NCBI RefSeq assembly: GCF_018861905.1
Contig: NZ_JAHLDU010000001.1
Span: 372,001 to 436,000, forward strand
DNA from: Clostridium sp. DSM 17811
GTDB taxonomy: Bacteria; Bacillota; Clostridia; Clostridiales; Clostridiaceae
Direction: 5' to 3'
Length of the DNA: 64,000 nucleotides
Both the position numbers and the translations under genes were made by a program. Positions 1 through 64,000 of the stretch are shown here, piece after piece. How positions within the stretch are numbered: the stretch's first letter is position 1; every line of letters starts with the position of its first letter. The notes under the pieces are model-generated. The model did not search any database. It saw only the letters and a list, made by a program, of their open reading frames with translations, and was not told the origin of the DNA.

Positions 1-589
1 CTATAAGTGATTTTATCTCTTCCTTCGATAGCTTTTCCTCTTTGCTATCATGACCAAGACCAGTAATTTTCACTAAAATATTGGTAGATACTGTTAGTAA
101 ACTCACAAACGGTGTAACTAATTTAGATATATACATAATAGGTACTACCGAAAACATTGCAATAGCCTGAGAGTTCTGAAGCGCAATACGTTTTGGAAAC
201 AATTCTCCAAATACAAGTGTTATATAAGCAAGTCCAATTGTTATAACAACTAGAGCAACTCCTTCACTATAAGGTACACTTATATTACTCAAAATGAGTG
301 ATAGTTTACCTGTTATCGCGGTAGCCACATAAGCACTTAAAAAAAATCCTGCAAACGTAATACCCACCTGAACAGTCGATAAAAATTTTGTTGGCTTTTC
401 TATAAGTCTTGATAATAGTATCGCCTTTTTATTACCTTCCTCTGCTAAATGTTTAATTTTGTTCTTGTTCAAAGATACTATTGCCATCTCTGCAGATGCA
501 AAAAACGCATTTATCAGTGTTAAAATAACAATTAATATTAATTGCACCACTATATTGCTGTTAGGCATGGGCGCGGGTTCTGATTCCAT
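1..589 (-). CDS. CNNM/CorC-type hemolysin-family membrane protein, N-terminal part
   Basis: The start codon is at 589, preceded by AGGAGG, and the gene runs off the left edge of the window, so only about 196 residues are visible. The translation begins MESEPAPMPNSN and shows a long first membrane segment followed by FFASAEMAIVS, KNKIKHLAEEGN and TVQVGITFAGFFLSAYVAT. These are hallmarks of the CNNM (DUF21) domain of CorC/HlyC-like proteins. The end of the visible part, SKEEIKSLI, is the usual link to the cytoplasmic CBS domain pair. Family members are associated with magnesium or cobalt homeostasis, and the older name hemolysin is historical. The CBS and CorC_HlyC domains lie outside the window, so completeness cannot be judged. 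Confidence 0.85.
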   Translation of the reverse strand, partial: MESEPAPMPNSNIVVQLILIVILTLINAFFASAEMAIVSLNKNKIKHLAEEGNKKAILLSRLIEKPTKFLSTVQVGITFAGFFLSAYVATAITGKLSLILSNISVPYSEGVALVVITIGLAYITLVFGELFPKRIALQNSQAIAMFSVVPIMYISKLVTPFVSLLTVSTNILVKITGLGHDSKEEKLSKEEIKSLI

Positions 590-691
590 TAAAAATTCCT
601 CCTCTAAAATAAAAGCTTTTCATAGTATCATGATAACACAAAATTTAATGCTTTGATTAATATTATAAAAATAATTTTATATTTCTACATA

Positions 692-730
692 ATTAAATAG
701 GAACCAATTTACAGCTAGTTCCTATTTAAT
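692..730 (-). terminator. Hairpin terminator after the small membrane gene
   Basis: A 13-bp perfect inverted repeat (692-704 with 718-730) lies between the stop codon of the 776-922 gene and the start of the CNNM gene. The A/T-rich outer arm pairs with the U-tract, a common form of bidirectional intrinsic terminator. Confidence 0.6.
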
Positions 731-775
731 CATGTATTTAATTTAAAATACTAATAATATATTATTTTATTAAAT

Positions 776-922
776 TTATCTTTTCCCAGCAATTTTATCA
801 ACAAGAAATACTATTACAGCAAGTACAAGCAACATATGTATCAATCCGCCACCAATCTTAAGTATAAACCCTACAACCCAAAAGAATACAACTATTCCAC
901 CTATCCAACGTAAAAGTCCCAT
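776..922 (-). CDS. lmo0937-like small membrane protein (48 aa)
   Basis: This small ORF has an AGGGTGG ribosome binding site upstream of the ATG at 922 and ends at TAA (776-778). The 48-residue product starts MGLLRWIGGIVVFFWVVGF and ends VDKIAGKR. It has two hydrophobic stretches separated by a short glycine-rich turn (KIGGG). This layout matches the very small lmo0937/DUF5670-type membrane proteins of Firmicutes, whose function is unknown. It is monocistronic, followed by its own hairpin. The family call is by recognition of the pattern LRWIGGIV and should be taken as probable. Confidence 0.7.
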   Translation of the reverse strand: MGLLRWIGGIVVFFWVVGFILKIGGGLIHMLLVLAVIVFLVDKIAGKR

Positions 923-1053
923 ATAAAACACCACCCTTCATATATGCCTGTTTACTAGTTATCCTTAAATGTTTAATGATTATATCAAGAAACCAGTATA
1001 TTTGCAATACTACTTCTGCCTATTTTCCCTATTTTTCAAGCTTTTAACAATTA

Positions 1054-2181
1054 TTAATTTGTTACAAGTCCTAAAATTTTTACAGAACCTTTCTTAATTA
1101 TATTGGATATCTCAATCCTAATCTTATGATTCCCTCTCAAATTATAAGCTATTAAATCAGAATAGCTAACCTGGAATGTTGAATTAGTGTTAATTTCTTT
1201 TATAAAGTTATCATCTATAAATACTTTGAATTTTCCACCCTTTGGTTTTCGGAGGAAATGTATAATTGCTAAACTCTTAGTTGTATTAAAAGTTAAATTT
1301 TCCGAAACCTTATTTCCAATAAATCCATTTTCTATAGTAAACCCATTATTTAAATCCGGCGAATTATCAAAAACAAAATCAGTTAATTTTTTAGTATTAT
1401 TGTATAATACGCTATAATCGATATCTGTTTTTTTATTAGATAGGTAATTATTATTTATAACCTTTTCAATTGTTTTAGCATAATAAACATAACCTTTGCC
1501 ATTAGGGTGTACCAAATCATTAGATAAATAAGAATAGAGCTTTCCTGAATTATTAAATGCCCCCACTGTATCAGCGTACTGAAGATTATAATGCTCCGCT
1601 AAATCCTCTATAACATTTGAATAATCATTATACTGTCTAAATGAGCTTTCTATAATTGGTATTATTTCTATATTAGGATTTAATTTTTTAAGTTTAATTA
1701 TAATACTCTCATAAAACATTCTGAATTGTTTTGGTTTTATATTATATTGGTCATTTTGCCCTAAACATATAAATACCACATCATATTGTTTTGTAAGTTT
1801 AGCATTGTTTAGCTCAACCCAAGCACGTACTCCTGTTGTACTTCCTCCCGTAATAGGGTCAGTTGTTATTGTTGATCTATACTTTTTCTGCACATCTTTT
1901 ATTACTACATTAATCCACTTCTCATGGGAATTAGACGTACCGGTACTTTGAGCTATGCTGTCTCCTACTATCAAAGCATTTATATCCTTCTTTTGATGTA
2001 GTTTCTGATAAAAATTCAAATCTGAAATCCTGCCTGCCTCACCTCGTTTTATTTCCGTTTGCTTCTGAGCTAAAACCAAATTTTCTTTTGCATTTGTCTT
2101 GTTACGAATAATCACCACCACAGAAATAAAGCTCACTACCACAACCAAAAACATACACGAAACCACTATATTCTTTTTCAT
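1054..2181 (-). CDS. Membrane-anchored SGNH/GDSL-family hydrolase
   Basis: This 375-residue protein has an N-terminal signal anchor (residues about 5-25, FLVVVVSFISVVVIIR) and an extracytoplasmic domain. Block I is IVGDSIAQSTG (Ser nucleophile), a GQND block supplies Asn, and SNDLVHPNGKGY carries the Asp-x-x-His pair. Together these give the SGNH esterase/lipase fold. After the hydrolase domain, from about residue 250, there is a beta-rich tail of unknown role. It sits just beyond the 3' end of the exopolysaccharide cluster but is separated from the CapD-type gene by a terminator, so it is probably transcribed on its own. A role as O-acetyl esterase or acetyltransferase on the surface polysaccharide is an inference from location and fold. 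Confidence 0.8.
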   Translation of the reverse strand: MKKNIVVSCMFLVVVVSFISVVVIIRNKTNAKENLVLAQKQTEIKRGEAGRISDLNFYQKLHQKKDINALIVGDSIAQSTGTSNSHEKWINVVIKDVQKKYRSTITTDPITGGSTTGVRAWVELNNAKLTKQYDVVFICLGQNDQYNIKPKQFRMFYESIIIKLKKLNPNIEIIPIIESSFRQYNDYSNVIEDLAEHYNLQYADTVGAFNNSGKLYSYLSNDLVHPNGKGYVYYAKTIEKVINNNYLSNKKTDIDYSVLYNNTKKLTDFVFDNSPDLNNGFTIENGFIGNKVSENLTFNTTKSLAIIHFLRKPKGGKFKVFIDDNFIKEINTNSTFQVSYSDLIAYNLRGNHKIRIEISNIIKKGSVKILGLVTN

Positions 2182-2231
2182 GTAAAATCACCCCTTAAAT
2201 ACTAAATAGTCATAAATTAATTAGTTCATAA

Positions 2232-2277
2232 TAAAAATAACCACCCAAACGCATAAATATGCATTTGGGCGGTTATT
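2232..2277 (-). terminator. Terminator of the CapD-like gene / distal EPS segment
   Basis: A 19-bp inverted repeat (2236-2254 with 2259-2277) has two positions that pair as G-U only in the minus-strand RNA. A T-rich tail follows on the minus strand. Both facts indicate termination of minus-strand transcription leaving 2309. Confidence 0.75.
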
Positions 2278-2308
2278 CTAACTTAACCATTGAAAAGTAA
2301 TCTAGAAG

Positions 2309-4171
2309 CTAGACAGCTTGATCATCCTCGCCACCGGTTTTTTTATAAGTAGGAACAATGTCTTTAATTTTACTAGTTAATGCATCAACATCATTTGCCT
2401 CAATAATTACCGCAAGCTCCTTCATTCTTTCTTTCATTACTCCTAAATCACTAAAGGTAGGTTTACCAATAAAAATCTTCGCATGTTTAGTATTAGTAAG
2501 TCCTTCTTCACTCATTAGCAGTTCTTCATAAAGTTTTTCACCCGGACGTAGCCCCGTAACTTCAATTTTAATATCTTTATTAGGCTCAAAGCCTGAAAGT
2601 TTTATTAAATCCCAAGCTAAATCATATATTTTAACAGGCTTTCCCATGTCTAAAACAAAGATTTCTCCCCCCTGAGCATAAGCACCTGATTGAAGCACTA
2701 ATTGTGCAGCCTCTGGGATAGTCATAAAGAATCTTGTTATATATTTATTAGTAAGTGTAACTGGGCCACCATGAGCTATTTGGTTTTTAAATAATGGTAT
2801 AACCGATCCATTACTTCCTAGAACATTACCAAATCGCACTGCTACGAAATGTGTTTTACTTATCTTATCCATAGATTGTATAATCATCTCACACATTCTC
2901 TTTGTAGCACCCATAACATTAGTTGGATTTACTGCTTTATCTGTTGATATCATCACAAATCTTTCAACATTAAACCTATGAGCACACTCTGCTACATTAT
3001 AAGTTCCAAACACATTGTTTTTTATTGCTTCCATAGGACTTTCTTCCATTAGTGGAACATGTTTATGCGCCGCCGCATGGAAAACTATATCCGGTGAATA
3101 TGTTGTAAAAACATCCTCAAGTCTTTTTTTATCTCGAACAGATCCTATAAGTACCTTTAAATCTAATTTTGGGTATTTATACTTAAGTTCAATTTGCAAA
3201 TCATAAGCATTGTTCTCATATATATCAAAAACAATTAATTGTTTAGGTGCAAATTTTATAATTTGACGACATAATTCAGAACCAATAGACCCTCCGCCAC
3301 CTGTTACTAAGATTGTTTTGTTTTGAATATAACTTGCAATACCCTCTGTATCAAGTACTACTGCTTTACGTCCTAGTAAATCCTCAATGTCTACTTTTCT
3401 AATTTGACTTAAGGAAACTTTCCCATTTATTATTTCATACATACCTGGAATAATTTCTATTTTACATTTTGTTTTTTTACATATTTCTAGTATTTGTTGT
3501 TTATCATCGTCTTCTATAGTTGGAATGGCTATAAGAATAGTTTCTATCTCTTTAGATTTTGCGATAGAAATTATATCTTTCCTATTTCCTAAAACCTTTA
3601 CTCCCAAAATGTTTTTCCCTTTTTTATAAGGTTCATCATCAATTACAGCTATAGGCGTATAATTAGCTTGGCTGCTGCTTTTCATTTCTTTTATAACCAT
3701 AGCTGCAGCTGCCCCAGCACCAATTATCATTACTCTATTTCTATCATTCTTACTGACATTGCAATTAATAATACCCGTAAATCTTTCATAGACTCTAAAT
3801 GACATCCTAAACCCAAGTATAAAAAGAATACTAAAAGCACAAGCTAATATACTTACTCCATATGTAAATGGATGGCCGATAATTCTAACAAATGCAATTG
3901 TTAGAATATCTGCAGCAATACACCCGCCAATAGCTAACATAAATTCATCTACACTTGCATAACTCCAAAGACTTTCATATAGTTTGAATAGATAAAAACA
4001 TGTTATGTAAATAACTGTTACTATTATTGCTATCTCTTTATAATCATTTGAATAAAACTTAAAATTTCTATAGTTATACCTAAAATAGAAAGCTAATATA
4101 TATGCTAAGTTTATTAAAACTGCATCGCTTAGTATTAGTATCGGCTTTTTCCATTTTCCTAAAGCTTTCAC
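2309..4171 (-). CDS. CapD/WbpM-type nucleoside-diphosphate-sugar 4,6-dehydratase (membrane)
   Basis: This polysaccharide-biosynthesis dehydratase has four N-terminal membrane helices (about residues 10-125). A first Rossmann-like domain (VMIIGAGAAAAMVIKEM) follows, then the catalytic short-chain dehydrogenase domain (TILVTGGGGSIGSELCRQI). The catalytic region STDKAVNPTNVMGATKR fits the WbpM/PglF/CapD group, which converts UDP-GlcNAc to the 4-keto-6-deoxy sugar. I place the start at the GTG at 4171 (620 aa) because GAGGTG lies just upstream. The longer form from the ATG at 4213 (634 aa) has no visible ribosome binding site. It is the last EPS-type gene in this direction and is followed by a strong terminator. 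The sugar product is inferred from the family only. Confidence 0.9.
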   Translation of the reverse strand: MKALGKWKKPILILSDAVLINLAYILAFYFRYNYRNFKFYSNDYKEIAIIVTVIYITCFYLFKLYESLWSYASVDEFMLAIGGCIAADILTIAFVRIIGHPFTYGVSILACAFSILFILGFRMSFRVYERFTGIINCNVSKNDRNRVMIIGAGAAAAMVIKEMKSSSQANYTPIAVIDDEPYKKGKNILGVKVLGNRKDIISIAKSKEIETILIAIPTIEDDDKQQILEICKKTKCKIEIIPGMYEIINGKVSLSQIRKVDIEDLLGRKAVVLDTEGIASYIQNKTILVTGGGGSIGSELCRQIIKFAPKQLIVFDIYENNAYDLQIELKYKYPKLDLKVLIGSVRDKKRLEDVFTTYSPDIVFHAAAHKHVPLMEESPMEAIKNNVFGTYNVAECAHRFNVERFVMISTDKAVNPTNVMGATKRMCEMIIQSMDKISKTHFVAVRFGNVLGSNGSVIPLFKNQIAHGGPVTLTNKYITRFFMTIPEAAQLVLQSGAYAQGGEIFVLDMGKPVKIYDLAWDLIKLSGFEPNKDIKIEVTGLRPGEKLYEELLMSEEGLTNTKHAKIFIGKPTFSDLGVMKERMKELAVIIEANDVDALTSKIKDIVPTYKKTGGEDDQAV

Positions 4172-4350
4172 AATACACACCTCTTCTTTATGTTTCTCAA
4201 AATTTATTCTCATAATATTATATCATCATTTTTACTATTAAACATCTTTTCAGTAAAAAACCACAAAAATTCCTATTTCTATACTTAATTCTATAAAAGA
4301 CACAAAACAATATTAAGATAATGGAGGTGGCGATGAATGTATTATGTACT

Positions 4351-5025
4351 TTAAAATTTAATAACACCATCTTCTATTTCAATTATTCTATCTGTTTTTT
4401 TCGCTATTCTATCATCGTGGGTTATTATTATAAAAGTGGTTCCAAGTTCTTTATTTATATCTCTAAATATATTATATATAACCTCAGAAGTTTTAGAATC
4501 CAAATTTCCCGTTGGCTCATCTGCAAGTATTATCTTAGGGCTGTTCATAAGGGCTCTTGCAATTGCCACCCTTTGTTGCTCTCCACCCGACAAATCATAA
4601 ACTTTATTTTTCTTAACCCTTGGAAGTCCCACAAGTTCCAAAAATTCTTTTGCTTTTTCAGAAGTTTTTCTACCGCAAAATATGTTTCTTATAGATCTAG
4701 GCATAATGACATTCTCGATAGCATTAAACTCTGGCAATAAATGATGAAATTGAAACACAAAACCTATTTCACGGTTTCGAATAGCAGCTAAAGCCCTTCT
4801 ACTCATCTTATCTATTCTTCTGCCTTCCAATTCAACTTGTCCACTTGTAGGCCTATCAAGCATTCCTATTATATTTAATAAGGTCGTTTTACCACTACCT
4901 GATGCACCTATAATAGAATTAAAAGAGCCTTTATCAATAGATAAATTTATATTGTTTAATACCTGTGTTTTCACTCTTTTTCCATAAATTTTATTAATAT
5001 CTTTAAGTTCTATAATGCTATCCAT
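4351..5025 (-). CDS. ABC transporter ATP-binding protein, MacB/LolD type
   Basis: This is a 224-residue ATPase with every ABC signature: Walker A GASGSGKTTLLN, Q-loop FQFHHLLPEF, signature LSGGEQQRVAIARAL, Walker B ILADEPTGNLD and the switch histidine in IITHDD. The order and spacing match the MacB/LolD/FtsE class, which works with FtsX-like permeases. The start overlaps the end of the permease gene by 8 bases, so the two are translationally coupled and form one transporter. No separate periplasmic or membrane-fusion partner is adjacent. The substrate is unknown. Its position between EPS genes suggests envelope export or stress, but this is only proximity. Confidence 0.93.
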   Translation of the reverse strand: MDSIIELKDINKIYGKRVKTQVLNNINLSIDKGSFNSIIGASGSGKTTLLNIIGMLDRPTSGQVELEGRRIDKMSRRALAAIRNREIGFVFQFHHLLPEFNAIENVIMPRSIRNIFCGRKTSEKAKEFLELVGLPRVKKNKVYDLSGGEQQRVAIARALMNSPKIILADEPTGNLDSKTSEVIYNIFRDINKELGTTFIIITHDDRIAKKTDRIIEIEDGVIKF

Positions 5026-6175
5026 TTTTTATAACCTCCACAGGCGTTAATTTAAAAGATTTTAAAGCCGGAAAAAATGCCGCTGAAGTTGATGCTATTA
5101 TATCAATAATACATAATTTAATTATGAAATTATAATTAACAATTATATTAACTATAGGTTTTCCATCAACTGATGACACTATATATCTATTAAAACCTTT
5201 TACATACAAATAGGTTAACCCCACACCAATGATTGTACCAATTACCCCTAAAATAAAAGCTTGAATTAAAAATATAAGAGCAGCAGAACCATCTTTTATT
5301 CCCATAGCCTTTAAAATACCTATTTGTTTGTATTTCTGAACAACACTTATACTCATTATACTTATTATACTTAAAACAGCAGCAATCATTACACTAAGTT
5401 GAATTATTAGGCTACATACTTTTTCACCCATTATAGCGCTTACTAATAACTTGTTTTGATCTTTCCAATTTTCTATTACTAAATTTTTATCATTTAACCT
5501 TTTTTTTAGATTATTTGCAATAATGTCTGCATTATAAGGATCACTCGTAGTTAATTGCATAGATGTTGCAGCATCACCAATCCCCGCCAAATTCTGAGCA
5601 GTTTTAAAATTCGTAATAACTAAAATTTTATTAATTTTTATTGTATCAAAATCATAAAATCCTACGGCTTTTATGACCATTTTTCGATTATCAGATGTTA
5701 TTATATTAATGTTATCATTTATTTTTAACCCTAATTTTTCACTAAGTTCCTTACCAATCAATGCTTCTCCAGAATATTTTACAGTTCTTCCTTTATAAAT
5801 TTTATCTTTGATATTATATAATGACTCCAAATCTTTAGATACAAATCCACTAATTTGTATAGGCTCCGTCATATTTCTAATGTTAAGGGATGCATTATAT
5901 CCAACTACTGGCGCCACCGATGTTATCCTACTATCCAGCTTTTTAATTTTATCTACCTTGACCTGATAATCCTTTATTATATTATTTTTAGGACTGATCG
6001 TTATATGAGTTGAATTCCCCACGACTTTATCAAGTAAAGAGGTTTCTAGCCCTGCACTTAGTATCCCAACAAATACTTGTACCGAAATTCCTATGGCAAT
6101 TCCTAAAACTATTACTAATGTTTGAATCTTACTGTTTATTAAGAATCTCCAGGCTATTTTTAGTGCTGTAAACAT
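5018..6175 (-). CDS. FtsX-like ABC transporter permease
   Basis: This 385-residue protein has one N-terminal membrane helix (about residues 18-40), a large extracytoplasmic MacB-PCD-like domain (45-240) and three C-terminal helices (FtsX fold, about 255-380). The last part contains the typical ILKAMGIKDGSAALIF motif preceding a helix and ends TPVEVIKNG, the standard end of FtsX-family permeases. It forms an operon with the ATPase that overlaps its 3' end. A GGAGG site lies 9 bases before the ATG. There is only one permease gene, so a homodimer is expected. Confidence 0.9.
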   Translation of the reverse strand: MFTALKIAWRFLINSKIQTLVIVLGIAIGISVQVFVGILSAGLETSLLDKVVGNSTHITISPKNNIIKDYQVKVDKIKKLDSRITSVAPVVGYNASLNIRNMTEPIQISGFVSKDLESLYNIKDKIYKGRTVKYSGEALIGKELSEKLGLKINDNINIITSDNRKMVIKAVGFYDFDTIKINKILVITNFKTAQNLAGIGDAATSMQLTTSDPYNADIIANNLKKRLNDKNLVIENWKDQNKLLVSAIMGEKVCSLIIQLSVMIAAVLSIISIMSISVVQKYKQIGILKAMGIKDGSAALIFLIQAFILGVIGTIIGVGLTYLYVKGFNRYIVSSVDGKPIVNIIVNYNFIIKLCIIDIIASTSAAFFPALKSFKLTPVEVIKNG

Positions 6176-6577
6176 ACCCTCTAGCCTCCGCTTGTTTTTT
6201 ATTATAAAATTTTATCACAATTTAACAGTTTTCAATAAATATAGACTTCTACCATTTATTCTATCACATAATGTCATATCTCTCTATAAATATACAATTA
6301 ACCGACTAAACCATAAATTTCTATTTTTTGTTATTATAAATACATAGAAAGTGATTAAATAGTAATATATAAAACCAAAGATAATTAGCACCATTTCGCT
6401 AGTTATCTTTGGCTTTTTTCAATTGTTCTAGATTATTCAAACTTGAATTTAGTGAAATGTTTTTTTACGGTATAATTGCAAAAATGAAACTATATTGATA
6501 AGGTAACCGTTATATAAGTATAGGCATTAAAAGGTTATACATTTTCACTCATTTTAATAGAAGAGGACGTGTTCTTT
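6176..6577. other. Noncoding stretch between ABC permease and small ORF
   Basis: About 400 AT-rich bases contain no convincing gene. The only clear structure is the hairpin at 6375-6412, described separately. The remainder probably contains the promoter of the ABC pair (minus) and of the small plus-strand ORF at 6578, but I cannot place either firmly. Confidence 0.5.
6375..6420 (+). terminator. Strong hairpin, probably bidirectional terminator
   Basis: A 15-bp stem (6375-6389 with 6398-6412, one mismatch) is followed by CTTTTTTC on the plus strand. On the minus strand it is followed by a weaker TTTTATATATT tract. The genes around it are on the minus strand, so it may stop readthrough from the 6752-7501 remnants into the ABC pair as well as plus-strand transcripts. 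Confidence 0.65.
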
Positions 6578-6706
6578 ATGAAATATATAATTTTTGCAAT
6601 AATATTAACTATTGCGTATGTTTTACTGTGCGGCTTAATGAAAGCAGCTAGTAAAACAACCCCCTCAATGCCGGATATCAAACATAATGAAGATAGAAAT
6701 AATTAA
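6578..6706 (+). CDS. Small single-pass membrane peptide (42 aa), hypothetical
   Basis: The ATG at 6578 follows AGAGGA by a suitable distance and the frame runs 42 codons to TAA. The product begins with a hydrophobic helix (residues 2-20, KYIIFAIILTIAYVLLCGL), then a short polar tail with a SKTTPSMPD segment. No family was recognised. The helix-plus-polar-tail layout and the ribosome binding site favour a real gene. The short length and isolation on the plus strand keep confidence modest. Confidence 0.4.
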   Translation: MKYIIFAIILTIAYVLLCGLMKAASKTTPSMPDIKHNEDRNN

Positions 6707-6751
6707 ACTAGGTTTTTCATCTATAATTAGGTTAGCGTATTTTTTTATGAT

Positions 6752-7255
6752 TCATCGATTACAAATCACACATTTTTCGCCATTACCATGATCCGTACAT
6801 GTTTTCACTCCTGAACCAATAGATTTAACTTTAGGACATGTTCCGAAATAATCATGTGCTGTGAATACAATTTTTATATCCATTTTATTCGCAGCGGATA
6901 TAAACTCTTCATCTAAGTTCACCACTGTATGAATATGTATGATATTAACCTCGATAGCTTTTAAGAAATCAGTATAAATATTAAAGCCCATATGTCTAAG
7001 TGATACTTTAGAATCATGTTCTCCACTGAGTAATGTAGCAGAAATCGGATTATTTATTTCATATACTTTTATATTGTTAAAGGATTTATTCTTTTTAATT
7101 TTTAATTCTCTATCTATTGAAATATTTCCTGGATATACTAATGAAACTTCATTACCATTAGCTACTTGGCGTACCATAATATTTTCTGGCTGCTTCGCTA
7201 ATCCCCCTGTGTTAACCGGAGGCAATCCAAGTGCATAATGCAAAATTTTAATCAC
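6752..7255 (-). pseudogene. Truncated GT4 glycosyltransferase, N-terminal fragment
   Basis: The product aligns along its whole length with the first ~165 residues of the intact GT4 enzyme encoded at 14571-15956. Shared blocks are LHYxLGLPPxxTGGL, VxxIHIHT, FTxHDYFGxCPKV and the CxxCNR motif. Immediately after CNR it hits TGA, and the sequence beyond no longer resembles the paralogue. The whole second (nucleotide-sugar-binding) domain is therefore missing and the fragment cannot be an active GT-B enzyme. I prefer the second GTG at 7255 as start, because AGGAGG is 5 bases upstream of it and abuts the first GTG at 7261. It is a remnant of a duplicated or rearranged EPS gene. Confidence 0.8.
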
Positions 7256-7288
7256 ACTCACCTCCTATATTAATAAAAAAGCAGATCA

Positions 7289-7501
7289 TCATTTTGCGTT
7301 CTTATGACAATTATGTAATAATTCGCCACATTCCCTACGTATTCCTTCTGATTCTCCTTTAATTATAACATTAATTGCTATGGATGTCGTAATACTAAAA
7401 AAACTAACAAAATCTACCTTTTTCCATTTATATAAATTCTTATACCTTAACAAAAAAGATAGAATATGCTTTACATTAGCATATTCTATTTTTTTATTCA
7501 T
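7289..7501 (-). CDS. Hypothetical 70-aa ORF, possible glycosyltransferase C-terminal remnant
   Basis: This 70-residue ORF between rfbD and the truncated GT4 contains basic and hydrophobic patches (KHILSFLLRYKNLYKWKKVDFVSFFSI) and ends GIRRECGELLHNCHKNAK. The Arg/Lys/Trp-rich segment followed by a GI(R/K)-type amphipathic helix resembles the C-terminal tails of clostridial GT2 glycosyltransferases. It has no well-placed ribosome binding site. I regard it as a probable 3' remnant of a deleted glycosyltransferase, but a short independent gene cannot be excluded. Confidence 0.3.
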   Translation of the reverse strand: MNKKIEYANVKHILSFLLRYKNLYKWKKVDFVSFFSITTSIAINVIIKGESEGIRRECGELLHNCHKNAK

Positions 7502-7542
7502 AAGTTTAGAAACTATTTATCCTCAAAGGAATCATGATTAAC

Positions 7543-8376
7543 TTATTTTAAATATTCATGAATTGCTTCTTGCCAAGTTCTAGTTATATCTCCTGTTGTA
7601 AGTTCTAACATATAATTTCTAAGCACTGAGTACTCTGGCCTTTTTGCCGGACGTGGGAATTCATCACTTGTACACGGTAAAACCGTCGTCATTATACTCT
7701 TAATTCTAAAAATTTCTTTAGTGAACTCATACCATGTACATTCACCTTTGCAGGTGCAATGAAATAGTCCATAATTTTTTTGCTCTACAAGTTTAATTAT
7801 AGTTCTAGCTAAATCAACTGTACTTGTAGGTGTTCCTTTTTGGTCATTAACCACTTTTAATGTGGTATTAGTTTTACTTAAATTTATCATAGTCTTTACA
7901 AAGTTGTTTCCATCTCCATAAAGCCATGCTGTTCTAACTATGTAGTGTTTAGGATTATGATTTTTAACTAATATTTCTCCCTCGAGCTTAGTTTTTCCAT
8001 AAATAGTCAAAGGACCTATTTTGTCAAATTCCGTTAGTGGCTTATCTATATTGCCACCAAAAACATAGTCTGTTGAAACTTGGACAATTTCTGCGCCAAT
8101 TTCATTTGCAGCTATTGCTAAGTTTTTAGGTCCTATTGCATTTATCTTATATGCCATATCTATTTCCGTCTCACACTTGTCCACAGCTGTAAGTGCAGCA
8201 CAATTTATAATAACATCTGGTTTATTTTTATTTACGAAACTATATACTTCATTAATATTCGATATATCTAGATCTGACCTTCTCGTAAGTATTAAATCAA
8301 TCGTCTTTTTCTCTTTATATTGATTAGCTAATTCTCGACCAAGTTGCCCATTAGCTCCCGTAATTAGTATCTTCAT
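7543..8376 (-). CDS. rfbD: dTDP-4-dehydrorhamnose reductase
   Basis: This 277-residue enzyme catalyses the last step of dTDP-L-rhamnose synthesis, NAD(P)H-dependent reduction of dTDP-4-dehydro-L-rhamnose. It carries the N-terminal GANGQLGREL nucleotide-binding loop, INCAALTAVDKCE, the catalytic STDYVFGG, YGKTKLEGE (Tyr-x-x-x-Lys) and RTAWLYGDGNNFV. AGAGGAG precedes the ATG and a TATAAT box lies about 35 bases upstream (8412-8417). Its partners rfbA, rfbB and rfbC are 17-20 kb away at the other end of the locus, unusual for a rhamnose operon. Here it heads a short minus-strand unit of remnants. Confidence 0.95.
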   Translation of the reverse strand: MKILITGANGQLGRELANQYKEKKTIDLILTRRSDLDISNINEVYSFVNKNKPDVIINCAALTAVDKCETEIDMAYKINAIGPKNLAIAANEIGAEIVQVSTDYVFGGNIDKPLTEFDKIGPLTIYGKTKLEGEILVKNHNPKHYIVRTAWLYGDGNNFVKTMINLSKTNTTLKVVNDQKGTPTSTVDLARTIIKLVEQKNYGLFHCTCKGECTWYEFTKEIFRIKSIMTTVLPCTSDEFPRPAKRPEYSVLRNYMLELTTGDITRTWQEAIHEYLK

Positions 8377-8499
8377 ATTTAATTCTCCTCTTAAAGCTTA
8401 TTCTTATATAAATTATACCTTACTTTAATAATTAATTGAGGAAATTCTAAAGAATAAAAGATTATTAACGATAAGTTAATATATTATTTTAAATGAATT

Positions 8500-8528
8500 T
8501 TTACCAATAATATTTTATACAATATAAA
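8500..8528 (+). promoter_or_regulatory. Candidate sigma-A promoter of the riboswitch/beta-helix transcript
   Basis: TTTACC (8500-8505) and TATAAA (8523-8528) are separated by 17 bases, about 40 bases upstream of the riboswitch. The region is very AT-rich, so chance matches are possible. Confidence 0.4.
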
Positions 8529-8567
8529 ATTCATTTTTAATACCTTAAGATAAAACTTTTTACAGAA

Positions 8568-8640
8568 AATAGCAAACTTATTGAAAAGTAAGGACGCAAA
8601 GCTATAGGGCCTTATGAGAGTATGGTAGCCTAGCCACCAA
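8568..8640 (+). ncRNA. Cyclic di-GMP-I (GEMM-I) riboswitch
   Basis: The sequence carries the class-I c-di-GMP aptamer landmarks in order: AGCAAACTTA, a GAAA tetraloop (P2 loop), GGACGCAAAGCTA, then GGGCCT and ATGGTAGCCTAGCCACC. The GAAA tetraloop and the GGACGCAAAGC strand are the docking and ligand-binding elements of the Vc2-type aptamer. It ends 20 bases before the start codon of the first beta-helix gene, and no intrinsic terminator lies between. Control is therefore probably at ribosome access to the AAGAGGAG site rather than by termination. Whether c-di-GMP switches the gene on or off cannot be read from the sequence. Confidence 0.92.
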
Positions 8641-8660
8641 ATTAAGAGGAGTGATTTATT

Positions 8661-10022
8661 ATGTTTAAAAACAATATGAAAAAAAGTATTACAATATTAA
8701 TAATGTTAATTTCCTTATCAACCACTAGTCCATTTCTAAATACTACAAATGCCATAGGTGTTACAACTTCTGCTGGTATATCTGAGTCAACAAGTAATCC
8801 TACTATAATAGATGTTACAACTTATAAATTGGATATAACAGGCGTAACCGATACCTCAATCCAGTTTCAACAAATGATAGATTCATTACCAAGTGGAAGT
8901 ACAATACAATTACCAGCAGGCACGTATAAATTGTCGAACATTGTTAAGTTAAAGGATAATTTACATATTATCGCCTCTAATGATGTTATAATTAAGGGGA
9001 CTGGTTATAACACTTTATTCTCCACAGGTAATTCTAATAGTTTCGAGGGTATAGAATTCCAAAATTGTGCAACTGCTTTAAGTGTTTTTCAGAAAACTGG
9101 ATTTAATATTACAAACTGCAGATTTACAAATAACATTAATTATGTTGCAATTAATTTCTACGGAAGTCACAATTCAACAGTTAAAGATTCATATTTCTAC
9201 AACATCCACAAATACGGAATTTTAATTGATAGCGATAGTTCTGATATTAAAATCGATAACAATAATTTTGATAACCCTTTAGTTTTTGATGGCTATAGCG
9301 TAGAACAGATAAGTGGGCATGTTTATTGTCTAAATGGAACTAGAATTTTCGTGACAAACAATATTATAAAAAATAGCGGTGGGCAAGGTATTATATTTGG
9401 TTATAATTCAACAACAGGAAAAGGTACAACAAGTTCCGTCGCATTTAATAATCGTTGCATAGGTAATGGTCAAGAAGGCGTTACTACATATGGCGGAAGC
9501 AAGAAGGTTTCTAATGGAAACTCTATTGTTAGTAATACATCTATAAATAACAGATTTAATCAAATTGAAGTATGGCAATCTGATAATAATACTGTTCAAG
9601 GCAATACAGTAGAAGAATCCATATTTGGTCGTGGAAGTTTAGGATCTATTTGCCTTTTTGGTACCACCGGAACAACTGTTACGGATAACAACATATTATC
9701 GTCTCAAAGTAATGGAATAGCAATAATTGCGGGTAGCTTAAATTGCAACATATCAAACAATTTTATAGCTGATACAAATAGGCAAAATTTTGCTAAAACT
9801 CCTGAGAAAGGTAACGGAATATTACTTGATTGGAATGGAGTAGCTGATCCTCAATATATAACAATCGCTAATAATACAATTAGCTCAAGTAATGGAATTA
9901 TTGCTAAAAGTGGTGTTTACTCAACTTCCAATACTAATCATCATAACAAAATAAATAGCAACATAATAACAGGTTATCAATATGGAGTTCACTGGTATGC
10001 CCTAGCAACTTGTGAAAAATAG
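8661..10022 (+). CDS. Secreted right-handed beta-helix (pectate-lyase-3-like) protein, copy 1
   Basis: This 453-residue protein has a Sec signal peptide (positive MFKNNMKKS, hydrophobic core to about residue 25, cleavage near TTNA). The pectate-lyase-3-like start follows (DTSIQFQQMIDSLPSGSTIQLPAGTY in two blocks), then many Asn-rich beta-helix coils (NxSNNx, NNxxxNSGGQG). Residues shared by all three paralogues include GHVYCL, GNGQEG, QIEVWQ, VEES and KGNGILLD. The acidic and His positions there are candidates for an active site. The fold is typical of polysaccharide lyases, epimerases and GH28-like hydrolases. No specific activity can be assigned. A c-di-GMP-I riboswitch controls it, and it is embedded antisense to the surrounding EPS genes. 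Confidence 0.85.
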   Translation: MFKNNMKKSITILIMLISLSTTSPFLNTTNAIGVTTSAGISESTSNPTIIDVTTYKLDITGVTDTSIQFQQMIDSLPSGSTIQLPAGTYKLSNIVKLKDNLHIIASNDVIIKGTGYNTLFSTGNSNSFEGIEFQNCATALSVFQKTGFNITNCRFTNNINYVAINFYGSHNSTVKDSYFYNIHKYGILIDSDSSDIKIDNNNFDNPLVFDGYSVEQISGHVYCLNGTRIFVTNNIIKNSGGQGIIFGYNSTTGKGTTSSVAFNNRCIGNGQEGVTTYGGSKKVSNGNSIVSNTSINNRFNQIEVWQSDNNTVQGNTVEESIFGRGSLGSICLFGTTGTTVTDNNILSSQSNGIAIIAGSLNCNISNNFIADTNRQNFAKTPEKGNGILLDWNGVADPQYITIANNTISSSNGIIAKSGVYSTSNTNHHNKINSNIITGYQYGVHWYALATCEK

Positions 10023-10067
10023 ATTGACATTATAACCTCCCCACCGACATAAGAGGAGTGAATTAAT

Positions 10068-11414
10068 ATCTTAAATAATAACATAAGAAAAAGTATAGCT
10101 GTTACCATAATATTAACTGCTTTATTAAATGGTACTTCCTTTTTAACTACTACAAAAGCTGACACTGTGACGGCTAATTCAACTAATGTTCTTGCAACAA
10201 TAGATGCTCAAAAATATAATTTGGATAAAACGGGAATATCAGATACCTCTGCTTCATTTCAAAAAATGATAGATTCGTATCCAAAAGGTAGCACTATTAA
10301 TTTACCAAAGGGTATATATAAGATATCTGACATTGTTAATTTGAAAGATGGGATGAGTTTAATTGCAGGTAGTGACGTTGTAATAGCGGGCACTGGTAAA
10401 AACACTTTATTCACTACAGGTAATGATAACACTTTTAAGGGTATAGAGTTTCAAAATTGCTCTATCGCTTTAAGGGTGTTATATGTAAAAGGAATTAATA
10501 TAACAAACTGCAGATTCACAAATAATATTACTTATGCAGCAATTGATATTTATGGGAGTAGTGATTGCACTATTACTAATTCTTATTTCTATAATATAAA
10601 CAAATATGGGATTAAAATAGATAACAATAGTTCTAATATTACTATAGATAAAAATTATTTTGATAACCCTAAGGTTTTTGGTGGATATACCGATTCACAA
10701 ATAAGTGGACATGTTTACTGCTTAAGTGGAAGCAAAATCAATGTGACAAACAATATTTTGAAAAATAGCGGTGGTCAAGGCATAATATTCGGTTACAGTT
10801 CAACCTTAGGTAAGGGTACAACTAACTGCATAGCACGTAATAATACTTGTACCGGAAATGGTCAAGAAGGTATCACAATTTATGGAGGCGTTAAGAAACT
10901 CTCAAGTGGAAATTCTATTATAGGCAATACCTCTAAAAATAACAGATATAATCAAATAGAAGTATGGCAATCTGATAATAACACTATAAGTGGCAATACA
11001 GTTGAAGAATCAATAGCTGGGCGTGGTAATCTAGGCGCAATATGTCTGTTTACTACGACTGGGACAACTGTTACTGAAAATACAGTACTATCTGCTCAAA
11101 ATAATGGTATAGATATAACTGCTGGAAGTTTATATAGCACTATAACAAACAATAGTATAGCAAATACAAACTTAAACAATAATATTACTGCTCCCCAAAA
11201 AGGTAATGCAATATTACTTGACTCAGCTGGAATATCACAGCCACAATATACAACAATTAGAAATAATAAAATTAGTTCGAGTATAGGCATTATTCCTAAG
11301 AGTGGTATCTATTCAACTTCTAATAGTAATAAGTACAACAAAATAGATAGTAACTCTATAATAGGTTACAAATCTGGATTTCATTCTTATGCTAAAATGA
11401 CTTGTGGAATGTAA
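10068..11414 (+). CDS. Right-handed beta-helix protein, copy 2, with ATG-to-ATC at the start position
   Basis: This is a close paralogue of copy 1. The homologous reading frame starts at 10068: AAGAGGAG, a 9-base spacer, then ATC exactly where copy 1 has ATG. The following codons encode a standard signal peptide (NNNIRKSIAVTIILTALLNG, then TTTKADT). The first usable canonical start is the GTG at 10167, which would give a 415-residue protein lacking the signal peptide and probably stuck in the cytoplasm. Either the gene uses a rare ATC start, or it has lost export and efficient translation, or the base is a sequencing error. The mature domain is intact, with GHVYCL, GNGQEG, QIEVWQ and VEES. 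It lies 45 bases after copy 1, so it is likely cotranscribed under the riboswitch. Confidence 0.8.
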   Translation: MLNNNIRKSIAVTIILTALLNGTSFLTTTKADTVTANSTNVLATIDAQKYNLDKTGISDTSASFQKMIDSYPKGSTINLPKGIYKISDIVNLKDGMSLIAGSDVVIAGTGKNTLFTTGNDNTFKGIEFQNCSIALRVLYVKGINITNCRFTNNITYAAIDIYGSSDCTITNSYFYNINKYGIKIDNNSSNITIDKNYFDNPKVFGGYTDSQISGHVYCLSGSKINVTNNILKNSGGQGIIFGYSSTLGKGTTNCIARNNTCTGNGQEGITIYGGVKKLSSGNSIIGNTSKNNRYNQIEVWQSDNNTISGNTVEESIAGRGNLGAICLFTTTGTTVTENTVLSAQNNGIDITAGSLYSTITNNSIANTNLNNNITAPQKGNAILLDSAGISQPQYTTIRNNKISSSIGIIPKSGIYSTSNSNKYNKIDSNSIIGYKSGFHSYAKMTCGM

Positions 11415-11439
11415 CAACCTCTCCTTAGGATCTACTAAA

Positions 11440-11487
11440 CAAAGGATAAAAGCTATAATATTTGTAGACTTTATCCTTTGTTTTTAT
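11440..11487 (+). terminator. Intrinsic terminator after beta-helix copy 2
   Basis: An 11-bp perfect stem (11440-11450 with 11470-11480) is followed by TTTTTATTT. It ends the riboswitch-led transcript, so copy 3 needs its own promoter. Confidence 0.85.
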
Positions 11488-11613
11488 TTATAATTCACTC
11501 CGGAATATTGGATTGAATTACTCCTGGGCGGCTGGGCATACTAAACTATGCTCCTACTAAAGTAATTTTAATATTATAGAAAATTTACTAATATGAAAAT
11601 AAAGGGTGGATAT

Positions 11614-12948
11614 ATGAAATTTTTAAAAAATAAAACAGTCATAATTATTATAATAGTCTCCTTTGCATTTCTCATAGGGACATTTGTAGTAATTAACAAA
11701 ACGAAAGATCTTTCACTTCATAACATCAATAAGAATGATATAAAAAAATACTCATTAGACATAACTGGAGCTACGGACACAACAGCCGCATTTCAGAAAA
11801 TGATAAATTCATACCCAAGTGGAAGTACACTAAAGTTACCAGAAGGTAAATATAGTCTTCACGGTAGTGTAAAACTTCCAGATGGAATAAGATTACTTTC
11901 AAAAAATAAAGCAGTATTCATTGGTACTGGCAAAAATACTTTATTTCTTGCAGGAAATGACAACAGTTTTCAAGGTATAGAGTTTCAAAATTGCTCTACC
12001 GCAATAAACGTTGATTTGAAAAAAGGACTAAATGTAACTGAATGTAAATTTACAAACAAAATTGATTATGTTGCATTAAATATATCTGCAAGTAGCAACT
12101 GTAATATTACAAATTCTTATTTCAATGATATTCGTAAATATGGGGTTAAAATAGATAACGATAGTTCTAATATTACAATCGATAAGAATAATTTTGATAA
12201 TGACAAAGTTTTTGGTGGTTATCAAAAGGAACAAATAAGTGGCCATATTTACTGCTTAAATGGAAACAAAATCTCCGTGACAAACAATGTGTTAAAAAAT
12301 AGCGGCGGACAAGGAGTGATATTCGGTTTTAATTCAACAACTGGAAAAGGTACAACAAACTCTGTAGCAAGTGGTAATACATGCATCGGTAATGGTCAGG
12401 AAGGCCTCACTATTTATGGTGGAGACAAGAAAGTTACAAGTGGAAATTCTCTTATAGGAAATGTTTCTAAAAATAATAGATTTAATCAAATAGAAGTATG
12501 GCAAACTAAAAATAACATTGTTAAAAACAATACAGTAGAAGAATCTATCAAAGGTGTTGGCAATCTAGGAGCAATATGTTTGTATGAAACATCAAATACA
12601 ACTGCTACTGGAAACAAAGTGTTATCAGCACAAAAGAATGGTATTGATATAACTGCTGGAAGCTCTAATAACACTGTATCTAATAATATTATAAATAATA
12701 CAAATGGCGAAAATGATAATAAAGCTCCTGAGAAAGGTAATGGAATATTGCTGGACTCAAATGGAAAAGCTCAGCCTCAACATATAACAATTAAGGATAA
12801 TAAGATTAGCTCAAATAATGGAATAATATCCAAGAGTGGTATATATTCAACTTCTAATACAGATCAGCACAACACGATAGATAACAATACAATAAAAGGT
12901 TACAAAATTGGACTTCATGAGTATGCTAAAATGACAATTGGAAAATAA
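11614..12948 (+). CDS. Right-handed beta-helix protein, copy 3, membrane-anchored
   Basis: This third paralogue has the same pectate-lyase-3-like domain and conserved blocks (GHIYCL, GNGQEG, QIEVWQ, VEES). Its N-terminus differs: FLKNKTVIIIIIVSFAFLIG followed by TFVVINKTKD looks like an uncleaved signal anchor rather than a signal peptide. I choose the ATG at 11614 (444 aa) because AAGGGTGG precedes it; the ATG at 11593 has no such site. A terminator separates it from copy 2, and I find no c-di-GMP aptamer in its own leader. The three copies could therefore be expressed differently: two with secreted-type sequences and one tethered to the membrane. Confidence 0.82.
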   Translation: MKFLKNKTVIIIIIVSFAFLIGTFVVINKTKDLSLHNINKNDIKKYSLDITGATDTTAAFQKMINSYPSGSTLKLPEGKYSLHGSVKLPDGIRLLSKNKAVFIGTGKNTLFLAGNDNSFQGIEFQNCSTAINVDLKKGLNVTECKFTNKIDYVALNISASSNCNITNSYFNDIRKYGVKIDNDSSNITIDKNNFDNDKVFGGYQKEQISGHIYCLNGNKISVTNNVLKNSGGQGVIFGFNSTTGKGTTNSVASGNTCIGNGQEGLTIYGGDKKVTSGNSLIGNVSKNNRFNQIEVWQTKNNIVKNNTVEESIKGVGNLGAICLYETSNTTATGNKVLSAQKNGIDITAGSSNNTVSNNIINNTNGENDNKAPEKGNGILLDSNGKAQPQHITIKDNKISSNNGIISKSGIYSTSNTDQHNTIDNNTIKGYKIGLHEYAKMTIGK

Positions 12949-13107
12949 AAGGGTACCACCATTCCTGTTGCTTCTATCTTAGTCGTAAATACAGAATAAT
13001 TGGAATTTCTCCGGAAGTGACTTGCAATAAGAAGCACAGAAACAATTGAAATTGCATTTAGAATTCTTTTTTTGCTAATATAAACTTCTCGTAAGACTGC
13101 CAGGATG

Positions 13108-13153
13108 CATAACAATTAATAATTGTTATGTGCCCCATAGAACTACCCAGAGG
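13108..13153 (+). repeat. Nested 46-bp mini-element, copy 1
   Basis: This interrupts the central hairpin of element A1, between GCCAGGA and CAGTCTAGCG, relative to copies A2 and A3. It contains a 23-base palindrome (CATAACAATTA and its complement) followed by a CCCC...CTACCCAGAGG tail. It is 38/46 identical to the second insert. Confidence 0.75.
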
Positions 13154-13194
13154 TCCAGTCTAGCGAAGCCGAGACAGGACGTCGAGTGTGAGCA

Positions 13195-13240
13195 CGTAAC
13201 AATTGATAATTGTTACGCCCCCCAGAGAGCTACCCAGAGG
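13195..13240 (+). repeat. Nested 46-bp mini-element, copy 2
   Basis: This interrupts element A1 between GAGTGTGAGC and ATAGAGAATT, where A2 is continuous. It has the same palindrome and tail as the first insert. An A-T pair of the stem is replaced by G-C at both partner positions, a compensatory change. Confidence 0.75.
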
Positions 13241-13323
13241 ATAGAGAATTTTATATTTTCAAAAGATTAGAATTCCTTAATGCAATTTCACGTTTCAAGC
13301 TCATATTGCAAGTCACACAGGAG

Positions 13324-13366
13324 AAATACAAAGGAAAAGAGATAATCTATGAGATTATCTCTTTCC
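13324..13366 (-). terminator. Terminator overlapping the end of the Wzy-like gene
   Basis: A 15-bp stem (13333-13348 with 13352-13366, one bulge) overlaps the stop codon at 13347. On the minus strand it is followed by TTTGTATTT. This marks the end of the main minus-strand EPS operon. Confidence 0.75.
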
Positions 13367-14561
13367 TTATGCCTAAATTATCTTCTAATTCTATCTTATC
13401 AGGTGTCCACCTGCTTAGTATTAATCCATATATAATCCAATTTAATGGGTTTGTAAAATAACCACCGTAAATCTGATATAAGAAACTAAATAACAGAAGG
13501 TTTGCGAGTAACATATTTTTTTTGATACCTACGTTAATCGCGAGTAGTGTGAGTAATAAAACTAAATATATTATCCCAAATAAACCACCCTCTGCAATAA
13601 AATACGGATATGATGCTGCTACTACTGCTGTCATTCCAGTAGATTTAAAGATTTTCCTAGTATTGTCGGTATTAAGATTTCCAAAACCTACTCCGATGCC
13701 TTCTGTCTTAGTTATTGCTGTAGATGTGAATTCCTGAGTGACATTTACTCTGTAACTGTTGGAAGAATCTTTTCCATTTAACGTATCCACTGTTCTCATA
13801 TACATTGACGATTTCGTTACTACGAACAATATTGTTATTATGGTAAAGACCATTATTAATCCATATCCAACTAAAATGTTTTTAAAATTCAGTTTTGTTA
13901 TAATTATAATAAATGATATGAATATTATGGTGGAAAATAACATTACTGATGATCCGTAAGCTCCAGATAATGCTAATAGGCCTAAACAATCTATCATATA
14001 GACTATATATTTAGCTTGCACCTTATGAGTTTTTTCTTTAATAATTAAATACATTAATATAAGGATTATTATAGATAAGTGAAAACCTAGCTCACTAGGT
14101 TCTATGTAAAATAAATTTAGTCTTACAAGATTATATTTATTTATAGTATCATGAAGCCTCCATAAATAATCATTTTGTTTTAGAACAATCGCTATAGGTG
14201 TAAGTATTAAGTAGATTCTACAAATATAATCAATAAACTTTTTAATCTTAAAGTCATGAATTTTTCTCGATACCAAAATCATTAAAGAAATGCATATAGT
14301 AATTTTAGAAATATTAACCAAAAGTTTTTGCATTTCTACATTTTGTATTACCATTCCTTGAATGATCCCATAAATCACAATCGGTAAAGCACATATTATT
14401 AAGAGTGAAATATCTCTCTTTTTTTTAAATATAACAAAGACAATGCCGAGCATCCCCAATGCATAAAACAGATCTAAATTACCGGTTAATGTTTTACTAA
14501 CAAAAGGTAAATTGGCAAACATCTGATGAAAGCAATACAATAATGCCATTAATATTTCCAT
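13347..14561 (-). CDS. Wzy-like polysaccharide polymerase / O-antigen ligase-like membrane protein
   Basis: This is a 404-residue protein with about ten hydrophobic segments throughout. A polar extracytoplasmic loop (about residues 255-320, containing KGDSSNSYRV-like and GVGFGN sequence) lies before the last helices, as in Wzy/WaaL-type proteins. It has the low sequence conservation usual for polymerases. The place in the operon, downstream of glycosyltransferases and in the same cluster as Wzx and Wzz, supports the role of joining repeat units on the outer face of the membrane. It begins 9 bases after the GT4 gene, preceded by AGGAG, and ends in a terminator. Confidence 0.75.
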   Translation of the reverse strand: MEILMALLYCFHQMFANLPFVSKTLTGNLDLFYALGMLGIVFVIFKKKRDISLLIICALPIVIYGIIQGMVIQNVEMQKLLVNISKITICISLMILVSRKIHDFKIKKFIDYICRIYLILTPIAIVLKQNDYLWRLHDTINKYNLVRLNLFYIEPSELGFHLSIIILILMYLIIKEKTHKVQAKYIVYMIDCLGLLALSGAYGSSVMLFSTIIFISFIIIITKLNFKNILVGYGLIMVFTIITILFVVTKSSMYMRTVDTLNGKDSSNSYRVNVTQEFTSTAITKTEGIGVGFGNLNTDNTRKIFKSTGMTAVVAASYPYFIAEGGLFGIIYLVLLLTLLAINVGIKKNMLLANLLLFSFLYQIYGGYFTNPLNWIIYGLILSRWTPDKIELEDNLGIRKEIIS

Positions 14562-14570
14562 TTATTTCTC

Positions 14571-15956
14571 CTATTCTTTAATCAGACCTGAGTACAATTC
14601 CATTATATCCGATGCATGTTTTTCCATTGTATAAATACTTGCTAGATTTAGTATATTATTATTAATATACGATAGTTTTTCTCTATCCTCTATTATAGCT
14701 CCTAAATTTTTATATAATTCATCCTCGTCGGCTTTTATTACTATGCCAGTAGTTCCGGATTTTACCATATCTTTAAACCCTACAAGATCAGTTAAAATTA
14801 CAGGTACGGCATAAGAAAATGCCTCAAGTGCTATATATCCAAATGTCTCATACCAGATGCTTGGAACTATCAATACATCTGTATTCTTAAATAATTCCTC
14901 AAGGTCAGAATAAACATAGGTACCCTTTATCTTTACTTTCCCCATAAACTCATCTATATTTATATTTACATTCTTTCCATAAACATTCAAATTCCATTTG
15001 CTAATATTATCTTTAAGTAGTTGTCTAAGCACATCTAATAGAAAATATAACCCTTTATACTTCTCTATCGACCCGATATATGTTATTTTTAATGGTTCTT
15101 TGCTATTACTATGTTTTTTCATTCTATTATCCTTTATATTTGAATGAGAAATATTAAGAACTGTACTATTTACATTGTTTATATATCTCTCATATGTATT
15201 CTTTGCCACACTGCTATTATAATGAATAAAATCGATATTATTAAGTATATCAATAGAATTTTTCCTAAATCTAACATATCCAGTAGCCGAAGGATTATTT
15301 TTATTGTTTTTTTCTTCATTTGCAAGTTCAGTTTCAGTTAATTCATGATTTTTTTTAATAATTAATTTCTGCTTATAAGCTCTTAGCTTTTTTATAATAC
15401 TACTATTTTTTAAATATCTATAAGTTCTTGACTGCATAAAAAATACCAAGGAATTACTGTATCCATTTCTATTACATGTTATGCAGTTCTCTCCATTATT
15501 ATATTCCTCGCATATTTCCCCTTGCAAATCAATAAGATTGACTTTAGGGCATATACCAAAATAATCATGAGAAGTAAATATGGTTTTTATATTTAATTTC
15601 TTTGCAGCTGCTACAAGCTCTTTATCTAAACCCATCAGTGTATGGATATGTAAAACTTTTACTTTTAATTTTTTCAAGAAATCTATATATACACTTATAT
15701 CTCTATCTTTAAAATATGTCTCTGGACTTGGTATTCCGCTAAGTAGTGGAATATCAATTGGGTTTAGTATTTCATATACTTTAACACCCTTAAATGACTT
15801 ATTCTCATCAATTCGTAATTTTTTATCAATCGTGAAATGACCAGGATATAATATTGTAACGTTATTACCACCTGCAACTTGTTCTAACATAAGATCTACA
15901 GAATATTTAGTTAATCCTCCAGTCCGTAGTGGAGGTAATCCAAGAGAATAATGCAA
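14571..15956 (-). CDS. GT4 family glycosyltransferase with CxxC insert
   Basis: This GT-B enzyme of 461 residues or more has an N-terminal domain with LHYSLGLPPLRTGGL and TSHDYFGICPKV. An insert with CEEYNNGENCITCNR follows, and then the GT4 donor domain (KITYIGSIEKYKGL, VPSIWYETFGYIALEAFSYAVPVI). The only canonical start in frame is the TTG at 15956, which is 18 bases from the AGGAGG site and would cut off IKI of the IKILHYSLGLPP beginning. The codon at the proper distance is ATT (15963-15965), and the paralogous fragment at 7255 starts GTG-ATT. The real start may thus be non-canonical. It probably adds one sugar of the EPS repeat unit. Confidence 0.85.
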   Translation of the reverse strand: MHYSLGLPPLRTGGLTKYSVDLMLEQVAGGNNVTILYPGHFTIDKKLRIDENKSFKGVKVYEILNPIDIPLLSGIPSPETYFKDRDISVYIDFLKKLKVKVLHIHTLMGLDKELVAAAKKLNIKTIFTSHDYFGICPKVNLIDLQGEICEEYNNGENCITCNRNGYSNSLVFFMQSRTYRYLKNSSIIKKLRAYKQKLIIKKNHELTETELANEEKNNKNNPSATGYVRFRKNSIDILNNIDFIHYNSSVAKNTYERYINNVNSTVLNISHSNIKDNRMKKHSNSKEPLKITYIGSIEKYKGLYFLLDVLRQLLKDNISKWNLNVYGKNVNINIDEFMGKVKIKGTYVYSDLEELFKNTDVLIVPSIWYETFGYIALEAFSYAVPVILTDLVGFKDMVKSGTTGIVIKADEDELYKNLGAIIEDREKLSYINNNILNLASIYTMEKHASDIMELYSGLIKE

Positions 15957-15985
15957 TATTTTAATAAGTCGACGCCTCCTTAAAC

Positions 15986-17137
15986 TTATAAAAAAAGCTC
16001 TTCGTAATCATGAACAATCTTGTCCCAAGAGTAAGAATCTTTTATTCTGTTTGTAGCTCTTGTAGACATAGCTACAATCTCATTTTCTGTTAATTTTTCT
16101 GCTTTGCTTATTAAAGAAGCTAAATTACCATCTTCATCACTAAAATACATAGCTCCGTTTTTCCCAACTTCTTTATTAAAATTAACATCTAAAAGCAGAT
16201 TAATATCCGTACTCGATAAGGCTTCAAGAAGTGAAGGATTCGTTCCTCCCACTGAATGTCCATGAATATATGCAAATGCTTCTTCTCTTATCTTTTTTAG
16301 AAGTTCATTATCATAAACAGTTCCTACAAATTTTATTCGCGTGTCGCTAGTAAAGTTCGTAGCCTTCAGCAATCTTTCATAAAATTTATTTTTCTCCACA
16401 TTTGTAATTATAACAAGATCCTTATTAACATCCGATTTCATAAACTCTCTTATCATAGTTTCATAACTGTTCTCTGGTACAAACCTGCCAACAATTAAGT
16501 AATATTCTTTCCTTTTTATTAAAAAATCGTCAAAAAAGTTTGTTATACCATCATCCTTCTCCATTAGCTTAGATCTTCCAATTTCCGCTCCATAAGCTAT
16601 AAATGTAGTATTAGGCTTGTACATATCATAATCTGTATTTATGTAATCCTCTATACCTCTTGAATCACATATTAGTAAATCTGCATGTTTTACCATCAGT
16701 TTCTCAGAAAACTTCCAATAATTCCTCACAGGCACACTCCATTTACTACGTTTCCATTCATGTCCATCAGGATTTATATAAAGCTTTATTCCCAAATCCT
16801 TGAGTTGTTTCTTGTAAAATGATATAAATGGACCAATACGACAAGCAAGAATAAGAACAATTGAATTAGATAATTTCTTTTCCTTAATATACTTTATTGA
16901 TTTGCTTAAAGCTTGCAAATCATAAAGTACTGCTTTCGCACTACCTATGTCTTTTACATTAACATTAAAACATCTTGCTTTATTATAATAAAACTCTTCT
17001 TCCTTAACATTTAGGCAAGCCACATGATACATGATATCCTGCTTTTTTTTATAAAGAGTTAATTTATCTACGAAAGTCTCGAATCCACCATAATTAGATG
17101 GTATTCCTTTAGAACCTATAATGAATACATCTGTCAT
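15986..17137 (-). CDS. Cps2T-like (DUF1972) rhamnosyl/glycosyltransferase
   Basis: This 383-residue protein starts MTDVFIIGSKGIPSNYGGFE, the characteristic beginning of DUF1972 glycosyltransferases such as streptococcal Cps2T. It continues with INPDGHEWKRSKWSVPVRNYW and a GT4-like C-terminal domain (YYLIVGRFVPENSYETMI, FAYIHGHSVGGTNPSLLEAL). These enzymes usually transfer rhamnose to the first sugar on undecaprenyl diphosphate, which fits a locus carrying all four dTDP-rhamnose genes. GAGGTG precedes the ATG. The acceptor is an inference. Confidence 0.88.
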   Translation of the reverse strand: MTDVFIIGSKGIPSNYGGFETFVDKLTLYKKKQDIMYHVACLNVKEEEFYYNKARCFNVNVKDIGSAKAVLYDLQALSKSIKYIKEKKLSNSIVLILACRIGPFISFYKKQLKDLGIKLYINPDGHEWKRSKWSVPVRNYWKFSEKLMVKHADLLICDSRGIEDYINTDYDMYKPNTTFIAYGAEIGRSKLMEKDDGITNFFDDFLIKRKEYYLIVGRFVPENSYETMIREFMKSDVNKDLVIITNVEKNKFYERLLKATNFTSDTRIKFVGTVYDNELLKKIREEAFAYIHGHSVGGTNPSLLEALSSTDINLLLDVNFNKEVGKNGAMYFSDEDGNLASLISKAEKLTENEIVAMSTRATNRIKDSYSWDKIVHDYEELFL

Positions 17138-17174
17138 TTGTTTACACCTCTATTTTTGTTTTATAAAATTATCT

Positions 17175-17804
17175 TTAGTCCGTTCCATTTAGAAATACAC
17201 CTATAATATTAGCATGCACTTTTTGAAGAATTTCTTTAGCCGTGTGGGCAGATTTTCTTTCTGTTTTCCCTGATTTAACAACAAGAACACATCCATCAGT
17301 ATATCTTGATAAAACCTCAGCATCAGCACCTATTGTGATCGGAGGTGTATCAATAATGATATAATCATAATCTTTCTTTAATGAAATTATAAATTCATTA
17401 AATCTCGACGATACAAAAAGTTCAGCATAATTTAATGTTGATGCACCAGAAGTCAGTATAGATAAATTCTTTATCTCCGTAGTCTTAACTACTTTTTCAA
17501 ACAATACATCCCCGGATAAATAATTCACAAGTCCTTTATCGTTTGTTAAGCCAAACATGTTGTGTATATTTGGTTTTTTCAGATCACAATCAACAATTAT
17601 AGTTTTTTTACCACTTTTTGCAAGTAATAGTGAAAGATATGATGTTGTAGTTGATCTACCTTCGCTACTTTCTGCACTTGTTATCATAATAACCTTTTTT
17701 TCACTATCCGCGTTTAAGAGCTGAATATTTGCTTTTAGTCCGTTAAATGCTTTTAAATTAATTGCGTCTAAATTAAGATACTCTGCATATTTTGTTTCTC
17801 CCAT
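17175..17804 (-). CDS. CpsD/CapB-type bacterial tyrosine kinase, atypical
   Basis: This 209-residue P-loop protein is of the BY-kinase family, the cytoplasmic partner of the Wzz-type protein encoded upstream. Visible motifs are Walker A (ESSEGRSTTTS), Walker A' (KTIIVDCDLKKPNIHNMFG) and Walker B (YDYIIIDTPPITIGADAEVLS). Two things are odd. The Walker A lysine (normally GKST) is arginine. The protein stops at NIIGVFLNGTD without the tyrosine-rich tail that these kinases autophosphorylate. I choose the ATG at 17804 because GAAGGGAG abuts the one at 17813. It may act as a regulatory partner rather than a normal autokinase. Confidence 0.85.
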   Translation of the reverse strand: MGETKYAEYLNLDAINLKAFNGLKANIQLLNADSEKKVIMITSAESSEGRSTTTSYLSLLLAKSGKKTIIVDCDLKKPNIHNMFGLTNDKGLVNYLSGDVLFEKVVKTTEIKNLSILTSGASTLNYAELFVSSRFNEFIISLKKDYDYIIIDTPPITIGADAEVLSRYTDGCVLVVKSGKTERKSAHTAKEILQKVHANIIGVFLNGTD

Positions 17805-17830
17805 TAAATACATCTCCCTTCTAATTAATA

Positions 17831-18499
17831 TTAAATATCCGATTTATTTCTTTTTGGTAAATTTCCGAGAACATGTAGACCTAAATATTTCTCCACATCA
17901 TCTTTGGTCCTAATCTTTTCATCAAAGAACCCTATAAATGTTACAATAAATACCGAAAGGAACAATCCAAGTAAAAACGCTAATATTACGTTCATAGATT
18001 TAAATTTATTATTTATAAGATCGCTCTGTCCCGAATTCTCCATTATTTTCATCACCTGCGAAGGATATATTCTCTTTACTTCTCTTGAATAGGATGTTAT
18101 AACAGCGTTTGCTATAGCTATAGACTGCTTTTGTGATTCTCCACTAGCTGTAATTGTAAGTATCGGAGCATCAGCTGATACAGTAACCTCATAACTCTTT
18201 TGCAACTTTAAAACTGGTACAGAACCTTTTAATAATAAGCTAGCGTTCTTTGGTATAGTACTAGAGTTTGCGATTTGCTCAAATGTAGGACTTAAACTTT
18301 TTGCATTAACTATATCTTCTTTATTTCCTATTACAACGCTTGTTATTGTTTGATACATTGGTTTAGAATTTTTCATAGAATAATAGCTAAGTAAAGTCGC
18401 TGTTAATGTTGCTAGTATTGTTACAAGCAATATAATCCATTTTCCTCTTTTTAGAACATTTATAAATTCTTTATATCCTTTTGTAGTTTCATTATTCAT
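17831..18499 (-). CDS. Wzz/CpsC-type chain-length regulator
   Basis: This 222-residue polysaccharide co-polymerase has membrane helices at about 18-40 and 170-192. The extracytoplasmic domain between them contains SLSPTFEQIANSSTI and ILTITASGESQKQSIAIANAV, which fits the Wzz domain. The cytoplasmic tail DEKIRTKDDVEKYLGLHVLGNLPK is typical of CpsC/CapA proteins that activate a BY-kinase. It precedes the kinase gene by 18 bases in the operon, as in most Gram-positive capsule loci. It likely sets EPS chain length together with Wzy. Confidence 0.9.
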   Translation of the reverse strand: MNNETTKGYKEFINVLKRGKWIILLVTILATLTATLLSYYSMKNSKPMYQTITSVVIGNKEDIVNAKSLSPTFEQIANSSTIPKNASLLLKGSVPVLKLQKSYEVTVSADAPILTITASGESQKQSIAIANAVITSYSREVKRIYPSQVMKIMENSGQSDLINNKFKSMNVILAFLLGLFLSVFIVTFIGFFDEKIRTKDDVEKYLGLHVLGNLPKRNKSDI

Positions 18500-18555
18500 T
18501 ATAATACCTCCATGGTAATTGTTCTTTTTATGATATTGTTTTATTAATTTTAGAT

Positions 18556-19617
18556 CTATAGACCTTTTATATTGTTATATACCAATTTGATCCTTACTAA
18601 AAACAATATCAATTCAACATTTCTTGATTTCATAGACTTAACAAGTAATTTATGGAATTTACCAATCACCTTGGAATCATCCAAATTCTTTCTAACTTCT
18701 TCATTATCTAATAAGTTTAATATTTCTTGGCTTTTACTTCTTAAAGTTGATTTTTGCTCTATTTTACTTTCCAAATTCAAAAAACTTCTAGAGTAAGTTA
18801 TCTTATAAAAATACTCAATTATACGATAAGTAAAATGAGTTGCTTGGTACTCCCTAGCATCCTTGCTATATTTACCCCATTCTTTAAGTTTATCTACGAT
18901 AGTATCATTTTCGCTCATTACAATATCCAAATAATTATCACAGTATTTAAGCCATACTGGATTTGCATTTTCAATTCTGTAATTATATAAAGCTTCTGTA
19001 ATGACTATGCATTTGTCTATATGCTGATAATAGTTAGCATTAAATATTGTGTCTTCTCCACGTTTATAATTCTCAAACTTCAAATTGTATCTTTTAATAA
19101 TCTCTGATTTGTAAATTTTATTCCATAGAGTATCACCAATTTCTTCTTCTCTAAGTAGTATATAATTTGACAAAATTTCATCTTTCGTTTTAAAATTTTG
19201 TTTCTTTGGTAATACAGTAGTTTTTCTGATAATTTCTCCATTCTTATCTACAAAAACATTGGTTTGACCTGATATAACTAGATCCACATCATCATTTTTT
19301 ATACTTTCATACATTTTCTCAAATAAATTGATCTCATACCAATCGTCACAATCTAAAAATATAATATATTTACCAATGGATTCATCTATTCCCCTATTTC
19401 TAGCAGCCCAGGTTCCTCCATTTTTTTTACTAATTAATTTGATTCTAGAATCAATCTTTGCATATTCGTTGCACATTTCCTTACTGTTATCAGTAGATCC
19501 ATCATCTATTATTATTAATTCAAAATCTTTAAATGTTTGATTTATTATCATCTCTAAACACTCTTTGATATATTTTGCTCCATTATAAATCGGAACTATA
19601 ATACTTATCTTCACCAT
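18556..19617 (-). CDS. GT2 family glycosyltransferase
   Basis: This 353-residue GT-A enzyme shows the GT2 start ISIIVPIYNGAKYIKECLEM, LIIDDGSTDNS, GGTWAARNRGI and the DxD-type FLDCDDW at about residue 90. The C-terminal part has the helical character of clostridial capsule GT2 proteins and no membrane segments. AAGGAG precedes the ATG. A gap of about 85 bases separates it from the upstream GT2. Donor and acceptor cannot be deduced. Confidence 0.9.
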   Translation of the reverse strand: MVKISIIVPIYNGAKYIKECLEMIINQTFKDFELIIIDDGSTDNSKEMCNEYAKIDSRIKLISKKNGGTWAARNRGIDESIGKYIIFLDCDDWYEINLFEKMYESIKNDDVDLVISGQTNVFVDKNGEIIRKTTVLPKKQNFKTKDEILSNYILLREEEIGDTLWNKIYKSEIIKRYNLKFENYKRGEDTIFNANYYQHIDKCIVITEALYNYRIENANPVWLKYCDNYLDIVMSENDTIVDKLKEWGKYSKDAREYQATHFTYRIIEYFYKITYSRSFLNLESKIEQKSTLRSKSQEILNLLDNEEVRKNLDDSKVIGKFHKLLVKSMKSRNVELILFLVRIKLVYNNIKGL

Positions 19618-19704
19618 ACTAACACTCCTTAATAATGACCTTCGGTGCTTTTAATCATAACCTTTAATTATACAAAATTCTATTGGTAATAATAGCAATG
19701 TTTT

Positions 19705-20730
19705 TTACTTCATAACATTTTTAATCTTGTACAATAGAGGGAAAATAAGGCCATACGTTTTTGTTTTTATAAGCAATATATTAACTTTATCTTTAAATGT
19801 TAGCTTACTATTCCTTATTATTTCTGAAATTTGTAAATTATCTATCTCTTTTGATACTATCTCTTTAAACTCAACGTAATATTTCTTATCTCCAGTTTCA
19901 GAGCTTTGTATAAAGTATTTATTATGTATAGCCCATAAAGTTTTTATCAAATAAACTTTATAATAATCGATTAACTCACCATAAATAAGCGGGTTCTTTG
20001 TTATAAAATCTCTCATTATATAACATCCGTCTATCATATCTTTCATTGATTTAATTGAAAATGTTCTTGTAAGTGATAACTCTCTTTGCCTATAATAATA
20101 AAGTGGTTCTATCATTGAATAAATCCTATTTGCGTTTGCAAGTAATAAAAATCCAACTGGAGTATCCTCACATACTACAAAATCCGGAAATGAAATTTTA
20201 TTTTCAAAAAAAAGTTCTCTTTTATGCAGCTTATTCCAAACATAACCCTTGATATCATTTAACAAAAACATCTTAAGGGCCTCACCTTTATCTAAAAAAC
20301 CTTCTTTATCAATTCCTTCTATTTTCTTATAATTAGAATGCTGCGCAATTTGTCCTTCTTTATACAATATGTAATTACAAATAACTATGTCAATATTTCC
20401 ATTAGTAGCTGTTTTATACATTTTCTCAAACATATCAAGCTCTACAAAATCATCACTATCAACAAATGCTATGTATTCACCCCTTGCTGCTTTGAGCCCA
20501 GCATTTCGAGTTTCACTAATACCACTATTCTTTTTATTTATAATAACTAATTCAGGAAATTTCTTTTTATATTCTTTAAGTATTTCATAACAATTATCTG
20601 TAGAGCCATCATTTATTACAATAATCTCTTTATTATCAATAGTTTGATTAATAACGCTATCTAAACATTTTGGCAAAAATTCCTCTACATTGTAAACAGG
20701 TATTATAATACTGACATCAACTCTATCCAA
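19705..20730 (-). CDS. GT2 family glycosyltransferase
   Basis: A 341-residue GT2 enzyme with VSIIIPVYNVEEFLPKCLDS, VINDGSTDN, GISETRNAGLKAARGEY and the DxD motif in FVDSDDF. The start is a TTG at 20730 with AGGGGG eight bases upstream; no in-frame ATG or GTG lies closer. It is followed downstream by another GT2 gene after about 87 bases. It probably adds a further sugar of the repeat unit. Confidence 0.9.
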   Translation of the reverse strand: MDRVDVSIIIPVYNVEEFLPKCLDSVINQTIDNKEIIVINDGSTDNCYEILKEYKKKFPELVIINKKNSGISETRNAGLKAARGEYIAFVDSDDFVELDMFEKMYKTATNGNIDIVICNYILYKEGQIAQHSNYKKIEGIDKEGFLDKGEALKMFLLNDIKGYVWNKLHKRELFFENKISFPDFVVCEDTPVGFLLLANANRIYSMIEPLYYYRQRELSLTRTFSIKSMKDMIDGCYIMRDFITKNPLIYGELIDYYKVYLIKTLWAIHNKYFIQSSETGDKKYYVEFKEIVSKEIDNLQISEIIRNSKLTFKDKVNILLIKTKTYGLIFPLLYKIKNVMK

Positions 20731-20742
20731 AAAACATTCCCC

Positions 20743-21711
20743 CTAGTTAGCCTTCTTTATATACATTAGTTTCTTAACTTTATGAAAAATGATATCCTTA
20801 AGTAAAATTCGTAAATATTTTGAGCGCATACAGCTTGTTAATATTAAATAAATTCTATAAATCTGATTTTTATTCTTATATAGTTTTGATTTAGTAAGCC
20901 CTTCTAATGCTAGACTATATCTTTTTTCTTGATGTACATTAATTTTAATATTTGAAAGTTCTTCTACTTTCTCATTTTCATGCCCGTATTTCACTCTATC
21001 TTTATACATCTTAACAACGTGTTTTGAGTATAAGAGCTGTTGAAGAGAATTACTTTTGGATATTCCACTCTTGCGAATCCTATATCTAACTAAAAACTCA
21101 TTAGTATTACCAAGTTTAAATCCATTAGTTATAAGTCTTAATAGGAAGTCATAATCCTCTGCACATGTAATTTCTCTATAACCTTCATTTTTATCTATAC
21201 ATTCTTTTCTAAAAAACCAGGTTGGATGATTAATAAAATCTACATTTAGAAGGCAACTCTTTATTAATTTCATATCCACTGGCATAATTTCATCTCTATA
21301 TAATTCTTTTCCATCCTCATCTATATTAATACATCTAGCACCCATAAAATCCACATCTAGATGACTCTTTAGATATTCAATTTGTTTGTCAATTCTACTC
21401 ACTAGTGATATATCATCTGCATCCATTCTTGCTATAAAATCACCCTTTACATATGTTAAAGCTTTATTTAAGCTCCTAACTAATCCAATGTTTTTTTCGT
21501 TTTTGAAGAATCGTATTCTAGCATCTTTTTTGTTGTAAAATTTAATTATGTTCTCTAACTTTTTATTACTAGGATTGTCTAAAATAATAATAAATTCTAA
21601 ACTTCTATAACTTTGATTTAGGATTGATTCTATTGCTTCCATTAACCATTTTTCTTTTTCGTTATATACACTCATAATTACAGACACTAATTGTTGTTTA
21701 TTAACTTCCAT
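20743..21711 (-). CDS. GT2 family glycosyltransferase
   Basis: A 322-residue GT2 enzyme with VSVIMSVYNEKEKWLMEAIES, IIILDNPSN, NIGLVRSLNKAL and ARMDADDIS (the DxDD motif). INHPTWFFRKE and ITCAEDYDFLLRL are the blocks typical of the WcaA-like GT2 subgroup. GAGGTG precedes the ATG. It is 12 bases from the next gene and so in one operon with it. Confidence 0.9.
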   Translation of the reverse strand: MEVNKQQLVSVIMSVYNEKEKWLMEAIESILNQSYRSLEFIIILDNPSNKKLENIIKFYNKKDARIRFFKNEKNIGLVRSLNKALTYVKGDFIARMDADDISLVSRIDKQIEYLKSHLDVDFMGARCINIDEDGKELYRDEIMPVDMKLIKSCLLNVDFINHPTWFFRKECIDKNEGYREITCAEDYDFLLRLITNGFKLGNTNEFLVRYRIRKSGISKSNSLQQLLYSKHVVKMYKDRVKYGHENEKVEELSNIKINVHQEKRYSLALEGLTKSKLYKNKNQIYRIYLILTSCMRSKYLRILLKDIIFHKVKKLMYIKKAN

Positions 21712-21759
21712 TAAAACACCTCATTAAATATTTTGTCTAAAACTCCTAGTGATTTAAAT

Positions 21760-23271
21760 TTATTGTTTAATCCGACCTTTGCTTAGGACTGATATGAAGA
21801 TTTTCTTCTCATATTTATTAAATCCCATAATCCAAAAAACTATGAAATATATTATCGTGAATAGAATACCAAACATCAAAATTGAAATATACGATGTCAA
21901 ACTAAACAGAGATAAAGCTAAGAATCCTAAACCAAATGTTATACTAGTTGGAATTACTAATTTTAATATGTTCATCCAAAAGTATTTTATATCTAGCTTT
22001 ATAACAAATTTATAATATATATTGTTTGCCACGGCATTTATGATCATCCCTATTGCTGTACCAATTGCACATCCAAGTCCTTGATATTTTTGAACTAGTA
22101 CTATTGATAAAAGTATATTTATGATGGCAATAGATAAGTATATGTATGCCTTCACTCTATGTTTATTCATTGCTTCGAGCATTGTCGCAAAAAGTGATTG
22201 GATAATTGAAAATATTTGAGGGAACATCAGTATTATTGCAATGACATAACAAAATGAGTATCCTGTCCCTACCCAACGCACAATAAATTGTTTCCCTACT
22301 AAAACAAAACCTACAAAAATATAACTACATATGTAATATTGAATTCTACCTATTTTTGTTAATAATCTCATTAGATCATTTCTGTTTTCCTCGACTGTTA
22401 CCATCTTTGTAAGCTTTGGTAAAAACATACTTGATAAAACATTAGATAATGATAAAAAATATGTATTAAATTGTGATGAAACTGCGTATATAGCAATTGG
22501 TGCTGCTCCAACAAAAATTGCCAGTATTAGTTGATCTGAATTCCAATATATTTGATATGCTATTGCACTAAGGAACACAAAAAATGAGTAATTAAATATC
22601 TCGGCAAATAGTGCTTTATCAAATCCTGCAAATTTTATTTTTAATTTTAATATCTTAAAACAATATATAACGTTAACTAGTCCAAGCAAGATATTAAAGA
22701 CCGTTGATCCTATAACCATTCCAAACGCTCTAGATCCAAATAACAATACAGTTATCATAATTGCAGGGTTCAAGATTGTTCTTAATAGATTGATTATTTT
22801 TATATACACAAATTTTTCATGTGCCGTTATTATTGAATTAAATATACTTAAAGGAAATGATAATGATATGTTAACTATAGCGACCATAAACATTTGCTTT
22901 GTTCTATTGATCTCATCAGGACTTAAACTCTTACTCATTATTTTTCCTAAGTTGAAATAGATTATTATTCCGACGATCATGGATATCAAACCCAAAATCA
23001 GATACAATGATAAAAACATTCCGTTTACTTTTTTTCGTCCATCCTCATTTTTCTCTACCATATATTTAGAATTATATCTAATAACGGCATTTCCAAATCC
23101 TAAATCTAGAAGATAAATATAAGCTACTATTGAATTTACTAAAGAAAATAATCCATATTCAGCTTTTCCAAGTTTGCTTAACATAAACGGTGTATACATC
23201 AATGAAATTACATTCCCAATTATTATAGTTATATATGTTATAATTACAGCTTTTTTCATACCGTTTTTCAA
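21760..23271 (-). CDS. Wzx-type oligosaccharide flippase
   Basis: This 503-residue MOP/MATE-like protein has about fourteen hydrophobic segments. It shows the typical N-terminal YITIIIGNVISLMYTPFML, KAEYGLFSLVNSI and YLLDLGFGNAVIRYNS motifs of polysaccharide flippases. Its role is to move undecaprenyl-linked repeat units to the outer face for Wzy. The start is the TTG at 23271; an ATG four codons in has no ribosome binding site of its own. It overlaps the operon centre between glycosyltransferases, as expected for a Wzx/Wzy pathway. Confidence 0.92.
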   Translation of the reverse strand: MKNGMKKAVIITYITIIIGNVISLMYTPFMLSKLGKAEYGLFSLVNSIVAYIYLLDLGFGNAVIRYNSKYMVEKNEDGRKKVNGMFLSLYLILGLISMIVGIIIYFNLGKIMSKSLSPDEINRTKQMFMVAIVNISLSFPLSIFNSIITAHEKFVYIKIINLLRTILNPAIMITVLLFGSRAFGMVIGSTVFNILLGLVNVIYCFKILKLKIKFAGFDKALFAEIFNYSFFVFLSAIAYQIYWNSDQLILAIFVGAAPIAIYAVSSQFNTYFLSLSNVLSSMFLPKLTKMVTVEENRNDLMRLLTKIGRIQYYICSYIFVGFVLVGKQFIVRWVGTGYSFCYVIAIILMFPQIFSIIQSLFATMLEAMNKHRVKAYIYLSIAIINILLSIVLVQKYQGLGCAIGTAIGMIINAVANNIYYKFVIKLDIKYFWMNILKLVIPTSITFGLGFLALSLFSLTSYISILMFGILFTIIYFIVFWIMGFNKYEKKIFISVLSKGRIKQ

Positions 23272-23280
23272 ATCTTACCT

Positions 23281-25368
23281 TCACCTCTGCTTCATTACTT
23301 CTAATATTTTTTCATAATTCTTCATAGCGAATGAATTATCATACTCTTTAATTTCTATCCCTTTAAGTTCCTTTATTAAACCAGGAACCTCCTCTACATC
23401 ATTTACAAATTTAATATAATTCAAATCTTTAAGCCAAGCGTAAGTATCTTTAACTTTGTGATTGTAATTTGCGATAACAATACAAGGTGTTGATGTAATT
23501 GCACAAAATACCAATCCATGTAACCTATCAGTGATAACTACTTCGACTTCTTTAAACTGGTTCCATTTCATTTTCAATCTTTTCTCTCTTTGATTTATAT
23601 TAATCATATATTGCAAAATTTTATCTTCATACGTCGTAAAGACATCTACAGTATCTGTAATAATTATCTTATCAAAATTACTTTGGGCCTCGCTTCGAAT
23701 ATTATCCTTTTGCTGTGAAGATAAGAGCCCTTCTTTATCCTGTCTAAGACTTAATAAAACACCTTTTCGCTCAAATTTTGGATAAGTCTCATTTAAATAT
23801 AAAACAATATCTGGAGTTAAAATCACTTTACTATTTACAAATGTTTCTTTCATTATGTTATAAGATGTTTCTTCTCTTGCAACCATAATTAAATTTTTAT
23901 GTTCATTATAGATTGTTTTAGTTTTACTAAGTTCTGTTTTACCAGTAACAGTTTCTTTAAAGTATATTGATTGTGGGAATAAAATAATCTTATTATCTTT
24001 AAATTCAGAAATGATTTTCCGTCTTCCTTCTTCTTCCCAGATATATTCATCTCCTAAGTTTCCTCCACCTTGTAGAACAAAGATATCATCCTTTTTAACA
24101 TTCTTTTTCAAATTTTTTATATGCTTAATTATATCCGCTGTAACTATTTCTATAATTATAAAATCCTTAAAATTATCCTTTAATATTTTCTCTTCCGCAT
24201 ATGCAATAGCATGATCGCCCAAATTACCATGATTCGGTGTCCCTATGATAAAAATTCGTTTTTGTTCCACCTTTGTTTCATATAGATATTTTGTTTCTTT
24301 ATATCCTTTACCTTTTAACTTAATATATTTTATTTTATTTAAAAGTCTTGGTGAAATAATTGGTTTTAGTAAATTTATTATTTTTGTCTTATTTATCTTA
24401 TGCCTTGGGTAAATGGTAGTATATAAATTAGGATAATTAGCTATAAACATTAAGGACAGTTTCTGTTTTAATCCCATTTCATCACTATTTCTTAGGATAG
24501 AATAATTTTGTTTTAATTTACCTATAATTTCATTTATTTGAATATCATAATCATCCGTGCCGTAATCAAGTAACAACATATCATTTAAACAAAAATGTAA
24601 TCTATTAAATAACTGCTTGTCACACATGTCCCCAAGTAATGGTTCTAGGCTTTTTATATATTCTAAACACTTGATATTAGCCAGGCAATAATCATATCTT
24701 TTACTAGCAGTGTTGCTACCACAGATACTGTCACCCCTTAACAAATAATAATATTTTGGACTTTTTATATCCACAATTTTATTTGATTTTGAAAACAATT
24801 TATATGTAGTAAATATATCCTCATAATACTTTCCTTCTGGATATCTAATATCATTAAATAATTCTTTCTTATAAAGCTTGTCCCATGCAAAGTTCTTCAT
24901 GCCGCTATACTCATCAAGAACTAGTTCTGATAATGCTTCACTTCTTGTAAACACCTCGGCCTTTTCACTATCTGAGATTGTCGTTATTTTATCTGCCTCT
25001 ACAATATATCTACCGCAAACTGAAATATCAGCCTTATGAGAAGTCAAAGCATTATATAATGATTCATACATATCCTTTTCTATCCAATCATCACTATCAA
25101 TAAATCCTAGATAGTCCCCAGTTGCAATATCTATCCCAGCATTTCTTGCAGAACTTAATCCACCATTTTTTTTATGTATTACTTTTATTCTTTTATCTTT
25201 TGATCTATACTCATCGCAAATGTCTCCACAATTATCTGGAGATCCATCATCAACAAGTATAATTTCAATATTTTCATATGATTGCCCTAATATACTATCA
25301 ACACAGTTTCTTATATAAACCTCGACATTGTAAATTGGTACTATAATTGAAATCAAGGGGTTGTTCAT
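23281..25368 (-). CDS. Fusion: GT2 glycosyltransferase + polysaccharide pyruvyltransferase
   Basis: This 695-residue protein has two domains. Residues 1 to about 330 are a GT2 enzyme (ISIIVPIYNVEVYIRNCVDS, LVDDGSPDNCGDICDEY, GGLSSARNAGI, FIDSDDWIE). Residues about 368-690 form a CsaB/PssK-type pyruvyltransferase domain (IIGTPNHGNLGDHAIAYAEE, LQGGGNLGDEYIWEEE, VVITDRLHGLVFCAITSTPC). The second half would add a pyruvate ketal, an acidic group, to a sugar. A physical fusion suggests transfer and pyruvylation are coupled. No internal stop or start with a ribosome binding site is seen, so this is one protein. Both activities are inferred from motifs. Confidence 0.88.
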   Translation of the reverse strand: MNNPLISIIVPIYNVEVYIRNCVDSILGQSYENIEIILVDDGSPDNCGDICDEYRSKDKRIKVIHKKNGGLSSARNAGIDIATGDYLGFIDSDDWIEKDMYESLYNALTSHKADISVCGRYIVEADKITTISDSEKAEVFTRSEALSELVLDEYSGMKNFAWDKLYKKELFNDIRYPEGKYYEDIFTTYKLFSKSNKIVDIKSPKYYYLLRGDSICGSNTASKRYDYCLANIKCLEYIKSLEPLLGDMCDKQLFNRLHFCLNDMLLLDYGTDDYDIQINEIIGKLKQNYSILRNSDEMGLKQKLSLMFIANYPNLYTTIYPRHKINKTKIINLLKPIISPRLLNKIKYIKLKGKGYKETKYLYETKVEQKRIFIIGTPNHGNLGDHAIAYAEEKILKDNFKDFIIIEIVTADIIKHIKNLKKNVKKDDIFVLQGGGNLGDEYIWEEEGRRKIISEFKDNKIILFPQSIYFKETVTGKTELSKTKTIYNEHKNLIMVAREETSYNIMKETFVNSKVILTPDIVLYLNETYPKFERKGVLLSLRQDKEGLLSSQQKDNIRSEAQSNFDKIIITDTVDVFTTYEDKILQYMININQREKRLKMKWNQFKEVEVVITDRLHGLVFCAITSTPCIVIANYNHKVKDTYAWLKDLNYIKFVNDVEEVPGLIKELKGIEIKEYDNSFAMKNYEKILEVMKQR

Positions 25369-25460
25369 TAAATCATCTCCTTCGGAGCTACAATATTAAC
25401 TCCTATCTCTTTTAGTTATTCATCACTTTCAGTGCTGTATTCATCACCTATGGTGCTGTT

Positions 25461-25494
25461 AAAATGAAATACTAACGACATAAAATGTCGTTAG
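25461..25494 (-). terminator. Weak terminator hairpin at the end of rfbC
   Basis: A perfect 9-bp stem (25472-25480 with 25486-25494) includes the rfbC stop codon and is followed on the minus strand by TATTTCATTTT. Just beyond it (25416-25460) are two tandem 21-bp units of the form TTCATCAC...GTGCTGT. Probably partial termination inside the operon. Confidence 0.5.
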
Positions 25495-26048
25495 AATCTC
25501 ACATTTGCAGCTTTTAGGCATTGTGCTTTTTTATCTTTCTCTGAAAGTAGTACTTCCCCTATACCGTCTAGTGGCCACTCCACTGCTATGTCCGAATCAT
25601 TCCAGGTTATTGAACCTTCAAATTCAGGATGATATAAATTAGTACATTTATATACAAAAGTCGCCTCATCTGATGTTACAAGGAAGCCATGAGCAAACCC
25701 TTCTGGTACATAAAACTGCCTTCTATTCTCCCCGCTCAGCATTACGCCAAACCATTTACCATAGGTTTGAGAAGTGGCCCTTAAATCCACAGCTACATCA
25801 AACACTTCACCGCTTAGAACCCTCACAAGTTTTCCTTGAGAATACTCCCTTTGAAAATGTAATCCCCTAAGTACTCCCTTTTTAGATTTAGATTCATTAT
25901 CTTGAACAAATACCATATTAAGACCTGCTTCTTTAAACTCATCATAGTTATATGTCTCCATAAAATATCCTCTGTTATCTCCAAAAACTGTAGGTTCTAT
26001 TATATATAAATCTTTTATTTCAGTCCCTATAAACTTAAATTTTCCCAT
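25491..26048 (-). CDS. rfbC: dTDP-4-dehydrorhamnose 3,5-epimerase
   Basis: This 185-residue cupin enzyme carries out the third step of dTDP-rhamnose synthesis. Visible motifs are FGDNRGYFMETYNYDEF, FVQDNESKSKKGVLRGLHFQ (catalytic His), FDVAVDLRATSQTYGKW, YVPEGFAHGFLV and TSDEATFVYKCTNLYHPE. AAAGGAG precedes the ATG, and it follows rfbB by 8 bases. The length is normal for the family. Confidence 0.96.
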   Translation of the reverse strand: MGKFKFIGTEIKDLYIIEPTVFGDNRGYFMETYNYDEFKEAGLNMVFVQDNESKSKKGVLRGLHFQREYSQGKLVRVLSGEVFDVAVDLRATSQTYGKWFGVMLSGENRRQFYVPEGFAHGFLVTSDEATFVYKCTNLYHPEFEGSITWNDSDIAVEWPLDGIGEVLLSEKDKKAQCLKAANVRF

Positions 26049-26056
26049 TATATTTC

Positions 26057-27112
26057 TTATACTCCTTTATACATCTTTTTATAATACTTTTGATATTCTC
26101 CAGTCGTAACATTTTTCATCCATTTTTTATTATCAAGATACCACTGAATTGTCCTTTTTATTCCAACTTCAAAGGTGGTTTCAGGATACCATCCTAGTTC
26201 ATCCTTTATTTTTGTCGGATCTATTCCGTATCTTCTATCATGACCTAATCTATCCTCAACATGTTTAATCAAATCCCGTGTTATTTCCTTATCCACATTT
26301 TCATTTAAATAAGAAATAATACTATTGACTATTAATATGTTTGTTTTCTCATTATGTCCACCAATATTATAAACCTCTCCAAGACGTCCACTCTCTATTA
26401 CCATGTCTATTGCTTTGCAATGGTCTTCTACATATAGCCAGTCCCTAATATTTAAGCCATCTCCATATACCGGCAAATCCTCATGGTTTAAACAATTGTT
26501 TATTAAAAGAGGTATAAGTTTCTCTGGAAATTGGTATGCTCCATAATTATTTGAACATCTAGTTATGTTAATTGGCATTTTATATGTATCAGAATATGCC
26601 TTTACCATTAAGTCACTAGCAGCCTTTGATGAGGCGTATGGGCTATGTGAATCTATAGGAGTTGTTTCTACAAAATACCCAGTATCGCTAAGCGAACCAT
26701 ATACCTCATCTGTTGAAACCTGAAGGAATTTTGCACCATTCTTAAACCCATTTGGGGTTTCCCATGCGATTTTTGCATTGTTTAGAAGGTTTACTGTTCC
26801 AAGTACATTGGTTTGCACAAATATTTCAGGGTCTTTTATACTTCTATCCACATGTGATTCTGCTGCAAAGTTAACAACATAGTCAAAATCATACCTCTTA
26901 AATAACTTCTCTACTAATTCCTTATCACATACATCACCTTGAACAAAAGTATAATTTGTTCTGTCTTCAATTTCTTTAAGATTTTCCAAATTTCCTGCAT
27001 AAGTTAGCTTGTCTAAATTTACTATTTTAATATCTAAATATTTTTTTAACATATAATGAACAAAATTTGATCCTATAAATCCTGCTCCACCTGTTACTAA
27101 GTAAGTTTTCAT
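26057..27112 (-). CDS. rfbB: dTDP-glucose 4,6-dehydratase
   Basis: This 351-residue short-chain dehydrogenase family enzyme carries out the second step of dTDP-rhamnose synthesis. It has VTGGAGFIGSNFVHYML (NAD binding), NFAAESHVDRSI, STDEVYG, the YASSKAASDL catalytic Tyr-x-x-x-Lys, and NIGGHNEKTN. The start is set at the ATG at 27112. The TTG at 27127 used by a longer frame is itself part of the TTGGAGG ribosome binding site. It lies between rfbA and rfbC in one unit. Confidence 0.96.
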   Translation of the reverse strand: MKTYLVTGGAGFIGSNFVHYMLKKYLDIKIVNLDKLTYAGNLENLKEIEDRTNYTFVQGDVCDKELVEKLFKRYDFDYVVNFAAESHVDRSIKDPEIFVQTNVLGTVNLLNNAKIAWETPNGFKNGAKFLQVSTDEVYGSLSDTGYFVETTPIDSHSPYASSKAASDLMVKAYSDTYKMPINITRCSNNYGAYQFPEKLIPLLINNCLNHEDLPVYGDGLNIRDWLYVEDHCKAIDMVIESGRLGEVYNIGGHNEKTNILIVNSIISYLNENVDKEITRDLIKHVEDRLGHDRRYGIDPTKIKDELGWYPETTFEVGIKRTIQWYLDNKKWMKNVTTGEYQKYYKKMYKGV

Positions 27113-27150
27113 ATTATTTTCCTCCAAATTTTATCCTTGTTATATATTAT

Positions 27151-28074
27151 TTATTTTATTTGCTCAATATTAGCTAATTCTTTTAATGCTGCTATATTTG
27201 TTTTTTTATATTCCATAGCAATATCCATTAAATAATTTCCATATCCAGTTTTTAAAAGCGGTTTTGCTAGCGCTTTTAGTTTTTTCATAGTTATCCACCC
27301 TTTTCTATAAGAAATTTCTTCTAGGCAAGATATATATGTTCCTTGAGTACTCTGAACTGCTTCTACAAAGTTTGAAGCCTTAAGCATTGAGGCATGTGTT
27401 CCTGTATCAAGCCAAGCAAGGCCTCTTCCAAGTAAGTTTACCTTAAGCTTTTGCTCATCCATATACATTCTATTTAAATCGGTAATTTCAAGTTCTCCTC
27501 GCACCGATGGTTTTAATCTTTTAACTTTTTCTACAACTGTGTTATCATAAAAATATAGTCCCGGAATAGCATATTTAGATTTGGGATTTTCAGGTTTCTC
27601 TTCAAGCGAAAGTACATTTCCCTCTTCATCAAACTCAACAACTCCAAATGAAGTTGGATCATTAACATAATATCCAAAAATGATAGCACCCTCCTCAAGA
27701 ATCGCTGCCTTATTAAGACTTTGAGAAAAACTTTGTCCCCAGAATATATTATCCCCGAGAATCATAGCTACTTTATCATCACCAATAAACTCTTCTCCGA
27801 TTATAAATGCTTCGGCGAGTCCATTAGGTTCTTCCTGAACTGCATACTCTATTTTAAGACCCAATTTACTGCCATCATTAAATAACTCCTTAAAACCAGG
27901 TAAATCCCTTGGCGTTGAAATTATAAGTATTTCTCTTATCCCAGCAAGCATTAAAACAGATAATGGATAATAAATCATTGGTTTATCATATATCGGCACC
28001 ATTTGTTTTGATACTGCTTGTGTAACAGGGTAAAGCCTTGTACCTGATCCCCCAGCTAATATAATGCCTTTCAT
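27151..28074 (-). CDS. rfbA: Glucose-1-phosphate thymidylyltransferase
   Basis: This 307-residue nucleotidyltransferase makes dTDP-glucose, the first step of the rhamnose pathway. It starts [18 protein letters not shown] with the signature pyrophosphorylase loop, and has [26 protein letters not shown]-type substrate block ([11 protein letters not shown]), EKPENPKS and [11 protein letters not shown]. The tail is a little longer than in many RfbA proteins. GGAGG precedes the ATG. A hairpin upstream (28125-28156) may reduce readthrough from the priming transferase. Confidence 0.96.
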
Positions 28075-28124
28075 AATTATATTTCCTCCTCTTATAATTT
28101 ATTAAGTTCAAAAACATTCCTTAA

Positions 28125-28156
28125 TTTTAAAAACTCTAAACTTGCAATTTAGAGTT
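28125..28156 (-). terminator. Intra-operon hairpin between priming transferase and rfbA
   Basis: A 9-bp stem (28132-28140 with 28148-28156) lies after the transferase stop and is followed on the minus strand by TTTAAAATT. It could separate galU and the transferase from the rest of the EPS operon, at least partly. Confidence 0.55.
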
Positions 28157-28160
28157 AACC

Positions 28161-28829
28161 TTATCTTGCACCCTCATCTCCAAACAAAACCCCTACTGTC
28201 TTAAATATAAGGGTTATATCTATCCATGTATTTCTTTCTTCTATGTATTCAACATCCATTTCCATCCACTCTTCAAAACTAACATCACTTCTACCTCTAA
28301 CCTGCCAATAGCAAGTTAAGCCTGGTTTTGCAACTAATCTTCTTTTTTGAAAAGATGTAAACTGTACTACTTCCTTAGGCAAACTTGGTCTTGGTCCAAC
28401 CAATGACATTTCCCCTTTTAATATATTAAAAAGTTGTGGAAGTTCATCTATACTTGTTTTACGTACAAACTTCCCAACCTTGGTTATTCTAGGATCATCT
28501 TTCATCTTAAACATAGGTCCTGACATCTCGTTCTCTTTTTTAAGTTTCCCTAAAAGACATTCTGCATCAGAGCACATAGACCTAAATTTATACATCATAA
28601 ATTTTTTCCCATCTCGCCCAACTCTACTTTGAGCGAAAAATACAGGCCCCTTTGAATCAATCTTAATCCATATAGCAACAATAATCATCACCGGACTTAT
28701 TAATATAACTCCGCTTAAAGATCCAATAACGTCAATTATTCTTTTTATTATAAAATATCCTAGGCTTTTCTTGTATTCGCAAGTTTCATCTACCTCTGTA
28801 ACTTCTGAACTTCTTTGTGGTTGTTGCAT
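28161..28829 (-). CDS. Priming sugar-phosphate transferase (WcaJ/EpsL class)
   Basis: This 222-residue bacterial sugar transferase (PF02397 type) has a single N-terminal membrane segment (about 35-58, IGSLSGVILISPVMIIVAIWI). The catalytic domain follows: GKKFMMYKFRSM, KDDPRITKVGKFVRKTSIDELPQLFNIL in two blocks, MSLVGPRP and KPGLTCYWQV. It attaches the first sugar phosphate to undecaprenyl phosphate, starting the repeat unit. It lacks the extra N-terminal helices of full-length WbaP/WcaJ, as is common in Gram-positive EPS loci. GGGGG precedes the ATG. Confidence 0.93.
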   Translation of the reverse strand: MQQPQRSSEVTEVDETCEYKKSLGYFIIKRIIDVIGSLSGVILISPVMIIVAIWIKIDSKGPVFFAQSRVGRDGKKFMMYKFRSMCSDAECLLGKLKKENEMSGPMFKMKDDPRITKVGKFVRKTSIDELPQLFNILKGEMSLVGPRPSLPKEVVQFTSFQKRRLVAKPGLTCYWQVRGRSDVSFEEWMEMDVEYIEERNTWIDITLIFKTVGVLFGDEGAR

Positions 28830-28896
28830 CTATTCATCCCCCTTTTTATAGAATATTAAACTTTCCATAACGTACCCGATTTAGTATTGCTATTAC

Positions 28897-29808
28897 TTAT
28901 GACTTTTCACTCATTACTTCTTCATACAAAGCATTAAATTTATCATTGTCTTTTAAACTCTGAAGATATCTCATAAAGGGAACTTTTAAAGCATCTCTTT
29001 TTAAAGCGAATTCAACTGTAGCTTCTAGAAAACCTAATTTATCTCCCACATCATATCTACGTCCTTCAAATATGTATGCATACATATCTTGCTTAGATAT
29101 TAATGTCTTTAAAGCATCCGTTAACTGAATTTCTCCGCCCTTGCCAGGTAATGTATTATCTAATATATCAAATATTTCAGGAGTGATTATGTATCTGCCA
29201 AGTATAGCTACATTAGATGGCGCAACATCTACTCCAGGCTTTTCAACAAGATTATTTACTTTGTATACTCTATCATTAATTTGAACTCCATCAACTATTC
29301 CATATTTATCAACATTTTCTTTAGCCACTTCTTGAACTCCAACAATTGTTGCTTCTTTTTCTTCAAAACAATCCATAAGCTGTTTTAAACACGGAGTTTT
29401 AGCATCAACTATATCATCACCAAGCATTACAGCAAAAGGTTCATTGCCTACAAAAGCTCTTGCACAATTTATAGCATGTCCAAGTCCTTTTGGCTCTTTT
29501 TGTCTTATAAAATGTATATCCACCAAATTCGATATCTCCCTAACCTGTTTAAGAAGGCCATCTTTATGTTTATTTTCAAGCTCCAGCTCTAGTTCTACCG
29601 ATTTATCAAAGTGATCCTCAATAGACTTTTTATTTCTTCCTGTAATAATTAATATTTCTTCTATTCCTGACGCAACTGCTTCCTCAATAATATATTGCAT
29701 TGTAGGCTTGTCAACTATAGGTAACATTTCTTTAGGTAATGCCTTCGTTGCTGGCAAAAACCTTGTTCCTAGTCCTGCTGCTGGTATAATAGCTTTTCTT
29801 ACTTTCAT
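28897..29808 (-). CDS. galU: UTP-glucose-1-phosphate uridylyltransferase
   Basis: This 303-residue enzyme makes UDP-glucose for EPS and other glycans. Landmarks are RKAIIPAAGLGTRFLPATKALPKEMLPIVDKP (in pieces), FIRQKEPKGLGHAI, MLGDDIVD, VEKPGVDVAPSNVAI and GRRYDVGDKLGFLEA. It is the first gene of the minus-strand EPS unit, with a roughly 300-base AT-rich leader. AAGGAG precedes the ATG. Confidence 0.96.
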   Translation of the reverse strand: MKVRKAIIPAAGLGTRFLPATKALPKEMLPIVDKPTMQYIIEEAVASGIEEILIITGRNKKSIEDHFDKSVELELELENKHKDGLLKQVREISNLVDIHFIRQKEPKGLGHAINCARAFVGNEPFAVMLGDDIVDAKTPCLKQLMDCFEEKEATIVGVQEVAKENVDKYGIVDGVQINDRVYKVNNLVEKPGVDVAPSNVAILGRYIITPEIFDILDNTLPGKGGEIQLTDALKTLISKQDMYAYIFEGRRYDVGDKLGFLEATVEFALKRDALKVPFMRYLQSLKDNDKFNALYEEVMSEKS

Positions 29809-30449
29809 TTAAATTTCTCCTTTGTTTTATAAATTATTTTGTAAGCATACTTATATTTTTCCTTAATTATTTACATTTTTAAAACCATTTTCAATTTTTA
29901 TACTTAATTTAATAAAATGTAATTTTATCTCAATTCGTTTTTGAAAATACAAATCCTTCCAAAATATAAACATGACCAATTTACCCTTATACACTTATCA
30001 AATTAATGTTATATTACATTATATTTTCTATATCTTATACGTGATAATCGATGGTAATCATATATATTTACCTCTGTAATTAATAATTCAATCAAATAAA
30101 AAATTGTCTTAATCACTGAATTGATTATACCATAATACTACAAAATGTGTGTTAATTTTTTATTAAGTTTGTGAACATTCGACATAAATCTTTCTTTTTA
30201 TTTAGTCTCAAATATGCATTTTCCCATATATATCATTTTAACTCAAATTAATGCAATAAATCGAGTTAATAATATTTACACCTTAAGACCACACTGGCAT
30301 GTTCTAAGTATTCTGTTCCCATGATGAACATCTCATTTTCACAAAAAAAATCAGAAGCATTTCTACTTCTGATTTTGATTTTGATCATTTTTCTTTACCA
30401 CTCATATAATAAGTATTAAATTTCCAGTTGATATTGTAAACAAAATAAT
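29809..30449. other. Noncoding region upstream of the EPS operon
   Basis: About 640 very AT-rich bases without a gene. On the minus strand a TATAAT box (30124-30129) is a candidate -10 element for the galU-led operon, which would give a leader of roughly 300 bases. I saw no recognisable riboswitch in that leader. The terminator of the YihY-like gene lies at 30342-30376. Confidence 0.5.
30342..30376 (-). terminator. Terminator of the YihY-like gene
   Basis: An 11-bp stem (30347-30357 with 30366-30376) is followed on the minus strand by a run of eight T. Canonical intrinsic terminator. Confidence 0.85.
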
Positions 30450-31286
30450 TTAATACTTCTTACACTTAGGTTTTTGTTTACCCTCTTTTTCAAATGCTAA
30501 CAGCGCATTAACTTCTCCACCCAATAATATTATTATAGAAGTTATATAAAGCCATAACATAAGCACTATAACTGCCCCTATTCCACCATATAGGATAGAG
30601 TAATTATTGAAATTATTTACATAATATGCGAAACCTAAAGAAGCCGCCAGCCAACACAAAGTACTTATTACAGCCCCAGGAATTACCTCTTTCCAGGTCA
30701 ACCTTCTGCAAGGGGTAAAATGATATAAAGCTGCAAAGGTAATTCCCATTCCGCCTACAGACACTAGATATCTTATGATATCCCAATTTAATATAAAATC
30801 ACTTGATAGATTTAAACTATGTGCAATAGTTCTTCCTATCATTTGTCCAAATACCACCAATGCTACTGACGCAACAATTGCAAAAGCAAGGCTTACCATA
30901 AATAATACAGATATAGCTATAGTCTTCCAATAAGGTCTTGTTTCTTCCTCATCATAAGCTTTATTTAGCCCCTTAATTATAGCCCTAAATCCACTAGACC
31001 CTGACCAAACTATACCTACTATACTTAATGACACTAAATGACCATTAGTTGAACTCGACGCATTTTTAATAGTAGTGTAAATTAAATTAACAGTACTCTC
31101 TGGCATTATTTGCTGTACATATATAAGAATATCTGTGCTTTTTAAATCACTATAACTAATCATTGTAAGAAGCAGCAATAAAAAAGGAAAAAATGATAAA
31201 AGTAAATCATAAGCAAGCTGACCTGCCAAAGCAGTAATATCATCATCTATAATTCTACAGAAAAGTTCTTTTAATTTTTTAAACAT
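30450..31286 (-). CDS. YihY/BrkB-family inner-membrane protein
   Basis: This 278-residue protein has six hydrophobic helices and the family landmarks DDDITALAGQLAYDLLLSFFPF, SSSGFRAIIKGLNKAYDEEETRPYW (GSSGFRAI form) and LLGGEVNAL near the end. Family members were once called ribonuclease BN in error; the actual function is unknown. The start is set at the ATG at 31286, with GGAAGGGG upstream. The longer frame from 31307 begins inside that site. A half copy of the dispersed repeat B lies immediately upstream. Confidence 0.9.
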   Translation of the reverse strand: MFKKLKELFCRIIDDDITALAGQLAYDLLLSFFPFLLLLLTMISYSDLKSTDILIYVQQIMPESTVNLIYTTIKNASSSTNGHLVSLSIVGIVWSGSSGFRAIIKGLNKAYDEEETRPYWKTIAISVLFMVSLAFAIVASVALVVFGQMIGRTIAHSLNLSSDFILNWDIIRYLVSVGGMGITFAALYHFTPCRRLTWKEVIPGAVISTLCWLAASLGFAYYVNNFNNYSILYGGIGAVIVLMLWLYITSIIILLGGEVNALLAFEKEGKQKPKCKKY

Positions 31287-31307
31287 ATAACACCCCTTCC
31301 TAGGCAT

Positions 31308-31390
31308 CTTACGGGAATTTTACATCACATAAACTAAGGTTGTTTAAAACTAATTATATACTATCTGTCACCATCCTAGATACTTTCACC
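31308..31390 (+). repeat. Half copy of dispersed element B (right arm)
   Basis: Bases from CTTACGGGAATTTTACAT through ACTTTCACC match the right arm of the full element at 37193-37411 with many short identical blocks (AATTTTACAT, CATAAACTAAG, TATATACTATCT, TTTCACC). The left arm and core are absent here. Confidence 0.65.
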
Positions 31391-31544
31391 TTCACTGTTT
31401 ATAAATTATGTATATGGGAATCTTCATATTTCAAGTTCATTTGTAAATCAAATAGGATATTTAGATACCCACTCTGATATAATATGTATTATAGAGATAT
31501 ATTATTAGTAAAGATGTTTTAACCGATAAAAATGGGGGTATAAT

Positions 31545-32333
31545 ATGAAATTAGCACTAGCTCAATTAGATATTGCCTTTGAAGATAAGTCTACCAATAA
31601 AGAAACGTCAAAGCAATTTATAAAACAGGCAGCTTCTGAAAATGTGGATATGATTTTCTTCCCAGAAATGACTTTAACAGGTTTTTCTATGAATCCTTCT
31701 TATATAGGAGAGGATAATAATGAAACTATTGAATTTTTCAAGGAAATGAGTACTAAACACAACCTTTCTATAGGTTTCGGATATGTCGAAGGCACATCAC
31801 ACTCCAAAAATAAATACAAAGTAGTGGCACCTCAAGGCAATGAACTTGTGGATTACGCTAAAATCCATCCCTTCTCTTATGGAAATGAACCTGAATTTTA
31901 TGAAAGTGGAAATGAAATAAAGCATTTTAATGCTTTTAATTTCAATATAACCCCTTTCATATGCTACGATTTACGATTTCCAGAAATATTTCAGCTAGCC
32001 TCAAAAGCAGCTACCTTAATTACTATTGCAGCTAACTGGCCTATAGGTCGTCGAGAACATTGGATTACTTTGCTAAAAGCAAGAGCCATAGAAAATCAAT
32101 GTTACATTGCTGGGATAAACCGAGTTGGTGAAAGTAATGGATTAACCTACAGTGGTGATTCTATGATTGTAGATCCACTAGGAAACATAATAGGTAGCTT
32201 ATATACTGAGGAAGGCTTAGTTATAGCTGATATCAATCAAGATGATGTAATCGCAGTTCGAGAAAAATTCAGATTTAAAGATGATAGAAAAGAAATACTG
32301 TATTATAGCATGTATTCATCTCCCTCAAGATAA
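31545..32333 (+). CDS. Carbon-nitrogen hydrolase (nitrilase/omega-amidase family)
   Basis: This 262-residue amidase has the catalytic triad of the family: Glu in FFPEMTLTGFS, Lys in YAKIHPFSYGNEPEFY and Cys in PFICYDLRFPEIF. The spacing resembles YafV/Nit2-like omega-amidases, which hydrolyse alpha-ketoglutaramate-type metabolites. The exact substrate is not determined. GGGGG precedes the ATG. The gene is alone on the plus strand and is followed by a terminator at 32514. Half copies of repeat B flank it on both sides. Confidence 0.9.
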   Translation: MKLALAQLDIAFEDKSTNKETSKQFIKQAASENVDMIFFPEMTLTGFSMNPSYIGEDNNETIEFFKEMSTKHNLSIGFGYVEGTSHSKNKYKVVAPQGNELVDYAKIHPFSYGNEPEFYESGNEIKHFNAFNFNITPFICYDLRFPEIFQLASKAATLITIAANWPIGRREHWITLLKARAIENQCYIAGINRVGESNGLTYSGDSMIVDPLGNIIGSLYTEEGLVIADINQDDVIAVREKFRFKDDRKEILYYSMYSSPSR

Positions 32334-32344
32334 CTAACGCATAA

Positions 32345-32398
32345 AGTTTCGGCATATAGGTCGTTTGAATAGTCGATATTTCATTAACAGACTCTAAG
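32345..32398 (+). repeat. Half copy of dispersed element B (left arm)
   Basis: GTTTCGGCATATAGG through TTAACAGACTCTAAG resembles the left arm of the 37193-37411 element (CTTTAGTATCTAGG ... TTAACAGAATCTAAG). The similarity is partial and I give it moderate weight. Confidence 0.5.
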
Positions 32399-32513
32399 GA
32401 GAATAGTCACATTTTTTAGCACAAAAAACTTGTCATAAATTAACACTTAGAATTGAGATTAATGAAACCTCACAGCTACGCCAAAGTTTGAATTTTCAGA
32501 ATCTTGTAGGATC

Positions 32514-32551
32514 AAAATAACAAATTTCTTAATGAAATTTGTTATTTTTAG
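32514..32551 (+). terminator. Terminator after the nitrilase-family gene
   Basis: A perfect 15-bp stem (32514-32528 with 32534-32548), AT-rich, with the U-tract included in the right arm and continuing TTAGTTTTAATTT. Confidence 0.75.
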
Positions 32552-32600
32552 TTTTAATTTAATACACAGTGGAGAAAATTTTCTGTTACTATTTTAATAT

Positions 32601-32765
32601 ATTTTCAGATAATTAAATATTTATCCACAAAATCAAGAAAGTTATCCTCTTTTAGTGGATAACTTTATATGTTTCTTCAATAAATAAACCATATTATGAT
32701 AATAATACAATATTTATGAAATTATATTCAATTTTATAGAAAAGTTATCCACAGACTTAAATCTA
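32601..32765 (+). repeat. DnaA-box module, copy 1
   Basis: The module begins ATTTTCAGATAATTAAA. It has TTATCCACA at 32621-32629, a 10-bp hairpin (32638-32647 with 32657-32666) whose arms contain TTATCC / GGATAA, and TTATCCACA again at 32745-32753, followed by GACTTAAAT. TTATCCACA is the consensus high-affinity DnaA box. The second module at 33078 has the same elements at the same offsets. No gene is present here. Confidence 0.7.
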
Positions 32766-33077
32766 TCTTACTAAACTTAATTCTGTAATATTTTTCTTCT
32801 TTTCATTCATTATTACTTTAAGACTCACTTTTATTTTATAATATACAGTAATTCAAATAATCCTATATTACGATGTCGCAACTCATTATAACCTCAAAAC
32901 ATTAAAAGTTCAAGGTGAAATTGCAAAAAATTTAACATACTTATAACATCGCAGCTTTCTGTAAATTTTTGTCTTTTTTTACACTAATACCTCCATAAAA
33001 AATTAATTAAATTACAATAATTATTAAAAACTATCTAGTTATGAAATAGTTCAAAAAAATAGTTTCTATGAAAATTA
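32766..33077. other. AT-rich spacer between the two DnaA-box modules
   Basis: About 310 bases without a convincing ORF, hairpin or promoter. It is rich in T and A tracts. I see nothing specific in it. Confidence 0.5.
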
Positions 33078-33245
33078 ATTTTCAGATAATTAAAAATTCA
33101 TCCACAATTCAAACAAAGTTATCCACCGAATGAGGATAACTTTGTCTAATAACATGTTCATAAACCCATTAACTTCTATAACAAACAATTTTTATTATAT
33201 TTAGTTTAATTATAAGGGTTAGTTATCCACATACTTAAATTTACA
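33078..33245 (+). repeat. DnaA-box module, copy 2
   Basis: This has the same order and spacing as copy 1. TCATCCACA lies at 33098-33106 (offset 20 in both), a perfect 12-bp hairpin at 33113-33124 with 33134-33145 contains TTATCCACC, and TTATCCACA lies at 33223-33231 (offset 145 versus 144) followed by TACTTAAAT. The segments between these sites have diverged more than the sites themselves. Confidence 0.7.
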
Positions 33246-33391
33246 TTTTCAAAAAAACTATTATAAAGAATTAGATTGACACTAAAAAAAATAAGATATA
33301 TAATAATCCTAGAAAATCAATTGTATACAAGTTAATTGAATAAAATATATTTCAAAAAATAATAAAGTAATTAATCCAAAGGAGTCTTAAG

Positions 33392-34290
33392 ATGAGTCAA
33401 AGATATGATATTGCAATAGTCGGTACTGGGCCTGCAGGATTATCAGCAGCATTAAATGCAAAAATAAGAAATAAAAATTTTATTATTTTTGGTAATAATG
33501 AGTTAAGTAATAAGTTAGTAAAGGCTGAGAAAGTTAATAATTATTTAGGATTTTACGGAAAGAGTGGCTCTGAGATTAGAGATGAGTTTAAATCCCACCT
33601 AAAAGCAATGGATATAACTATTACTGAAGAGAAAATAAATAACATATATTCCATGGGTAATTATTTTGCATTAATGGTAAATGAAAAAATATATGAAGCA
33701 ACTTCAATAATATTGGCTACAGGAGTTAGTTTTGGGAAACCCTTTAAAGGTGAAGAAAAGTTTTTAGGTAGAGGCGTTGGTTATTGTGCAACTTGTGATG
33801 CTCCACTATATAAAAATAAAATTGTTACAATAATAGCTTATGATAAAAAGGAAGAAGATGAAGTTAACTTCATCGCTACAGTTGCATCTAAAGTTTATTA
33901 TCTTCCAATGTATAAGGAAAAAGCTGACGTAGTCTCATCCATAGAAATTATTAACGATGTTCCCCTTGAAATAATTGGCGATGAAAATGTCACTAAACTA
34001 ATACTTAAGAATGGTGAAATAATTACAGACGGCATTTTTATCTTAAGAGATAGTGTTTCACCAGGACAATTAGTGCCCGGTCTCATGATGGATAAAAACC
34101 ATGTACAAGTAGATAAAAAATGAGAACTAACTTAGATGGTTGTTTTGCCGCTGGAGATATTGTTGGTGTACCCTACCAATACATAAAATCTGCAGGTGAG
34201 GGAAATATAGCAGCATTATCTGCTGTAGCCTTCGTTGATGAACAAAAGAAAAAAACAATCTTAAATTTTAACATTAAACATGTTAATTAA
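33392..34290 (+). pseudogene. Thioredoxin-reductase-like flavoprotein, ferredoxin-dependent type, with a frameshift
   Basis: The first frame (33392-34123, 243 aa) has the FAD-binding start AIVGTGPAGLSAALNA and the redox-active GYCATCDAPLY motif. It stops at TGA just after a run of six A. One base shift at that run opens the remaining 56 codons (34120-34290), which encode the expected C-terminal FAD block TNLDGCFAAGDIVGVPYQYIKSAGEG. Together they make about 300 residues, normal for the family. The NADPH-binding GGGxSA and HRR motifs of ordinary TrxB are missing (IIAYDKKEEDEVNF, YLPMYKEKAD). This is typical of the ferredoxin-dependent thioredoxin reductases (FFTR) of clostridia. It is either a true frameshift or a sequencing slip in the A run. 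The glutathione peroxidase gene follows. Confidence 0.8.
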
Positions 34291-34318
34291 AAAAATAAAT
34301 ATAAAAGGAGAAATTAAA

Positions 34319-34849
34319 ATGATATATGATTACAAAGTAAAAACTATAGAAGGTAATGAGGTTTCAATGGAAGATTATAAAGGAAAGGTACTGTTAATAG
34401 TTAATACAGCTACAGGTTGTGGTTTTACACCACAATATGAAGGACTTCAAAACCTTTATGATAAATATGGCAAGGAAAATTTCGAAATATTAGATTTTCC
34501 AAGCAATCAATTTTTTGCGCAAGCTCCAGGAACCAATGAGGAAATTTCTAATTTTTGTGCAATAACATATGGTACAACTTTTAAAACTTTTGCTAAAATA
34601 GATGTAAATGGTGAAAATACAAATGAATTATATAAATTCCTAAAAAAAGAAGCTCCTACAGCTGCTGAGGATGCTGCATCAGAAGGTTTATATACTAAAT
34701 TATCAGGTTTAGGATTTAATACAACTAAATCTGATATCAAATGGAATTTCACAAAATTTCTTGTAGATAAAACTGGTAAAGTTATTGCTAGATTTGCTCC
34801 AACATTTGAGCCAGAGAAAATAGAAGAAAATATTAAATCTTTAATATAA
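34319..34849 (+). CDS. Glutathione-peroxidase-family peroxidase
   Basis: This 177-residue thioredoxin-fold peroxidase has the catalytic block NTATGCGFTPQYEGLQNLY with Cys as peroxidatic residue, not selenocysteine. FPSNQF sits where FPCNQF is usual, followed by FAKIDVNG and KWNFTKFLVDKTG with the catalytic Trp-Asn. It likely reduces peroxides using thioredoxin rather than glutathione, which fits the thioredoxin-reductase-like gene 28 bases upstream. I choose the ATG at 34319 because AAGGAG precedes it; the ATG at 34280 lies inside the upstream gene's end. A long perfect hairpin follows. Confidence 0.92.
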   Translation: MIYDYKVKTIEGNEVSMEDYKGKVLLIVNTATGCGFTPQYEGLQNLYDKYGKENFEILDFPSNQFFAQAPGTNEEISNFCAITYGTTFKTFAKIDVNGENTNELYKFLKKEAPTAAEDAASEGLYTKLSGLGFNTTKSDIKWNFTKFLVDKTGKVIARFAPTFEPEKIEENIKSLI

Positions 34850-34879
34850 ATTAAATAAGCTGTTTGTTTAACGAAATTT

Positions 34880-34925
34880 CAGAAGGAAAGTCTCCCACTT
34901 CTAAAAGTGGGAGACTTTCCTTCTG
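34880..34925 (+). terminator. Perfect 21-bp hairpin after the peroxidase gene
   Basis: Stem 34880-34900 pairs perfectly with 34905-34925 around a 4-base loop (CTAA). The tail AGTTCTTTAAT is only moderately T-rich. Most likely a terminator or mRNA-stabilising stem; unusually long and GC-rich for this genome. Confidence 0.65.
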
Positions 34926-34969
34926 AGTTCTTTAATATTGCAGCTCCGCAGAGGATGATTTAATTGTCA

Positions 34970-35128
34970 CTAGGTAAAAAACAATAATATAACCCCTATC
35001 ATTGTGATAACTATTAATGTATATTCTATTATAGTTACTGTTTTTGACTTTAATTTCTTGTTGAATATTGAAAGTAAAATACACCCAATTAACGAAATTG
35101 CGATTGTATATACTGGCGCAAGTTCCAT
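34970..35128 (-). CDS. Small two-helix membrane protein (52 aa), hypothetical
   Basis: The ATG at 35128 follows AGAAGGGA by 7-8 bases and the frame runs to TAG at 34970. The product has two hydrophobic helices (about 5-21 and 34-51) separated by a basic loop NKKLKSKT. No family recognised. The ribosome binding site and clean two-helix layout support a real gene, opposite in direction to the peroxidase gene. Confidence 0.5.
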   Translation of the reverse strand: MELAPVYTIAISLIGCILLSIFNKKLKSKTVTIIEYTLIVITMIGVILLFFT

Positions 35129-35322
35129 ATCAAATCCCTTCTTTCTAATTTATAATTAGGACACACAAACCTTTTGATAAACTTATGTTTTCTTCAATTA
35201 TTTTCGTATAAGGTAAATTAGTAATTATTTAAATAACTATTATGTCCATAAAAATAATTTATCTTTAATTGTTTTTGATTTTCAAAAATGAAACATATTT
35301 GCTCTCATATAAAACAATAGGA

Positions 35323-35361
35323 ACAAAGGTACTATCCATATGAATAGTACCTTTGTTTTTA
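35323..35361. terminator. Hairpin terminator between small ORF and AICAR formyltransferase
   Basis: A 13-bp perfect stem (35323-35335 with 35344-35356) is followed by TTTTATATA on the plus strand and a weaker TTCCTATTGTTTTAT on the minus strand. The neighbouring gene end (35429) is on the minus strand, so it may act in both directions. The rest of 35129-35428 holds no gene. Confidence 0.65.
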
Positions 35362-35428
35362 TATACTTATAAATTGTTTTCCTGATGATAATACCTTCAG
35401 CTTAGTATCTAAAGTATTTATTGGTTTT

Positions 35429-36604
35429 CTAATGATGAAATAATCTCGTATTTGAACAAGCCATTGCTATATTATATTCATTACATGCTTTTACTACTAT
35501 GTCGTCTCTTATTGAACCACCAGGTTGTACAATATATTCTACCCCACTTTGAAATGCTCTATCTATATTGTCTCTAAATGGAAAGAACGCATCTGAGCCT
35601 AAAGATACCCCTGATAAATTAGATATCCATGAGGCTTTTTCTTTCTTTGTTAACCTTTTAGGTATTTCATTAAGCACTTCGCCCCATTCCCTCATCTCTA
35701 TAGGCGTAGTGTCGTCCCTAAGGTATTGATCTATAACATTATCTTTATTAGGTCTTGATATACCATCTTTGAATGATAAATTAAGAACACTTGGATGCTG
35801 CCTTAAATACCATATATCAGCTTTCGACGCCGCCAGTCTTGTGCAATGTATTCTGGATTGTTGCCCTGCACCGACCCCAATTACTTGACCATCTAAAACA
35901 AAACAAACAGAATTTGACTGAGTATATTTTAATGTAATCATTGAAATAAGTAAGTCTCGTCTTGCATCATCTGTAATATTTTTATTATTAGTTACTACAT
36001 TATTAAGCATTTTCTGTTCTAATTTAATATTATTTCTTTTCTGCTCAAATGTTATACCATATATTTCTCTCTTTTCAATATCTTCAGGTTCATAATTTGG
36101 ATCCATTTTAATAATGTTAAAATTTCCTTTTTTCTTTTTCGTCAAAAGTTCCAGAGCTTCCTCTGTATAGCTAGGTGCAATTACTCCATCTGATACAGAT
36201 TGTTTTAAAATCATTGCTGTAGGTAAATCAACAACATCACTTATAGCCACCCAATCACCAAATGATGACATCCTATCTGCACCTCTGGCTCTTGCATATG
36301 CAGTGGCAACAGGGGATAATTCTATGTTTTCAACAAAATATGCTTTTTTTAACACATCACTTAAAGGAATCCCCACTGCAGCACCCGCTGGACTTACATG
36401 TTTAAAAGATGATGCTGCTGGTAATCCTATTGCTTGTTTTAATTCTTTCACCAATTGCCATGAATTAAATGCATCCATAAAATTAATATAACCTGGGTTT
36501 CCATTAAGAATTTCAAATGGTAGTTCCTTGTTTTTCATGTAGATTTTAGCTGAGCCTTGATGTGGATTACATCCATATTTAAGTATAACCTCTGAATTTG
36601 TCAT
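35429..36604 (-). CDS. AICAR formyltransferase-type enzyme (PurH C-terminal domain only)
   Basis: This 391-residue protein corresponds to the AICAR transformylase half of PurH. It has LKYGCNPHQGSAKIY, SFKHVSPAGAAVG, FGDWVAISDVVDLPTA, GVIAPSYTEEALELL, QSRIHCTRLAASKADIW, SDAFFPFRDNID and the closing GGSIRDDIVVKACNEYNIAM. It lacks the N-terminal IMP cyclohydrolase domain, so it is the stand-alone form found in some anaerobes. It acts in step nine of purine synthesis. The start is the ATG at 36604, eight bases after AGGAGG; the TTG two codons upstream is worse placed. A ZTP riboswitch with a terminator sits directly upstream, tying it to folate/ZTP status. Confidence 0.92.
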   Translation of the reverse strand: MTNSEVILKYGCNPHQGSAKIYMKNKELPFEILNGNPGYINFMDAFNSWQLVKELKQAIGLPAASSFKHVSPAGAAVGIPLSDVLKKAYFVENIELSPVATAYARARGADRMSSFGDWVAISDVVDLPTAMILKQSVSDGVIAPSYTEEALELLTKKKKGNFNIIKMDPNYEPEDIEKREIYGITFEQKRNNIKLEQKMLNNVVTNNKNITDDARRDLLISMITLKYTQSNSVCFVLDGQVIGVGAGQQSRIHCTRLAASKADIWYLRQHPSVLNLSFKDGISRPNKDNVIDQYLRDDTTPIEMREWGEVLNEIPKRLTKKEKASWISNLSGVSLGSDAFFPFRDNIDRAFQSGVEYIVQPGGSIRDDIVVKACNEYNIAMACSNTRLFHH

Positions 36605-36630
36605 AAACAAAACCTCCTATATAATTTGAT

Positions 36631-36735
36631 AAAAAAAACGCCTGAATAAAATTTTATTTTACCCAGGCGGTCGATATTCTTCTTTAGTCATGCTCCCTAT
36701 GGTAAACACCATTTCCGCCAGTTGCATAATTAATT
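36631..36735 (-). ncRNA. ZTP (pfl) riboswitch with intrinsic terminator
   Basis: The minus-strand RNA has the pfl landmarks: ACTGGCGG, then TGGTGTTTACCATAGGGAGC, then CGACCGCCTGGG. It is followed by a terminator in which CGCCTG...CAGGCG (36639-36669) ends in eight T (36631-36638). The 3' strand of the aptamer, CCGCCTGGG, is shared with the terminator stem. Ligand binding should thus prevent termination and turn on the AICAR formyltransferase gene, as known for this class. Confidence 0.93.
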
Positions 36736-36840
36736 ATTGATTTTTATTAAATTATAGATTATATACATATTTATGTCAAATCTAAAATTAACACTATATA
36801 ACAAAAGCCCTTAGAATAAGAACCTCATAAAAAATATATA

Positions 36841-36886
36841 AAACGAGGCACATACTGAATGTTAATTTCAATATGTGCCTCGTTTT
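36841..36886 (-). terminator. Terminator of the DUF1294 gene
   Basis: A 14-bp stem (36841-36854 with 36872-36885) overlaps the stop codon and is followed on the minus strand by TATATATTTTTTAT. Confidence 0.8.
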
Positions 36887-37154
36887 AAAATACTCTATAA
36901 ATATATTTAAAGAATATAAATATTTGAACTATAAGAATCGCTGGTATTCCTATAACAAATTTATTATGTTTAGTTTTATGCCTAAATAATCGCATACCTA
37001 TAAATATTCCCAAAGCACCATAAGCAATAGCTATAGTAAAAAGTGTCTTCTCTGGAGTTCTCCATTTTCCCTTTCTTGATTTGTTCTTATCCGAATACAT
37101 TACAAAAATCCCGTACAAATTAATAGCTAAAATATAATATAAAAATATCTTCAT
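36885..37154 (-). CDS. DUF1294 small membrane protein
   Basis: This 89-residue protein has helices at about 3-19, 40-58 and 66-84. It carries the family core MYSDKNKSRKGKWRTPEKTLF and GALGIFIGMRLFRHKTKHNKF, which identify the DUF1294 family. The family is of unknown function. GGAGG precedes the ATG by a standard distance. Single-gene transcript ending in its own terminator. Confidence 0.9.
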   Translation of the reverse strand: MKIFLYYILAINLYGIFVMYSDKNKSRKGKWRTPEKTLFTIAIAYGALGIFIGMRLFRHKTKHNKFVIGIPAILIVQIFIFFKYIYRVF

Positions 37155-37192
37155 TTGTTTTCCTCCGTTTTAATCCTAATAATATGATCACC

Positions 37193-37411
37193 GTGACGCT
37201 TTAGTATCTAGGATGTTCTGATAGTGGAGCATTTGTTAACAGAATCTAAGTTTATTTCATGAAAAATTCTCTAACGCACTTATTCGACGTCCTGTCTCAG
37301 AAGTGCTAGCAACCCGTCCTGGGTTGCTTACGTGAATTTTACATTGCATAAACTAAGATTCTGTAAAACTCATTATATACTATCTATCACACTCCTATAT
37401 GCTTTCACCCT
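37193..37411. repeat. Dispersed palindromic element B (full copy)
   Basis: Left arm (37193-37275) and right arm (37330-37411) are imperfect inverted repeats. TAACAGAATCT / AGATTCTGT, AGTTTAT / ATAAACT and AAATTC / GAATTT pair. The central part carries CGACGTCCTGTCTC (37285-37298), the same core as in the A elements on the opposite strand. An inner hairpin AGCAACCC / GGGTTGCT follows. Half copies flank the nitrilase-family gene. Confidence 0.75.
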
Positions 37412-37592
37412 CATTATGATAATGTTTAATTATAAAATATTAGTCCCATGAAAAATATTCAAGAGTTCCCCCCTAAATTCCCTTGGCCGTAGGCCGTCGC
37501 ATCTACATATCTTTATTCAGAATTTCTCGAATTTCGTTCCACCGGAACGAAAGAGTCACAATTATTGGAAATATACGTCGTAATTATATGAA
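37412..37592. other. Noncoding spacer between elements B and A2
   Basis: No gene. It contains a perfect 9-bp hairpin TTTCGTTCC-ACC-GGAACGAAA (37534-37554) and a short GGCCGTAGGCC palindrome; neither has a T-tract. Confidence 0.5.
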
Positions 37593-37821
37593 ATTTCTCC
37601 ATAGGGACTTGCAAGAAGATGCGCAGAAACATTGAAATTGAATTTAGAAATTCTTCTTTTGCTGATATAAAATTCTCGTAAGCCTGCCAGGACGGCAGGC
37701 TAGCGAACCCGAGACAGGACGTCGAGTGTGAGCGATAGAGAATTTTATCTTTGCAAAAGATTAGAATTTCTTAATCATATTTCACGTTCCAAGCTCTAAT
37801 TGCAAGGTCCGAAGGAGAAAT
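37593..37821. repeat. Palindromic dispersed element A, copy 2 (uninterrupted)
   Basis: The 229-bp element is bounded by ATTTCTCC and GGAGAAAT, with GGGACTTGCAA and TTGCAAGGTCC inside. It contains TAAAATTCTC / GAGAATTTTA arms, the hairpin GCCTGCC-AGGAC-GGCAGGC, and the core GAGACAGGACGTCG (37711-37724). It lies immediately downstream of the sbcC stop codon. Confidence 0.85.
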
Positions 37822-37832
37822 GGCCTCTCCTT

Positions 37833-40800
37833 TTACGTATACTCTAGTTTTACCTTGCTGCCACCCTGCCCTTGCTCTGCTGGAGTAACTATTAGTTTTA
37901 TTGGGACCCTATTACGAAGCTCCTCCACATGACTTATTATTCCCACAGACAATGTACTTGAATGTAGTTTTTCAAGTGAATTCATTACTACATCTAATAG
38001 ATCAGTATCTAATGTTCCAAACCCTTCATCTAAAAAGAAGAATTCAAGTGGTGCACTACCCTTTAATTGAATTTGCGAAGAAAGTGCAAGTGCAAGACAT
38101 AATGATGTTAAGAAGGTTTCTCCTCCTGATAATGTGTTAGTTTCACGTCTTATCCCTCCATTAAAATCATCTCTCATTACAAATGCTCCATTAGCATCAA
38201 GCTCCAATGCGTAACGTCCCCTTGTTATCTCTTTTAACCGTTTTGAAGCTTCCATAGATATATATTTTAGTTGCTTCATAGCTACGTATTCAACAAATTT
38301 ATTTCCTTGAATAAGAGTGTCGAGTTCTCTTAAAAGACCTATTTTATGCTCTACTGATTTTTTCTTTGTTAAAAGGGTTTTAATTTCTTGTATCTTTTTC
38401 TCCATTTCCTCAAGCGCCCTAAATTGAGCACCTATTGCTTTGGTCTTTTCCTCTAGAACCGTTCCAATAACTTCTCTTTTTTCTTTTAATTCTTCAAATA
38501 AAGTAACATCTACTTCTTTCCCTTGAAGTAAGATTTCAAGTCTTTTTAAGTTATCTATAAGGTTACGTTTAAGTTCCTCATACTGTTTTATTTCTTTCTC
38601 GAAGATTACCAAAACTTCTCTTGAAACGGAGTGAAGTAGGACTGTTTCAGTATCTTCAAAGGAATTCTCATTAAGGGATATGTTTAATTTTTCTTGTCCC
38701 TCAATTAACATCTTAGATAACATTTCTTTTTTATTTTCCTCGCTAGTTTTCTGAGTTAAAACCTTTTGTTTCTCTATACTTTCTCTTTCAAAGACCGCTT
38801 TTAGACTTGATTCCTTTAAAGTGATCCCTTTAATTTCAACTCTTACCTTTTCTACTTCAATTTTAGGGGTATGATCCACTGTAGGCGTAAATCCACAAAG
38901 CTCCACTATCTGAAGCGTCAAGCGTTCTATTTCCGCCCTTTTCTCCTTGCCACTTGTTTCTATTTCTGTTTTCAAGTTGGTAAGTTCCCTTAAAGTCTTA
39001 TCTATAGCTTCTCTTTCCTTTTCTAGTGTTACAAGTTCTGATCTATTTTTTCTAACCTGTGATGTAAGTTTTATTACTTCATTGTCTATATTTTTAATTT
39101 GCAAAATCTTTTCTTTTATAGATATTGATTCTTCATTCTCATTTTGTTCCTGCTTAAAAGACTCCTCTTCACGTAATAAGTCTTCATTTAAAAGTTTATG
39201 ACTTTGAGAAAGTAACTCTAACCTCTCACCCGCAATAGAGATATCCTTTTGCAAAACTAATAATGCTTCACTTTCTTTTCTTAAACCTTCTCCAAGTTTT
39301 GCCTCATCCATAGCTACTTTACTTTTTTCTTCTCGAGATTTGGTAAGTATCACTTCTAGTTCCGTCTTTTGTTTATTATATAATTCGATCTTTTCTTTAA
39401 ACTGGAGTAATGATAATTCACTCTTGTTTTTTTCATCCTCAAGCTCTTTTATATTTATATCCTTAAGATTTTTGTTTACTTCTAATAATTGATTATTTAT
39501 ATACTCCTCATCTTTTGAAAATCCAGCAAGTACTATTAACTCATTTTGATAATCCTTCGATAGCTTTTCTAGGTTTTCAGCATGACTTCGTTTTAAACTC
39601 TGTAACCCTTTTAAATCTGTATCTTCTTTTAACTCTGCTATTTTAGGATGATGCTCCGCACCACATACTGGGCATAGATCTCCTTCTTTCAAATTAGAAG
39701 CTAAATCTACTGCCATGTTTCCTATCTCTATTTCTTTTATCTCATGATCTAATTTTTCAACTTTGTCTTTCATAGTTTCTATAGATTTTTCTACATTTTT
39801 TATATTTAACCTAACTTTTTCAGTTTTTGTGTTTACACTTTCATATTTAGCCTTAAGTTCATCCTTTTTTTTATGATCTTCTACAGCCTTTTCAAGTTTT
39901 ACCTTAATTGTGTTATAAGCTTCTTGATTATCTAAGAGCAACTTATTATCTCCCGGGAAATCATTCGCTAGTTCCACACTTTTTTCTTCTAAAAGCGCTA
40001 ATTTATCTTGTTCATCTTTCAATTTAAGTTTAGCTTTATTATGAAGTAGCTCTGTACTAGCCAAGGTCTTCTTCAAGGTTTCACCTTTATTTTTAAGTTC
40101 ATTAACATTTTTAGTAGCTGAAGTTACTTCTAATTCACTATTATAAGTTTTGTACAGTTTTTCCCTATACTCTGGCAATATTTCTATTTCATTTAATTTT
40201 GTTTCACATAATTGTAACTGCTTCTCTAGCTTTTCTTTATTAATAAGAATTATTGATGTTTTTGAGTTTTTATCAGCTAAATTATGAGTAAGTTCCTTAT
40301 GTTTTTTTAATAAAACATCTTTTTCATTAGCTAAATAAATTATTTTTTCTTCAATATTTGATGCTTGCTTTAAACTTACTTCCTTTTCAATCAAAGTTGG
40401 TAATTTATCATTTTTAGACTTCCAGGCTTCCTCATAAGATATTTTGGTTACCTCTAGTTTTTGAGAAATAGCTTCATAATCTTTAATTAATTTTTGAAGT
40501 TTCTCTCCGTTTATAGTTAAGCTTTTTTGAGTCTCTGAAACATTTTCAATATAAGGTTTTACATTTAACGCTAAACTTCCTTTTGTAAATTTTACTTTTT
40601 TATTTTCTATGTCTTCCTCTTGAAGTTTTAGCAACTCTTCCCTTTTTACATACTTACTCTTTTCCTTTTGTAATTCAAAAATATTTTTATATACTTCATA
40701 CCCTTTATCTAAAGTACTTTTCTGAAGTTTAATCTCCTTTTCTTCTTCCTTTAAAATTACAAGCGTTTGCTTTATTTGATTATGTGATTCTTCATCTACA

Positions 40801-41432
40801 TTCTCATAACCCTTCATTTCACCCTCAAGCAAAGTTTTAGTGTTTAAATTTTCATTCCTAACTTTTTTTATCTTATCATAAAGTTTAGAACCATATTTCT
40901 CAAGAGCAAATATTCTCTCAAGCATATCTCTTCTGTCTTTTCCTGATAGCTTTAAAAATTCATTGAATTTGCCCTGAGGTAATACTACTGACCTTGTAAA
41001 ATCCTCAACTTTTAGTCCTACAATACTTATAATATTTTCCTCTAAATCTCTTGGCCCTTCTGCGATAACTTTGTTCTCATCAATATTTTCTTTATTTGTC
41101 TCGATTAGCCTTGCATAAGCAGTTTTAAAGTTTCCAGTTTTTAATCTTTTTATACATCTTTCTGCTCTATATGACGTGCGACCTTTACCTAGTCCTATTT
41201 CGAAATCAAAACTTATTTCTACTACATTTGTTTCTGTATTTACAAACTCTTTAGTATCCCTTGATACTTTTCCGTATAGAGCTATAGTTATCCCATCTAA
41301 TATAGTTGATTTACCACTAGCTGTTGGCCCAAATATTCCGAAGAGTCCTTTTTCTGTAAGCTTTGAGAATTCTATAGTTTGCTGCTCTACAAAAGAATTT
41401 AACCCTTTTATTTTAAGACTTACTGGTTTCAT
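37833..41432 (-). CDS. sbcC: SbcC, ATPase subunit of the SbcCD nuclease
   Basis: This is an SMC-like protein of 1199 residues. Walker A (GPTASGKSTILDGI) lies near residue 35, followed by two long coiled coils separated by the zinc hook CPVCGAEHH near residue 610. The C-terminal ABC half has the signature LSGGETFLTSLCLALAL and Walker B FFLDEGFGTLD. With SbcD it opens hairpins and trims protein-blocked DNA ends. I place the start at the ATG at 41432, preceded by GAGGAGG. The ATG at 41450 is part of that site's context. It overlaps the end of sbcD by 20 bases (translational coupling). Given the long palindromic elements in this window, a hairpin nuclease is a relevant neighbour. Confidence 0.95.
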   Translation of the reverse strand: MKPVSLKIKGLNSFVEQQTIEFSKLTEKGLFGIFGPTASGKSTILDGITIALYGKVSRDTKEFVNTETNVVEISFDFEIGLGKGRTSYRAERCIKRLKTGNFKTAYARLIETNKENIDENKVIAEGPRDLEENIISIVGLKVEDFTRSVVLPQGKFNEFLKLSGKDRRDMLERIFALEKYGSKLYDKIKKVRNENLNTKTLLEGEMKGYENVDEESHNQIKQTLVILKEEEKEIKLQKSTLDKGYEVYKNIFELQKEKSKYVKREELLKLQEEDIENKKVKFTKGSLALNVKPYIENVSETQKSLTINGEKLQKLIKDYEAISQKLEVTKISYEEAWKSKNDKLPTLIEKEVSLKQASNIEEKIIYLANEKDVLLKKHKELTHNLADKNSKTSIILINKEKLEKQLQLCETKLNEIEILPEYREKLYKTYNSELEVTSATKNVNELKNKGETLKKTLASTELLHNKAKLKLKDEQDKLALLEEKSVELANDFPGDNKLLLDNQEAYNTIKVKLEKAVEDHKKKDELKAKYESVNTKTEKVRLNIKNVEKSIETMKDKVEKLDHEIKEIEIGNMAVDLASNLKEGDLCPVCGAEHHPKIAELKEDTDLKGLQSLKRSHAENLEKLSKDYQNELIVLAGFSKDEEYINNQLLEVNKNLKDINIKELEDEKNKSELSLLQFKEKIELYNKQKTELEVILTKSREEKSKVAMDEAKLGEGLRKESEALLVLQKDISIAGERLELLSQSHKLLNEDLLREEESFKQEQNENEESISIKEKILQIKNIDNEVIKLTSQVRKNRSELVTLEKEREAIDKTLRELTNLKTEIETSGKEKRAEIERLTLQIVELCGFTPTVDHTPKIEVEKVRVEIKGITLKESSLKAVFERESIEKQKVLTQKTSEENKKEMLSKMLIEGQEKLNISLNENSFEDTETVLLHSVSREVLVIFEKEIKQYEELKRNLIDNLKRLEILLQGKEVDVTLFEELKEKREVIGTVLEEKTKAIGAQFRALEEMEKKIQEIKTLLTKKKSVEHKIGLLRELDTLIQGNKFVEYVAMKQLKYISMEASKRLKEITRGRYALELDANGAFVMRDDFNGGIRRETNTLSGGETFLTSLCLALALSSQIQLKGSAPLEFFFLDEGFGTLDTDLLDVVMNSLEKLHSSTLSVGIISHVEELRNRVPIKLIVTPAEQGQGGSKVKLEYT

Positions 41433-42669
41433 CTTTGGTTTCCTCCTCATCTAATGCTATACTTAAGAACAATTCCATTAACTCACTTGTTGGCTCAAGA
41501 CCACCCTTTGCAAGCACAAAATATTCTTTGAACATTTCCTCCATGGATTTTTCCCTCAAGCTTTCTTTTAATTCTTTAATATCTTCGATTTCACCTATTA
41601 TTGGCTGAATCGATACTATGTCTGGCCTTAATCTTTTCATTTCCTTTATGTTCTCTGTGCTTATTATTTCCTTAGTCTTTATTTCAAGATACACCCAAAT
41701 TTTCTTTTCGCCCTCAAGCTTACACTTCTCTAATGCAACCTCTGTGCTATCACATTTCCATATTTCTATTGGTTTATAGTTTCTAAACAAAATATTTGAT
41801 ATTTCAGCCTCTGATCCAGCTTTAACATCTACAAGATATGCTCCCTTGCTATAGTTTATTTCACTTTTGCTATATTGAATTGGAGAACCAGAATATCTTA
41901 TTTTGCCCTTAGTTCCCGGAACCTTTTGTGGCCTATGAAGATGTCCTAGGGCGCAATATTGTGCTTTCTTTGGGAACTTAGTAGGAGATACAGAGAGGCT
42001 TCCCCCTAGTTGTATACTTCTCTCAGATCCACTCTCCTCTCCCCCCATAACATATAGGTGGGATATTACTAGATTTATTGTGTCATCTCTATATTTAAGG
42101 GATAAATCATCAAACAACTCTCCGATTCTATCCGAATAACTTTTCTGTCTATCCTCATCATTTAATTCTGTAGTCAGTACTTCGTTCAGCCTTTTTTCGC
42201 TTGGATAAGGAAGTGTTAATATAACAGCCTTTTCTCCTCTTATACTTAGCTCAATATATCCTTCGCCACTTTCTATTATTTCAAAATCGTAATTATTAGC
42301 CGTATTATATTCACCAAAAACACCTTGCCTTGCTATACTTTTAGGTTCCCCAAGGAGTATCACTCCATGCTCATATGCAAGGGAGCTTGCAGCTACTAAT
42401 CTTTCCGGATTGTCATGATTACCTGCAATAACAAGCACCGCAGTCTTACCACTACTTGTTATATCGCTAATAGTACTATAGAACATTTTTTCTGCCTTTG
42501 CTGGTGGGTTACCATTATCATATATATCTCCAGCTATAAGAACTAAATCTATATCATTATTTTTAACTATTTCTATGAATTCTTTTAGGAATTCTTTCTG
42601 TTCCTCTAGCCTACTATATTGCTCTAATGTCTTCCCCAAATGCCAATCTGATGTGTGAAGTATTCGCAT
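41413..42669 (-). CDS. sbcD: SbcD, nuclease subunit of SbcCD
   Basis: This 418-residue Mre11-type metallophosphoesterase starts MRILHTSDWHLGKTLE, with further metal-binding motifs in LVLIAGDIYDNGNPP, VIAGNHDNPERL, ISHLYVMGG and YCALGHLHRPQ. It forms the endo/exonuclease complex with SbcC. The start is taken as the ATG at 42669, with AAAGGAGTG six bases upstream; the GTG at 42678 lies in that site. It is the first gene of the sbcDC unit and is preceded by two REP-like motifs. Confidence 0.95.
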   Translation of the reverse strand: MRILHTSDWHLGKTLEQYSRLEEQKEFLKEFIEIVKNNDIDLVLIAGDIYDNGNPPAKAEKMFYSTISDITSSGKTAVLVIAGNHDNPERLVAASSLAYEHGVILLGEPKSIARQGVFGEYNTANNYDFEIIESGEGYIELSIRGEKAVILTLPYPSEKRLNEVLTTELNDEDRQKSYSDRIGELFDDLSLKYRDDTINLVISHLYVMGGEESGSERSIQLGGSLSVSPTKFPKKAQYCALGHLHRPQKVPGTKGKIRYSGSPIQYSKSEINYSKGAYLVDVKAGSEAEISNILFRNYKPIEIWKCDSTEVALEKCKLEGEKKIWVYLEIKTKEIISTENIKEMKRLRPDIVSIQPIIGEIEDIKELKESLREKSMEEMFKEYFVLAKGGLEPTSELMELFLSIALDEEETKDETSKS

Positions 42670-42710
42670 ATTTATCACTCCTTTCTTTAGGTGTTAATGT
42701 TGGTTAATGT

Positions 42711-42786
42711 GAGGGACGGTTAACAACTATCCAACATTTATTTAACGATTAAATGCAGGGGACGGTTAACAACTATTCCACATTTA
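42711..42786. repeat. Pair of REP-like direct repeats
   Basis: Two 30-base direct repeats (42711-42740 and 42756-42786) share GGGACGGTTAACAACTAT and CATTTA, between the end of addA and the start of sbcD. The same GGGGACGGTTAAC motif flanks the RAYT transposase gene at 53.2-54.6 kb. Confidence 0.7.
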
Positions 42787-42790
42787 AAGG

Positions 42791-45700
42791 TTATTGTTTT
42801 ACTTCTACAGCCTCATCCGTGCTAAACGAGTATAGGTATCTCTCTTTAACATTTACTCTTAATGTAACTTCAAGTGCTTTTGCGTAATAATCGAGCTGAG
42901 ACTTATATTTGTCAATTAGTGAGTTTACATCCCCATTTTTCACGAAGTCTGTTTTATAATCCACGAGTATTACCTGTCCATTTTCCTCAAAATAGCAATC
43001 TATTATCCCTTGAAGCATTATTTGTTCATCCCCATATATTTCTACAGGAAGACTTTTATCTATATCCGTACTACTAATTTCCATATGGAATGGAACCTCT
43101 CTTTTCAAGAGATTTAGGCTATATGCTTTTATCATTCTTTGACCAAGTAAAGTTTTAAATAGCTTTCCTAATTTATCTATACGGACAGCCTTGCCCTCTT
43201 CTTTAGATATTAATGCTTTTTCTACAAGAATCTGAACTTGTGCTTCTATTTCACTTGATGTTGTCACTTTAGTTAGGTCTAATCTTTGAAGTACTGAATG
43301 CATTGCAGTTCCTTTCTCAGCTGGGGATAACCCCTTTACTTCTTCTAGGAATTTCGGTTTATTTATAAGTCTTGGTGCATACATATTGCCAGAATCTGAT
43401 TCTGTTAACTCAACGTTGAACTTTCTTTTCAGCTCTGTTACCGTGAGTACTGTAGGCATTTTTGTAGATTTCTCGTATTTATAAACAAAGCCTAATCTCT
43501 TTTCTATCTCTTCCATTAATTTCTCTTCGGATACCTTTTGTGATAATAATTCTTCCTGCGATAATTTATCATCTAATACCTTATCATATATAGATTTTCC
43601 TTTAAGAAGACTAAGCCTTTCCTCTGCACTAACAAGATTTTCTTCCTCATTTTGCTCGTCTTTCTTTATGTGTTCTCTATTCCAAAAGCGCACAGTAAAG
43701 CTTGAAGGATCACTTAGAAGATGCAAATTTTCATCCTCTATTTGTATACGCGCGCGGAGAGGGTTTCCATCAACATGCCTAATTACTGCAGGTATTATCC
43801 AATCTAAATAGCTTTTTCCTTTTAATATTTCATATTCCCCTAACTTTTCACTGCTCTCATCTAAGCTTGAACTCATTCTAGATAAATTTTTATCTATATT
43901 TCTAATTGAACCAGTTATTATTAGTTTTTCCTTTGCCCTTGTTAAGGCTACATATAATACCCTCATTTCCTCGGCTAAACTTTCTATTTTTATTGTCTTT
44001 TTTAGTGCTTGCTTTAGCACTGTAGGATATGAAATTCTTCTAATTGGATCCACATAATCTGGTCCATAGCCTAATTCATAATGAAATAATATACTCTTAT
44101 TTATATCCATTAAATTAAAGTTTTTCCCCATTCCACTTAGAAATACTACAGGAAATTCTAGTCCTTTACTTTTATGAATGCTCATTATTCTGACTACGTT
44201 CTCATTCTCGCCTAAGGTTTTAGCGCTACCCATGTCACCACTGCTTACTTTTAGCTTATTTATAAAGTTTATAAAATTAAATAGTCCCTTATAGCTTGTC
44301 TCTTCATATTGCCTTGCCCTTTGGAAAAGCACTTTTAAATTTGCTTGTCTTTGAGGGCCTCCTGGCATGGCTCCTATATAACCGTAATAACCTGTGTCCG
44401 TGTATAAATACCATATGAACTCATCGATAGGCATGTATGTGCAGATTTCTCTAAAGTGATTTAATTTCTTTAGGAATCTTTTAAGTTTTTTATCTACAGA
44501 ATCTAGCTGTTTATCCTCTATATCGCAATTTTTATCCCCAGGCTCTAATTTTTTATCCCCAGATTGGTCTTCTTTATCCTCATATAGTGCATCTTTATTC
44601 TCAGAATCCAAAATGTTATCCACGGAATTTTCCTCTTTAGAGCCTACGAAATTTACCATTGCCTCGTAAAAGCTTACTTCTCTTTGTCCTATTCTTATAT
44701 CAACTAGTTCCTCTGAGGTAAACCCTCCTATTGGGGAACGCAGTACTGCAAGCATTGGTATATCCTGCCTTGGGTTATCTATAATTTGAAGAAGACTCAT
44801 AATTATTTGTATTTCTACAGTGCTAAAATAGCCTGTACCTGTATCCGCATAAACCGGTATATTCTCAAGCTTCAATTGTTCTAAGAAAGATGGTGCCCAA
44901 GCTGAGGTTGCACGAAGTAATATTACAATGTCCTTATAGTCAACATTCCTATATTCTTTAATATTTTTATCATAGACTTTAAAAGCTTCGGTTTCATTCC
45001 CTTGATCATCGATATGTGACATTAATTCTTTTATTCTTTTTGCCACAATTCTTGCTTCAAGTTCAATGTTCGTTGGAGTTTCATCCTCATTTGTGCTTAC
45101 CTGTCCCTCACTTTTACCACCATCATCTTCAATTGTGTTTACCTGTCCCCCACTTTCCTCTTCATTTTCGTCATTTTCTGGGTCCTTAATTTCTTTTTCG
45201 ATTATGTGTAGTTCCACAGGTCCGCCTACTACTCCTGGCCCAACTAATTCATCAAAGTGAGCTCCTAGGTTTAATGCTTCTTCATCTGTATAATCAAGGT
45301 CTCCAATGTTTTTACACATTATTTGTTTAAAGATATAATTCACAGCGTTTATAACCGTTCCTCGACTTCTGAAGTTTTTGTATAAAGTTATTTTTCTTGT
45401 TTTAGCACCTTCATCTTTAGAATAGCTATTATACTTGGCTAAAAAAAGCTCTGGTCTTGCCTGACGAAATCTATATATACTTTGTTTTACGTCTCCCACC
45501 ATAAATACATTTGGAGATCCAATTTTTTCTCTCGAAATTATATTAAGTAAAGTTTCCTGCACCATGTTGCTGTCTTGATATTCATCTATCAAAATTTCTT
45601 CGTATTTATTCCTTAGCCCTATTGCTACAGAGGAAGGTTCTGATTTTCCATCATAGCCTAAAACCGCTTCCCCATCCTCATCTTTTTTCATTAATATATC

Positions 45701-46939
45701 TAGGCAATAATGCTCAAAATCGTTAAAATCAATAATTGACCGTTCCTTTTTCTTTTCCCTATACTTTTCTTGTAAATCTATAACAAGTTGAGACAATTCC
45801 ATCATAAGTGGATATAATTCTTTTATATCTTCTAAAGAAGCTTCTGAATTTGCATTCATTACTTGCTTTTGCAGTTCTTGTAATTGTTTTTTTACCTTAT
45901 TTCTTATCTCTTGAACAGCCTTTTGTTTTTCCTTGTCCTTGCATGCCTTTATACTAGGAAGTTTTGCAAAACTTAGCTCTTCAAAAGTTGCTGCCAAATT
46001 TTCAAAACAGTTATTCGCTGCACTTAAAAGATCCGCAATTAGAGCTAAATCCGACTTAAATACATCATTATATAAAATTATAGCCTCATTGGCTTCTACA
46101 TTTTTTAATGCTTTGACCATTACTTTTTCTATTCCTAGTAATTCTATTTTAGTATCATCCATTAAAACTTTTGCCCAAGGGGTATCGCTAAAGCTTGCTC
46201 CATCTTTAATGTTAAAATTCTCAGCTGAATCTATTAGCCATTTATTTGGATCCGTTGAACTCATAGCAAAATTATAAAGGCTTAGAACTATTCCTTGAAG
46301 ACCTAAATCCTCTTTATTATTACTATAGGCTTCAACCAGGTTTAAGAAACTATTAGATTCTAGATTTGGAAATCTAGGGGTTACCTGCACGTCCAAAGAA
46401 CTATTTTCCTCGTAGCTCTTATCTTCATCTTCCGCCCTGTTTTCATCCTCAATTGCTATATACCTATCTTCAAATAATTCCTCTAAAGCTTCTTGCTTAA
46501 GAAGCACTGCTTCTGTTCCATCTGCTATTCTAAAATTAGGGTCTAAATCTACCACATGAAAATTATTACGAATAACCTCAAGACAAAATGAGTGAATAGT
46601 TGTAATGCTAGATTTGTTTAATAATGTTAATTGCCTTTGAAGTAACTTACTTTGTGGATTATTATGAAGTTCCTTCGAAATCGCCGCAGCTATTCTCTCC
46701 CTCATTTCGGATGCAGCAGCGTTTGTAAATGTAACTACTAAAAGCTTATCTATATCTGTAGGCCTGTCCTCATCTGTTACTATTTTTATTATTCTCTCAA
46801 CTAGTACTGCCGTTTTACCTGAACCTGCAGCTGCAGCTACTAGGATATTGCAATCCCTTGTTAAAATAGCTTTTTTCTGATCATCTGTCCAAGTCACATC
46901 TGATTTCACTTCATTAATTTCATTCTCATTTTTTATCAT
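42791..46939 (-). CDS. addA: AddA, helicase-nuclease subunit A
   Basis: This UvrD-type helicase with a C-terminal RecB nuclease domain has about 1382 residues. It has Walker A ILVAAAAGSGKTAVLVERI, helicase motif II LIDEYQDSN, motif III GDVKQSIYRFRQARPELF, motif V SIHKSKGLEFPVVFLSG, VALTRAKEKLI and the nuclease motif ILVDYKTDFV. With AddB it resects double-strand breaks for recombination. The ATG at 46939 has GGGGTGG upstream and is preferred to the GTG at 46957. It overlaps addB by 14 bases. Two insertions are unusual: an acidic duplicated segment (about residues 596-616) and seven tandem heptapeptides (about 768-816). The protein is longer than typical AddA, partly because of them. Confidence 0.94.
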   Translation of the reverse strand: MIKNENEINEVKSDVTWTDDQKKAILTRDCNILVAAAAGSGKTAVLVERIIKIVTDEDRPTDIDKLLVVTFTNAAASEMRERIAAAISKELHNNPQSKLLQRQLTLLNKSSITTIHSFCLEVIRNNFHVVDLDPNFRIADGTEAVLLKQEALEELFEDRYIAIEDENRAEDEDKSYEENSSLDVQVTPRFPNLESNSFLNLVEAYSNNKEDLGLQGIVLSLYNFAMSSTDPNKWLIDSAENFNIKDGASFSDTPWAKVLMDDTKIELLGIEKVMVKALKNVEANEAIILYNDVFKSDLALIADLLSAANNCFENLAATFEELSFAKLPSIKACKDKEKQKAVQEIRNKVKKQLQELQKQVMNANSEASLEDIKELYPLMMELSQLVIDLQEKYREKKKERSIIDFNDFEHYCLDILMKKDEDGEAVLGYDGKSEPSSVAIGLRNKYEEILIDEYQDSNMVQETLLNIISREKIGSPNVFMVGDVKQSIYRFRQARPELFLAKYNSYSKDEGAKTRKITLYKNFRSRGTVINAVNYIFKQIMCKNIGDLDYTDEEALNLGAHFDELVGPGVVGGPVELHIIEKEIKDPENDENEEESGGQVNTIEDDGGKSEGQVSTNEDETPTNIELEARIVAKRIKELMSHIDDQGNETEAFKVYDKNIKEYRNVDYKDIVILLRATSAWAPSFLEQLKLENIPVYADTGTGYFSTVEIQIIMSLLQIIDNPRQDIPMLAVLRSPIGGFTSEELVDIRIGQREVSFYEAMVNFVGSKEENSVDNILDSENKDALYEDKEDQSGDKKLEPGDKNCDIEDKQLDSVDKKLKRFLKKLNHFREICTYMPIDEFIWYLYTDTGYYGYIGAMPGGPQRQANLKVLFQRARQYEETSYKGLFNFINFINKLKVSSGDMGSAKTLGENENVVRIMSIHKSKGLEFPVVFLSGMGKNFNLMDINKSILFHYELGYGPDYVDPIRRISYPTVLKQALKKTIKIESLAEEMRVLYVALTRAKEKLIITGSIRNIDKNLSRMSSSLDESSEKLGEYEILKGKSYLDWIIPAVIRHVDGNPLRARIQIEDENLHLLSDPSSFTVRFWNREHIKKDEQNEEENLVSAEERLSLLKGKSIYDKVLDDKLSQEELLSQKVSEEKLMEEIEKRLGFVYKYEKSTKMPTVLTVTELKRKFNVELTESDSGNMYAPRLINKPKFLEEVKGLSPAEKGTAMHSVLQRLDLTKVTTSSEIEAQVQILVEKALISKEEGKAVRIDKLGKLFKTLLGQRMIKAYSLNLLKREVPFHMEISSTDIDKSLPVEIYGDEQIMLQGIIDCYFEENGQVILVDYKTDFVKNGDVNSLIDKYKSQLDYYAKALEVTLRVNVKERYLYSFSTDEAVEVKQ
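44490..44636 (-). repeat. Seven tandem 21-bp units within addA (heptapeptide repeat)
   Basis: On the plus strand TTATC or TTATTC recurs at 44490, 44511, 44532, 44553, 44574, 44595 and 44616, exactly every 21 bases. The encoded heptads include YEDKEDQ, SGDKKLE, PGDKNCD, IEDKQLD and SVDKKLK (consensus xxDKxLD). It is an in-frame minisatellite in a probably solvent-exposed linker. Confidence 0.8.
45090..45152 (-). repeat. Duplicated motif in addA resembling the REP sequence
   Basis: GTGAGGGACAGGTAAGCAC (minus strand, 45111 downwards) and GGGGGACAGGTAAACAC (45151 downwards) are 41 bases apart and encode EGQVSTNED and GGQVNTIED. They resemble GGGGACGGTTAAC at the RAYT locus but with base differences, so relatedness is tentative. 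Confidence 0.5.
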
Positions 46940-49900
46940 TATAATTTTCCACCCCACTTTCTTTTATGTCTTCCTGATTTTCGTTTGTTCCAATTGCTTC
47001 GCTTGCTTCATTTGATAAGAGTTCCCATATTTCCTTGTCCTTCTTATCTTTTATTATCTTATAAGTATTTTCTTTTAATGTAGGGTCAAATTGGCAAATA
47101 GCCGTATATTCACAATAACTACATGGGGTAATATCCTTTTTCTTATATGGTTTTATGTCTATTTCTCCAGAAAGCATTCCCTCACAAGTTTTTATAAGAT
47201 TCTCTTTTACATGATTAAGCAGCATATCAAACTGCTCCTTAGTTGCAACCGATGATCTTGAGCCTAATTCTCCATTTTTCTTAATAGATGCTGGAACAAC
47301 TAGGGATGCACCTTCTATATTTCTATCCATCTCCCTAATTATCTTAGTATCTGCTAGTAGTAACCCCTTCATTTTTAATGCTTTCATTATAGCTTTCTCT
47401 AATTCTTCTTCATCTAAATTATTTTTAGCCTTTATAACTGGGTCATCTATTTTGAAATATAGTATACCTGCTGGGAAAATTGGTTCATCCACGCTTTCAT
47501 TTGATATAGCACTTTCTTTAGATAAAGCTTTCTCATTTCTAAGCATAGCATCTAAATAGGTAAGTAACTGTATTTGAAGTCCATAATATACATCAGATAA
47601 TTTAAAGTCCTTATTTCCAGATTTATAATCTATTATCCTGTAAAATTCCTCTCCCTCATTTATTAGCTTATCCACTCTATCAATTCTACCAACTAAATTT
47701 ACTATTTCACCTGTTGATAATTCTACTTGTATTGGTGGATAATCTCCCTCATTATTGCCAAAGGACACTTCGTAACCAAAAGGTTCAAAGCCACTATTTT
47801 TCATCTGCTCAACTATCACGTATATAGTCTTTTTTAAAACTCTCTTCAAACGCTCTGTAAAGTACTTATATCTTGGGGTGCTGTTTAATATATACCCACT
47901 AGTACCCGCATCCGCTTCTTTCTCTACAATGCTTCCTATATTTTTCTCACACCAACCCCTATCAAGATCTGCCCATTTCATTTCACTTTTATCCACAAGT
48001 TTTGAAAAATCATCAAGCACACTGTGCATAAAACTACCTAGGTCTGGGGATGAAAATATAAAAGTTTTTCTCTCTTTTGCCTTTAATCCGTATTGAACAA
48101 AATATGCAAAAGGACATTCTTCATATTTTTCTATTCTAGATACACTAAAGTAATTTTTTTCTCCATAAAGTTGTTTTACTTTTTCTTTCTCAAGCATTTT
48201 TACTTCATTTTTATAGTCAAATCCTTGAAAGATGGTGTTACTTTTTTCTCTCCATAATGGATCCTTTTGATACCATTTATAAACCGCTCTCCAAAGTGGT
48301 GATATATTTCCTTCTTCTAAATATCTTCTAAGCGCAAATATTAAATCATTAAATGTTGGCACTTTAGCACATACCTGATAAAAATCGCGTAACATATGTC
48401 TATCAAGTGCTTCATGTACATTACTTATTTTTTCCTTATTATGAGAGGCATCATTGCTAAGTGTTATATTACTTTCCTCTATTAGATTTTTAAATAAGGC
48501 TTTAAATCTTGTTATTATAATAGAGGCCCTTAAAGTTTTACCCTCATAATCTGCTATAGGATAAGTTATATTTAAATATTTACTTGGGATAGTTATAGTG
48601 GCGTAGATTAGGTACTGCTCATTAAATACCTCCGTTTTTGTATCGCTCGCCAGCTCTACACCTTTTTCTTTTAAAATCATTCTGTCGCTATCTGTAAATA
48701 TTCCCTCTTCCTTACTTGCCTTTGGGAATACTCCATCATTTACCCCTATAATGTATAACGCTTTTATATCATGGCTTTTTATACGCTCAACACTGCTAAT
48801 CGTTACTCCATCAAGTGCTGGTGGAATAAGCCCCATTTGATGTTTGCTAAAGCCCATGGATAGAACTTTTACAAAATCCTCAAGGGATAAAGTTTCTTTG
48901 CCAATAACCTCCACCATCTGATCTAATAACTCCATAACTAGATTCCATATTTTACTGTACTCAGTAACAAGCTCCTGATCACCTTCTGTTTTAAAACTTT
49001 CTATCCATTTCTCTAATGTCTTATATACATTTATAGACTCTAGGAATTCAAATAGAGTTGTACATATTTTTGTGACGGTCCCGACCCCTTTTAATTTCTC
49101 CTTAAATTGTAATAATGGAATGATTATTTTGTCCCTTGTTTCATTTAATATTTTAATTGTAGACTCAACTTTTTCAGTTTCTTCCTCACTTGCCTTGTCA
49201 TTGTTATAATAATCTCTAAAATAATAATCTATTTTTTCCTGCCACAAATCGATTTCTGTCCATTTTCTTTTACCCTTTATACCAGTTGCGATAATAAAGT
49301 TTTCTAATATATCTATATGCTGCTTTTCTATATCTAAAAGACCTGTTTTAAGATACCTAAACATTGCCTCATAACTAAAGTTTTTAGTGAAAATCTCAAC
49401 AACTCCGGTTATTAACACTATTAAAGGGTTACTTGTTATATCTTTTTTCTTATCTATAAATAAAGGAATATTGTATTCCGTAAATATCGCTCCAATTAAT
49501 TTCTCATAGGTTGGCAAATCTCTAGTAACCACTGCTATTTTGTTAAATCTTATATTCTCATCTCTACATATTCTTAAGATATCTCTTGCTACATATTCTA
49601 CTTCACTGTAACCATTAAGAGCTTTAAATATCTTTATATTTTCACACTTCTTAACTAATGGTGTATAAGGAAATGTAAAATAATTCTTCTCAAGAAATAA
49701 AAGCTCGACATTATCTTTAAATTTACATTCTTTATTGCCTTGTAGTTCTATAGGTGCTTCTATGCTTGTCCCATTCTCCTTAGCTAAACTTAAAAGATTA
49801 TCTTCTGTAAACTTTATAGAATAAAATGCATCAGAGGGCTCCATAAATTTTGAATGCTCTGAGCTTTTTAAGGGCAATGTTATATTTATTCTTTTAGCCT

Positions 49901-50561
49901 TTTTATATAACTTTTCTAATACTCCATATTGCTGTGGTGTAAAGCCTGTAAACTCATCAAGCCAGAACTCTGCTCCATCAAAAATGCTACATTCATCAAG
50001 GCGGATGCATAATCGAGTCAAATCATCATCAGGATCCACATAATTTATGTTTAAAATATTATCAAACTCTCCATATATAAGAGATAAATCTATTATCTTA
50101 TCTATAAGTAATGGATTCTCGCTTAAATCTTCTTTTACCTTATTTAGGTCAGCAATCGAAATTCCATATTTTTTAAACTCAGTGATAACGCTAGCTACAT
50201 TATCTACAAATCCCCTTTGCCTTGCTGATCCTTTAAATACTTTAAATTCTTCTCCATTCTTTTGAAGTATACTATGAATAAGCATTGCCTTTCCTGATGT
50301 ATCCATAGGTTTAAGGGTTATGCCACCAACTTCGCTAAATACTTTGTATGCTAATCTATTAAAACTAAGTACTTGGACATTTTTTATTCCTGTGGATCCA
50401 ACTACTTTTATAAGATTTTTTTCAGCTTGAAAAGAGAATTGTTCTGGCACCAAAAGTACTAGTGGTTTTTCAGTTTCTTCCTTTTGCCTGCGCTTTATAT
50501 CATCTAAACAGAAAGTACTTTTACCTTTTCCAGCTCCTCCATAGATAAATCTCAAACTCAC
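46926..50561 (-). CDS. addB: AddB, helicase-nuclease subunit B
   Basis: This 1211-residue partner of AddA has the N-terminal nucleotide-binding loop IYGGAGKGKSTFCLDDI. Its RecB-type nuclease domain carries YEECPFAYFVQYG and RIIDYKSGNKDF. The four cysteines of the iron-sulfur cluster are visible as YEEC plus CSYCEYTAIC near the C-terminus. The start codon is GTG at 50561, with GGAAGGG upstream. It is the first gene of the addBA unit and overlaps addA. Confidence 0.94.
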   Translation of the reverse strand: MSLRFIYGGAGKGKSTFCLDDIKRRQKEETEKPLVLLVPEQFSFQAEKNLIKVVGSTGIKNVQVLSFNRLAYKVFSEVGGITLKPMDTSGKAMLIHSILQKNGEEFKVFKGSARQRGFVDNVASVITEFKKYGISIADLNKVKEDLSENPLLIDKIIDLSLIYGEFDNILNINYVDPDDDLTRLCIRLDECSIFDGAEFWLDEFTGFTPQQYGVLEKLYKKAKRINITLPLKSSEHSKFMEPSDAFYSIKFTEDNLLSLAKENGTSIEAPIELQGNKECKFKDNVELLFLEKNYFTFPYTPLVKKCENIKIFKALNGYSEVEYVARDILRICRDENIRFNKIAVVTRDLPTYEKLIGAIFTEYNIPLFIDKKKDITSNPLIVLITGVVEIFTKNFSYEAMFRYLKTGLLDIEKQHIDILENFIIATGIKGKRKWTEIDLWQEKIDYYFRDYYNNDKASEEETEKVESTIKILNETRDKIIIPLLQFKEKLKGVGTVTKICTTLFEFLESINVYKTLEKWIESFKTEGDQELVTEYSKIWNLVMELLDQMVEVIGKETLSLEDFVKVLSMGFSKHQMGLIPPALDGVTISSVERIKSHDIKALYIIGVNDGVFPKASKEEGIFTDSDRMILKEKGVELASDTKTEVFNEQYLIYATITIPSKYLNITYPIADYEGKTLRASIIITRFKALFKNLIEESNITLSNDASHNKEKISNVHEALDRHMLRDFYQVCAKVPTFNDLIFALRRYLEEGNISPLWRAVYKWYQKDPLWREKSNTIFQGFDYKNEVKMLEKEKVKQLYGEKNYFSVSRIEKYEECPFAYFVQYGLKAKERKTFIFSSPDLGSFMHSVLDDFSKLVDKSEMKWADLDRGWCEKNIGSIVEKEADAGTSGYILNSTPRYKYFTERLKRVLKKTIYVIVEQMKNSGFEPFGYEVSFGNNEGDYPPIQVELSTGEIVNLVGRIDRVDKLINEGEEFYRIIDYKSGNKDFKLSDVYYGLQIQLLTYLDAMLRNEKALSKESAISNESVDEPIFPAGILYFKIDDPVIKAKNNLDEEELEKAIMKALKMKGLLLADTKIIREMDRNIEGASLVVPASIKKNGELGSRSSVATKEQFDMLLNHVKENLIKTCEGMLSGEIDIKPYKKKDITPCSYCEYTAICQFDPTLKENTYKIIKDKKDKEIWELLSNEASEAIGTNENQEDIKESGVENYNDKK

Positions 50562-50880
50562 AAAAACACATCCCTTCCTTTTATATTTTATACGAATTCT
50601 GTAAACAAGCTAACATACTTACTTGTTATTTATTTTAGTATATCTTTTATATATATTATACCATGTATGATTTCTCTTAATGACTAACAGCAGTTTTTGT
50701 TCACGACATTTTAAACACCCCTCGATAGAATAATTACATTAAAATTCATTTATATATGATTATTGCATACAATGTATTAAGTGGCTAAGATGAATACATA
50801 AATTTTCATGTAAACTATTATTATGCATGCTATAATTGCTGTATTATATTTTTTACAAAAGGACTAAAAGGAGGTATACG
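50562..50880. other. Divergent noncoding region between addB and comFB
   Basis: About 320 bases between divergent genes. A TATAAT box (50831-50836) about 45 bases before the comFB-like start is a plausible -10 element, but I see no good -35 partner. No gene or riboswitch noted. Confidence 0.45.
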
Positions 50881-51162
50881 ATGTATCATTTAAAAAATTT
50901 TTCTGAAGTTGAAGTAAACAATCTATTAGAAAAAATATTAGAAAAATATACTGATATTTGCAAATGTGAAAAGTGCAAATTAGATATTAAGGCCTTAGCA
51001 CTAAACTCTTTGGCTGCAAAATATACCGTTTCCGAAAAGGGCGAACTATACACAAGTGCCTTATCTGAAATTAACAAACAGGAAACAATCGATGTTACTA
51101 CTGCAATTACAAAAGCTATAGAGATAGTATCTACTAATCCAAAACATTTAATTGACTTCTAG
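50881..51162 (+). CDS. ComFB-family protein (candidate cyclic-dinucleotide receptor)
   Basis: This 93-residue protein begins MYHLKNFSEVEVNNLLEKIL and has the family layout: an N-terminal helix, a CKCEKCKLDIKALALNSLAAKYT block (three Cys), and C-terminal helices ETIDVTTAITKAIEIV. This identifies the late competence ComFB family. Members in cyanobacteria and elsewhere have been described as c-di-GMP/cAMP receptors. The ATG at 50881 follows AGGAGG by six bases; the longer frame from 50836 has no such site. Binding of c-di-GMP here is an inference. A bidirectional terminator follows. Confidence 0.85.
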   Translation: MYHLKNFSEVEVNNLLEKILEKYTDICKCEKCKLDIKALALNSLAAKYTVSEKGELYTSALSEINKQETIDVTTAITKAIEIVSTNPKHLIDF

Positions 51163-51254
51163 TTTCATTTTTGTAATCCTTTACTTGTTTTTGTGCTGTA
51201 CTACGTTGGATAAGCTCTACTCGCGATACATTCTATATAAATTTATACATATAA

Positions 51255-51303
51255 AAGGATTCATGTAGTGCGTTAGAATATATTAAGCATTACATGAATC
51301 CTT
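51255..51303. terminator. Bidirectional terminator between comFB-like and pgm-like genes
   Basis: A 17-bp stem with one mismatch (51255-51271 with 51287-51303) lies between two convergent genes, with T-rich sequence on both sides. Confidence 0.75.
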
Positions 51304-51338
51304 CTATTAAATTATTTTATCTATATTTATTTTTGTTT

Positions 51339-53063
51339 CTATTTTGTACTTTGAAGTTTCGCTATTATAACCTTTTCCATTTCTACTAGTTTCTCTTCTG
51401 CAGCTTTTAGAGTTTTTCCTTTAGAGTACATATATATTTTAATTTTTGGTTCTGTACCTGAAGGTCTTACTGCATACCAGCTATCATCATCAAAATAGAA
51501 TTTAAGTACATTAGATTTTTCTATTCCACTAGGTTCTTCTGTCCCATTCAAAATGTCATAAGATTTCTCAGCTTCATAATCTATAAATTTTGTAAGCTTT
51601 GAACTACCTATTGTTAATAAATAATCTTTTCTGTACTCTACCATCATTCTAGAAATTCTTTCTTGTCCTTCTATACCTTCTAAAACTAAAGATATTAGAT
51701 TTTCTCTATAATATCCAAACTCAACATAAATCTCATTTAATATATCTAATAAAGTTTTGCCTTTTGATTTATAATAAGCCGCAGCTTCACATAAAAGCAT
51801 TGATGCTATAACTGCATCTTTATCACGAACAAAAGTTCCAGCGACATAACCGATACTTTCCTCATATCCAAATATAAATTCAAAGCTATTGTCCTTTTTA
51901 AAATCATTGACTTTGCCGCAAATATTTTTGAAACCGGTAAGTACTTCAAAAGTTTCTACACCATATTTGGTAGCTATTGCCCTGCCTAGATCCCCTGTTA
52001 CTAAGGATTTAACTATAGCAGCATTTTTGGGAAGTGTGCCTTTTTCTTTCATTCCCTCTATAACATACTTTATGAGTATAGCCCCTGTTTGATTACCATT
52101 AAAGGCAACATATTCGCCAAGCGAATCTCTAACCATTATAGCAAGTCTATCACAATCAGGGTCAGTAGCTATTAACAATTCTGCCCCTTCTTTTTTTCCA
52201 AGCGCCCTTGCATATTTGAAGGCTTTTACATCCTCTGGGTTAGGATACCCAACAGTTGTAAAATCTGGATCTGGTTTTTCTTGCTCTGGTACTACTATTA
52301 TGTTAGTAAATCCTCTCTCATTAAGAACCCTTCTTACAGGAACGTTTCCAGTCCCATTTAGAGGCGTGTATACAATTTTTATATCTTTATCTATATTGTC
52401 TCTTATAGCTAGCCCCTTTACTTTCTCCATGTACTCATCATCCATAGCTTTTCCAAGGATTACTATTAATCCTTTTTTCTTTGCTTCCTCAATATCCATA
52501 ACTTTTATAGTGCTAAAGTCTGTAATACTCTTAATTTTTTCTGTTATTCCCTTTGCAGTAGATGATAAAATTTGTGCACCATCTTCCCAATATACCTTGT
52601 ATCCATTATATTCTTTAGGGTTATGACTAGCAGTCACAACAATTCCAGCAGCTGTATGTAACGTTCTTACTGCATAAGATAGTTCTGGCGTAGGTCTTAA
52701 TTCTTCAAATAAATATGCTTTTATTCCATTTGCCGCTAATACTTGTGCTGCTGTAGCTGCGAATTTAACAGAATAATGCCTGCAGTCGTAAGCTATTGCT
52801 ACTCCTCTATCCATATACTCTTTTCCATATTCCTTAATATAATCCGCAAGCCCTTGCGTTGCTCTTGAAATAATATATATATTCATTCGATTAAGTCCAG
52901 CACCTAACTTCCCTCTTAATCCTGCAGTTCCAAACTCTAAATCCATGTAAAATCTATCTTCAATCTCCTTGTTATCATTTTTTATGGACTTTAATTCTTC
53001 TCGTGTCTCTTCATCAAAGTACTTATTATTTACCCATTCTTCGTATCTTTTTATATAAGTCAT
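51339..53063 (-). CDS. Phosphoglucomutase/phosphomannomutase family enzyme
   Basis: This 574-residue alpha-D-phosphohexomutase has the active-site serine loop TASHNPKEYNGYKVYW, the metal-binding loop ATDPDCDRLAI, the sugar-binding loop GYEESIGYVAG and the phosphate-binding loop VRPSGTEPKIKIY. The length and the N-terminus (YEEWVNNKYFDEETREEL) match the PgcA-type enzymes of Firmicutes, which interconvert glucose-6-phosphate and glucose-1-phosphate. It could supply glucose-1-phosphate for galU and rfbA in the EPS locus. The start has AAAGGTG upstream. Confidence 0.94.
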   Translation of the reverse strand: MTYIKRYEEWVNNKYFDEETREELKSIKNDNKEIEDRFYMDLEFGTAGLRGKLGAGLNRMNIYIISRATQGLADYIKEYGKEYMDRGVAIAYDCRHYSVKFAATAAQVLAANGIKAYLFEELRPTPELSYAVRTLHTAAGIVVTASHNPKEYNGYKVYWEDGAQILSSTAKGITEKIKSITDFSTIKVMDIEEAKKKGLIVILGKAMDDEYMEKVKGLAIRDNIDKDIKIVYTPLNGTGNVPVRRVLNERGFTNIIVVPEQEKPDPDFTTVGYPNPEDVKAFKYARALGKKEGAELLIATDPDCDRLAIMVRDSLGEYVAFNGNQTGAILIKYVIEGMKEKGTLPKNAAIVKSLVTGDLGRAIATKYGVETFEVLTGFKNICGKVNDFKKDNSFEFIFGYEESIGYVAGTFVRDKDAVIASMLLCEAAAYYKSKGKTLLDILNEIYVEFGYYRENLISLVLEGIEGQERISRMMVEYRKDYLLTIGSSKLTKFIDYEAEKSYDILNGTEEPSGIEKSNVLKFYFDDDSWYAVRPSGTEPKIKIYMYSKGKTLKAAEEKLVEMEKVIIAKLQSTK

Positions 53064-53172
53064 CCTAAATCACACCTTTCCAAATAATTACCATTTGATT
53101 ATATTATACAGTATATATTCCAAATTTAAAATATCTAAAAATATATTATAGTAAAATTTTTACAAATCATCA

Positions 53173-53222
53173 GTTTTAGTTGTTAGTTTTAGTTGTTAGT
53201 TTTAGTTGGGGACGGTTAACAA
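53173..53222 (+). repeat. 13-bp tandem repeats plus REP-like motif upstream of the RAYT gene
   Basis: TTTTAGTTGTTAG occurs almost three times in tandem (53173-53207), running into GGGGACGGTTAACAAAC (53208-53222). The latter is inverted relative to the copy at 54503-54513 on the other side of the gene. Confidence 0.7.
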
Positions 53223-53312
53223 ACAATTTGACTATTTGATTTAAAATATGAATATCATCTCGACCTATAGGCAATAATTCAAACAAAATCTTATTAGAAA
53301 GGGTGATTCTTT

Positions 53313-54224
53313 ATGTCGAGAACATTTAGATTAAAAAGCGATGAGTCAATATATCATGTTATGTGCAAAAGTATAACTGAGGTAAATTTATTCAAGGATA
53401 CTGAGGATAAGAAAAAATATCTGTCTCTTATAAAAAAATATAAAACTCTTTATAATTTTAAGCTTTACGGATATTGCCTAATGGATAATCATTTACACTT
53501 AATCATTGATGCTAACGGATCAGATATATCAAAAGTAATGCATGGTATAAACTTTTCCTATGCAATGTATTTTAATAAAAAACATGAAAGGGGCGGTCAT
53601 CTTTTTAGAGATAGATTCAAAAGCATAATAGTTGCTAATGATAGATATTTAAAAACTTTATCCCTATATATACATAATAATCCTACTGATATACTTGACT
53701 ATAAAAATTGTCCCGAACAATATGCTTTTTCTAGCTTAGCAATATTTATAGGAAAAAGGCGCGATTATTTTAAATTGGTTGATTATGGGTTCATAATAAG
53801 TCTTTTTGGAGAAAGCATTAAAATTGCAAGAAAAAATTACTATGATCTTATTTTTATGTGTAACGAAGAAAAATTGAAACAAGAAATAGAATTTGAAGAT
53901 GAAAAATCAGAGTATAAAAACGAAAGGATACTACTTGTAAGAAACTTTAAATCCGATGATGTATTAGAATTCATAGCGTCAAAAATGAACGTTTCAAAGA
54001 TTCATCTCTGCATGAAGTACAGTAGAACTCTTGTGCAAGCGAAAGCATTAACAGTTGTTCTAATGAGGAGCCTCTGTAATTTTAAATCCAGCGATATATC
54101 CAGCACACTTGGGAATATTACACAGGCTAGAATATCAATGTTAAGCACTATTGGTATTAACTTAATTGGAACAAACGAAAAATTCGAAAATATTATTGGT
54201 GATTTTATTAAATGTTATGCCTAA
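53313..54224 (+). CDS. REP-associated tyrosine transposase (IS200-like, RAYT)
   Basis: This 303-residue protein starts with a Y1-transposase domain: RTFRLKSDESIYHVMCKS, YGYCLMDNHLHLII (the HUH metal site HLH), RGGHLFRDRFKSIIV and LSLYIHNNPTD with the catalytic-type Tyr. The C-terminal third (about 205-300) looks like the DnaA-C-terminal-like helix-turn-helix found in many clostridial RAYTs (SKIHLCMKYSRTLVQAKAL, ISSTLGNITQARISML). AAAGGGTG precedes the ATG. REP-like GGGGACGGTTAAC motifs lie on both sides in inverted orientation. It appears intact. Confidence 0.9.
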   Translation: MSRTFRLKSDESIYHVMCKSITEVNLFKDTEDKKKYLSLIKKYKTLYNFKLYGYCLMDNHLHLIIDANGSDISKVMHGINFSYAMYFNKKHERGGHLFRDRFKSIIVANDRYLKTLSLYIHNNPTDILDYKNCPEQYAFSSLAIFIGKRRDYFKLVDYGFIISLFGESIKIARKNYYDLIFMCNEEKLKQEIEFEDEKSEYKNERILLVRNFKSDDVLEFIASKMNVSKIHLCMKYSRTLVQAKALTVVLMRSLCNFKSSDISSTLGNITQARISMLSTIGINLIGTNEKFENIIGDFIKCYA

Positions 54225-54581
54225 CTATGATTCATTTATCATTATAATATAGCAAACAAAAAATTCAGAAAATAATATCTGGTTTTATTAATTTAAAATT
54301 ATTGGACAAGCCTCTTGAAAATATAACATTTAACTTATTGATGATAAGAATGAATCATGATAGTACCTTAAATAATCTTATTCTACAAGTTTTCCTAGAG
54401 ACCTTTATCAAGATAAAGAGAAAACAATTCTTGTCCACATCCAAAATTTTTCGTCGCAATTCGCGAATCTTTAATTATTTTCTAATTATTATTTAATTAT
54501 TTGTTAACCGTCCATACACATTCTCTTTTTCATTAATCCTTAATTGCTATTTAATTATTAACCGTCCCATGTCATCTTTTT
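54225..54581. other. Noncoding region with two inverse REP-like motifs
   Basis: No gene. GTTAACCGTCC (54503-54513) and TTAACCGTCCC (54558-54568) are reverse copies of the RAYT-associated motif. Each is preceded by ATTTAATTATT and followed by a TTCTCTTTTTC- or CATCTTTTTC-like run, making two degenerate direct repeats of about 55 bases. They lie just downstream of the PAS-GGDEF-EAL gene. Confidence 0.6.
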
Positions 54582-56492
54582 CTAACAATTAATACAGTTA
54601 GTATTTAAAAACTTTTCTTCAATTTCACATGCCGATAGAGGCCTACTAAAATAATAACCCTGTATTTGATTACATCCCATTCCTTTTAATAGTTCAATTT
54701 GATTCTTTGTTTCTGCACCTTCTGCAATTACGTCAAGTCCGATTTTTTGTGCAAGTAATATTATCCCATCTACAATAACTTTTTCTCGCTCATTTGTATC
54801 GATATTATCTATAAAGGACTTGTCTATCTTCAGCGTGTTTATAGGTAGCCGTTTCAAATAACTAAGCGATGAATATCCCGTCCCAAAATCATCTAAAGCA
54901 ATAGTTATGCCCAATTCTCTTATTGCAGTTAGTAATTTAATGCTACGCTCAAAATCCTTCATGAAGATACTTTCTGTAATTTCAAGTTCCACAAACTTTG
55001 GGTTAATCTTAGTTTCATTTATAATGTGTTTTAAAGTTTCTTCGAAATCATCATTCTGTAATTGAATTCCAGATAGATTTATTGCAATAGTATCATATAA
55101 ATATCCTTTACTTTTCCATAAACTATTTTGGAGGCACACCATTTTTATAATCCACTCACCAATAGAAACTATTAGTCCACTTTGCTCTGCAATAGGTATA
55201 AACTCCGCAGGTGATACTTTTCCGAGCTTTGCGCTATTCCACCTTAAAAGTGCTTCAAACCCTTTTAATTTATTATTTATAATATCTATTTGTGGTTGAT
55301 AATACATTTCAAACTCATTATTTTCTAGAGCATTCCTTAATCCCTTTTCTATTTCAGCACGTCTTACAATTATAGAACTCATACTTTCATTAAAAAAAGA
55401 ATACCTTGCTTTACCATTATTTTTAGCACTATACATCGCGGTATCTGCATTTTTCAATAATACATTAGTGTCATATCCATCATTCGGGAAGATCGCAATA
55501 CCAATACTTGCCGAAGTATATACATGTTTATCATCTATTCTTATCGCACAATTTAGCAAGCTTTGAAGCTTTATACATAATCTGCTTATTTTGGAATAAT
55601 CTTTAATATTTTTCATTAAAATAAAAAATTCATCTCCACCTACTCTTGAAACAAGATCTCCCTCTGCCATAGTAGCTTTTATCAAATTTGCAACATTTAT
55701 TAACAATTCATCCCCATAGGTATGCCCTAAAGTATCATTAACTTCTTTAAAATTATCTAAATCAATAAATAATATAGCATGTTTAATTTGCTTGTACGTA
55801 CCCTTCGATTTAATAATCTCATTTTCTAATGTACTAATAAATAATTTTCTATTAGGTGTATCTGTTAATATATCATAATATTTTAATTTATTAATTTCTT
55901 CTTCAAAATTTCTTTGAATAGCTATTCCTAAAATTGAACCCACAATTTTAATTGCAACACCTCTTGTATCTCTAAGGCACATACTTCTAATCAAAAACCA
56001 TCTATTGTCTATGCCATTAAAATTAAGTTTTAATCTACATTGATAATATAAGATTCTGCCATTAATGAGATCAATAAAATCATTTATTACAATTTCCCTA
56101 TCTTCCTCTAAGACAAGCTTAATTATATTTTCAATAGAATTTGCTACCTCTTTGTCATATCCAGTAATGTCATTAAATCTATTAGATGAAGAAAACATTT
56201 TAGTTATTAAATCAATTTCCCACATAGCATCATTGGTAGAATCTAAAGATAATTTGTATCTTTCCTGGCTCTTTTCAATTATTGCTAATTTTTCATGAAT
56301 TTCATCATATTGCACCCTTAATTTCTGTTTTACTGCTACTGCTTGTCCACATGTAACATACAATTTTTTGTACCTTTTTTTGAATTTACAAAACCGTTCT
56401 TTACCTTTTTTAGTTAATATATTTGAAAAAATTATATATGCTCTTTTAATAAATTTACTTATTTTGATTTTGGCTGTTTTTTTTAAGTTCAC
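54582..56492 (-). CDS. PAS-GGDEF-EAL protein (c-di-GMP synthesis/breakdown)
   Basis: This is a 636-residue protein. A basic N-terminus and short helix are followed by a PAS domain (about 65-190, LSLDSTNDAMWEIDLITKMF). The GGDEF domain (about 200-360) has an intact RVGGDEFFIL motif. The EAL domain (about 375-625) has GFEALLRWN, LEITESIF, ALDDFGTGYSSLSYL and VIAEGAET, all residues expected for an active phosphodiesterase. Both activities are possible; which one dominates cannot be told. The protein has no clear membrane helix. The start is a GTG with GGAGGGG five bases upstream. Confidence 0.93.
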   Translation of the reverse strand: MNLKKTAKIKISKFIKRAYIIFSNILTKKGKERFCKFKKRYKKLYVTCGQAVAVKQKLRVQYDEIHEKLAIIEKSQERYKLSLDSTNDAMWEIDLITKMFSSSNRFNDITGYDKEVANSIENIIKLVLEEDREIVINDFIDLINGRILYYQCRLKLNFNGIDNRWFLIRSMCLRDTRGVAIKIVGSILGIAIQRNFEEEINKLKYYDILTDTPNRKLFISTLENEIIKSKGTYKQIKHAILFIDLDNFKEVNDTLGHTYGDELLINVANLIKATMAEGDLVSRVGGDEFFILMKNIKDYSKISRLCIKLQSLLNCAIRIDDKHVYTSASIGIAIFPNDGYDTNVLLKNADTAMYSAKNNGKARYSFFNESMSSIIVRRAEIEKGLRNALENNEFEMYYQPQIDIINNKLKGFEALLRWNSAKLGKVSPAEFIPIAEQSGLIVSIGEWIIKMVCLQNSLWKSKGYLYDTIAINLSGIQLQNDDFEETLKHIINETKINPKFVELEITESIFMKDFERSIKLLTAIRELGITIALDDFGTGYSSLSYLKRLPINTLKIDKSFIDNIDTNEREKVIVDGIILLAQKIGLDVIAEGAETKNQIELLKGMGCNQIQGYYFSRPLSACEIEEKFLNTNCINC

Positions 56493-56930
56493 TTATACCC
56501 CTCCAATTATCATGTATGAAACAATCGGTTATATATTTTATATCTTAAAATTCCTTAATAAGGTTATTACTATAACTATCGTGAAATTTACATTTTTATT
56601 AATGGTTTTTTATAATATAACCTTAACTTTATAATGTAAACGTTTATAACAGATATAGATATACATTGTAAATCTTTAACATACATTACCTGTATTTAAT
56701 AAAACAGTAAATTAATTATACCAATATTTACACATAATTCATATTAAAGTTTAATTTTTTTATCATTTTATAATTTTGAGCTAGCAAGAATATAAAAATA
56801 AAAAGCCATAATCCAATTAATTTCAATTATATTTGAAAGTGGATAAATAATGTATTAATATTGTTTATTCACGAATTACATTATAAGTACAATAAAACTG
56901 TACTTAATTACATCTTAATCTTTTTACCTA
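56493..56930. other. AT-rich noncoding region upstream of the T-box promoter
   Basis: About 440 bases between divergent genes, with long A/T tracts. It should contain the promoter of the PAS-GGDEF-EAL gene (minus). I see no hairpin or ORF I would support. Confidence 0.5.
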
Positions 56931-56932
56931 TC

Positions 56933-56960
56933 TTGACATATATACCGCAAGTGATATAAT
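56933..56960 (+). promoter_or_regulatory. thrS: Consensus sigma-A promoter of the T-box/thrS transcript
   Basis: TTGACA (56933-56938) and TATAAT (56955-56960), both perfect consensus, with a 16-base spacer. Transcription would start near 56967, at the beginning of the T-box leader. Confidence 0.85.
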
Positions 56961-56967
56961 TAATGTA

Positions 56968-57212
56968 AGCAAATAAATCAATACTACGATGAGGAAAGTA
57001 AGCCATGGTACATTTACAGAGAAGGAATACATTAGCTGGAAGTATTCTTAAATGAAATTAGCTGAAGACTACCTTTGAGCGGCTTTAACAAAGCCCGGTA
57101 ATTCCGTTATAATTATTAAGTGGTTTATTATATAAACAATTTGGGTGGAACCGCGGGAAATTATAATCTCGTCCCAATTCTATAGTTAGAATTGAGACGG
57201 GGTTTTTTTATT
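56968..57212 (+). ncRNA. T-box leader (tRNA-Thr sensing) of thrS
   Basis: The leader has the T-box landmarks in order. Stem I starts near ACTACGATGAGGAAAGTA, with a candidate Thr specifier ACC at 57071-57073 followed by TTTGAGC. The T-box sequence TGGGTGGAACCGCGGG begins at 57142. The terminator CTCGTCCCAATTCT / AGAATTGAGACGGGG ends in seven T. Uncharged tRNA-Thr would pair with the T-box and favour antitermination. Confidence 0.95.
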
Positions 57213-57315
57213 TTTCAAAAAATATAAGTTTACAAACTTGTTGATAACATTTTTTATTTTTTCATTTCTATAAGAAAAAATTCAAACAAGTATATAAAAG
57301 AAAGGAGCAATGTAC

Positions 57316-59253
57316 ATGATAAATCTTAAACTAAAAGATGGTTCAATAAAATCTTACGAATCTGAAATTACTGTAATTGAAGTTGCTAGGGATATTAGCG
57401 AGGGACTTGCAAGAGTTGCTTGCGCTGGTATGGTAGATGGTGAAACTGTAGATTTACGTTATAACCTCACTAAGGACTGCGAACTTAGTATACTTACTTT
57501 TGATAGTGAGGAAGGTAAAAAAGCCTTTAGACATACTGCAACTCATATTATGGCTCAAGCAGTTAAAAGATTATTCCCAAATACTAAACTTGCCATAGGA
57601 CCTGCTATAGATGGCGGTTTCTACTACGATTTTGATAAACAAAACTCTTTTTCTGCTGAAGATATTAAATTAATTGAAGCAGAAATGAAAAAAATTATTA
57701 AAGAAGACCTACCTATAGAAAGGTTTGAACTTCCAAGAGCTGAAGCTATAGCTTTTATGGGTAAATTAGATGAGAATTTTAAAGTTCAGTTAATTGAAGA
57801 CCTACCAGTAGATGCAAGCTTATCTTTCTATAGACATGGTGAATTTACAGATCTTTGTGCAGGTCCTCATTTAATGTCTACAAAATATATAAAAGCCTTT
57901 AAACTTACTCAAGTTGCAGGTGCTTACTGGAGAGGTAATGAAAAAAATAAAATGCTTAGCCGTATATACGGAACTGCATTTACAAAGAAATCTGATTTAG
58001 ATGCTCATATAGAGAAAATGGAAGATGCTAAGAAAAGAGATCATAACAAACTTGGACGTGAACTCAAACTCTTTACTACATCAGAAATGATAGGTCAAGG
58101 TTTACCTCTACTTATGCCTAATGGCGCAAGGGTAATTCAACTATTACAACGTTTTGTTGAAGATGAGGAAGAAAAAAGAGGTTATGTTCTAACTAAAACA
58201 CCATTAATGGCTAAAAGCGAATTATATAAAGTATCTGGTCATTGGGACCATTATAAAGATGGAATGTTTGTTCTTGGTGATGAATCCAAGGGTGAGGACG
58301 TCATGGCATTACGCCCTATGACATGTCCATTCCAATTTACAATTTACAATGCAGATCAGAAAAGTTATCGTGATCTTCCAATTAGATATGCAGAGACCTC
58401 AACATTATTTAGAAATGAATCTTCTGGTGAAATGCATGGTCTTACAAGAGTACGTCAATTCACTATATCTGAGGGTCATTTAGTTGTTACTCCTGAGCAA
58501 TTAGAAGATGAATTTAAAGGTGTTGTAGATTTAATTCACTTTATGCTCAAAACATTTGGAATTGAAGATGATATAACTTACAGATTCTCTAAATGGGATC
58601 CTAATAATAAAGAAAAATATATTGATAATCCTGAAGCTTGGGCACTAACTGAATCAAAGATGAAAGTCATTTTAGATGATCTTAAAATAGACTATAAAAC
58701 AGCAATTGGTGAAGCTGCTTTCTACGGTCCTAAACTTGATTTACAGATCAAAAATGTTTTTGGTAAAGAAGATACTATAATTACAGTTCAAATTGATTTT
58801 CAACTACCAGATAGATTTAACATGACTTATATTGATAAAGATGGAGTTAAAAAACGTCCATATGTTATCCATAGGACTTCTCTTGGTTGTTACGAAAGAA
58901 CACTTGCAACGCTTATTGAAAAATATGCTGGTGCTTTCCCAACTTGGCTTGCACCACTTCAAGTTAAAGTATTACCTATTTCCGAGAAATATCATGATTA
59001 TGCAGAGAAGGTAGTAGCAAAACTTAAAGAATCTAGAATTAGAGTAGAAGCTGACTTTAGAGCAGAGAAAATTGGGTATAAAATTCGTGAAGCTCGTAAT
59101 GAAAGAGTTCCTTTCCTACTAATAGTTGGAGAGAAAGAAGCAGAACTAAACGAAGTTTCTGTTAGAAGTCGTAAAAATGCTGATGAGGGTGCAATCGCAC
59201 TAGACTCATTTATTACAAGAATTAAAGACGAAATCGATACTAAATTGTTATAA
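57316..59253 (+). CDS. thrS: Threonyl-tRNA synthetase
   Basis: This 645-residue class II synthetase has the N-terminal TGS domain (about 1-62), the editing domain with HTATHIMAQAVKRLF, and the catalytic core (motif 2 around RNESSGEMHGLTRVRQF, zinc Cys in MRPMTCPFQF-like ALRPMTCPFQ, motif 3 RTSLGCYERTLATLIE). The anticodon-binding domain at the end contains ADFRAEKIGYKIREARNE. The ATG at 57316 is eight bases after AAGGAG; the ATG at 57310 is only two bases from it. It is controlled by the T-box leader upstream. Repeat element A3 starts 9 bases after the stop. Confidence 0.97.
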   Translation: MINLKLKDGSIKSYESEITVIEVARDISEGLARVACAGMVDGETVDLRYNLTKDCELSILTFDSEEGKKAFRHTATHIMAQAVKRLFPNTKLAIGPAIDGGFYYDFDKQNSFSAEDIKLIEAEMKKIIKEDLPIERFELPRAEAIAFMGKLDENFKVQLIEDLPVDASLSFYRHGEFTDLCAGPHLMSTKYIKAFKLTQVAGAYWRGNEKNKMLSRIYGTAFTKKSDLDAHIEKMEDAKKRDHNKLGRELKLFTTSEMIGQGLPLLMPNGARVIQLLQRFVEDEEEKRGYVLTKTPLMAKSELYKVSGHWDHYKDGMFVLGDESKGEDVMALRPMTCPFQFTIYNADQKSYRDLPIRYAETSTLFRNESSGEMHGLTRVRQFTISEGHLVVTPEQLEDEFKGVVDLIHFMLKTFGIEDDITYRFSKWDPNNKEKYIDNPEAWALTESKMKVILDDLKIDYKTAIGEAAFYGPKLDLQIKNVFGKEDTIITVQIDFQLPDRFNMTYIDKDGVKKRPYVIHRTSLGCYERTLATLIEKYAGAFPTWLAPLQVKVLPISEKYHDYAEKVVAKLKESRIRVEADFRAEKIGYKIREARNERVPFLLIVGEKEAELNEVSVRSRKNADEGAIALDSFITRIKDEIDTKLL

Positions 59254-59261
59254 TAAAAAAC

Positions 59262-59485
59262 TTCTCCAGATTGAATTGCAATATGAGCTTGAAACGTGAA
59301 ATTTCATTAAGGCATTCTAATCTTTTGCGAATATAAAATTCTCTAGCACTCACACTCGACTTCCTGTCTCGGGTTCGCTAGACTGCCGTCCTGGCAGTCT
59401 TACGAGAATTTTATATTCGAAAAGAAGAATTTCTAAATGGAATTTCAATGTTACTGCACTTCTTATTGCAACTCAATCTGGAGAA
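59262..59485. repeat. Palindromic dispersed element A, copy 3 (inverted relative to copies 1 and 2)
   Basis: The 224-bp element is bounded by TTCTCCAGATTGA and TCAATCTGGAGAA, with ATTGCAATA / TATTGCAA just inside. Its arms ATAAAATTCTC / GAGAATTTTATAT, central hairpin GACTGCC-GTCCT-GGCAGTC and core CGACTTCCTGTCTC (59357-59370) match copies 1 and 2 in reverse complement. The outer arms differ from the other copies but still pair. Confidence 0.85.
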
Positions 59486-59533
59486 AATTATACTATGATA
59501 TATCTAGTGGGCTAACGAATATATCCCGCCCAT

Positions 59534-59584
59534 AATGAAAGAGAGCCAGTACAAGATATACTCTTGTACTGGCTCTCTTTCATT
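59534..59584. terminator. 22-bp hairpin terminator between thrS/element A3 and glnS
   Basis: A perfect 22-bp stem (59534-59555 with 59563-59584) has A-rich left and T-rich right arms, separating the convergent thrS and glnS genes; probably bidirectional. Confidence 0.8.
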
Positions 59585-59591
59585 ACAAAAA

Positions 59592-61250
59592 CTATTTTTG
59601 AATTTTGAAAGAACTTTTTAAAGACACTATCCTGTTAAACACTAGTTTATCCTCAGTTGTATATTTATTATCCACATTAAAATATCCATGTCTAAAGAAT
59701 TGGAATTTATCATTTGGCTTTGAATCTTTCATGTTTGGTTCTATAAATCCTTGTAAAATTTCTATAGAATTTGGATTTATTTGATCTAAGAAAGTTTTCC
59801 CTTCTTCTTGCTCATCATCTAAAATTAAGGGTTCATATAATCTAAATTCTGCTGGAAGTGCATTTATTGCATCTACCCAGTGGATTGTTCCTTTAACTTT
59901 TCTCCCTGTAAACCCACTACCACTCTTAGTCTCCACATCATAAGTACAATGTAGTTCGCATACATTTCCCTCTGCATCCTTAACCATTTCGTTGCACTTA
60001 ATAAAATATGCTCCCTTTAGTCTTACTTCATTACCAACAAATAATCTGAAGTATTTCTTTATTGGATTTTCCATGAAATCTTCTCTTTCTATATATATTT
60101 CTCTTGAGAATGACACCTGGCGAGTTCCCATTGATGGATCATCTTGATTGTTCTCAATTTGAAGCATTTCAACCTGAGATTCTGGGTAATTTGTTATAAC
60201 TACTTTTAAAGGTCTTAAAACAGCCATTGTTCTAGGTGTTTTAGGGCTTAAATCTTCTCTTATAAAGTGCTCAAGCAATTGACCATCTACTTTACTATTA
60301 GCTTTTGCAACTCCGATTTCTCTACAAAAATTACGTATAGATTCTGGTGTATAACCCCTACGTCTAAGTCCAGCTATAGTTGGCATACGTGGATCATCCC
60401 ATGAATCTACTACCTGTTCATCTACTAATTGCTTAAGGTTTCTTTTACTCATTACTGTATTTGTTATATTTAATCTTGCAAACTCAATCTGCCTTGGAAC
60501 ATTTTCCATTTCACAATTATTTACAACCCAATCATATAGAGGCCTGTGATCTTCAAATTCTAAAGTACAAATTGAATGTGTAACTCCCTCAATTGCATCT
60601 TCTATTGGATGTGCATAATCATACATAGGATAAATACACCATTTATCTCCTGTATTATGATGAATTGCATGAGATATACGATAAATTACTGGATCTCTCA
60701 TGTTTATATTAGGAGATGTCATATCAATTCTAGCTCTTAAAACCTTTGCTCCATCAGGGAATTCACCTTTTCTCATACGATCAAATAAGTCTAGATTTTC
60801 TTCGATTGTTCTGTTTACGTATGGGCTAACTTTGCCAGGTTCTCTTAAAGTACCTCTGTACTCTTTCATTTCTTCAGCTGTTAAATCACAAACATAAGCT
60901 TTACCTTTTTTTATTAATAACACGGCACGCTTATACATCTCATCAAAATAATTAGATGCAAAAAATAAATTATCCCACTGAAATCCGAGCCATTTTACGT
61001 CTTCTTCTATAGATTTAACGTACTCTTTGTCTTCTTTCGCTGGATTAGTATCATCAAAACGTAAGTTAGTCGTACCGTTAAATTCATCTGCTAATTGAAA
61101 ATTTATAATAATTGATTTTGCATGCCCAATATGCAAATATCCGTTTGGCTCCGGCGGAAAACGAGTAATTATTTTTTTATGTTTTCCTGTTTCTATATCT
61201 TCCATAACAATGTTTCTTATAAAATTTGATGAACTGGTCTTAGTTTCCAT
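59592..61250 (-). CDS. glnS: Glutaminyl-tRNA synthetase
   Basis: This 552-residue class I synthetase has the HIGH motif in [31 protein letters not shown], the KMSKS-type loop [11 protein letters not shown], and the GlnRS C-terminal beta-barrel domains ([27 protein letters not shown]). GlnRS is not universal among Firmicutes but occurs in clostridia. I place the start at the ATG at 61250 with AGGAAGG eight bases upstream, rather than the GTG at 61259. The upstream region carries an odd array of 16-bp repeats. Confidence 0.95.
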
Positions 61251-61314
61251 GTTTGGCACCTTCCTTTTAATCTAGCAAACTTGTAATATCCCCTACCGTA
61301 ATCCAGATTACTCG

Positions 61315-61465
61315 AGAGTCATCTTACTCGTAAGTAACCTTATGTATAAGATGACTCTTACATTAAGAAGACTTCCACATAACAATCTTACTCGTAAATC
61401 TGATTGCGAGTAAGGTCGGATGCAAGTAAGCCAAATCACATGTAAGTTCAGTCGCTTGTAAGTTT
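61315..61465. repeat. Hairpin plus degenerate 16-bp tandem repeats upstream of glnS
   Basis: A 12-bp stem (61315-61326 with 61347-61358), an 8-bp stem CTTACTCG / CGAGTAAG (61387-61394 with 61407-61414) and four successive 16-base units (61402-61465) sharing GTAAG at the same position. No T-box or other known riboswitch pattern was recognised. The remaining bases to 61661 hold only a 41-codon ORF without a ribosome binding site. Confidence 0.6.
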
Positions 61466-61661
61466 TATGTATATCTACTAAATATATCACAAAAACAGAT
61501 TTTTTCCTAGGATTTAAACGTATCATGGCATTAAATATTAAGTTTTTTAAATTATATTTATAGTCTTCCCATATTCACCAAATTCTAATTTGTTAATAAG
61601 AATTTTAATTTGATTTCCATCTAAATTTCTTATTTGAAGCCATATATGAGAATTTTTATAC

Positions 61662-62699
61662 CTATTTCCCATACACCATATCAATTACTCTCTGACATTT
61701 TAATGCATCATCAAAATCAGCAGCTATGCTTTCATATGAGTTATCATAAATCTTATTTGCGAAGTTTATAAGCGACGCTGTATGGCAATTTTGGAAATAT
61801 CCCAAAGAATTTCTTTTATTAGCATAAAATTTTAATAAGTTATCCCCTGCTGCTACATTTTTTATCTCTGTTGAATTACTTTTATAACTATATACTTCAA
61901 TCTCATAAGGATTATTAAAATTAATCTTTATACTGCCATGACTTCCGTAAACTACGTAATCATCTGTTTGTTCTCTTTCAGTAAATACTCTTGAAACCTC
62001 AAGGCTTCCGATCACACCATTTTTCAGTGTAAATTCACAATTTGTAATTTCATCTACTTCTGATCTGTCTTTAAAGAAAATTCTAGATTTTGCATCTACT
62101 CCTTCTATATCTCCCATAGTAAATTGTATCATATCAATTAAATGGACGCCTAAATCCAGTAGTGCACCGCCACCAGAACTTTTCCCAGTTCTCCATGTAT
62201 CCTTTTTCTTTTCATTTAAATAACTATCATGATAAGTTTTCACTTTAAAATCTATAATCTTTCCTATTGTTTCTTTATCAAGTTCTGCTTTTAATAATGA
62301 AAGAGCTGGCATAAATCTATAAACTAAAGCTACAGAATTTTTTATATTGTTTTCCTTAACAAGTCTTGCCATTTCCATTGCATCTTCAATATTTGTAGCT
62401 AGCGGTTTTTCGCAGTAAATAGCTTTGCCGTATTTTACTGCCTTTACCACATTGTTAAAGTGGACATTGTTGGGTGTACATATATCAATAAAATCAATCT
62501 CCTCATCCTTAAGTACCTCTTCAATATCTGTGACATTTATAACTCCACTAATAGGAATAATCATAGGCTCCCTGGTTACAACGTATTTTAAATTTAACTC
62601 ATAAGGAAGTGAAAACCTTAAGTTAGCATCATAAACTGCTAATGAATGTGTTTTCGCTATACCACCAAATCCTATCATTGCAAAATTTATTTTTTTCAT
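61662..62699 (-). CDS. Gfo/Idh/MocA-family oxidoreductase
   Basis: This 345-residue NAD(P)-dependent sugar dehydrogenase-like protein has the Rossmann start NFAMIGFGGIAKTHSLAVYD, IDICTPNNVHF and the family motif YCEKPLATNIEDAMEM. The C-terminal part contains GGGALLDLGVHLIDMIQF. Substrates in the family are sugars, inositols or related polyols; no specific one can be named. The start is the ATG at 62699 with GTGAGGT upstream rather than the ATG at 62720. Single gene on the minus strand. Confidence 0.93.
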   Translation of the reverse strand: MKKINFAMIGFGGIAKTHSLAVYDANLRFSLPYELNLKYVVTREPMIIPISGVINVTDIEEVLKDEEIDFIDICTPNNVHFNNVVKAVKYGKAIYCEKPLATNIEDAMEMARLVKENNIKNSVALVYRFMPALSLLKAELDKETIGKIIDFKVKTYHDSYLNEKKKDTWRTGKSSGGGALLDLGVHLIDMIQFTMGDIEGVDAKSRIFFKDRSEVDEITNCEFTLKNGVIGSLEVSRVFTEREQTDDYVVYGSHGSIKINFNNPYEIEVYSYKSNSTEIKNVAAGDNLLKFYANKRNSLGYFQNCHTASLINFANKIYDNSYESIAADFDDALKCQRVIDMVYGK

Positions 62700-62772
62700 A
62701 AGTATATACCTCACTTTCATATCAATATCATTAAATAAAGATTACCACTAACCATGTTTATTTACTACAATT

Positions 62773-62937
62773 TTAGATTAGCCCTACATTCATCTTTTCT
62801 AATTCCGAGCAGCTTTTCTCATCTGGAACTTCACCTAAATCAGATATTTCTGTAAATTCATAAGTTACATCATAATAAAATCTCTTGTTTTCTATGACTA
62901 AATACACTTTTTCCCTGGATCCCTCCTCTGCAAACAT
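62773..62937 (-). CDS. Small acidic protein (54 aa), hypothetical
   Basis: The ATG at 62937 is five bases after AAGGGGG, an in-frame stop lies just upstream, and the frame runs 54 codons to TAA. The product (MFAEEGSREKVYLVIENKRF then YYDVTYEFTEISDLGEVPDE) is acidic, has no membrane segment, and looks like a small beta-strand-rich protein. No family was recognised with confidence. The strong ribosome binding site and bounded start support a real gene. Confidence 0.6.
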   Translation of the reverse strand: MFAEEGSREKVYLVIENKRFYYDVTYEFTEISDLGEVPDEKSCSELEKMNVGLI

Positions 62938-63444
62938 AGTATCCCCCTTACCCTATTAATCATTCATTAATTATCTAGTCCACACTTTTCTAAGACTAAA
63001 AAAACATCCTTACCGCAATCACTCTTAAGAACGCTCAGACAAGGCCAAATGATTATAAGGGTCTAGTAGTAAGGGTTGCAGGTTAGAGTGCATTTTTATA
63101 GAACTCAGCCATGAGATTCAAGATGATATTATAAGAAGAACTAAACATACCTTAATAGGAAGTAACTATTTGAAAGCACTAATTTTTCAGAATCAAGCGA
63201 TGGAATTAAAAAATCCTTAAAAATTTCAGATTAAAATTATAATAAATGACAGATAAATATGTTATACTATTTACATACTGCATTTTATGGTGTACAGAAA
63301 ACATTTACAAATTTTGCATTATAGGTGCAGTTACTACGACTTTAACAATCGATTCTTATAAAATCAGAATCTTCCTTATATTTTTATGATATCAGGAAAG
63401 TTATAAGTGATGAATAAGCATTTAAATTTTAGGAGGCTATATTA
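62938..63444. other. Noncoding region upstream of the HPr gene
   Basis: About 500 bases without a supported gene. AGGAGG lies at the HPr start (63431-63436). A TATACT box near 63262-63267 may be a -10 element. I saw no riboswitch pattern in the ~180-base leader that would follow. Confidence 0.45.
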
Positions 63445-63708
63445 ATGGAAAAAACAGTTAAAATATTAAATGAACAAGGGTTACACGCAAGACCAGCTTC
63501 TATCTTTGTAAAAACTGCAAGCAAATTTAAGTCTACTGTTAGTATCGTACATGGTACTGGCGTTGCAAATGCAAAATCTATAATAAACATAATGAGTTTA
63601 GGACTTAAAAAAGACGAAGAAATTAAAATCGTTACAGAAGGCGCAGATGAAAAAGAAGCTATGGCTGCTTTAGTAAGCCTTGTAGAAAACAAATTTGGCG
63701 AAGAATAG
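63445..63708 (+). CDS. HPr-family phosphocarrier protein
   Basis: An 87-residue protein with the active-site histidine in LNEQGLHARPASIFV (His15 position) and the regulatory serine region in NAKSIINIMSLGLKK (Ser46 position). It takes phosphate from enzyme I and passes it to sugar-specific PTS EIIA components; phosphorylation at Ser46 would serve catabolite control. The intact His15 argues for HPr rather than Crh. AGGAGG precedes the ATG and a strong terminator follows. No ptsI is adjacent in the window. Confidence 0.95.
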   Translation: MEKTVKILNEQGLHARPASIFVKTASKFKSTVSIVHGTGVANAKSIINIMSLGLKKDEEIKIVTEGADEKEAMAALVSLVENKFGEE

Positions 63709-63754
63709 TCAAGGTATAATTTGAAATGCTACAGTAAATAAGTATTGATTATCT

Positions 63755-63807
63755 ATTACTACTCGGATATTTTATGAAATTAATATCTGAGTAGTAATAT
63801 TTTTTTG
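63755..63807 (+). terminator. Terminator of the HPr gene
   Basis: A 17-bp stem with one mismatch (63755-63771 with 63782-63798) is followed by ATTTTTTTG. Canonical intrinsic terminator. Confidence 0.88.
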
Positions 63808-63875
63808 AAGTTATACTAATTTTTGTTAGATAATAAAAATTAAAATGAAATTGACATGTGCTAAGTGCGTGGTAA

Positions 63876-64000
63876 TTATTCATTAGCATAAAAGATTGCC
63901 TCATAGTATGCATCTGGCAACCACTTTTCATCTAATTCTAGTTGTTTAGAAATTTTTGATACCTCATCCCATTTGCCTTCTTCATAATTTATAATTAAAT
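63876..64000 (-). CDS. C-terminal end of a probable EAL-HDOD (YuxH-like) signalling protein
   Basis: Only the last 41 codons are visible, running off the right edge. They read LIINYEEGKWDEVSKISKQL then DEKWLPDAYYEAIFYANE. The pattern YE.G.WDEV...(A)..L.L.....PD.Y.EA..(W/Y)A closely fits the C-terminus of EAL-HDOD (COG3434) proteins. The assignment rests on this tail alone and needs the rest of the gene. If right, it adds another cyclic-di-GMP-related gene to the window. Confidence 0.55.
   Translation of the reverse strand, partial: LIINYEEGKWDEVSKISKQLELDEKWLPDAYYEAIFYANE

Follow-up and report, generated by a model that had tools for sequence, protein, structure and literature searches.

Three paralogous beta-helix genes, the first of them preceded by a riboswitch aptamer, lie within an exopolysaccharide (EPS) cluster of Clostridium sp. 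DSM 17811, which raises the question of what the encoded proteins do to the surrounding polysaccharide and which signal governs their synthesis. We analysed a stretch of 64,000 nucleotides, here called the window, and compared it with 17 congeneric genomes.

Layout of the locus

Every gene picked at 2-8376 and 13347-31307 of the window lies on the minus strand, and the flanking genes encode RmlA/B/C/D-type proteins, Wzz, a ParA-like protein, Wzx, a priming sugar transferase, glycosyltransferase and pyruvyl-transferase. Genes 1-3 are on the plus strand, antisense within this cluster (Table 1). No Pfam family was found for w13347 nor for the Wzy-like proteins of two congeneric genomes (G002 and G004), hence "Wzy-like" is used here for hydropathy and position alone.

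Table 1. Features of the locus, with positions in the window.
Feature	Position	Strand	Remarks
RmlD-type dTDP-rhamnose reductase, divergent neighbour of aptamer	7543..8376	-	Pfam match
U-rich 5' strand, candidate basal helix with Shine-Dalgarno region	8555..8562	+	minimum-energy folds
Class-I cyclic-dinucleotide (GEMM-I, RF01051) aptamer	8561..8641	+	cmscan 63.3 bits
Shine-Dalgarno AGGAG of gene 1	8647..8651	+	9 nt upstream of ATG
Gene 1, right-handed beta-helix protein	8661..10022	+	453 aa, probably secreted, aptamer-led
Shine-Dalgarno AGGAG of gene 2	10054..10058	+	
Gene 2, beta-helix paralogue	10068..11414	+	probably secreted, start ATC 10068
Hairpin then U-run, likely terminator of gene 1-2 unit	11438..11482	+	-20.4 kcal/mol
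Gene 3, beta-helix paralogue	11614..12948 (ORF 11593-12948)	+	N-terminal membrane anchor, probably separate transcription unit
Polytopic membrane protein w13347, Wzy-like by layout	13347..14561	-	10 hydrophobic segments, no Pfam match
Remaining EPS cluster	14571..29808	-	glycosyltransferases, ParA-like, Wzz, Wzx, pyruvyl transferase, RmlC-, RmlB- and RmlA-type, priming sugar transferase, nucleotidyltransferase

Across the plus-strand genes, identity to gene 1 is 58-64%, and all three proteins exceed the Pfam cut-offs of PF13229 Beta_helix and PF05048 NosD, in agreement with the initial annotation, which had described three paralogous beta-helix genes inside a minus-strand EPS cluster. The array genes are under purifying selection, invariant H, E, R and W residues stand close to where the strands of successive coils begin, and the predicted structure matches AlgE epimerases, tailspikes and RbmB.

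Judged from their sequences, the products of genes 1 and 2 are probably secreted and that of gene 3 is probably membrane-anchored. The N-terminal hydrophobic segment is strong in gene 3 (3.18) and weak in gene 2 (1.64); gene 1 has no segment above the threshold used, and for this protein "secreted" is therefore less firm. By eye, residues 1-40 of gene 1 look like a signal peptide.

The aptamer and its ligand

With 63.3 bits and E 4.9e-10, the RF01051 match is far above the gathering score of 35, and a chance match was rejected on this score. It ends 19 bases ahead of the ATG of gene 1, so that a class-I aptamer does stand shortly before the first beta-helix gene as first proposed. The whole genome (5.19 Mb, 98 contigs) holds two RF01051 matches, including this one. 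With the numbering transferred by eye, the ligand contacts A47 and C92 are present, as CGCAAAGC and CCACC are kept here and likewise in 8 further beta-helix-leading aptamers. The CUAA..AUG letters of P3, which we take to be the tetraloop receptor, are missing and gapped in the cmscan alignment.

The usual G20 (Vc2 numbering), the mark of c-di-GMP-selective GEMM-I aptamers, is replaced in the window aptamer by A20, the mark of GEMM-Ib, and positions 8570-8571 read U19-A20. Of the c-di-GMP aptamer that had been annotated, the class-I match stands, while A20, typical of cGAMP-type switches, makes the assigned ligand less certain. A GEMM-Ib-like switch for 3',3'-cGAMP would concern the ligand only and is compatible with every other explanation considered below; we judge it unlikely. 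U19-A20 equals the U13-A14 contacts given for the cGAMP riboswitch 4YAZ in PMC7288161, and A20 occurs in 15 of 17 genus aptamers (one of them, G001:C49, slightly under the cut-off at 34.2 bits) versus 3 of 17 readable aptamers outside the genus. It should be noted that the latter were readable by pattern in 17 of 29 loci (L106-L134; four by eye inside a longer match), and that these 29 are the best-scoring aptamers, hence skewed to the consensus. In PMC9262584, position 20 is named as a selectivity factor, but according to the same NMR study it is not a hard filter. The synthases argue against cGAMP: the canonical Asp is kept in 14 of the 15 GGDEF matches of the genome and the 15th is a fragment, leaving no Hypr signature, and the SMODS synthase PF18144 was found in 0 of 17 genus genomes. 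Geobacter GEMM-Ib riboswitches for 3',3'-cGAMP share U-A at the counterparts of positions 19-20 and are located upstream of surface and polysaccharide genes, but differ in that neither a Hypr GGDEF nor a SMODS protein was found here.

Start codons and transcription units

Gene 2 starts at the ATC codon 10068 instead of the GTG at 10167 given in the list of open reading frames, and this non-AUG start (AUC/AUU) is conserved. The stretch ahead of its Shine-Dalgarno sequence looks, by eye, like the 3' end of the aptamer leader.

The hairpin downstream of gene 2 (-20.4 kcal/mol, z -5.9) was matched by 0 of 200 shuffles and, with its U-run, probably marks the end of a unit formed by genes 1 and 2; gene 3 is then probably outside aptamer control. 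The aptamer thus probably leads genes 1 and 2, but not all three genes as had been suggested. A simple GC-rich terminator scan gave 0 terminators, and a promoter scan gave 31 matches versus a mean of 28.3, no better than chance. Pairing with the Shine-Dalgarno sequence is possible in eight gene-proximal leaders, with complementarity not above composition shuffles; free folds gave a mixed outcome, with the pairing present when the window leader was folded to minimum energy.

Distribution among related genomes

Full-length copies of the array genes are present in 8 of the 17 congeneric genomes, and these are exactly the 8 having the adjacent Wzy-like gene w13347. At least one copy adjoins EPS genes in all 8, and 6 retain the aptamer ahead of gene 1; no Rfam match at E<=5 was found in four loci of the array genomes G008 and G009 (L051, L052, L057 and L058). 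The proposed association of beta-helix genes, EPS genes and aptamer is therefore seen in the relatives too, with the exception of a fused copy in G008 (L057), which adjoins DUF6063 and peptidase genes away from EPS genes. The genome G010, which is without the Wzy-like gene, has array fragments only, next to rml-type genes, and one of them carries a stop.

In two further species a leader 83-86% identical (the identity table omits the G011 leader) precedes a different beta-helix gene, here called type-2, at another version of the EPS locus. This replacement of the ORF behind a kept leader supports a functional link between switch and EPS. We dropped the possibility that type-2 is an array orthologue, given a weak N-terminal profile match only (probability 82%). 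Type-2 is present in 2 of 206 Clostridiaceae genomes, and a pattern scan revealed no viral relative.

A widespread family was rejected: matches to the array proteins at E<=1e-20 came from 9 of 206 Clostridiaceae genomes, namely G010 with its fragments and the 8 genomes carrying full-length genes, all in one genus of 46, and an even draw of 398 Bacillota genomes yielded the family in the window's own genome only. The genes downstream of 24 aptamers sampled beyond the genus had no match to a beta-helix family stronger than about 1e-5 among the best 25 of 30 families, the last listed having E 1.3e-5. These 24 come from the 29 loci mentioned above; of those left out, L106 has no downstream gene, the nearest ORF of L108, L109 and L111 is >800 bases away and that of L132 overlaps the aptamer, and 11 of the 24 proteins are incomplete, running off the fetched stretch.

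Relationship to phage tailspikes

Beyond the genus a single relative was found, a phage tail protein in a tail-gene context that is 44% identical to gene 1; it lies on L135, the only IMG/VR contig found by pattern scans. A tblastn search with gene 1 against phage and plasmid collections gave no match, on which an origin from a plasmid or a characterised phage was dropped; nor did the L135 protein match the phage collection. A polymerase common to phage and locus was likewise dropped, since w13347 has no similarity to the Wzy_C protein of L135. The array proteins have a beta-helix domain homologous to that of the L135 protein and resemble phage tailspikes such as phi29 gp12 and the Sf6 and HK620 TSP, but a signal-peptide-like stretch or membrane anchor replaces the phage N-terminal part, and the genes sit in an EPS locus rather than a tail module.

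Discussion

With confidence just short of even, we read the locus as a cassette for self-directed EPS processing, in which beta-helix proteins matched to the EPS, probably depolymerases, are under riboswitch control. Two secreted proteins (genes 1-2) and one anchored protein (gene 3) of the phage-tailspike, RbmB or AlgE type would act on, and most likely depolymerise, the polysaccharide of the surrounding Wzx/Wzy-type cluster. As the aptamer 3' end nearly abuts the gene 1 Shine-Dalgarno sequence, synthesis of the secreted enzymes may be tied to a lifestyle signal. A ligand-OFF switch would be favoured, with the Shine-Dalgarno sequence paired into the basal helix; when the messenger falls, the enzymes would be made and the cell would leave the matrix. 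This proposal draws on data for the aptamer, the paralogues, the co-occurrence with the EPS version, the leader kept with a differing ORF, the phage homology, the predicted fold and purifying selection; secretion, substrate, cleavage over binding, ligand identity and the OFF direction are what we infer.

It is possible, if doubtful, that the locus is also an exchangeable slot for leader and beta-helix gene, in which the phage-tailspike-like enzyme is swapped to fit a new EPS behind an unchanged leader, so that every strain would have a messenger-controlled depolymerase for its own coat, A20 reflects drift in this lineage (relaxed or towards cGAMP) and gene 2 is held at low dose by its conserved AUC/AUU start. 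Rather unlikely, in our judgement, is that the proteins bind EPS without cutting it, as matrix or cell-wall tethers organising the coat, with gene 3 anchored and genes 1-2 secreted. The invariant residues near strand starts, together with the match to tailspikes that depolymerise, fit active sites better; as tailspikes also bind before cutting, this evidence does not separate the two activities.

We regard it as quite improbable that the array is an old inserted cassette hitchhiking without functional connection to EPS. Descent could explain the co-occurrence, and the one G008 copy lies apart from EPS genes, but the shared leader preceding another ORF where the EPS version differs, purifying selection on the array and the decayed state of the copies in G010 all argue otherwise. 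Epimerisation or other modification of the exported EPS, as AlgE performs on alginate, seems very unlikely too: uronic acids, the substrate of AlgE, would be hypothetical in the present EPS, and the AlgE catalytic motif was not seen by eye in the array/phage alignment. That domesticated tailspikes serve against phages, secreted copies stripping or masking the EPS receptor, would fit the phage tail relative and copies that track the EPS version, but a riboswitch in 6 of 8 array genomes suggests lifestyle control over infection, and we consider this reading most improbable.

The self-directed EPS-processing cassette has close precedents. RbmB is the VPS lyase of Vibrio cholerae (PDB 9ozl, 9ozd; PMC11637428), to which the fold predicted here is close, but RbmB is absent from the sequence matches of an array protein profile search of PDB, and the present locus differs in its three copies, direct riboswitch control, phage tail relative and an enzyme that is predicted only. 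In Clostridioides difficile, PPEP-1 sits behind a class-I c-di-GMP riboswitch that governs a secreted enzyme removing surface material at low c-di-GMP (PMC11477304); there a protease acts on proteins, whereas here a beta-helix protein, probably acting on polysaccharide, follows an A20 aptamer. The 5' UTR of the Bacillus thuringiensis collagen adhesion protein gene carries Bc2 RNA, a c-di-GMP riboswitch, which likewise precedes a surface-protein gene of a Gram-positive; an adhesin is encoded there, and the excerpted text mentions no EPS locus (PMC4933901).

Our literature searches found no description of a c-di-GMP riboswitch with beta-helix genes in Clostridium, nothing joining a c-di-GMP-I riboswitch with pectate lyase, and, in the partial texts returned, none of such a module for c-di-GMP riboswitch, exopolysaccharide and Clostridium. 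The module is not described among the matches listed for psychrophilic Clostridium riboswitch/exopolysaccharide or for non-AUG start codons, and the excerpt of PMC8996182 does not mention c-di-GMP. The suggestion of a possibly undescribed matrix-control module agrees with these searches, but is tempered by RbmB and PPEP-1.

Some of the species concerned are either members of the C. estertheticum complex of chilled-meat spoilers or set beside it for comparison (PMC8996182). From its sequence, the locus looks like a built-in means of loosening the slime coat in cold-loving Clostridium species, and it would then be a source of enzymes removing EPS in the cold. The A20 aptamers may serve as a natural experiment on the evolution of GEMM-I selectivity in genomes with no evident cGAMP synthase. 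If the proposal is true, every aptamer-led beta-helix protein should act solely on EPS made by its own cluster, Gram-positive anaerobes would have an RbmB-like dispersal tool that is directly riboswitch-controlled and matched to a serotype-like EPS locus, and the evolution of phage tailspikes would be tied to bacterial self-dispersal.

The aptamer and its gene unit

The class-I cyclic-dinucleotide aptamer that the initial annotation placed before gene 1 was recovered by cmscan at 63.3 bits (cut-off 35), and is one of two such aptamers in the genome. The gene 1 ATG (8661) lies 19 bases beyond its last base. The aptamer had been taken to head all three beta-helix genes; given the strong hairpin and U-run after gene 2, in our reading it heads only genes 1 and 2 as one unit, and gene 3, which has a membrane anchor, forms a unit of its own. 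By hydropathy scan the anchor is clear in gene 3, weak in gene 2 and not seen in gene 1, whose product is predicted to be secreted on the basis of a signal-like N-terminus read by eye.

The three genes show 58-64% identity to gene 1, all three proteins score above the curated PF13229 and PF05048 cut-offs, and comparison with three relatives gives dN/dS values of 0.10-0.26. A tree of 28 rows placed gene 3 in a single clade of eight with full support, while the gene-1 group (nine rows) and a gene-2 group (seven rows) were less well supported but contained inner clades, of four species each, that had full support. Unresolved at the base were G009_2, G008_C6b and one of the two halves of the G008_C65 fusion.

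Features in the window and in related stretches (L-handles)
Feature	Stretch	Position	Remarks
Class-I aptamer	window	8561-8641 (+)	
Shine-Dalgarno of gene 1	window	8647-8651	AGGAG
Gene 1	window	8661-10022 (+)	
Gene 2	window	10068-11414 (+)	
Hairpin and U-run	window	11438-11482	3' of gene 2; strong, z -5.9
Gene 3	window	11614-12948 (+)	
Region behind gene 3	window	13090-13290	core letters shared with TwoAYGGAY RNA (by eye); no above-threshold match
TwoAYGGAY RNA	window	37632-37785	61.3 bits
Membrane protein	window	13347-14561	10 hydrophobic segments; Wzy-like in layout only; without Pfam match
DUF1972 glycosyltransferase	window	15986-17137	
Short glycosyltransferase-like ORF	window	6752-7261	169 aa; start resembles full-length GT 14571-15956 (by eye); possibly a remnant
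GGDEF protein	window	54582-56492	636 aa; canonical Asp
Second class-I aptamer of the genome	L002 (G000:C27)	1501-1650	no clear same-strand gene behind, only a terminator-like hairpin with U-run (by eye)
Tandem class-I aptamers (G002, G004)	L064; L066	9463-9681; 9738-9957	
Fused double beta-helix ORF	L057 (G008:C65)	7224-11890	
Broken array remnants (G010)	L059	about 9726-10093	beside rml-type genes; genome without Wzy-like gene
fn3 + Ice_binding-like (PF11999) proteins	L063 (G008); L065 (G007)	9993-11786; 8508-9608	behind class-I A20 aptamers
Array-homologous tail protein and Wzy_C (O-antigen ligase-like) gene	L135 (viral contig)	4812-6350, 6381-7697	the two are convergent
Start-codon comparison	window; L048, L049, L050, L051, L052, L055, L057	10068 (window)	

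Association with the EPS locus

The beta-helix genes lie antisense inside a minus-strand EPS cluster of RmlA/B/C/D-type, Wzz, ParA-like, Wzx, priming sugar transferase, several glycosyltransferase and pyruvyl-transferase genes. The expectation that their homologues occur at EPS loci was borne out by gene maps, which put array genes beside EPS genes in 8/8 genomes. The adjoining membrane protein was present in exactly the eight array genomes and in none of the nine others, one of which (G014) is only 51% complete; by simple counting, which ignores kinship, the probability of such a coincidence among 17 genomes is 1 in 24,310. The DUF1972 glycosyltransferase is more general, with matches in 12 of the 17. 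As a counter-case, the fused double ORF of G008 has DUF6063 and peptidase M3 genes as neighbours, lacks an aptamer and is not near EPS genes; on L051, by contrast, the G008 copies do adjoin genes for glycosyltransferases and a priming sugar transferase. The remnants in G010 look as if the array decays upon a change of EPS version. We consider a functional link between the beta-helix genes and the EPS locus quite probable.

The genus sample (17 genomes) includes C. frigoris, C. psychrophilum, C. tagluense, C. lacusfryxellense and a MAG, and from these named members we regard the genus as cold-adapted clostridia. Gene 3 had matches at E<=0.001 in ten genomes, with full-length genes in eight only; G001 and G010 hold short array fragments, at least one per genome with a stop codon. 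Array copies are scattered over contig ends in G008, G011 and G016. Across Clostridiaceae the family was found in 9 of 206 genomes (E<=1e-20), every one in this genus; of 398 evenly sampled Bacillota genomes, the window's own was the only one to hold it.

A shared leader before different genes

Of the 17 genus aptamers detected with RF01051, six lead the array (G000, G003, G006, G007, G011 and G016). Four more form two tandem pairs in G002 and G004, each pair before one beta-helix gene (490-496 aa) that had no BLAST match to the array at 1e-8, only a weak N-terminal profile match. This gene is antisense in another version of the EPS locus; in G004, just as in the window, rmlD is the immediate divergent neighbour. 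Because the gene-proximal leaders of G002 and G004 (101 nt, 93% identical to each other) share 83-86% identity with the array leaders of G000, G003, G006, G007 and G016 yet precede non-matching beta-helix genes, the leader is, judged from sequence, homologous, and it is the ORF that varies with the EPS version. Against the leaders of a kinase gene and two Ice_binding-like genes the same G002 and G004 leaders reach 71-74%, and against the G015 aptamer 58-59%; the first aptamers of the pairs resemble the Ice_binding/kinase leaders (73-80%) nearly as much as the array leaders (73-82%). Since class-I A20 aptamers stand before fn3 + Ice_binding-like proteins in G008 and G007, cold-related surface proteins may be under the same messenger. 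A U-run follows the first tandem aptamer and a Shine-Dalgarno the second, which suggests transcriptional, then translational control. Outside the genus, among 25 of 30 families shown, no Beta_helix/NosD match was found behind 24 of 29 sampled aptamers, a null that bounds such matches to E above about 1e-5 and in which 11 of the 24 proteins are incomplete, cut by the end of the stretch examined.

Start codon of gene 2

At the position of the gene 1 ATG in the window (AGGAG + 9 nt), gene 2 has ATC in G000, G003, G006 and G016, and ATG in G007. ATT stands at the start in G009_2, G008_C6b and G008_C65, so that, with gene 1 and gene 3 copies set aside, 7 of 8 readable array starts are non-AUG, G011 being left out as its start is off its contig. 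Non-AUG start codons are subject to IF3-type discrimination. All eight copies carry an in-frame TGA just 5' of the start codon, inside the Shine-Dalgarno stretch, and in the ATC and ATT copies a signal-like reading frame continues from the odd codon. The dN/dS of the gene-2 frame, counted from 10167 on, is 0.14-0.23, which speaks against these copies being pseudogenes and, with the conserved start features, suggests that the non-AUG start is not a sign of decay but reflects selection for initiation at a low level.

Ligand and direction of control

The window aptamer has AAUAGCAAAC where most class-I aptamers sampled show AAnGGCAAA, with A at Vc2 position 20, U at 19, and A47 and C92 retained (numbering transferred by eye). 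A20 occurs in 15 of the 17 genus aptamers, G20 in those of G015 and G000:C27; outside the genus A20 was seen in 3 of 17 readable aptamers. The Geobacter cGAMP riboswitch is described in a review as contacting its ligand through U13 and A14, among others (PMC7288161), and an NMR study treats position 20 as a selectivity factor and not a hard filter (PMC9262584). Hypr enzymes have Ser in place of the canonical GGDEF Asp (PMC6456294). Here 14 of 15 GGDEF matches in the genome keep that Asp, the 15th being a fragment, and no SMODS proteins were found in the 17 genus genomes. As the Asp is kept in 14 of 15, SMODS proteins were not found and position 20 is no hard filter, c-di-GMP, bound with relaxed selectivity, seems the likelier ligand.

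The aptamer 3' end and Shine-Dalgarno are conserved within one gap (CCACCnAAnTAARAGGAGTG), and a U-rich 5' strand is able to pair with the Shine-Dalgarno in all eight gene-proximal leaders, which would amount to an OFF design. In these eight this pairing was no better than in shuffles, and free folds of the leaders vary among species. We lean somewhat towards OFF control.

Relation to known systems

In concept the nearest known system is RbmB, a polysaccharide lyase whose gene belongs to the biofilm cluster of V. cholerae and which disrupts biofilms (PMC11637428). The closest control logic is that of PPEP-1 behind a class-I switch (PMC11477304). Our full reading is a self-directed EPS-processing cassette of predicted beta-helix enzymes, most likely depolymerases, under the riboswitch; since a G008 copy sits away from EPS genes we have lowered it slightly, to just short of an even chance. 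The RbmB concept and the PPEP-1 control logic seem to be joined here at one locus, together with a match to the EPS version and a phage-tail relative.
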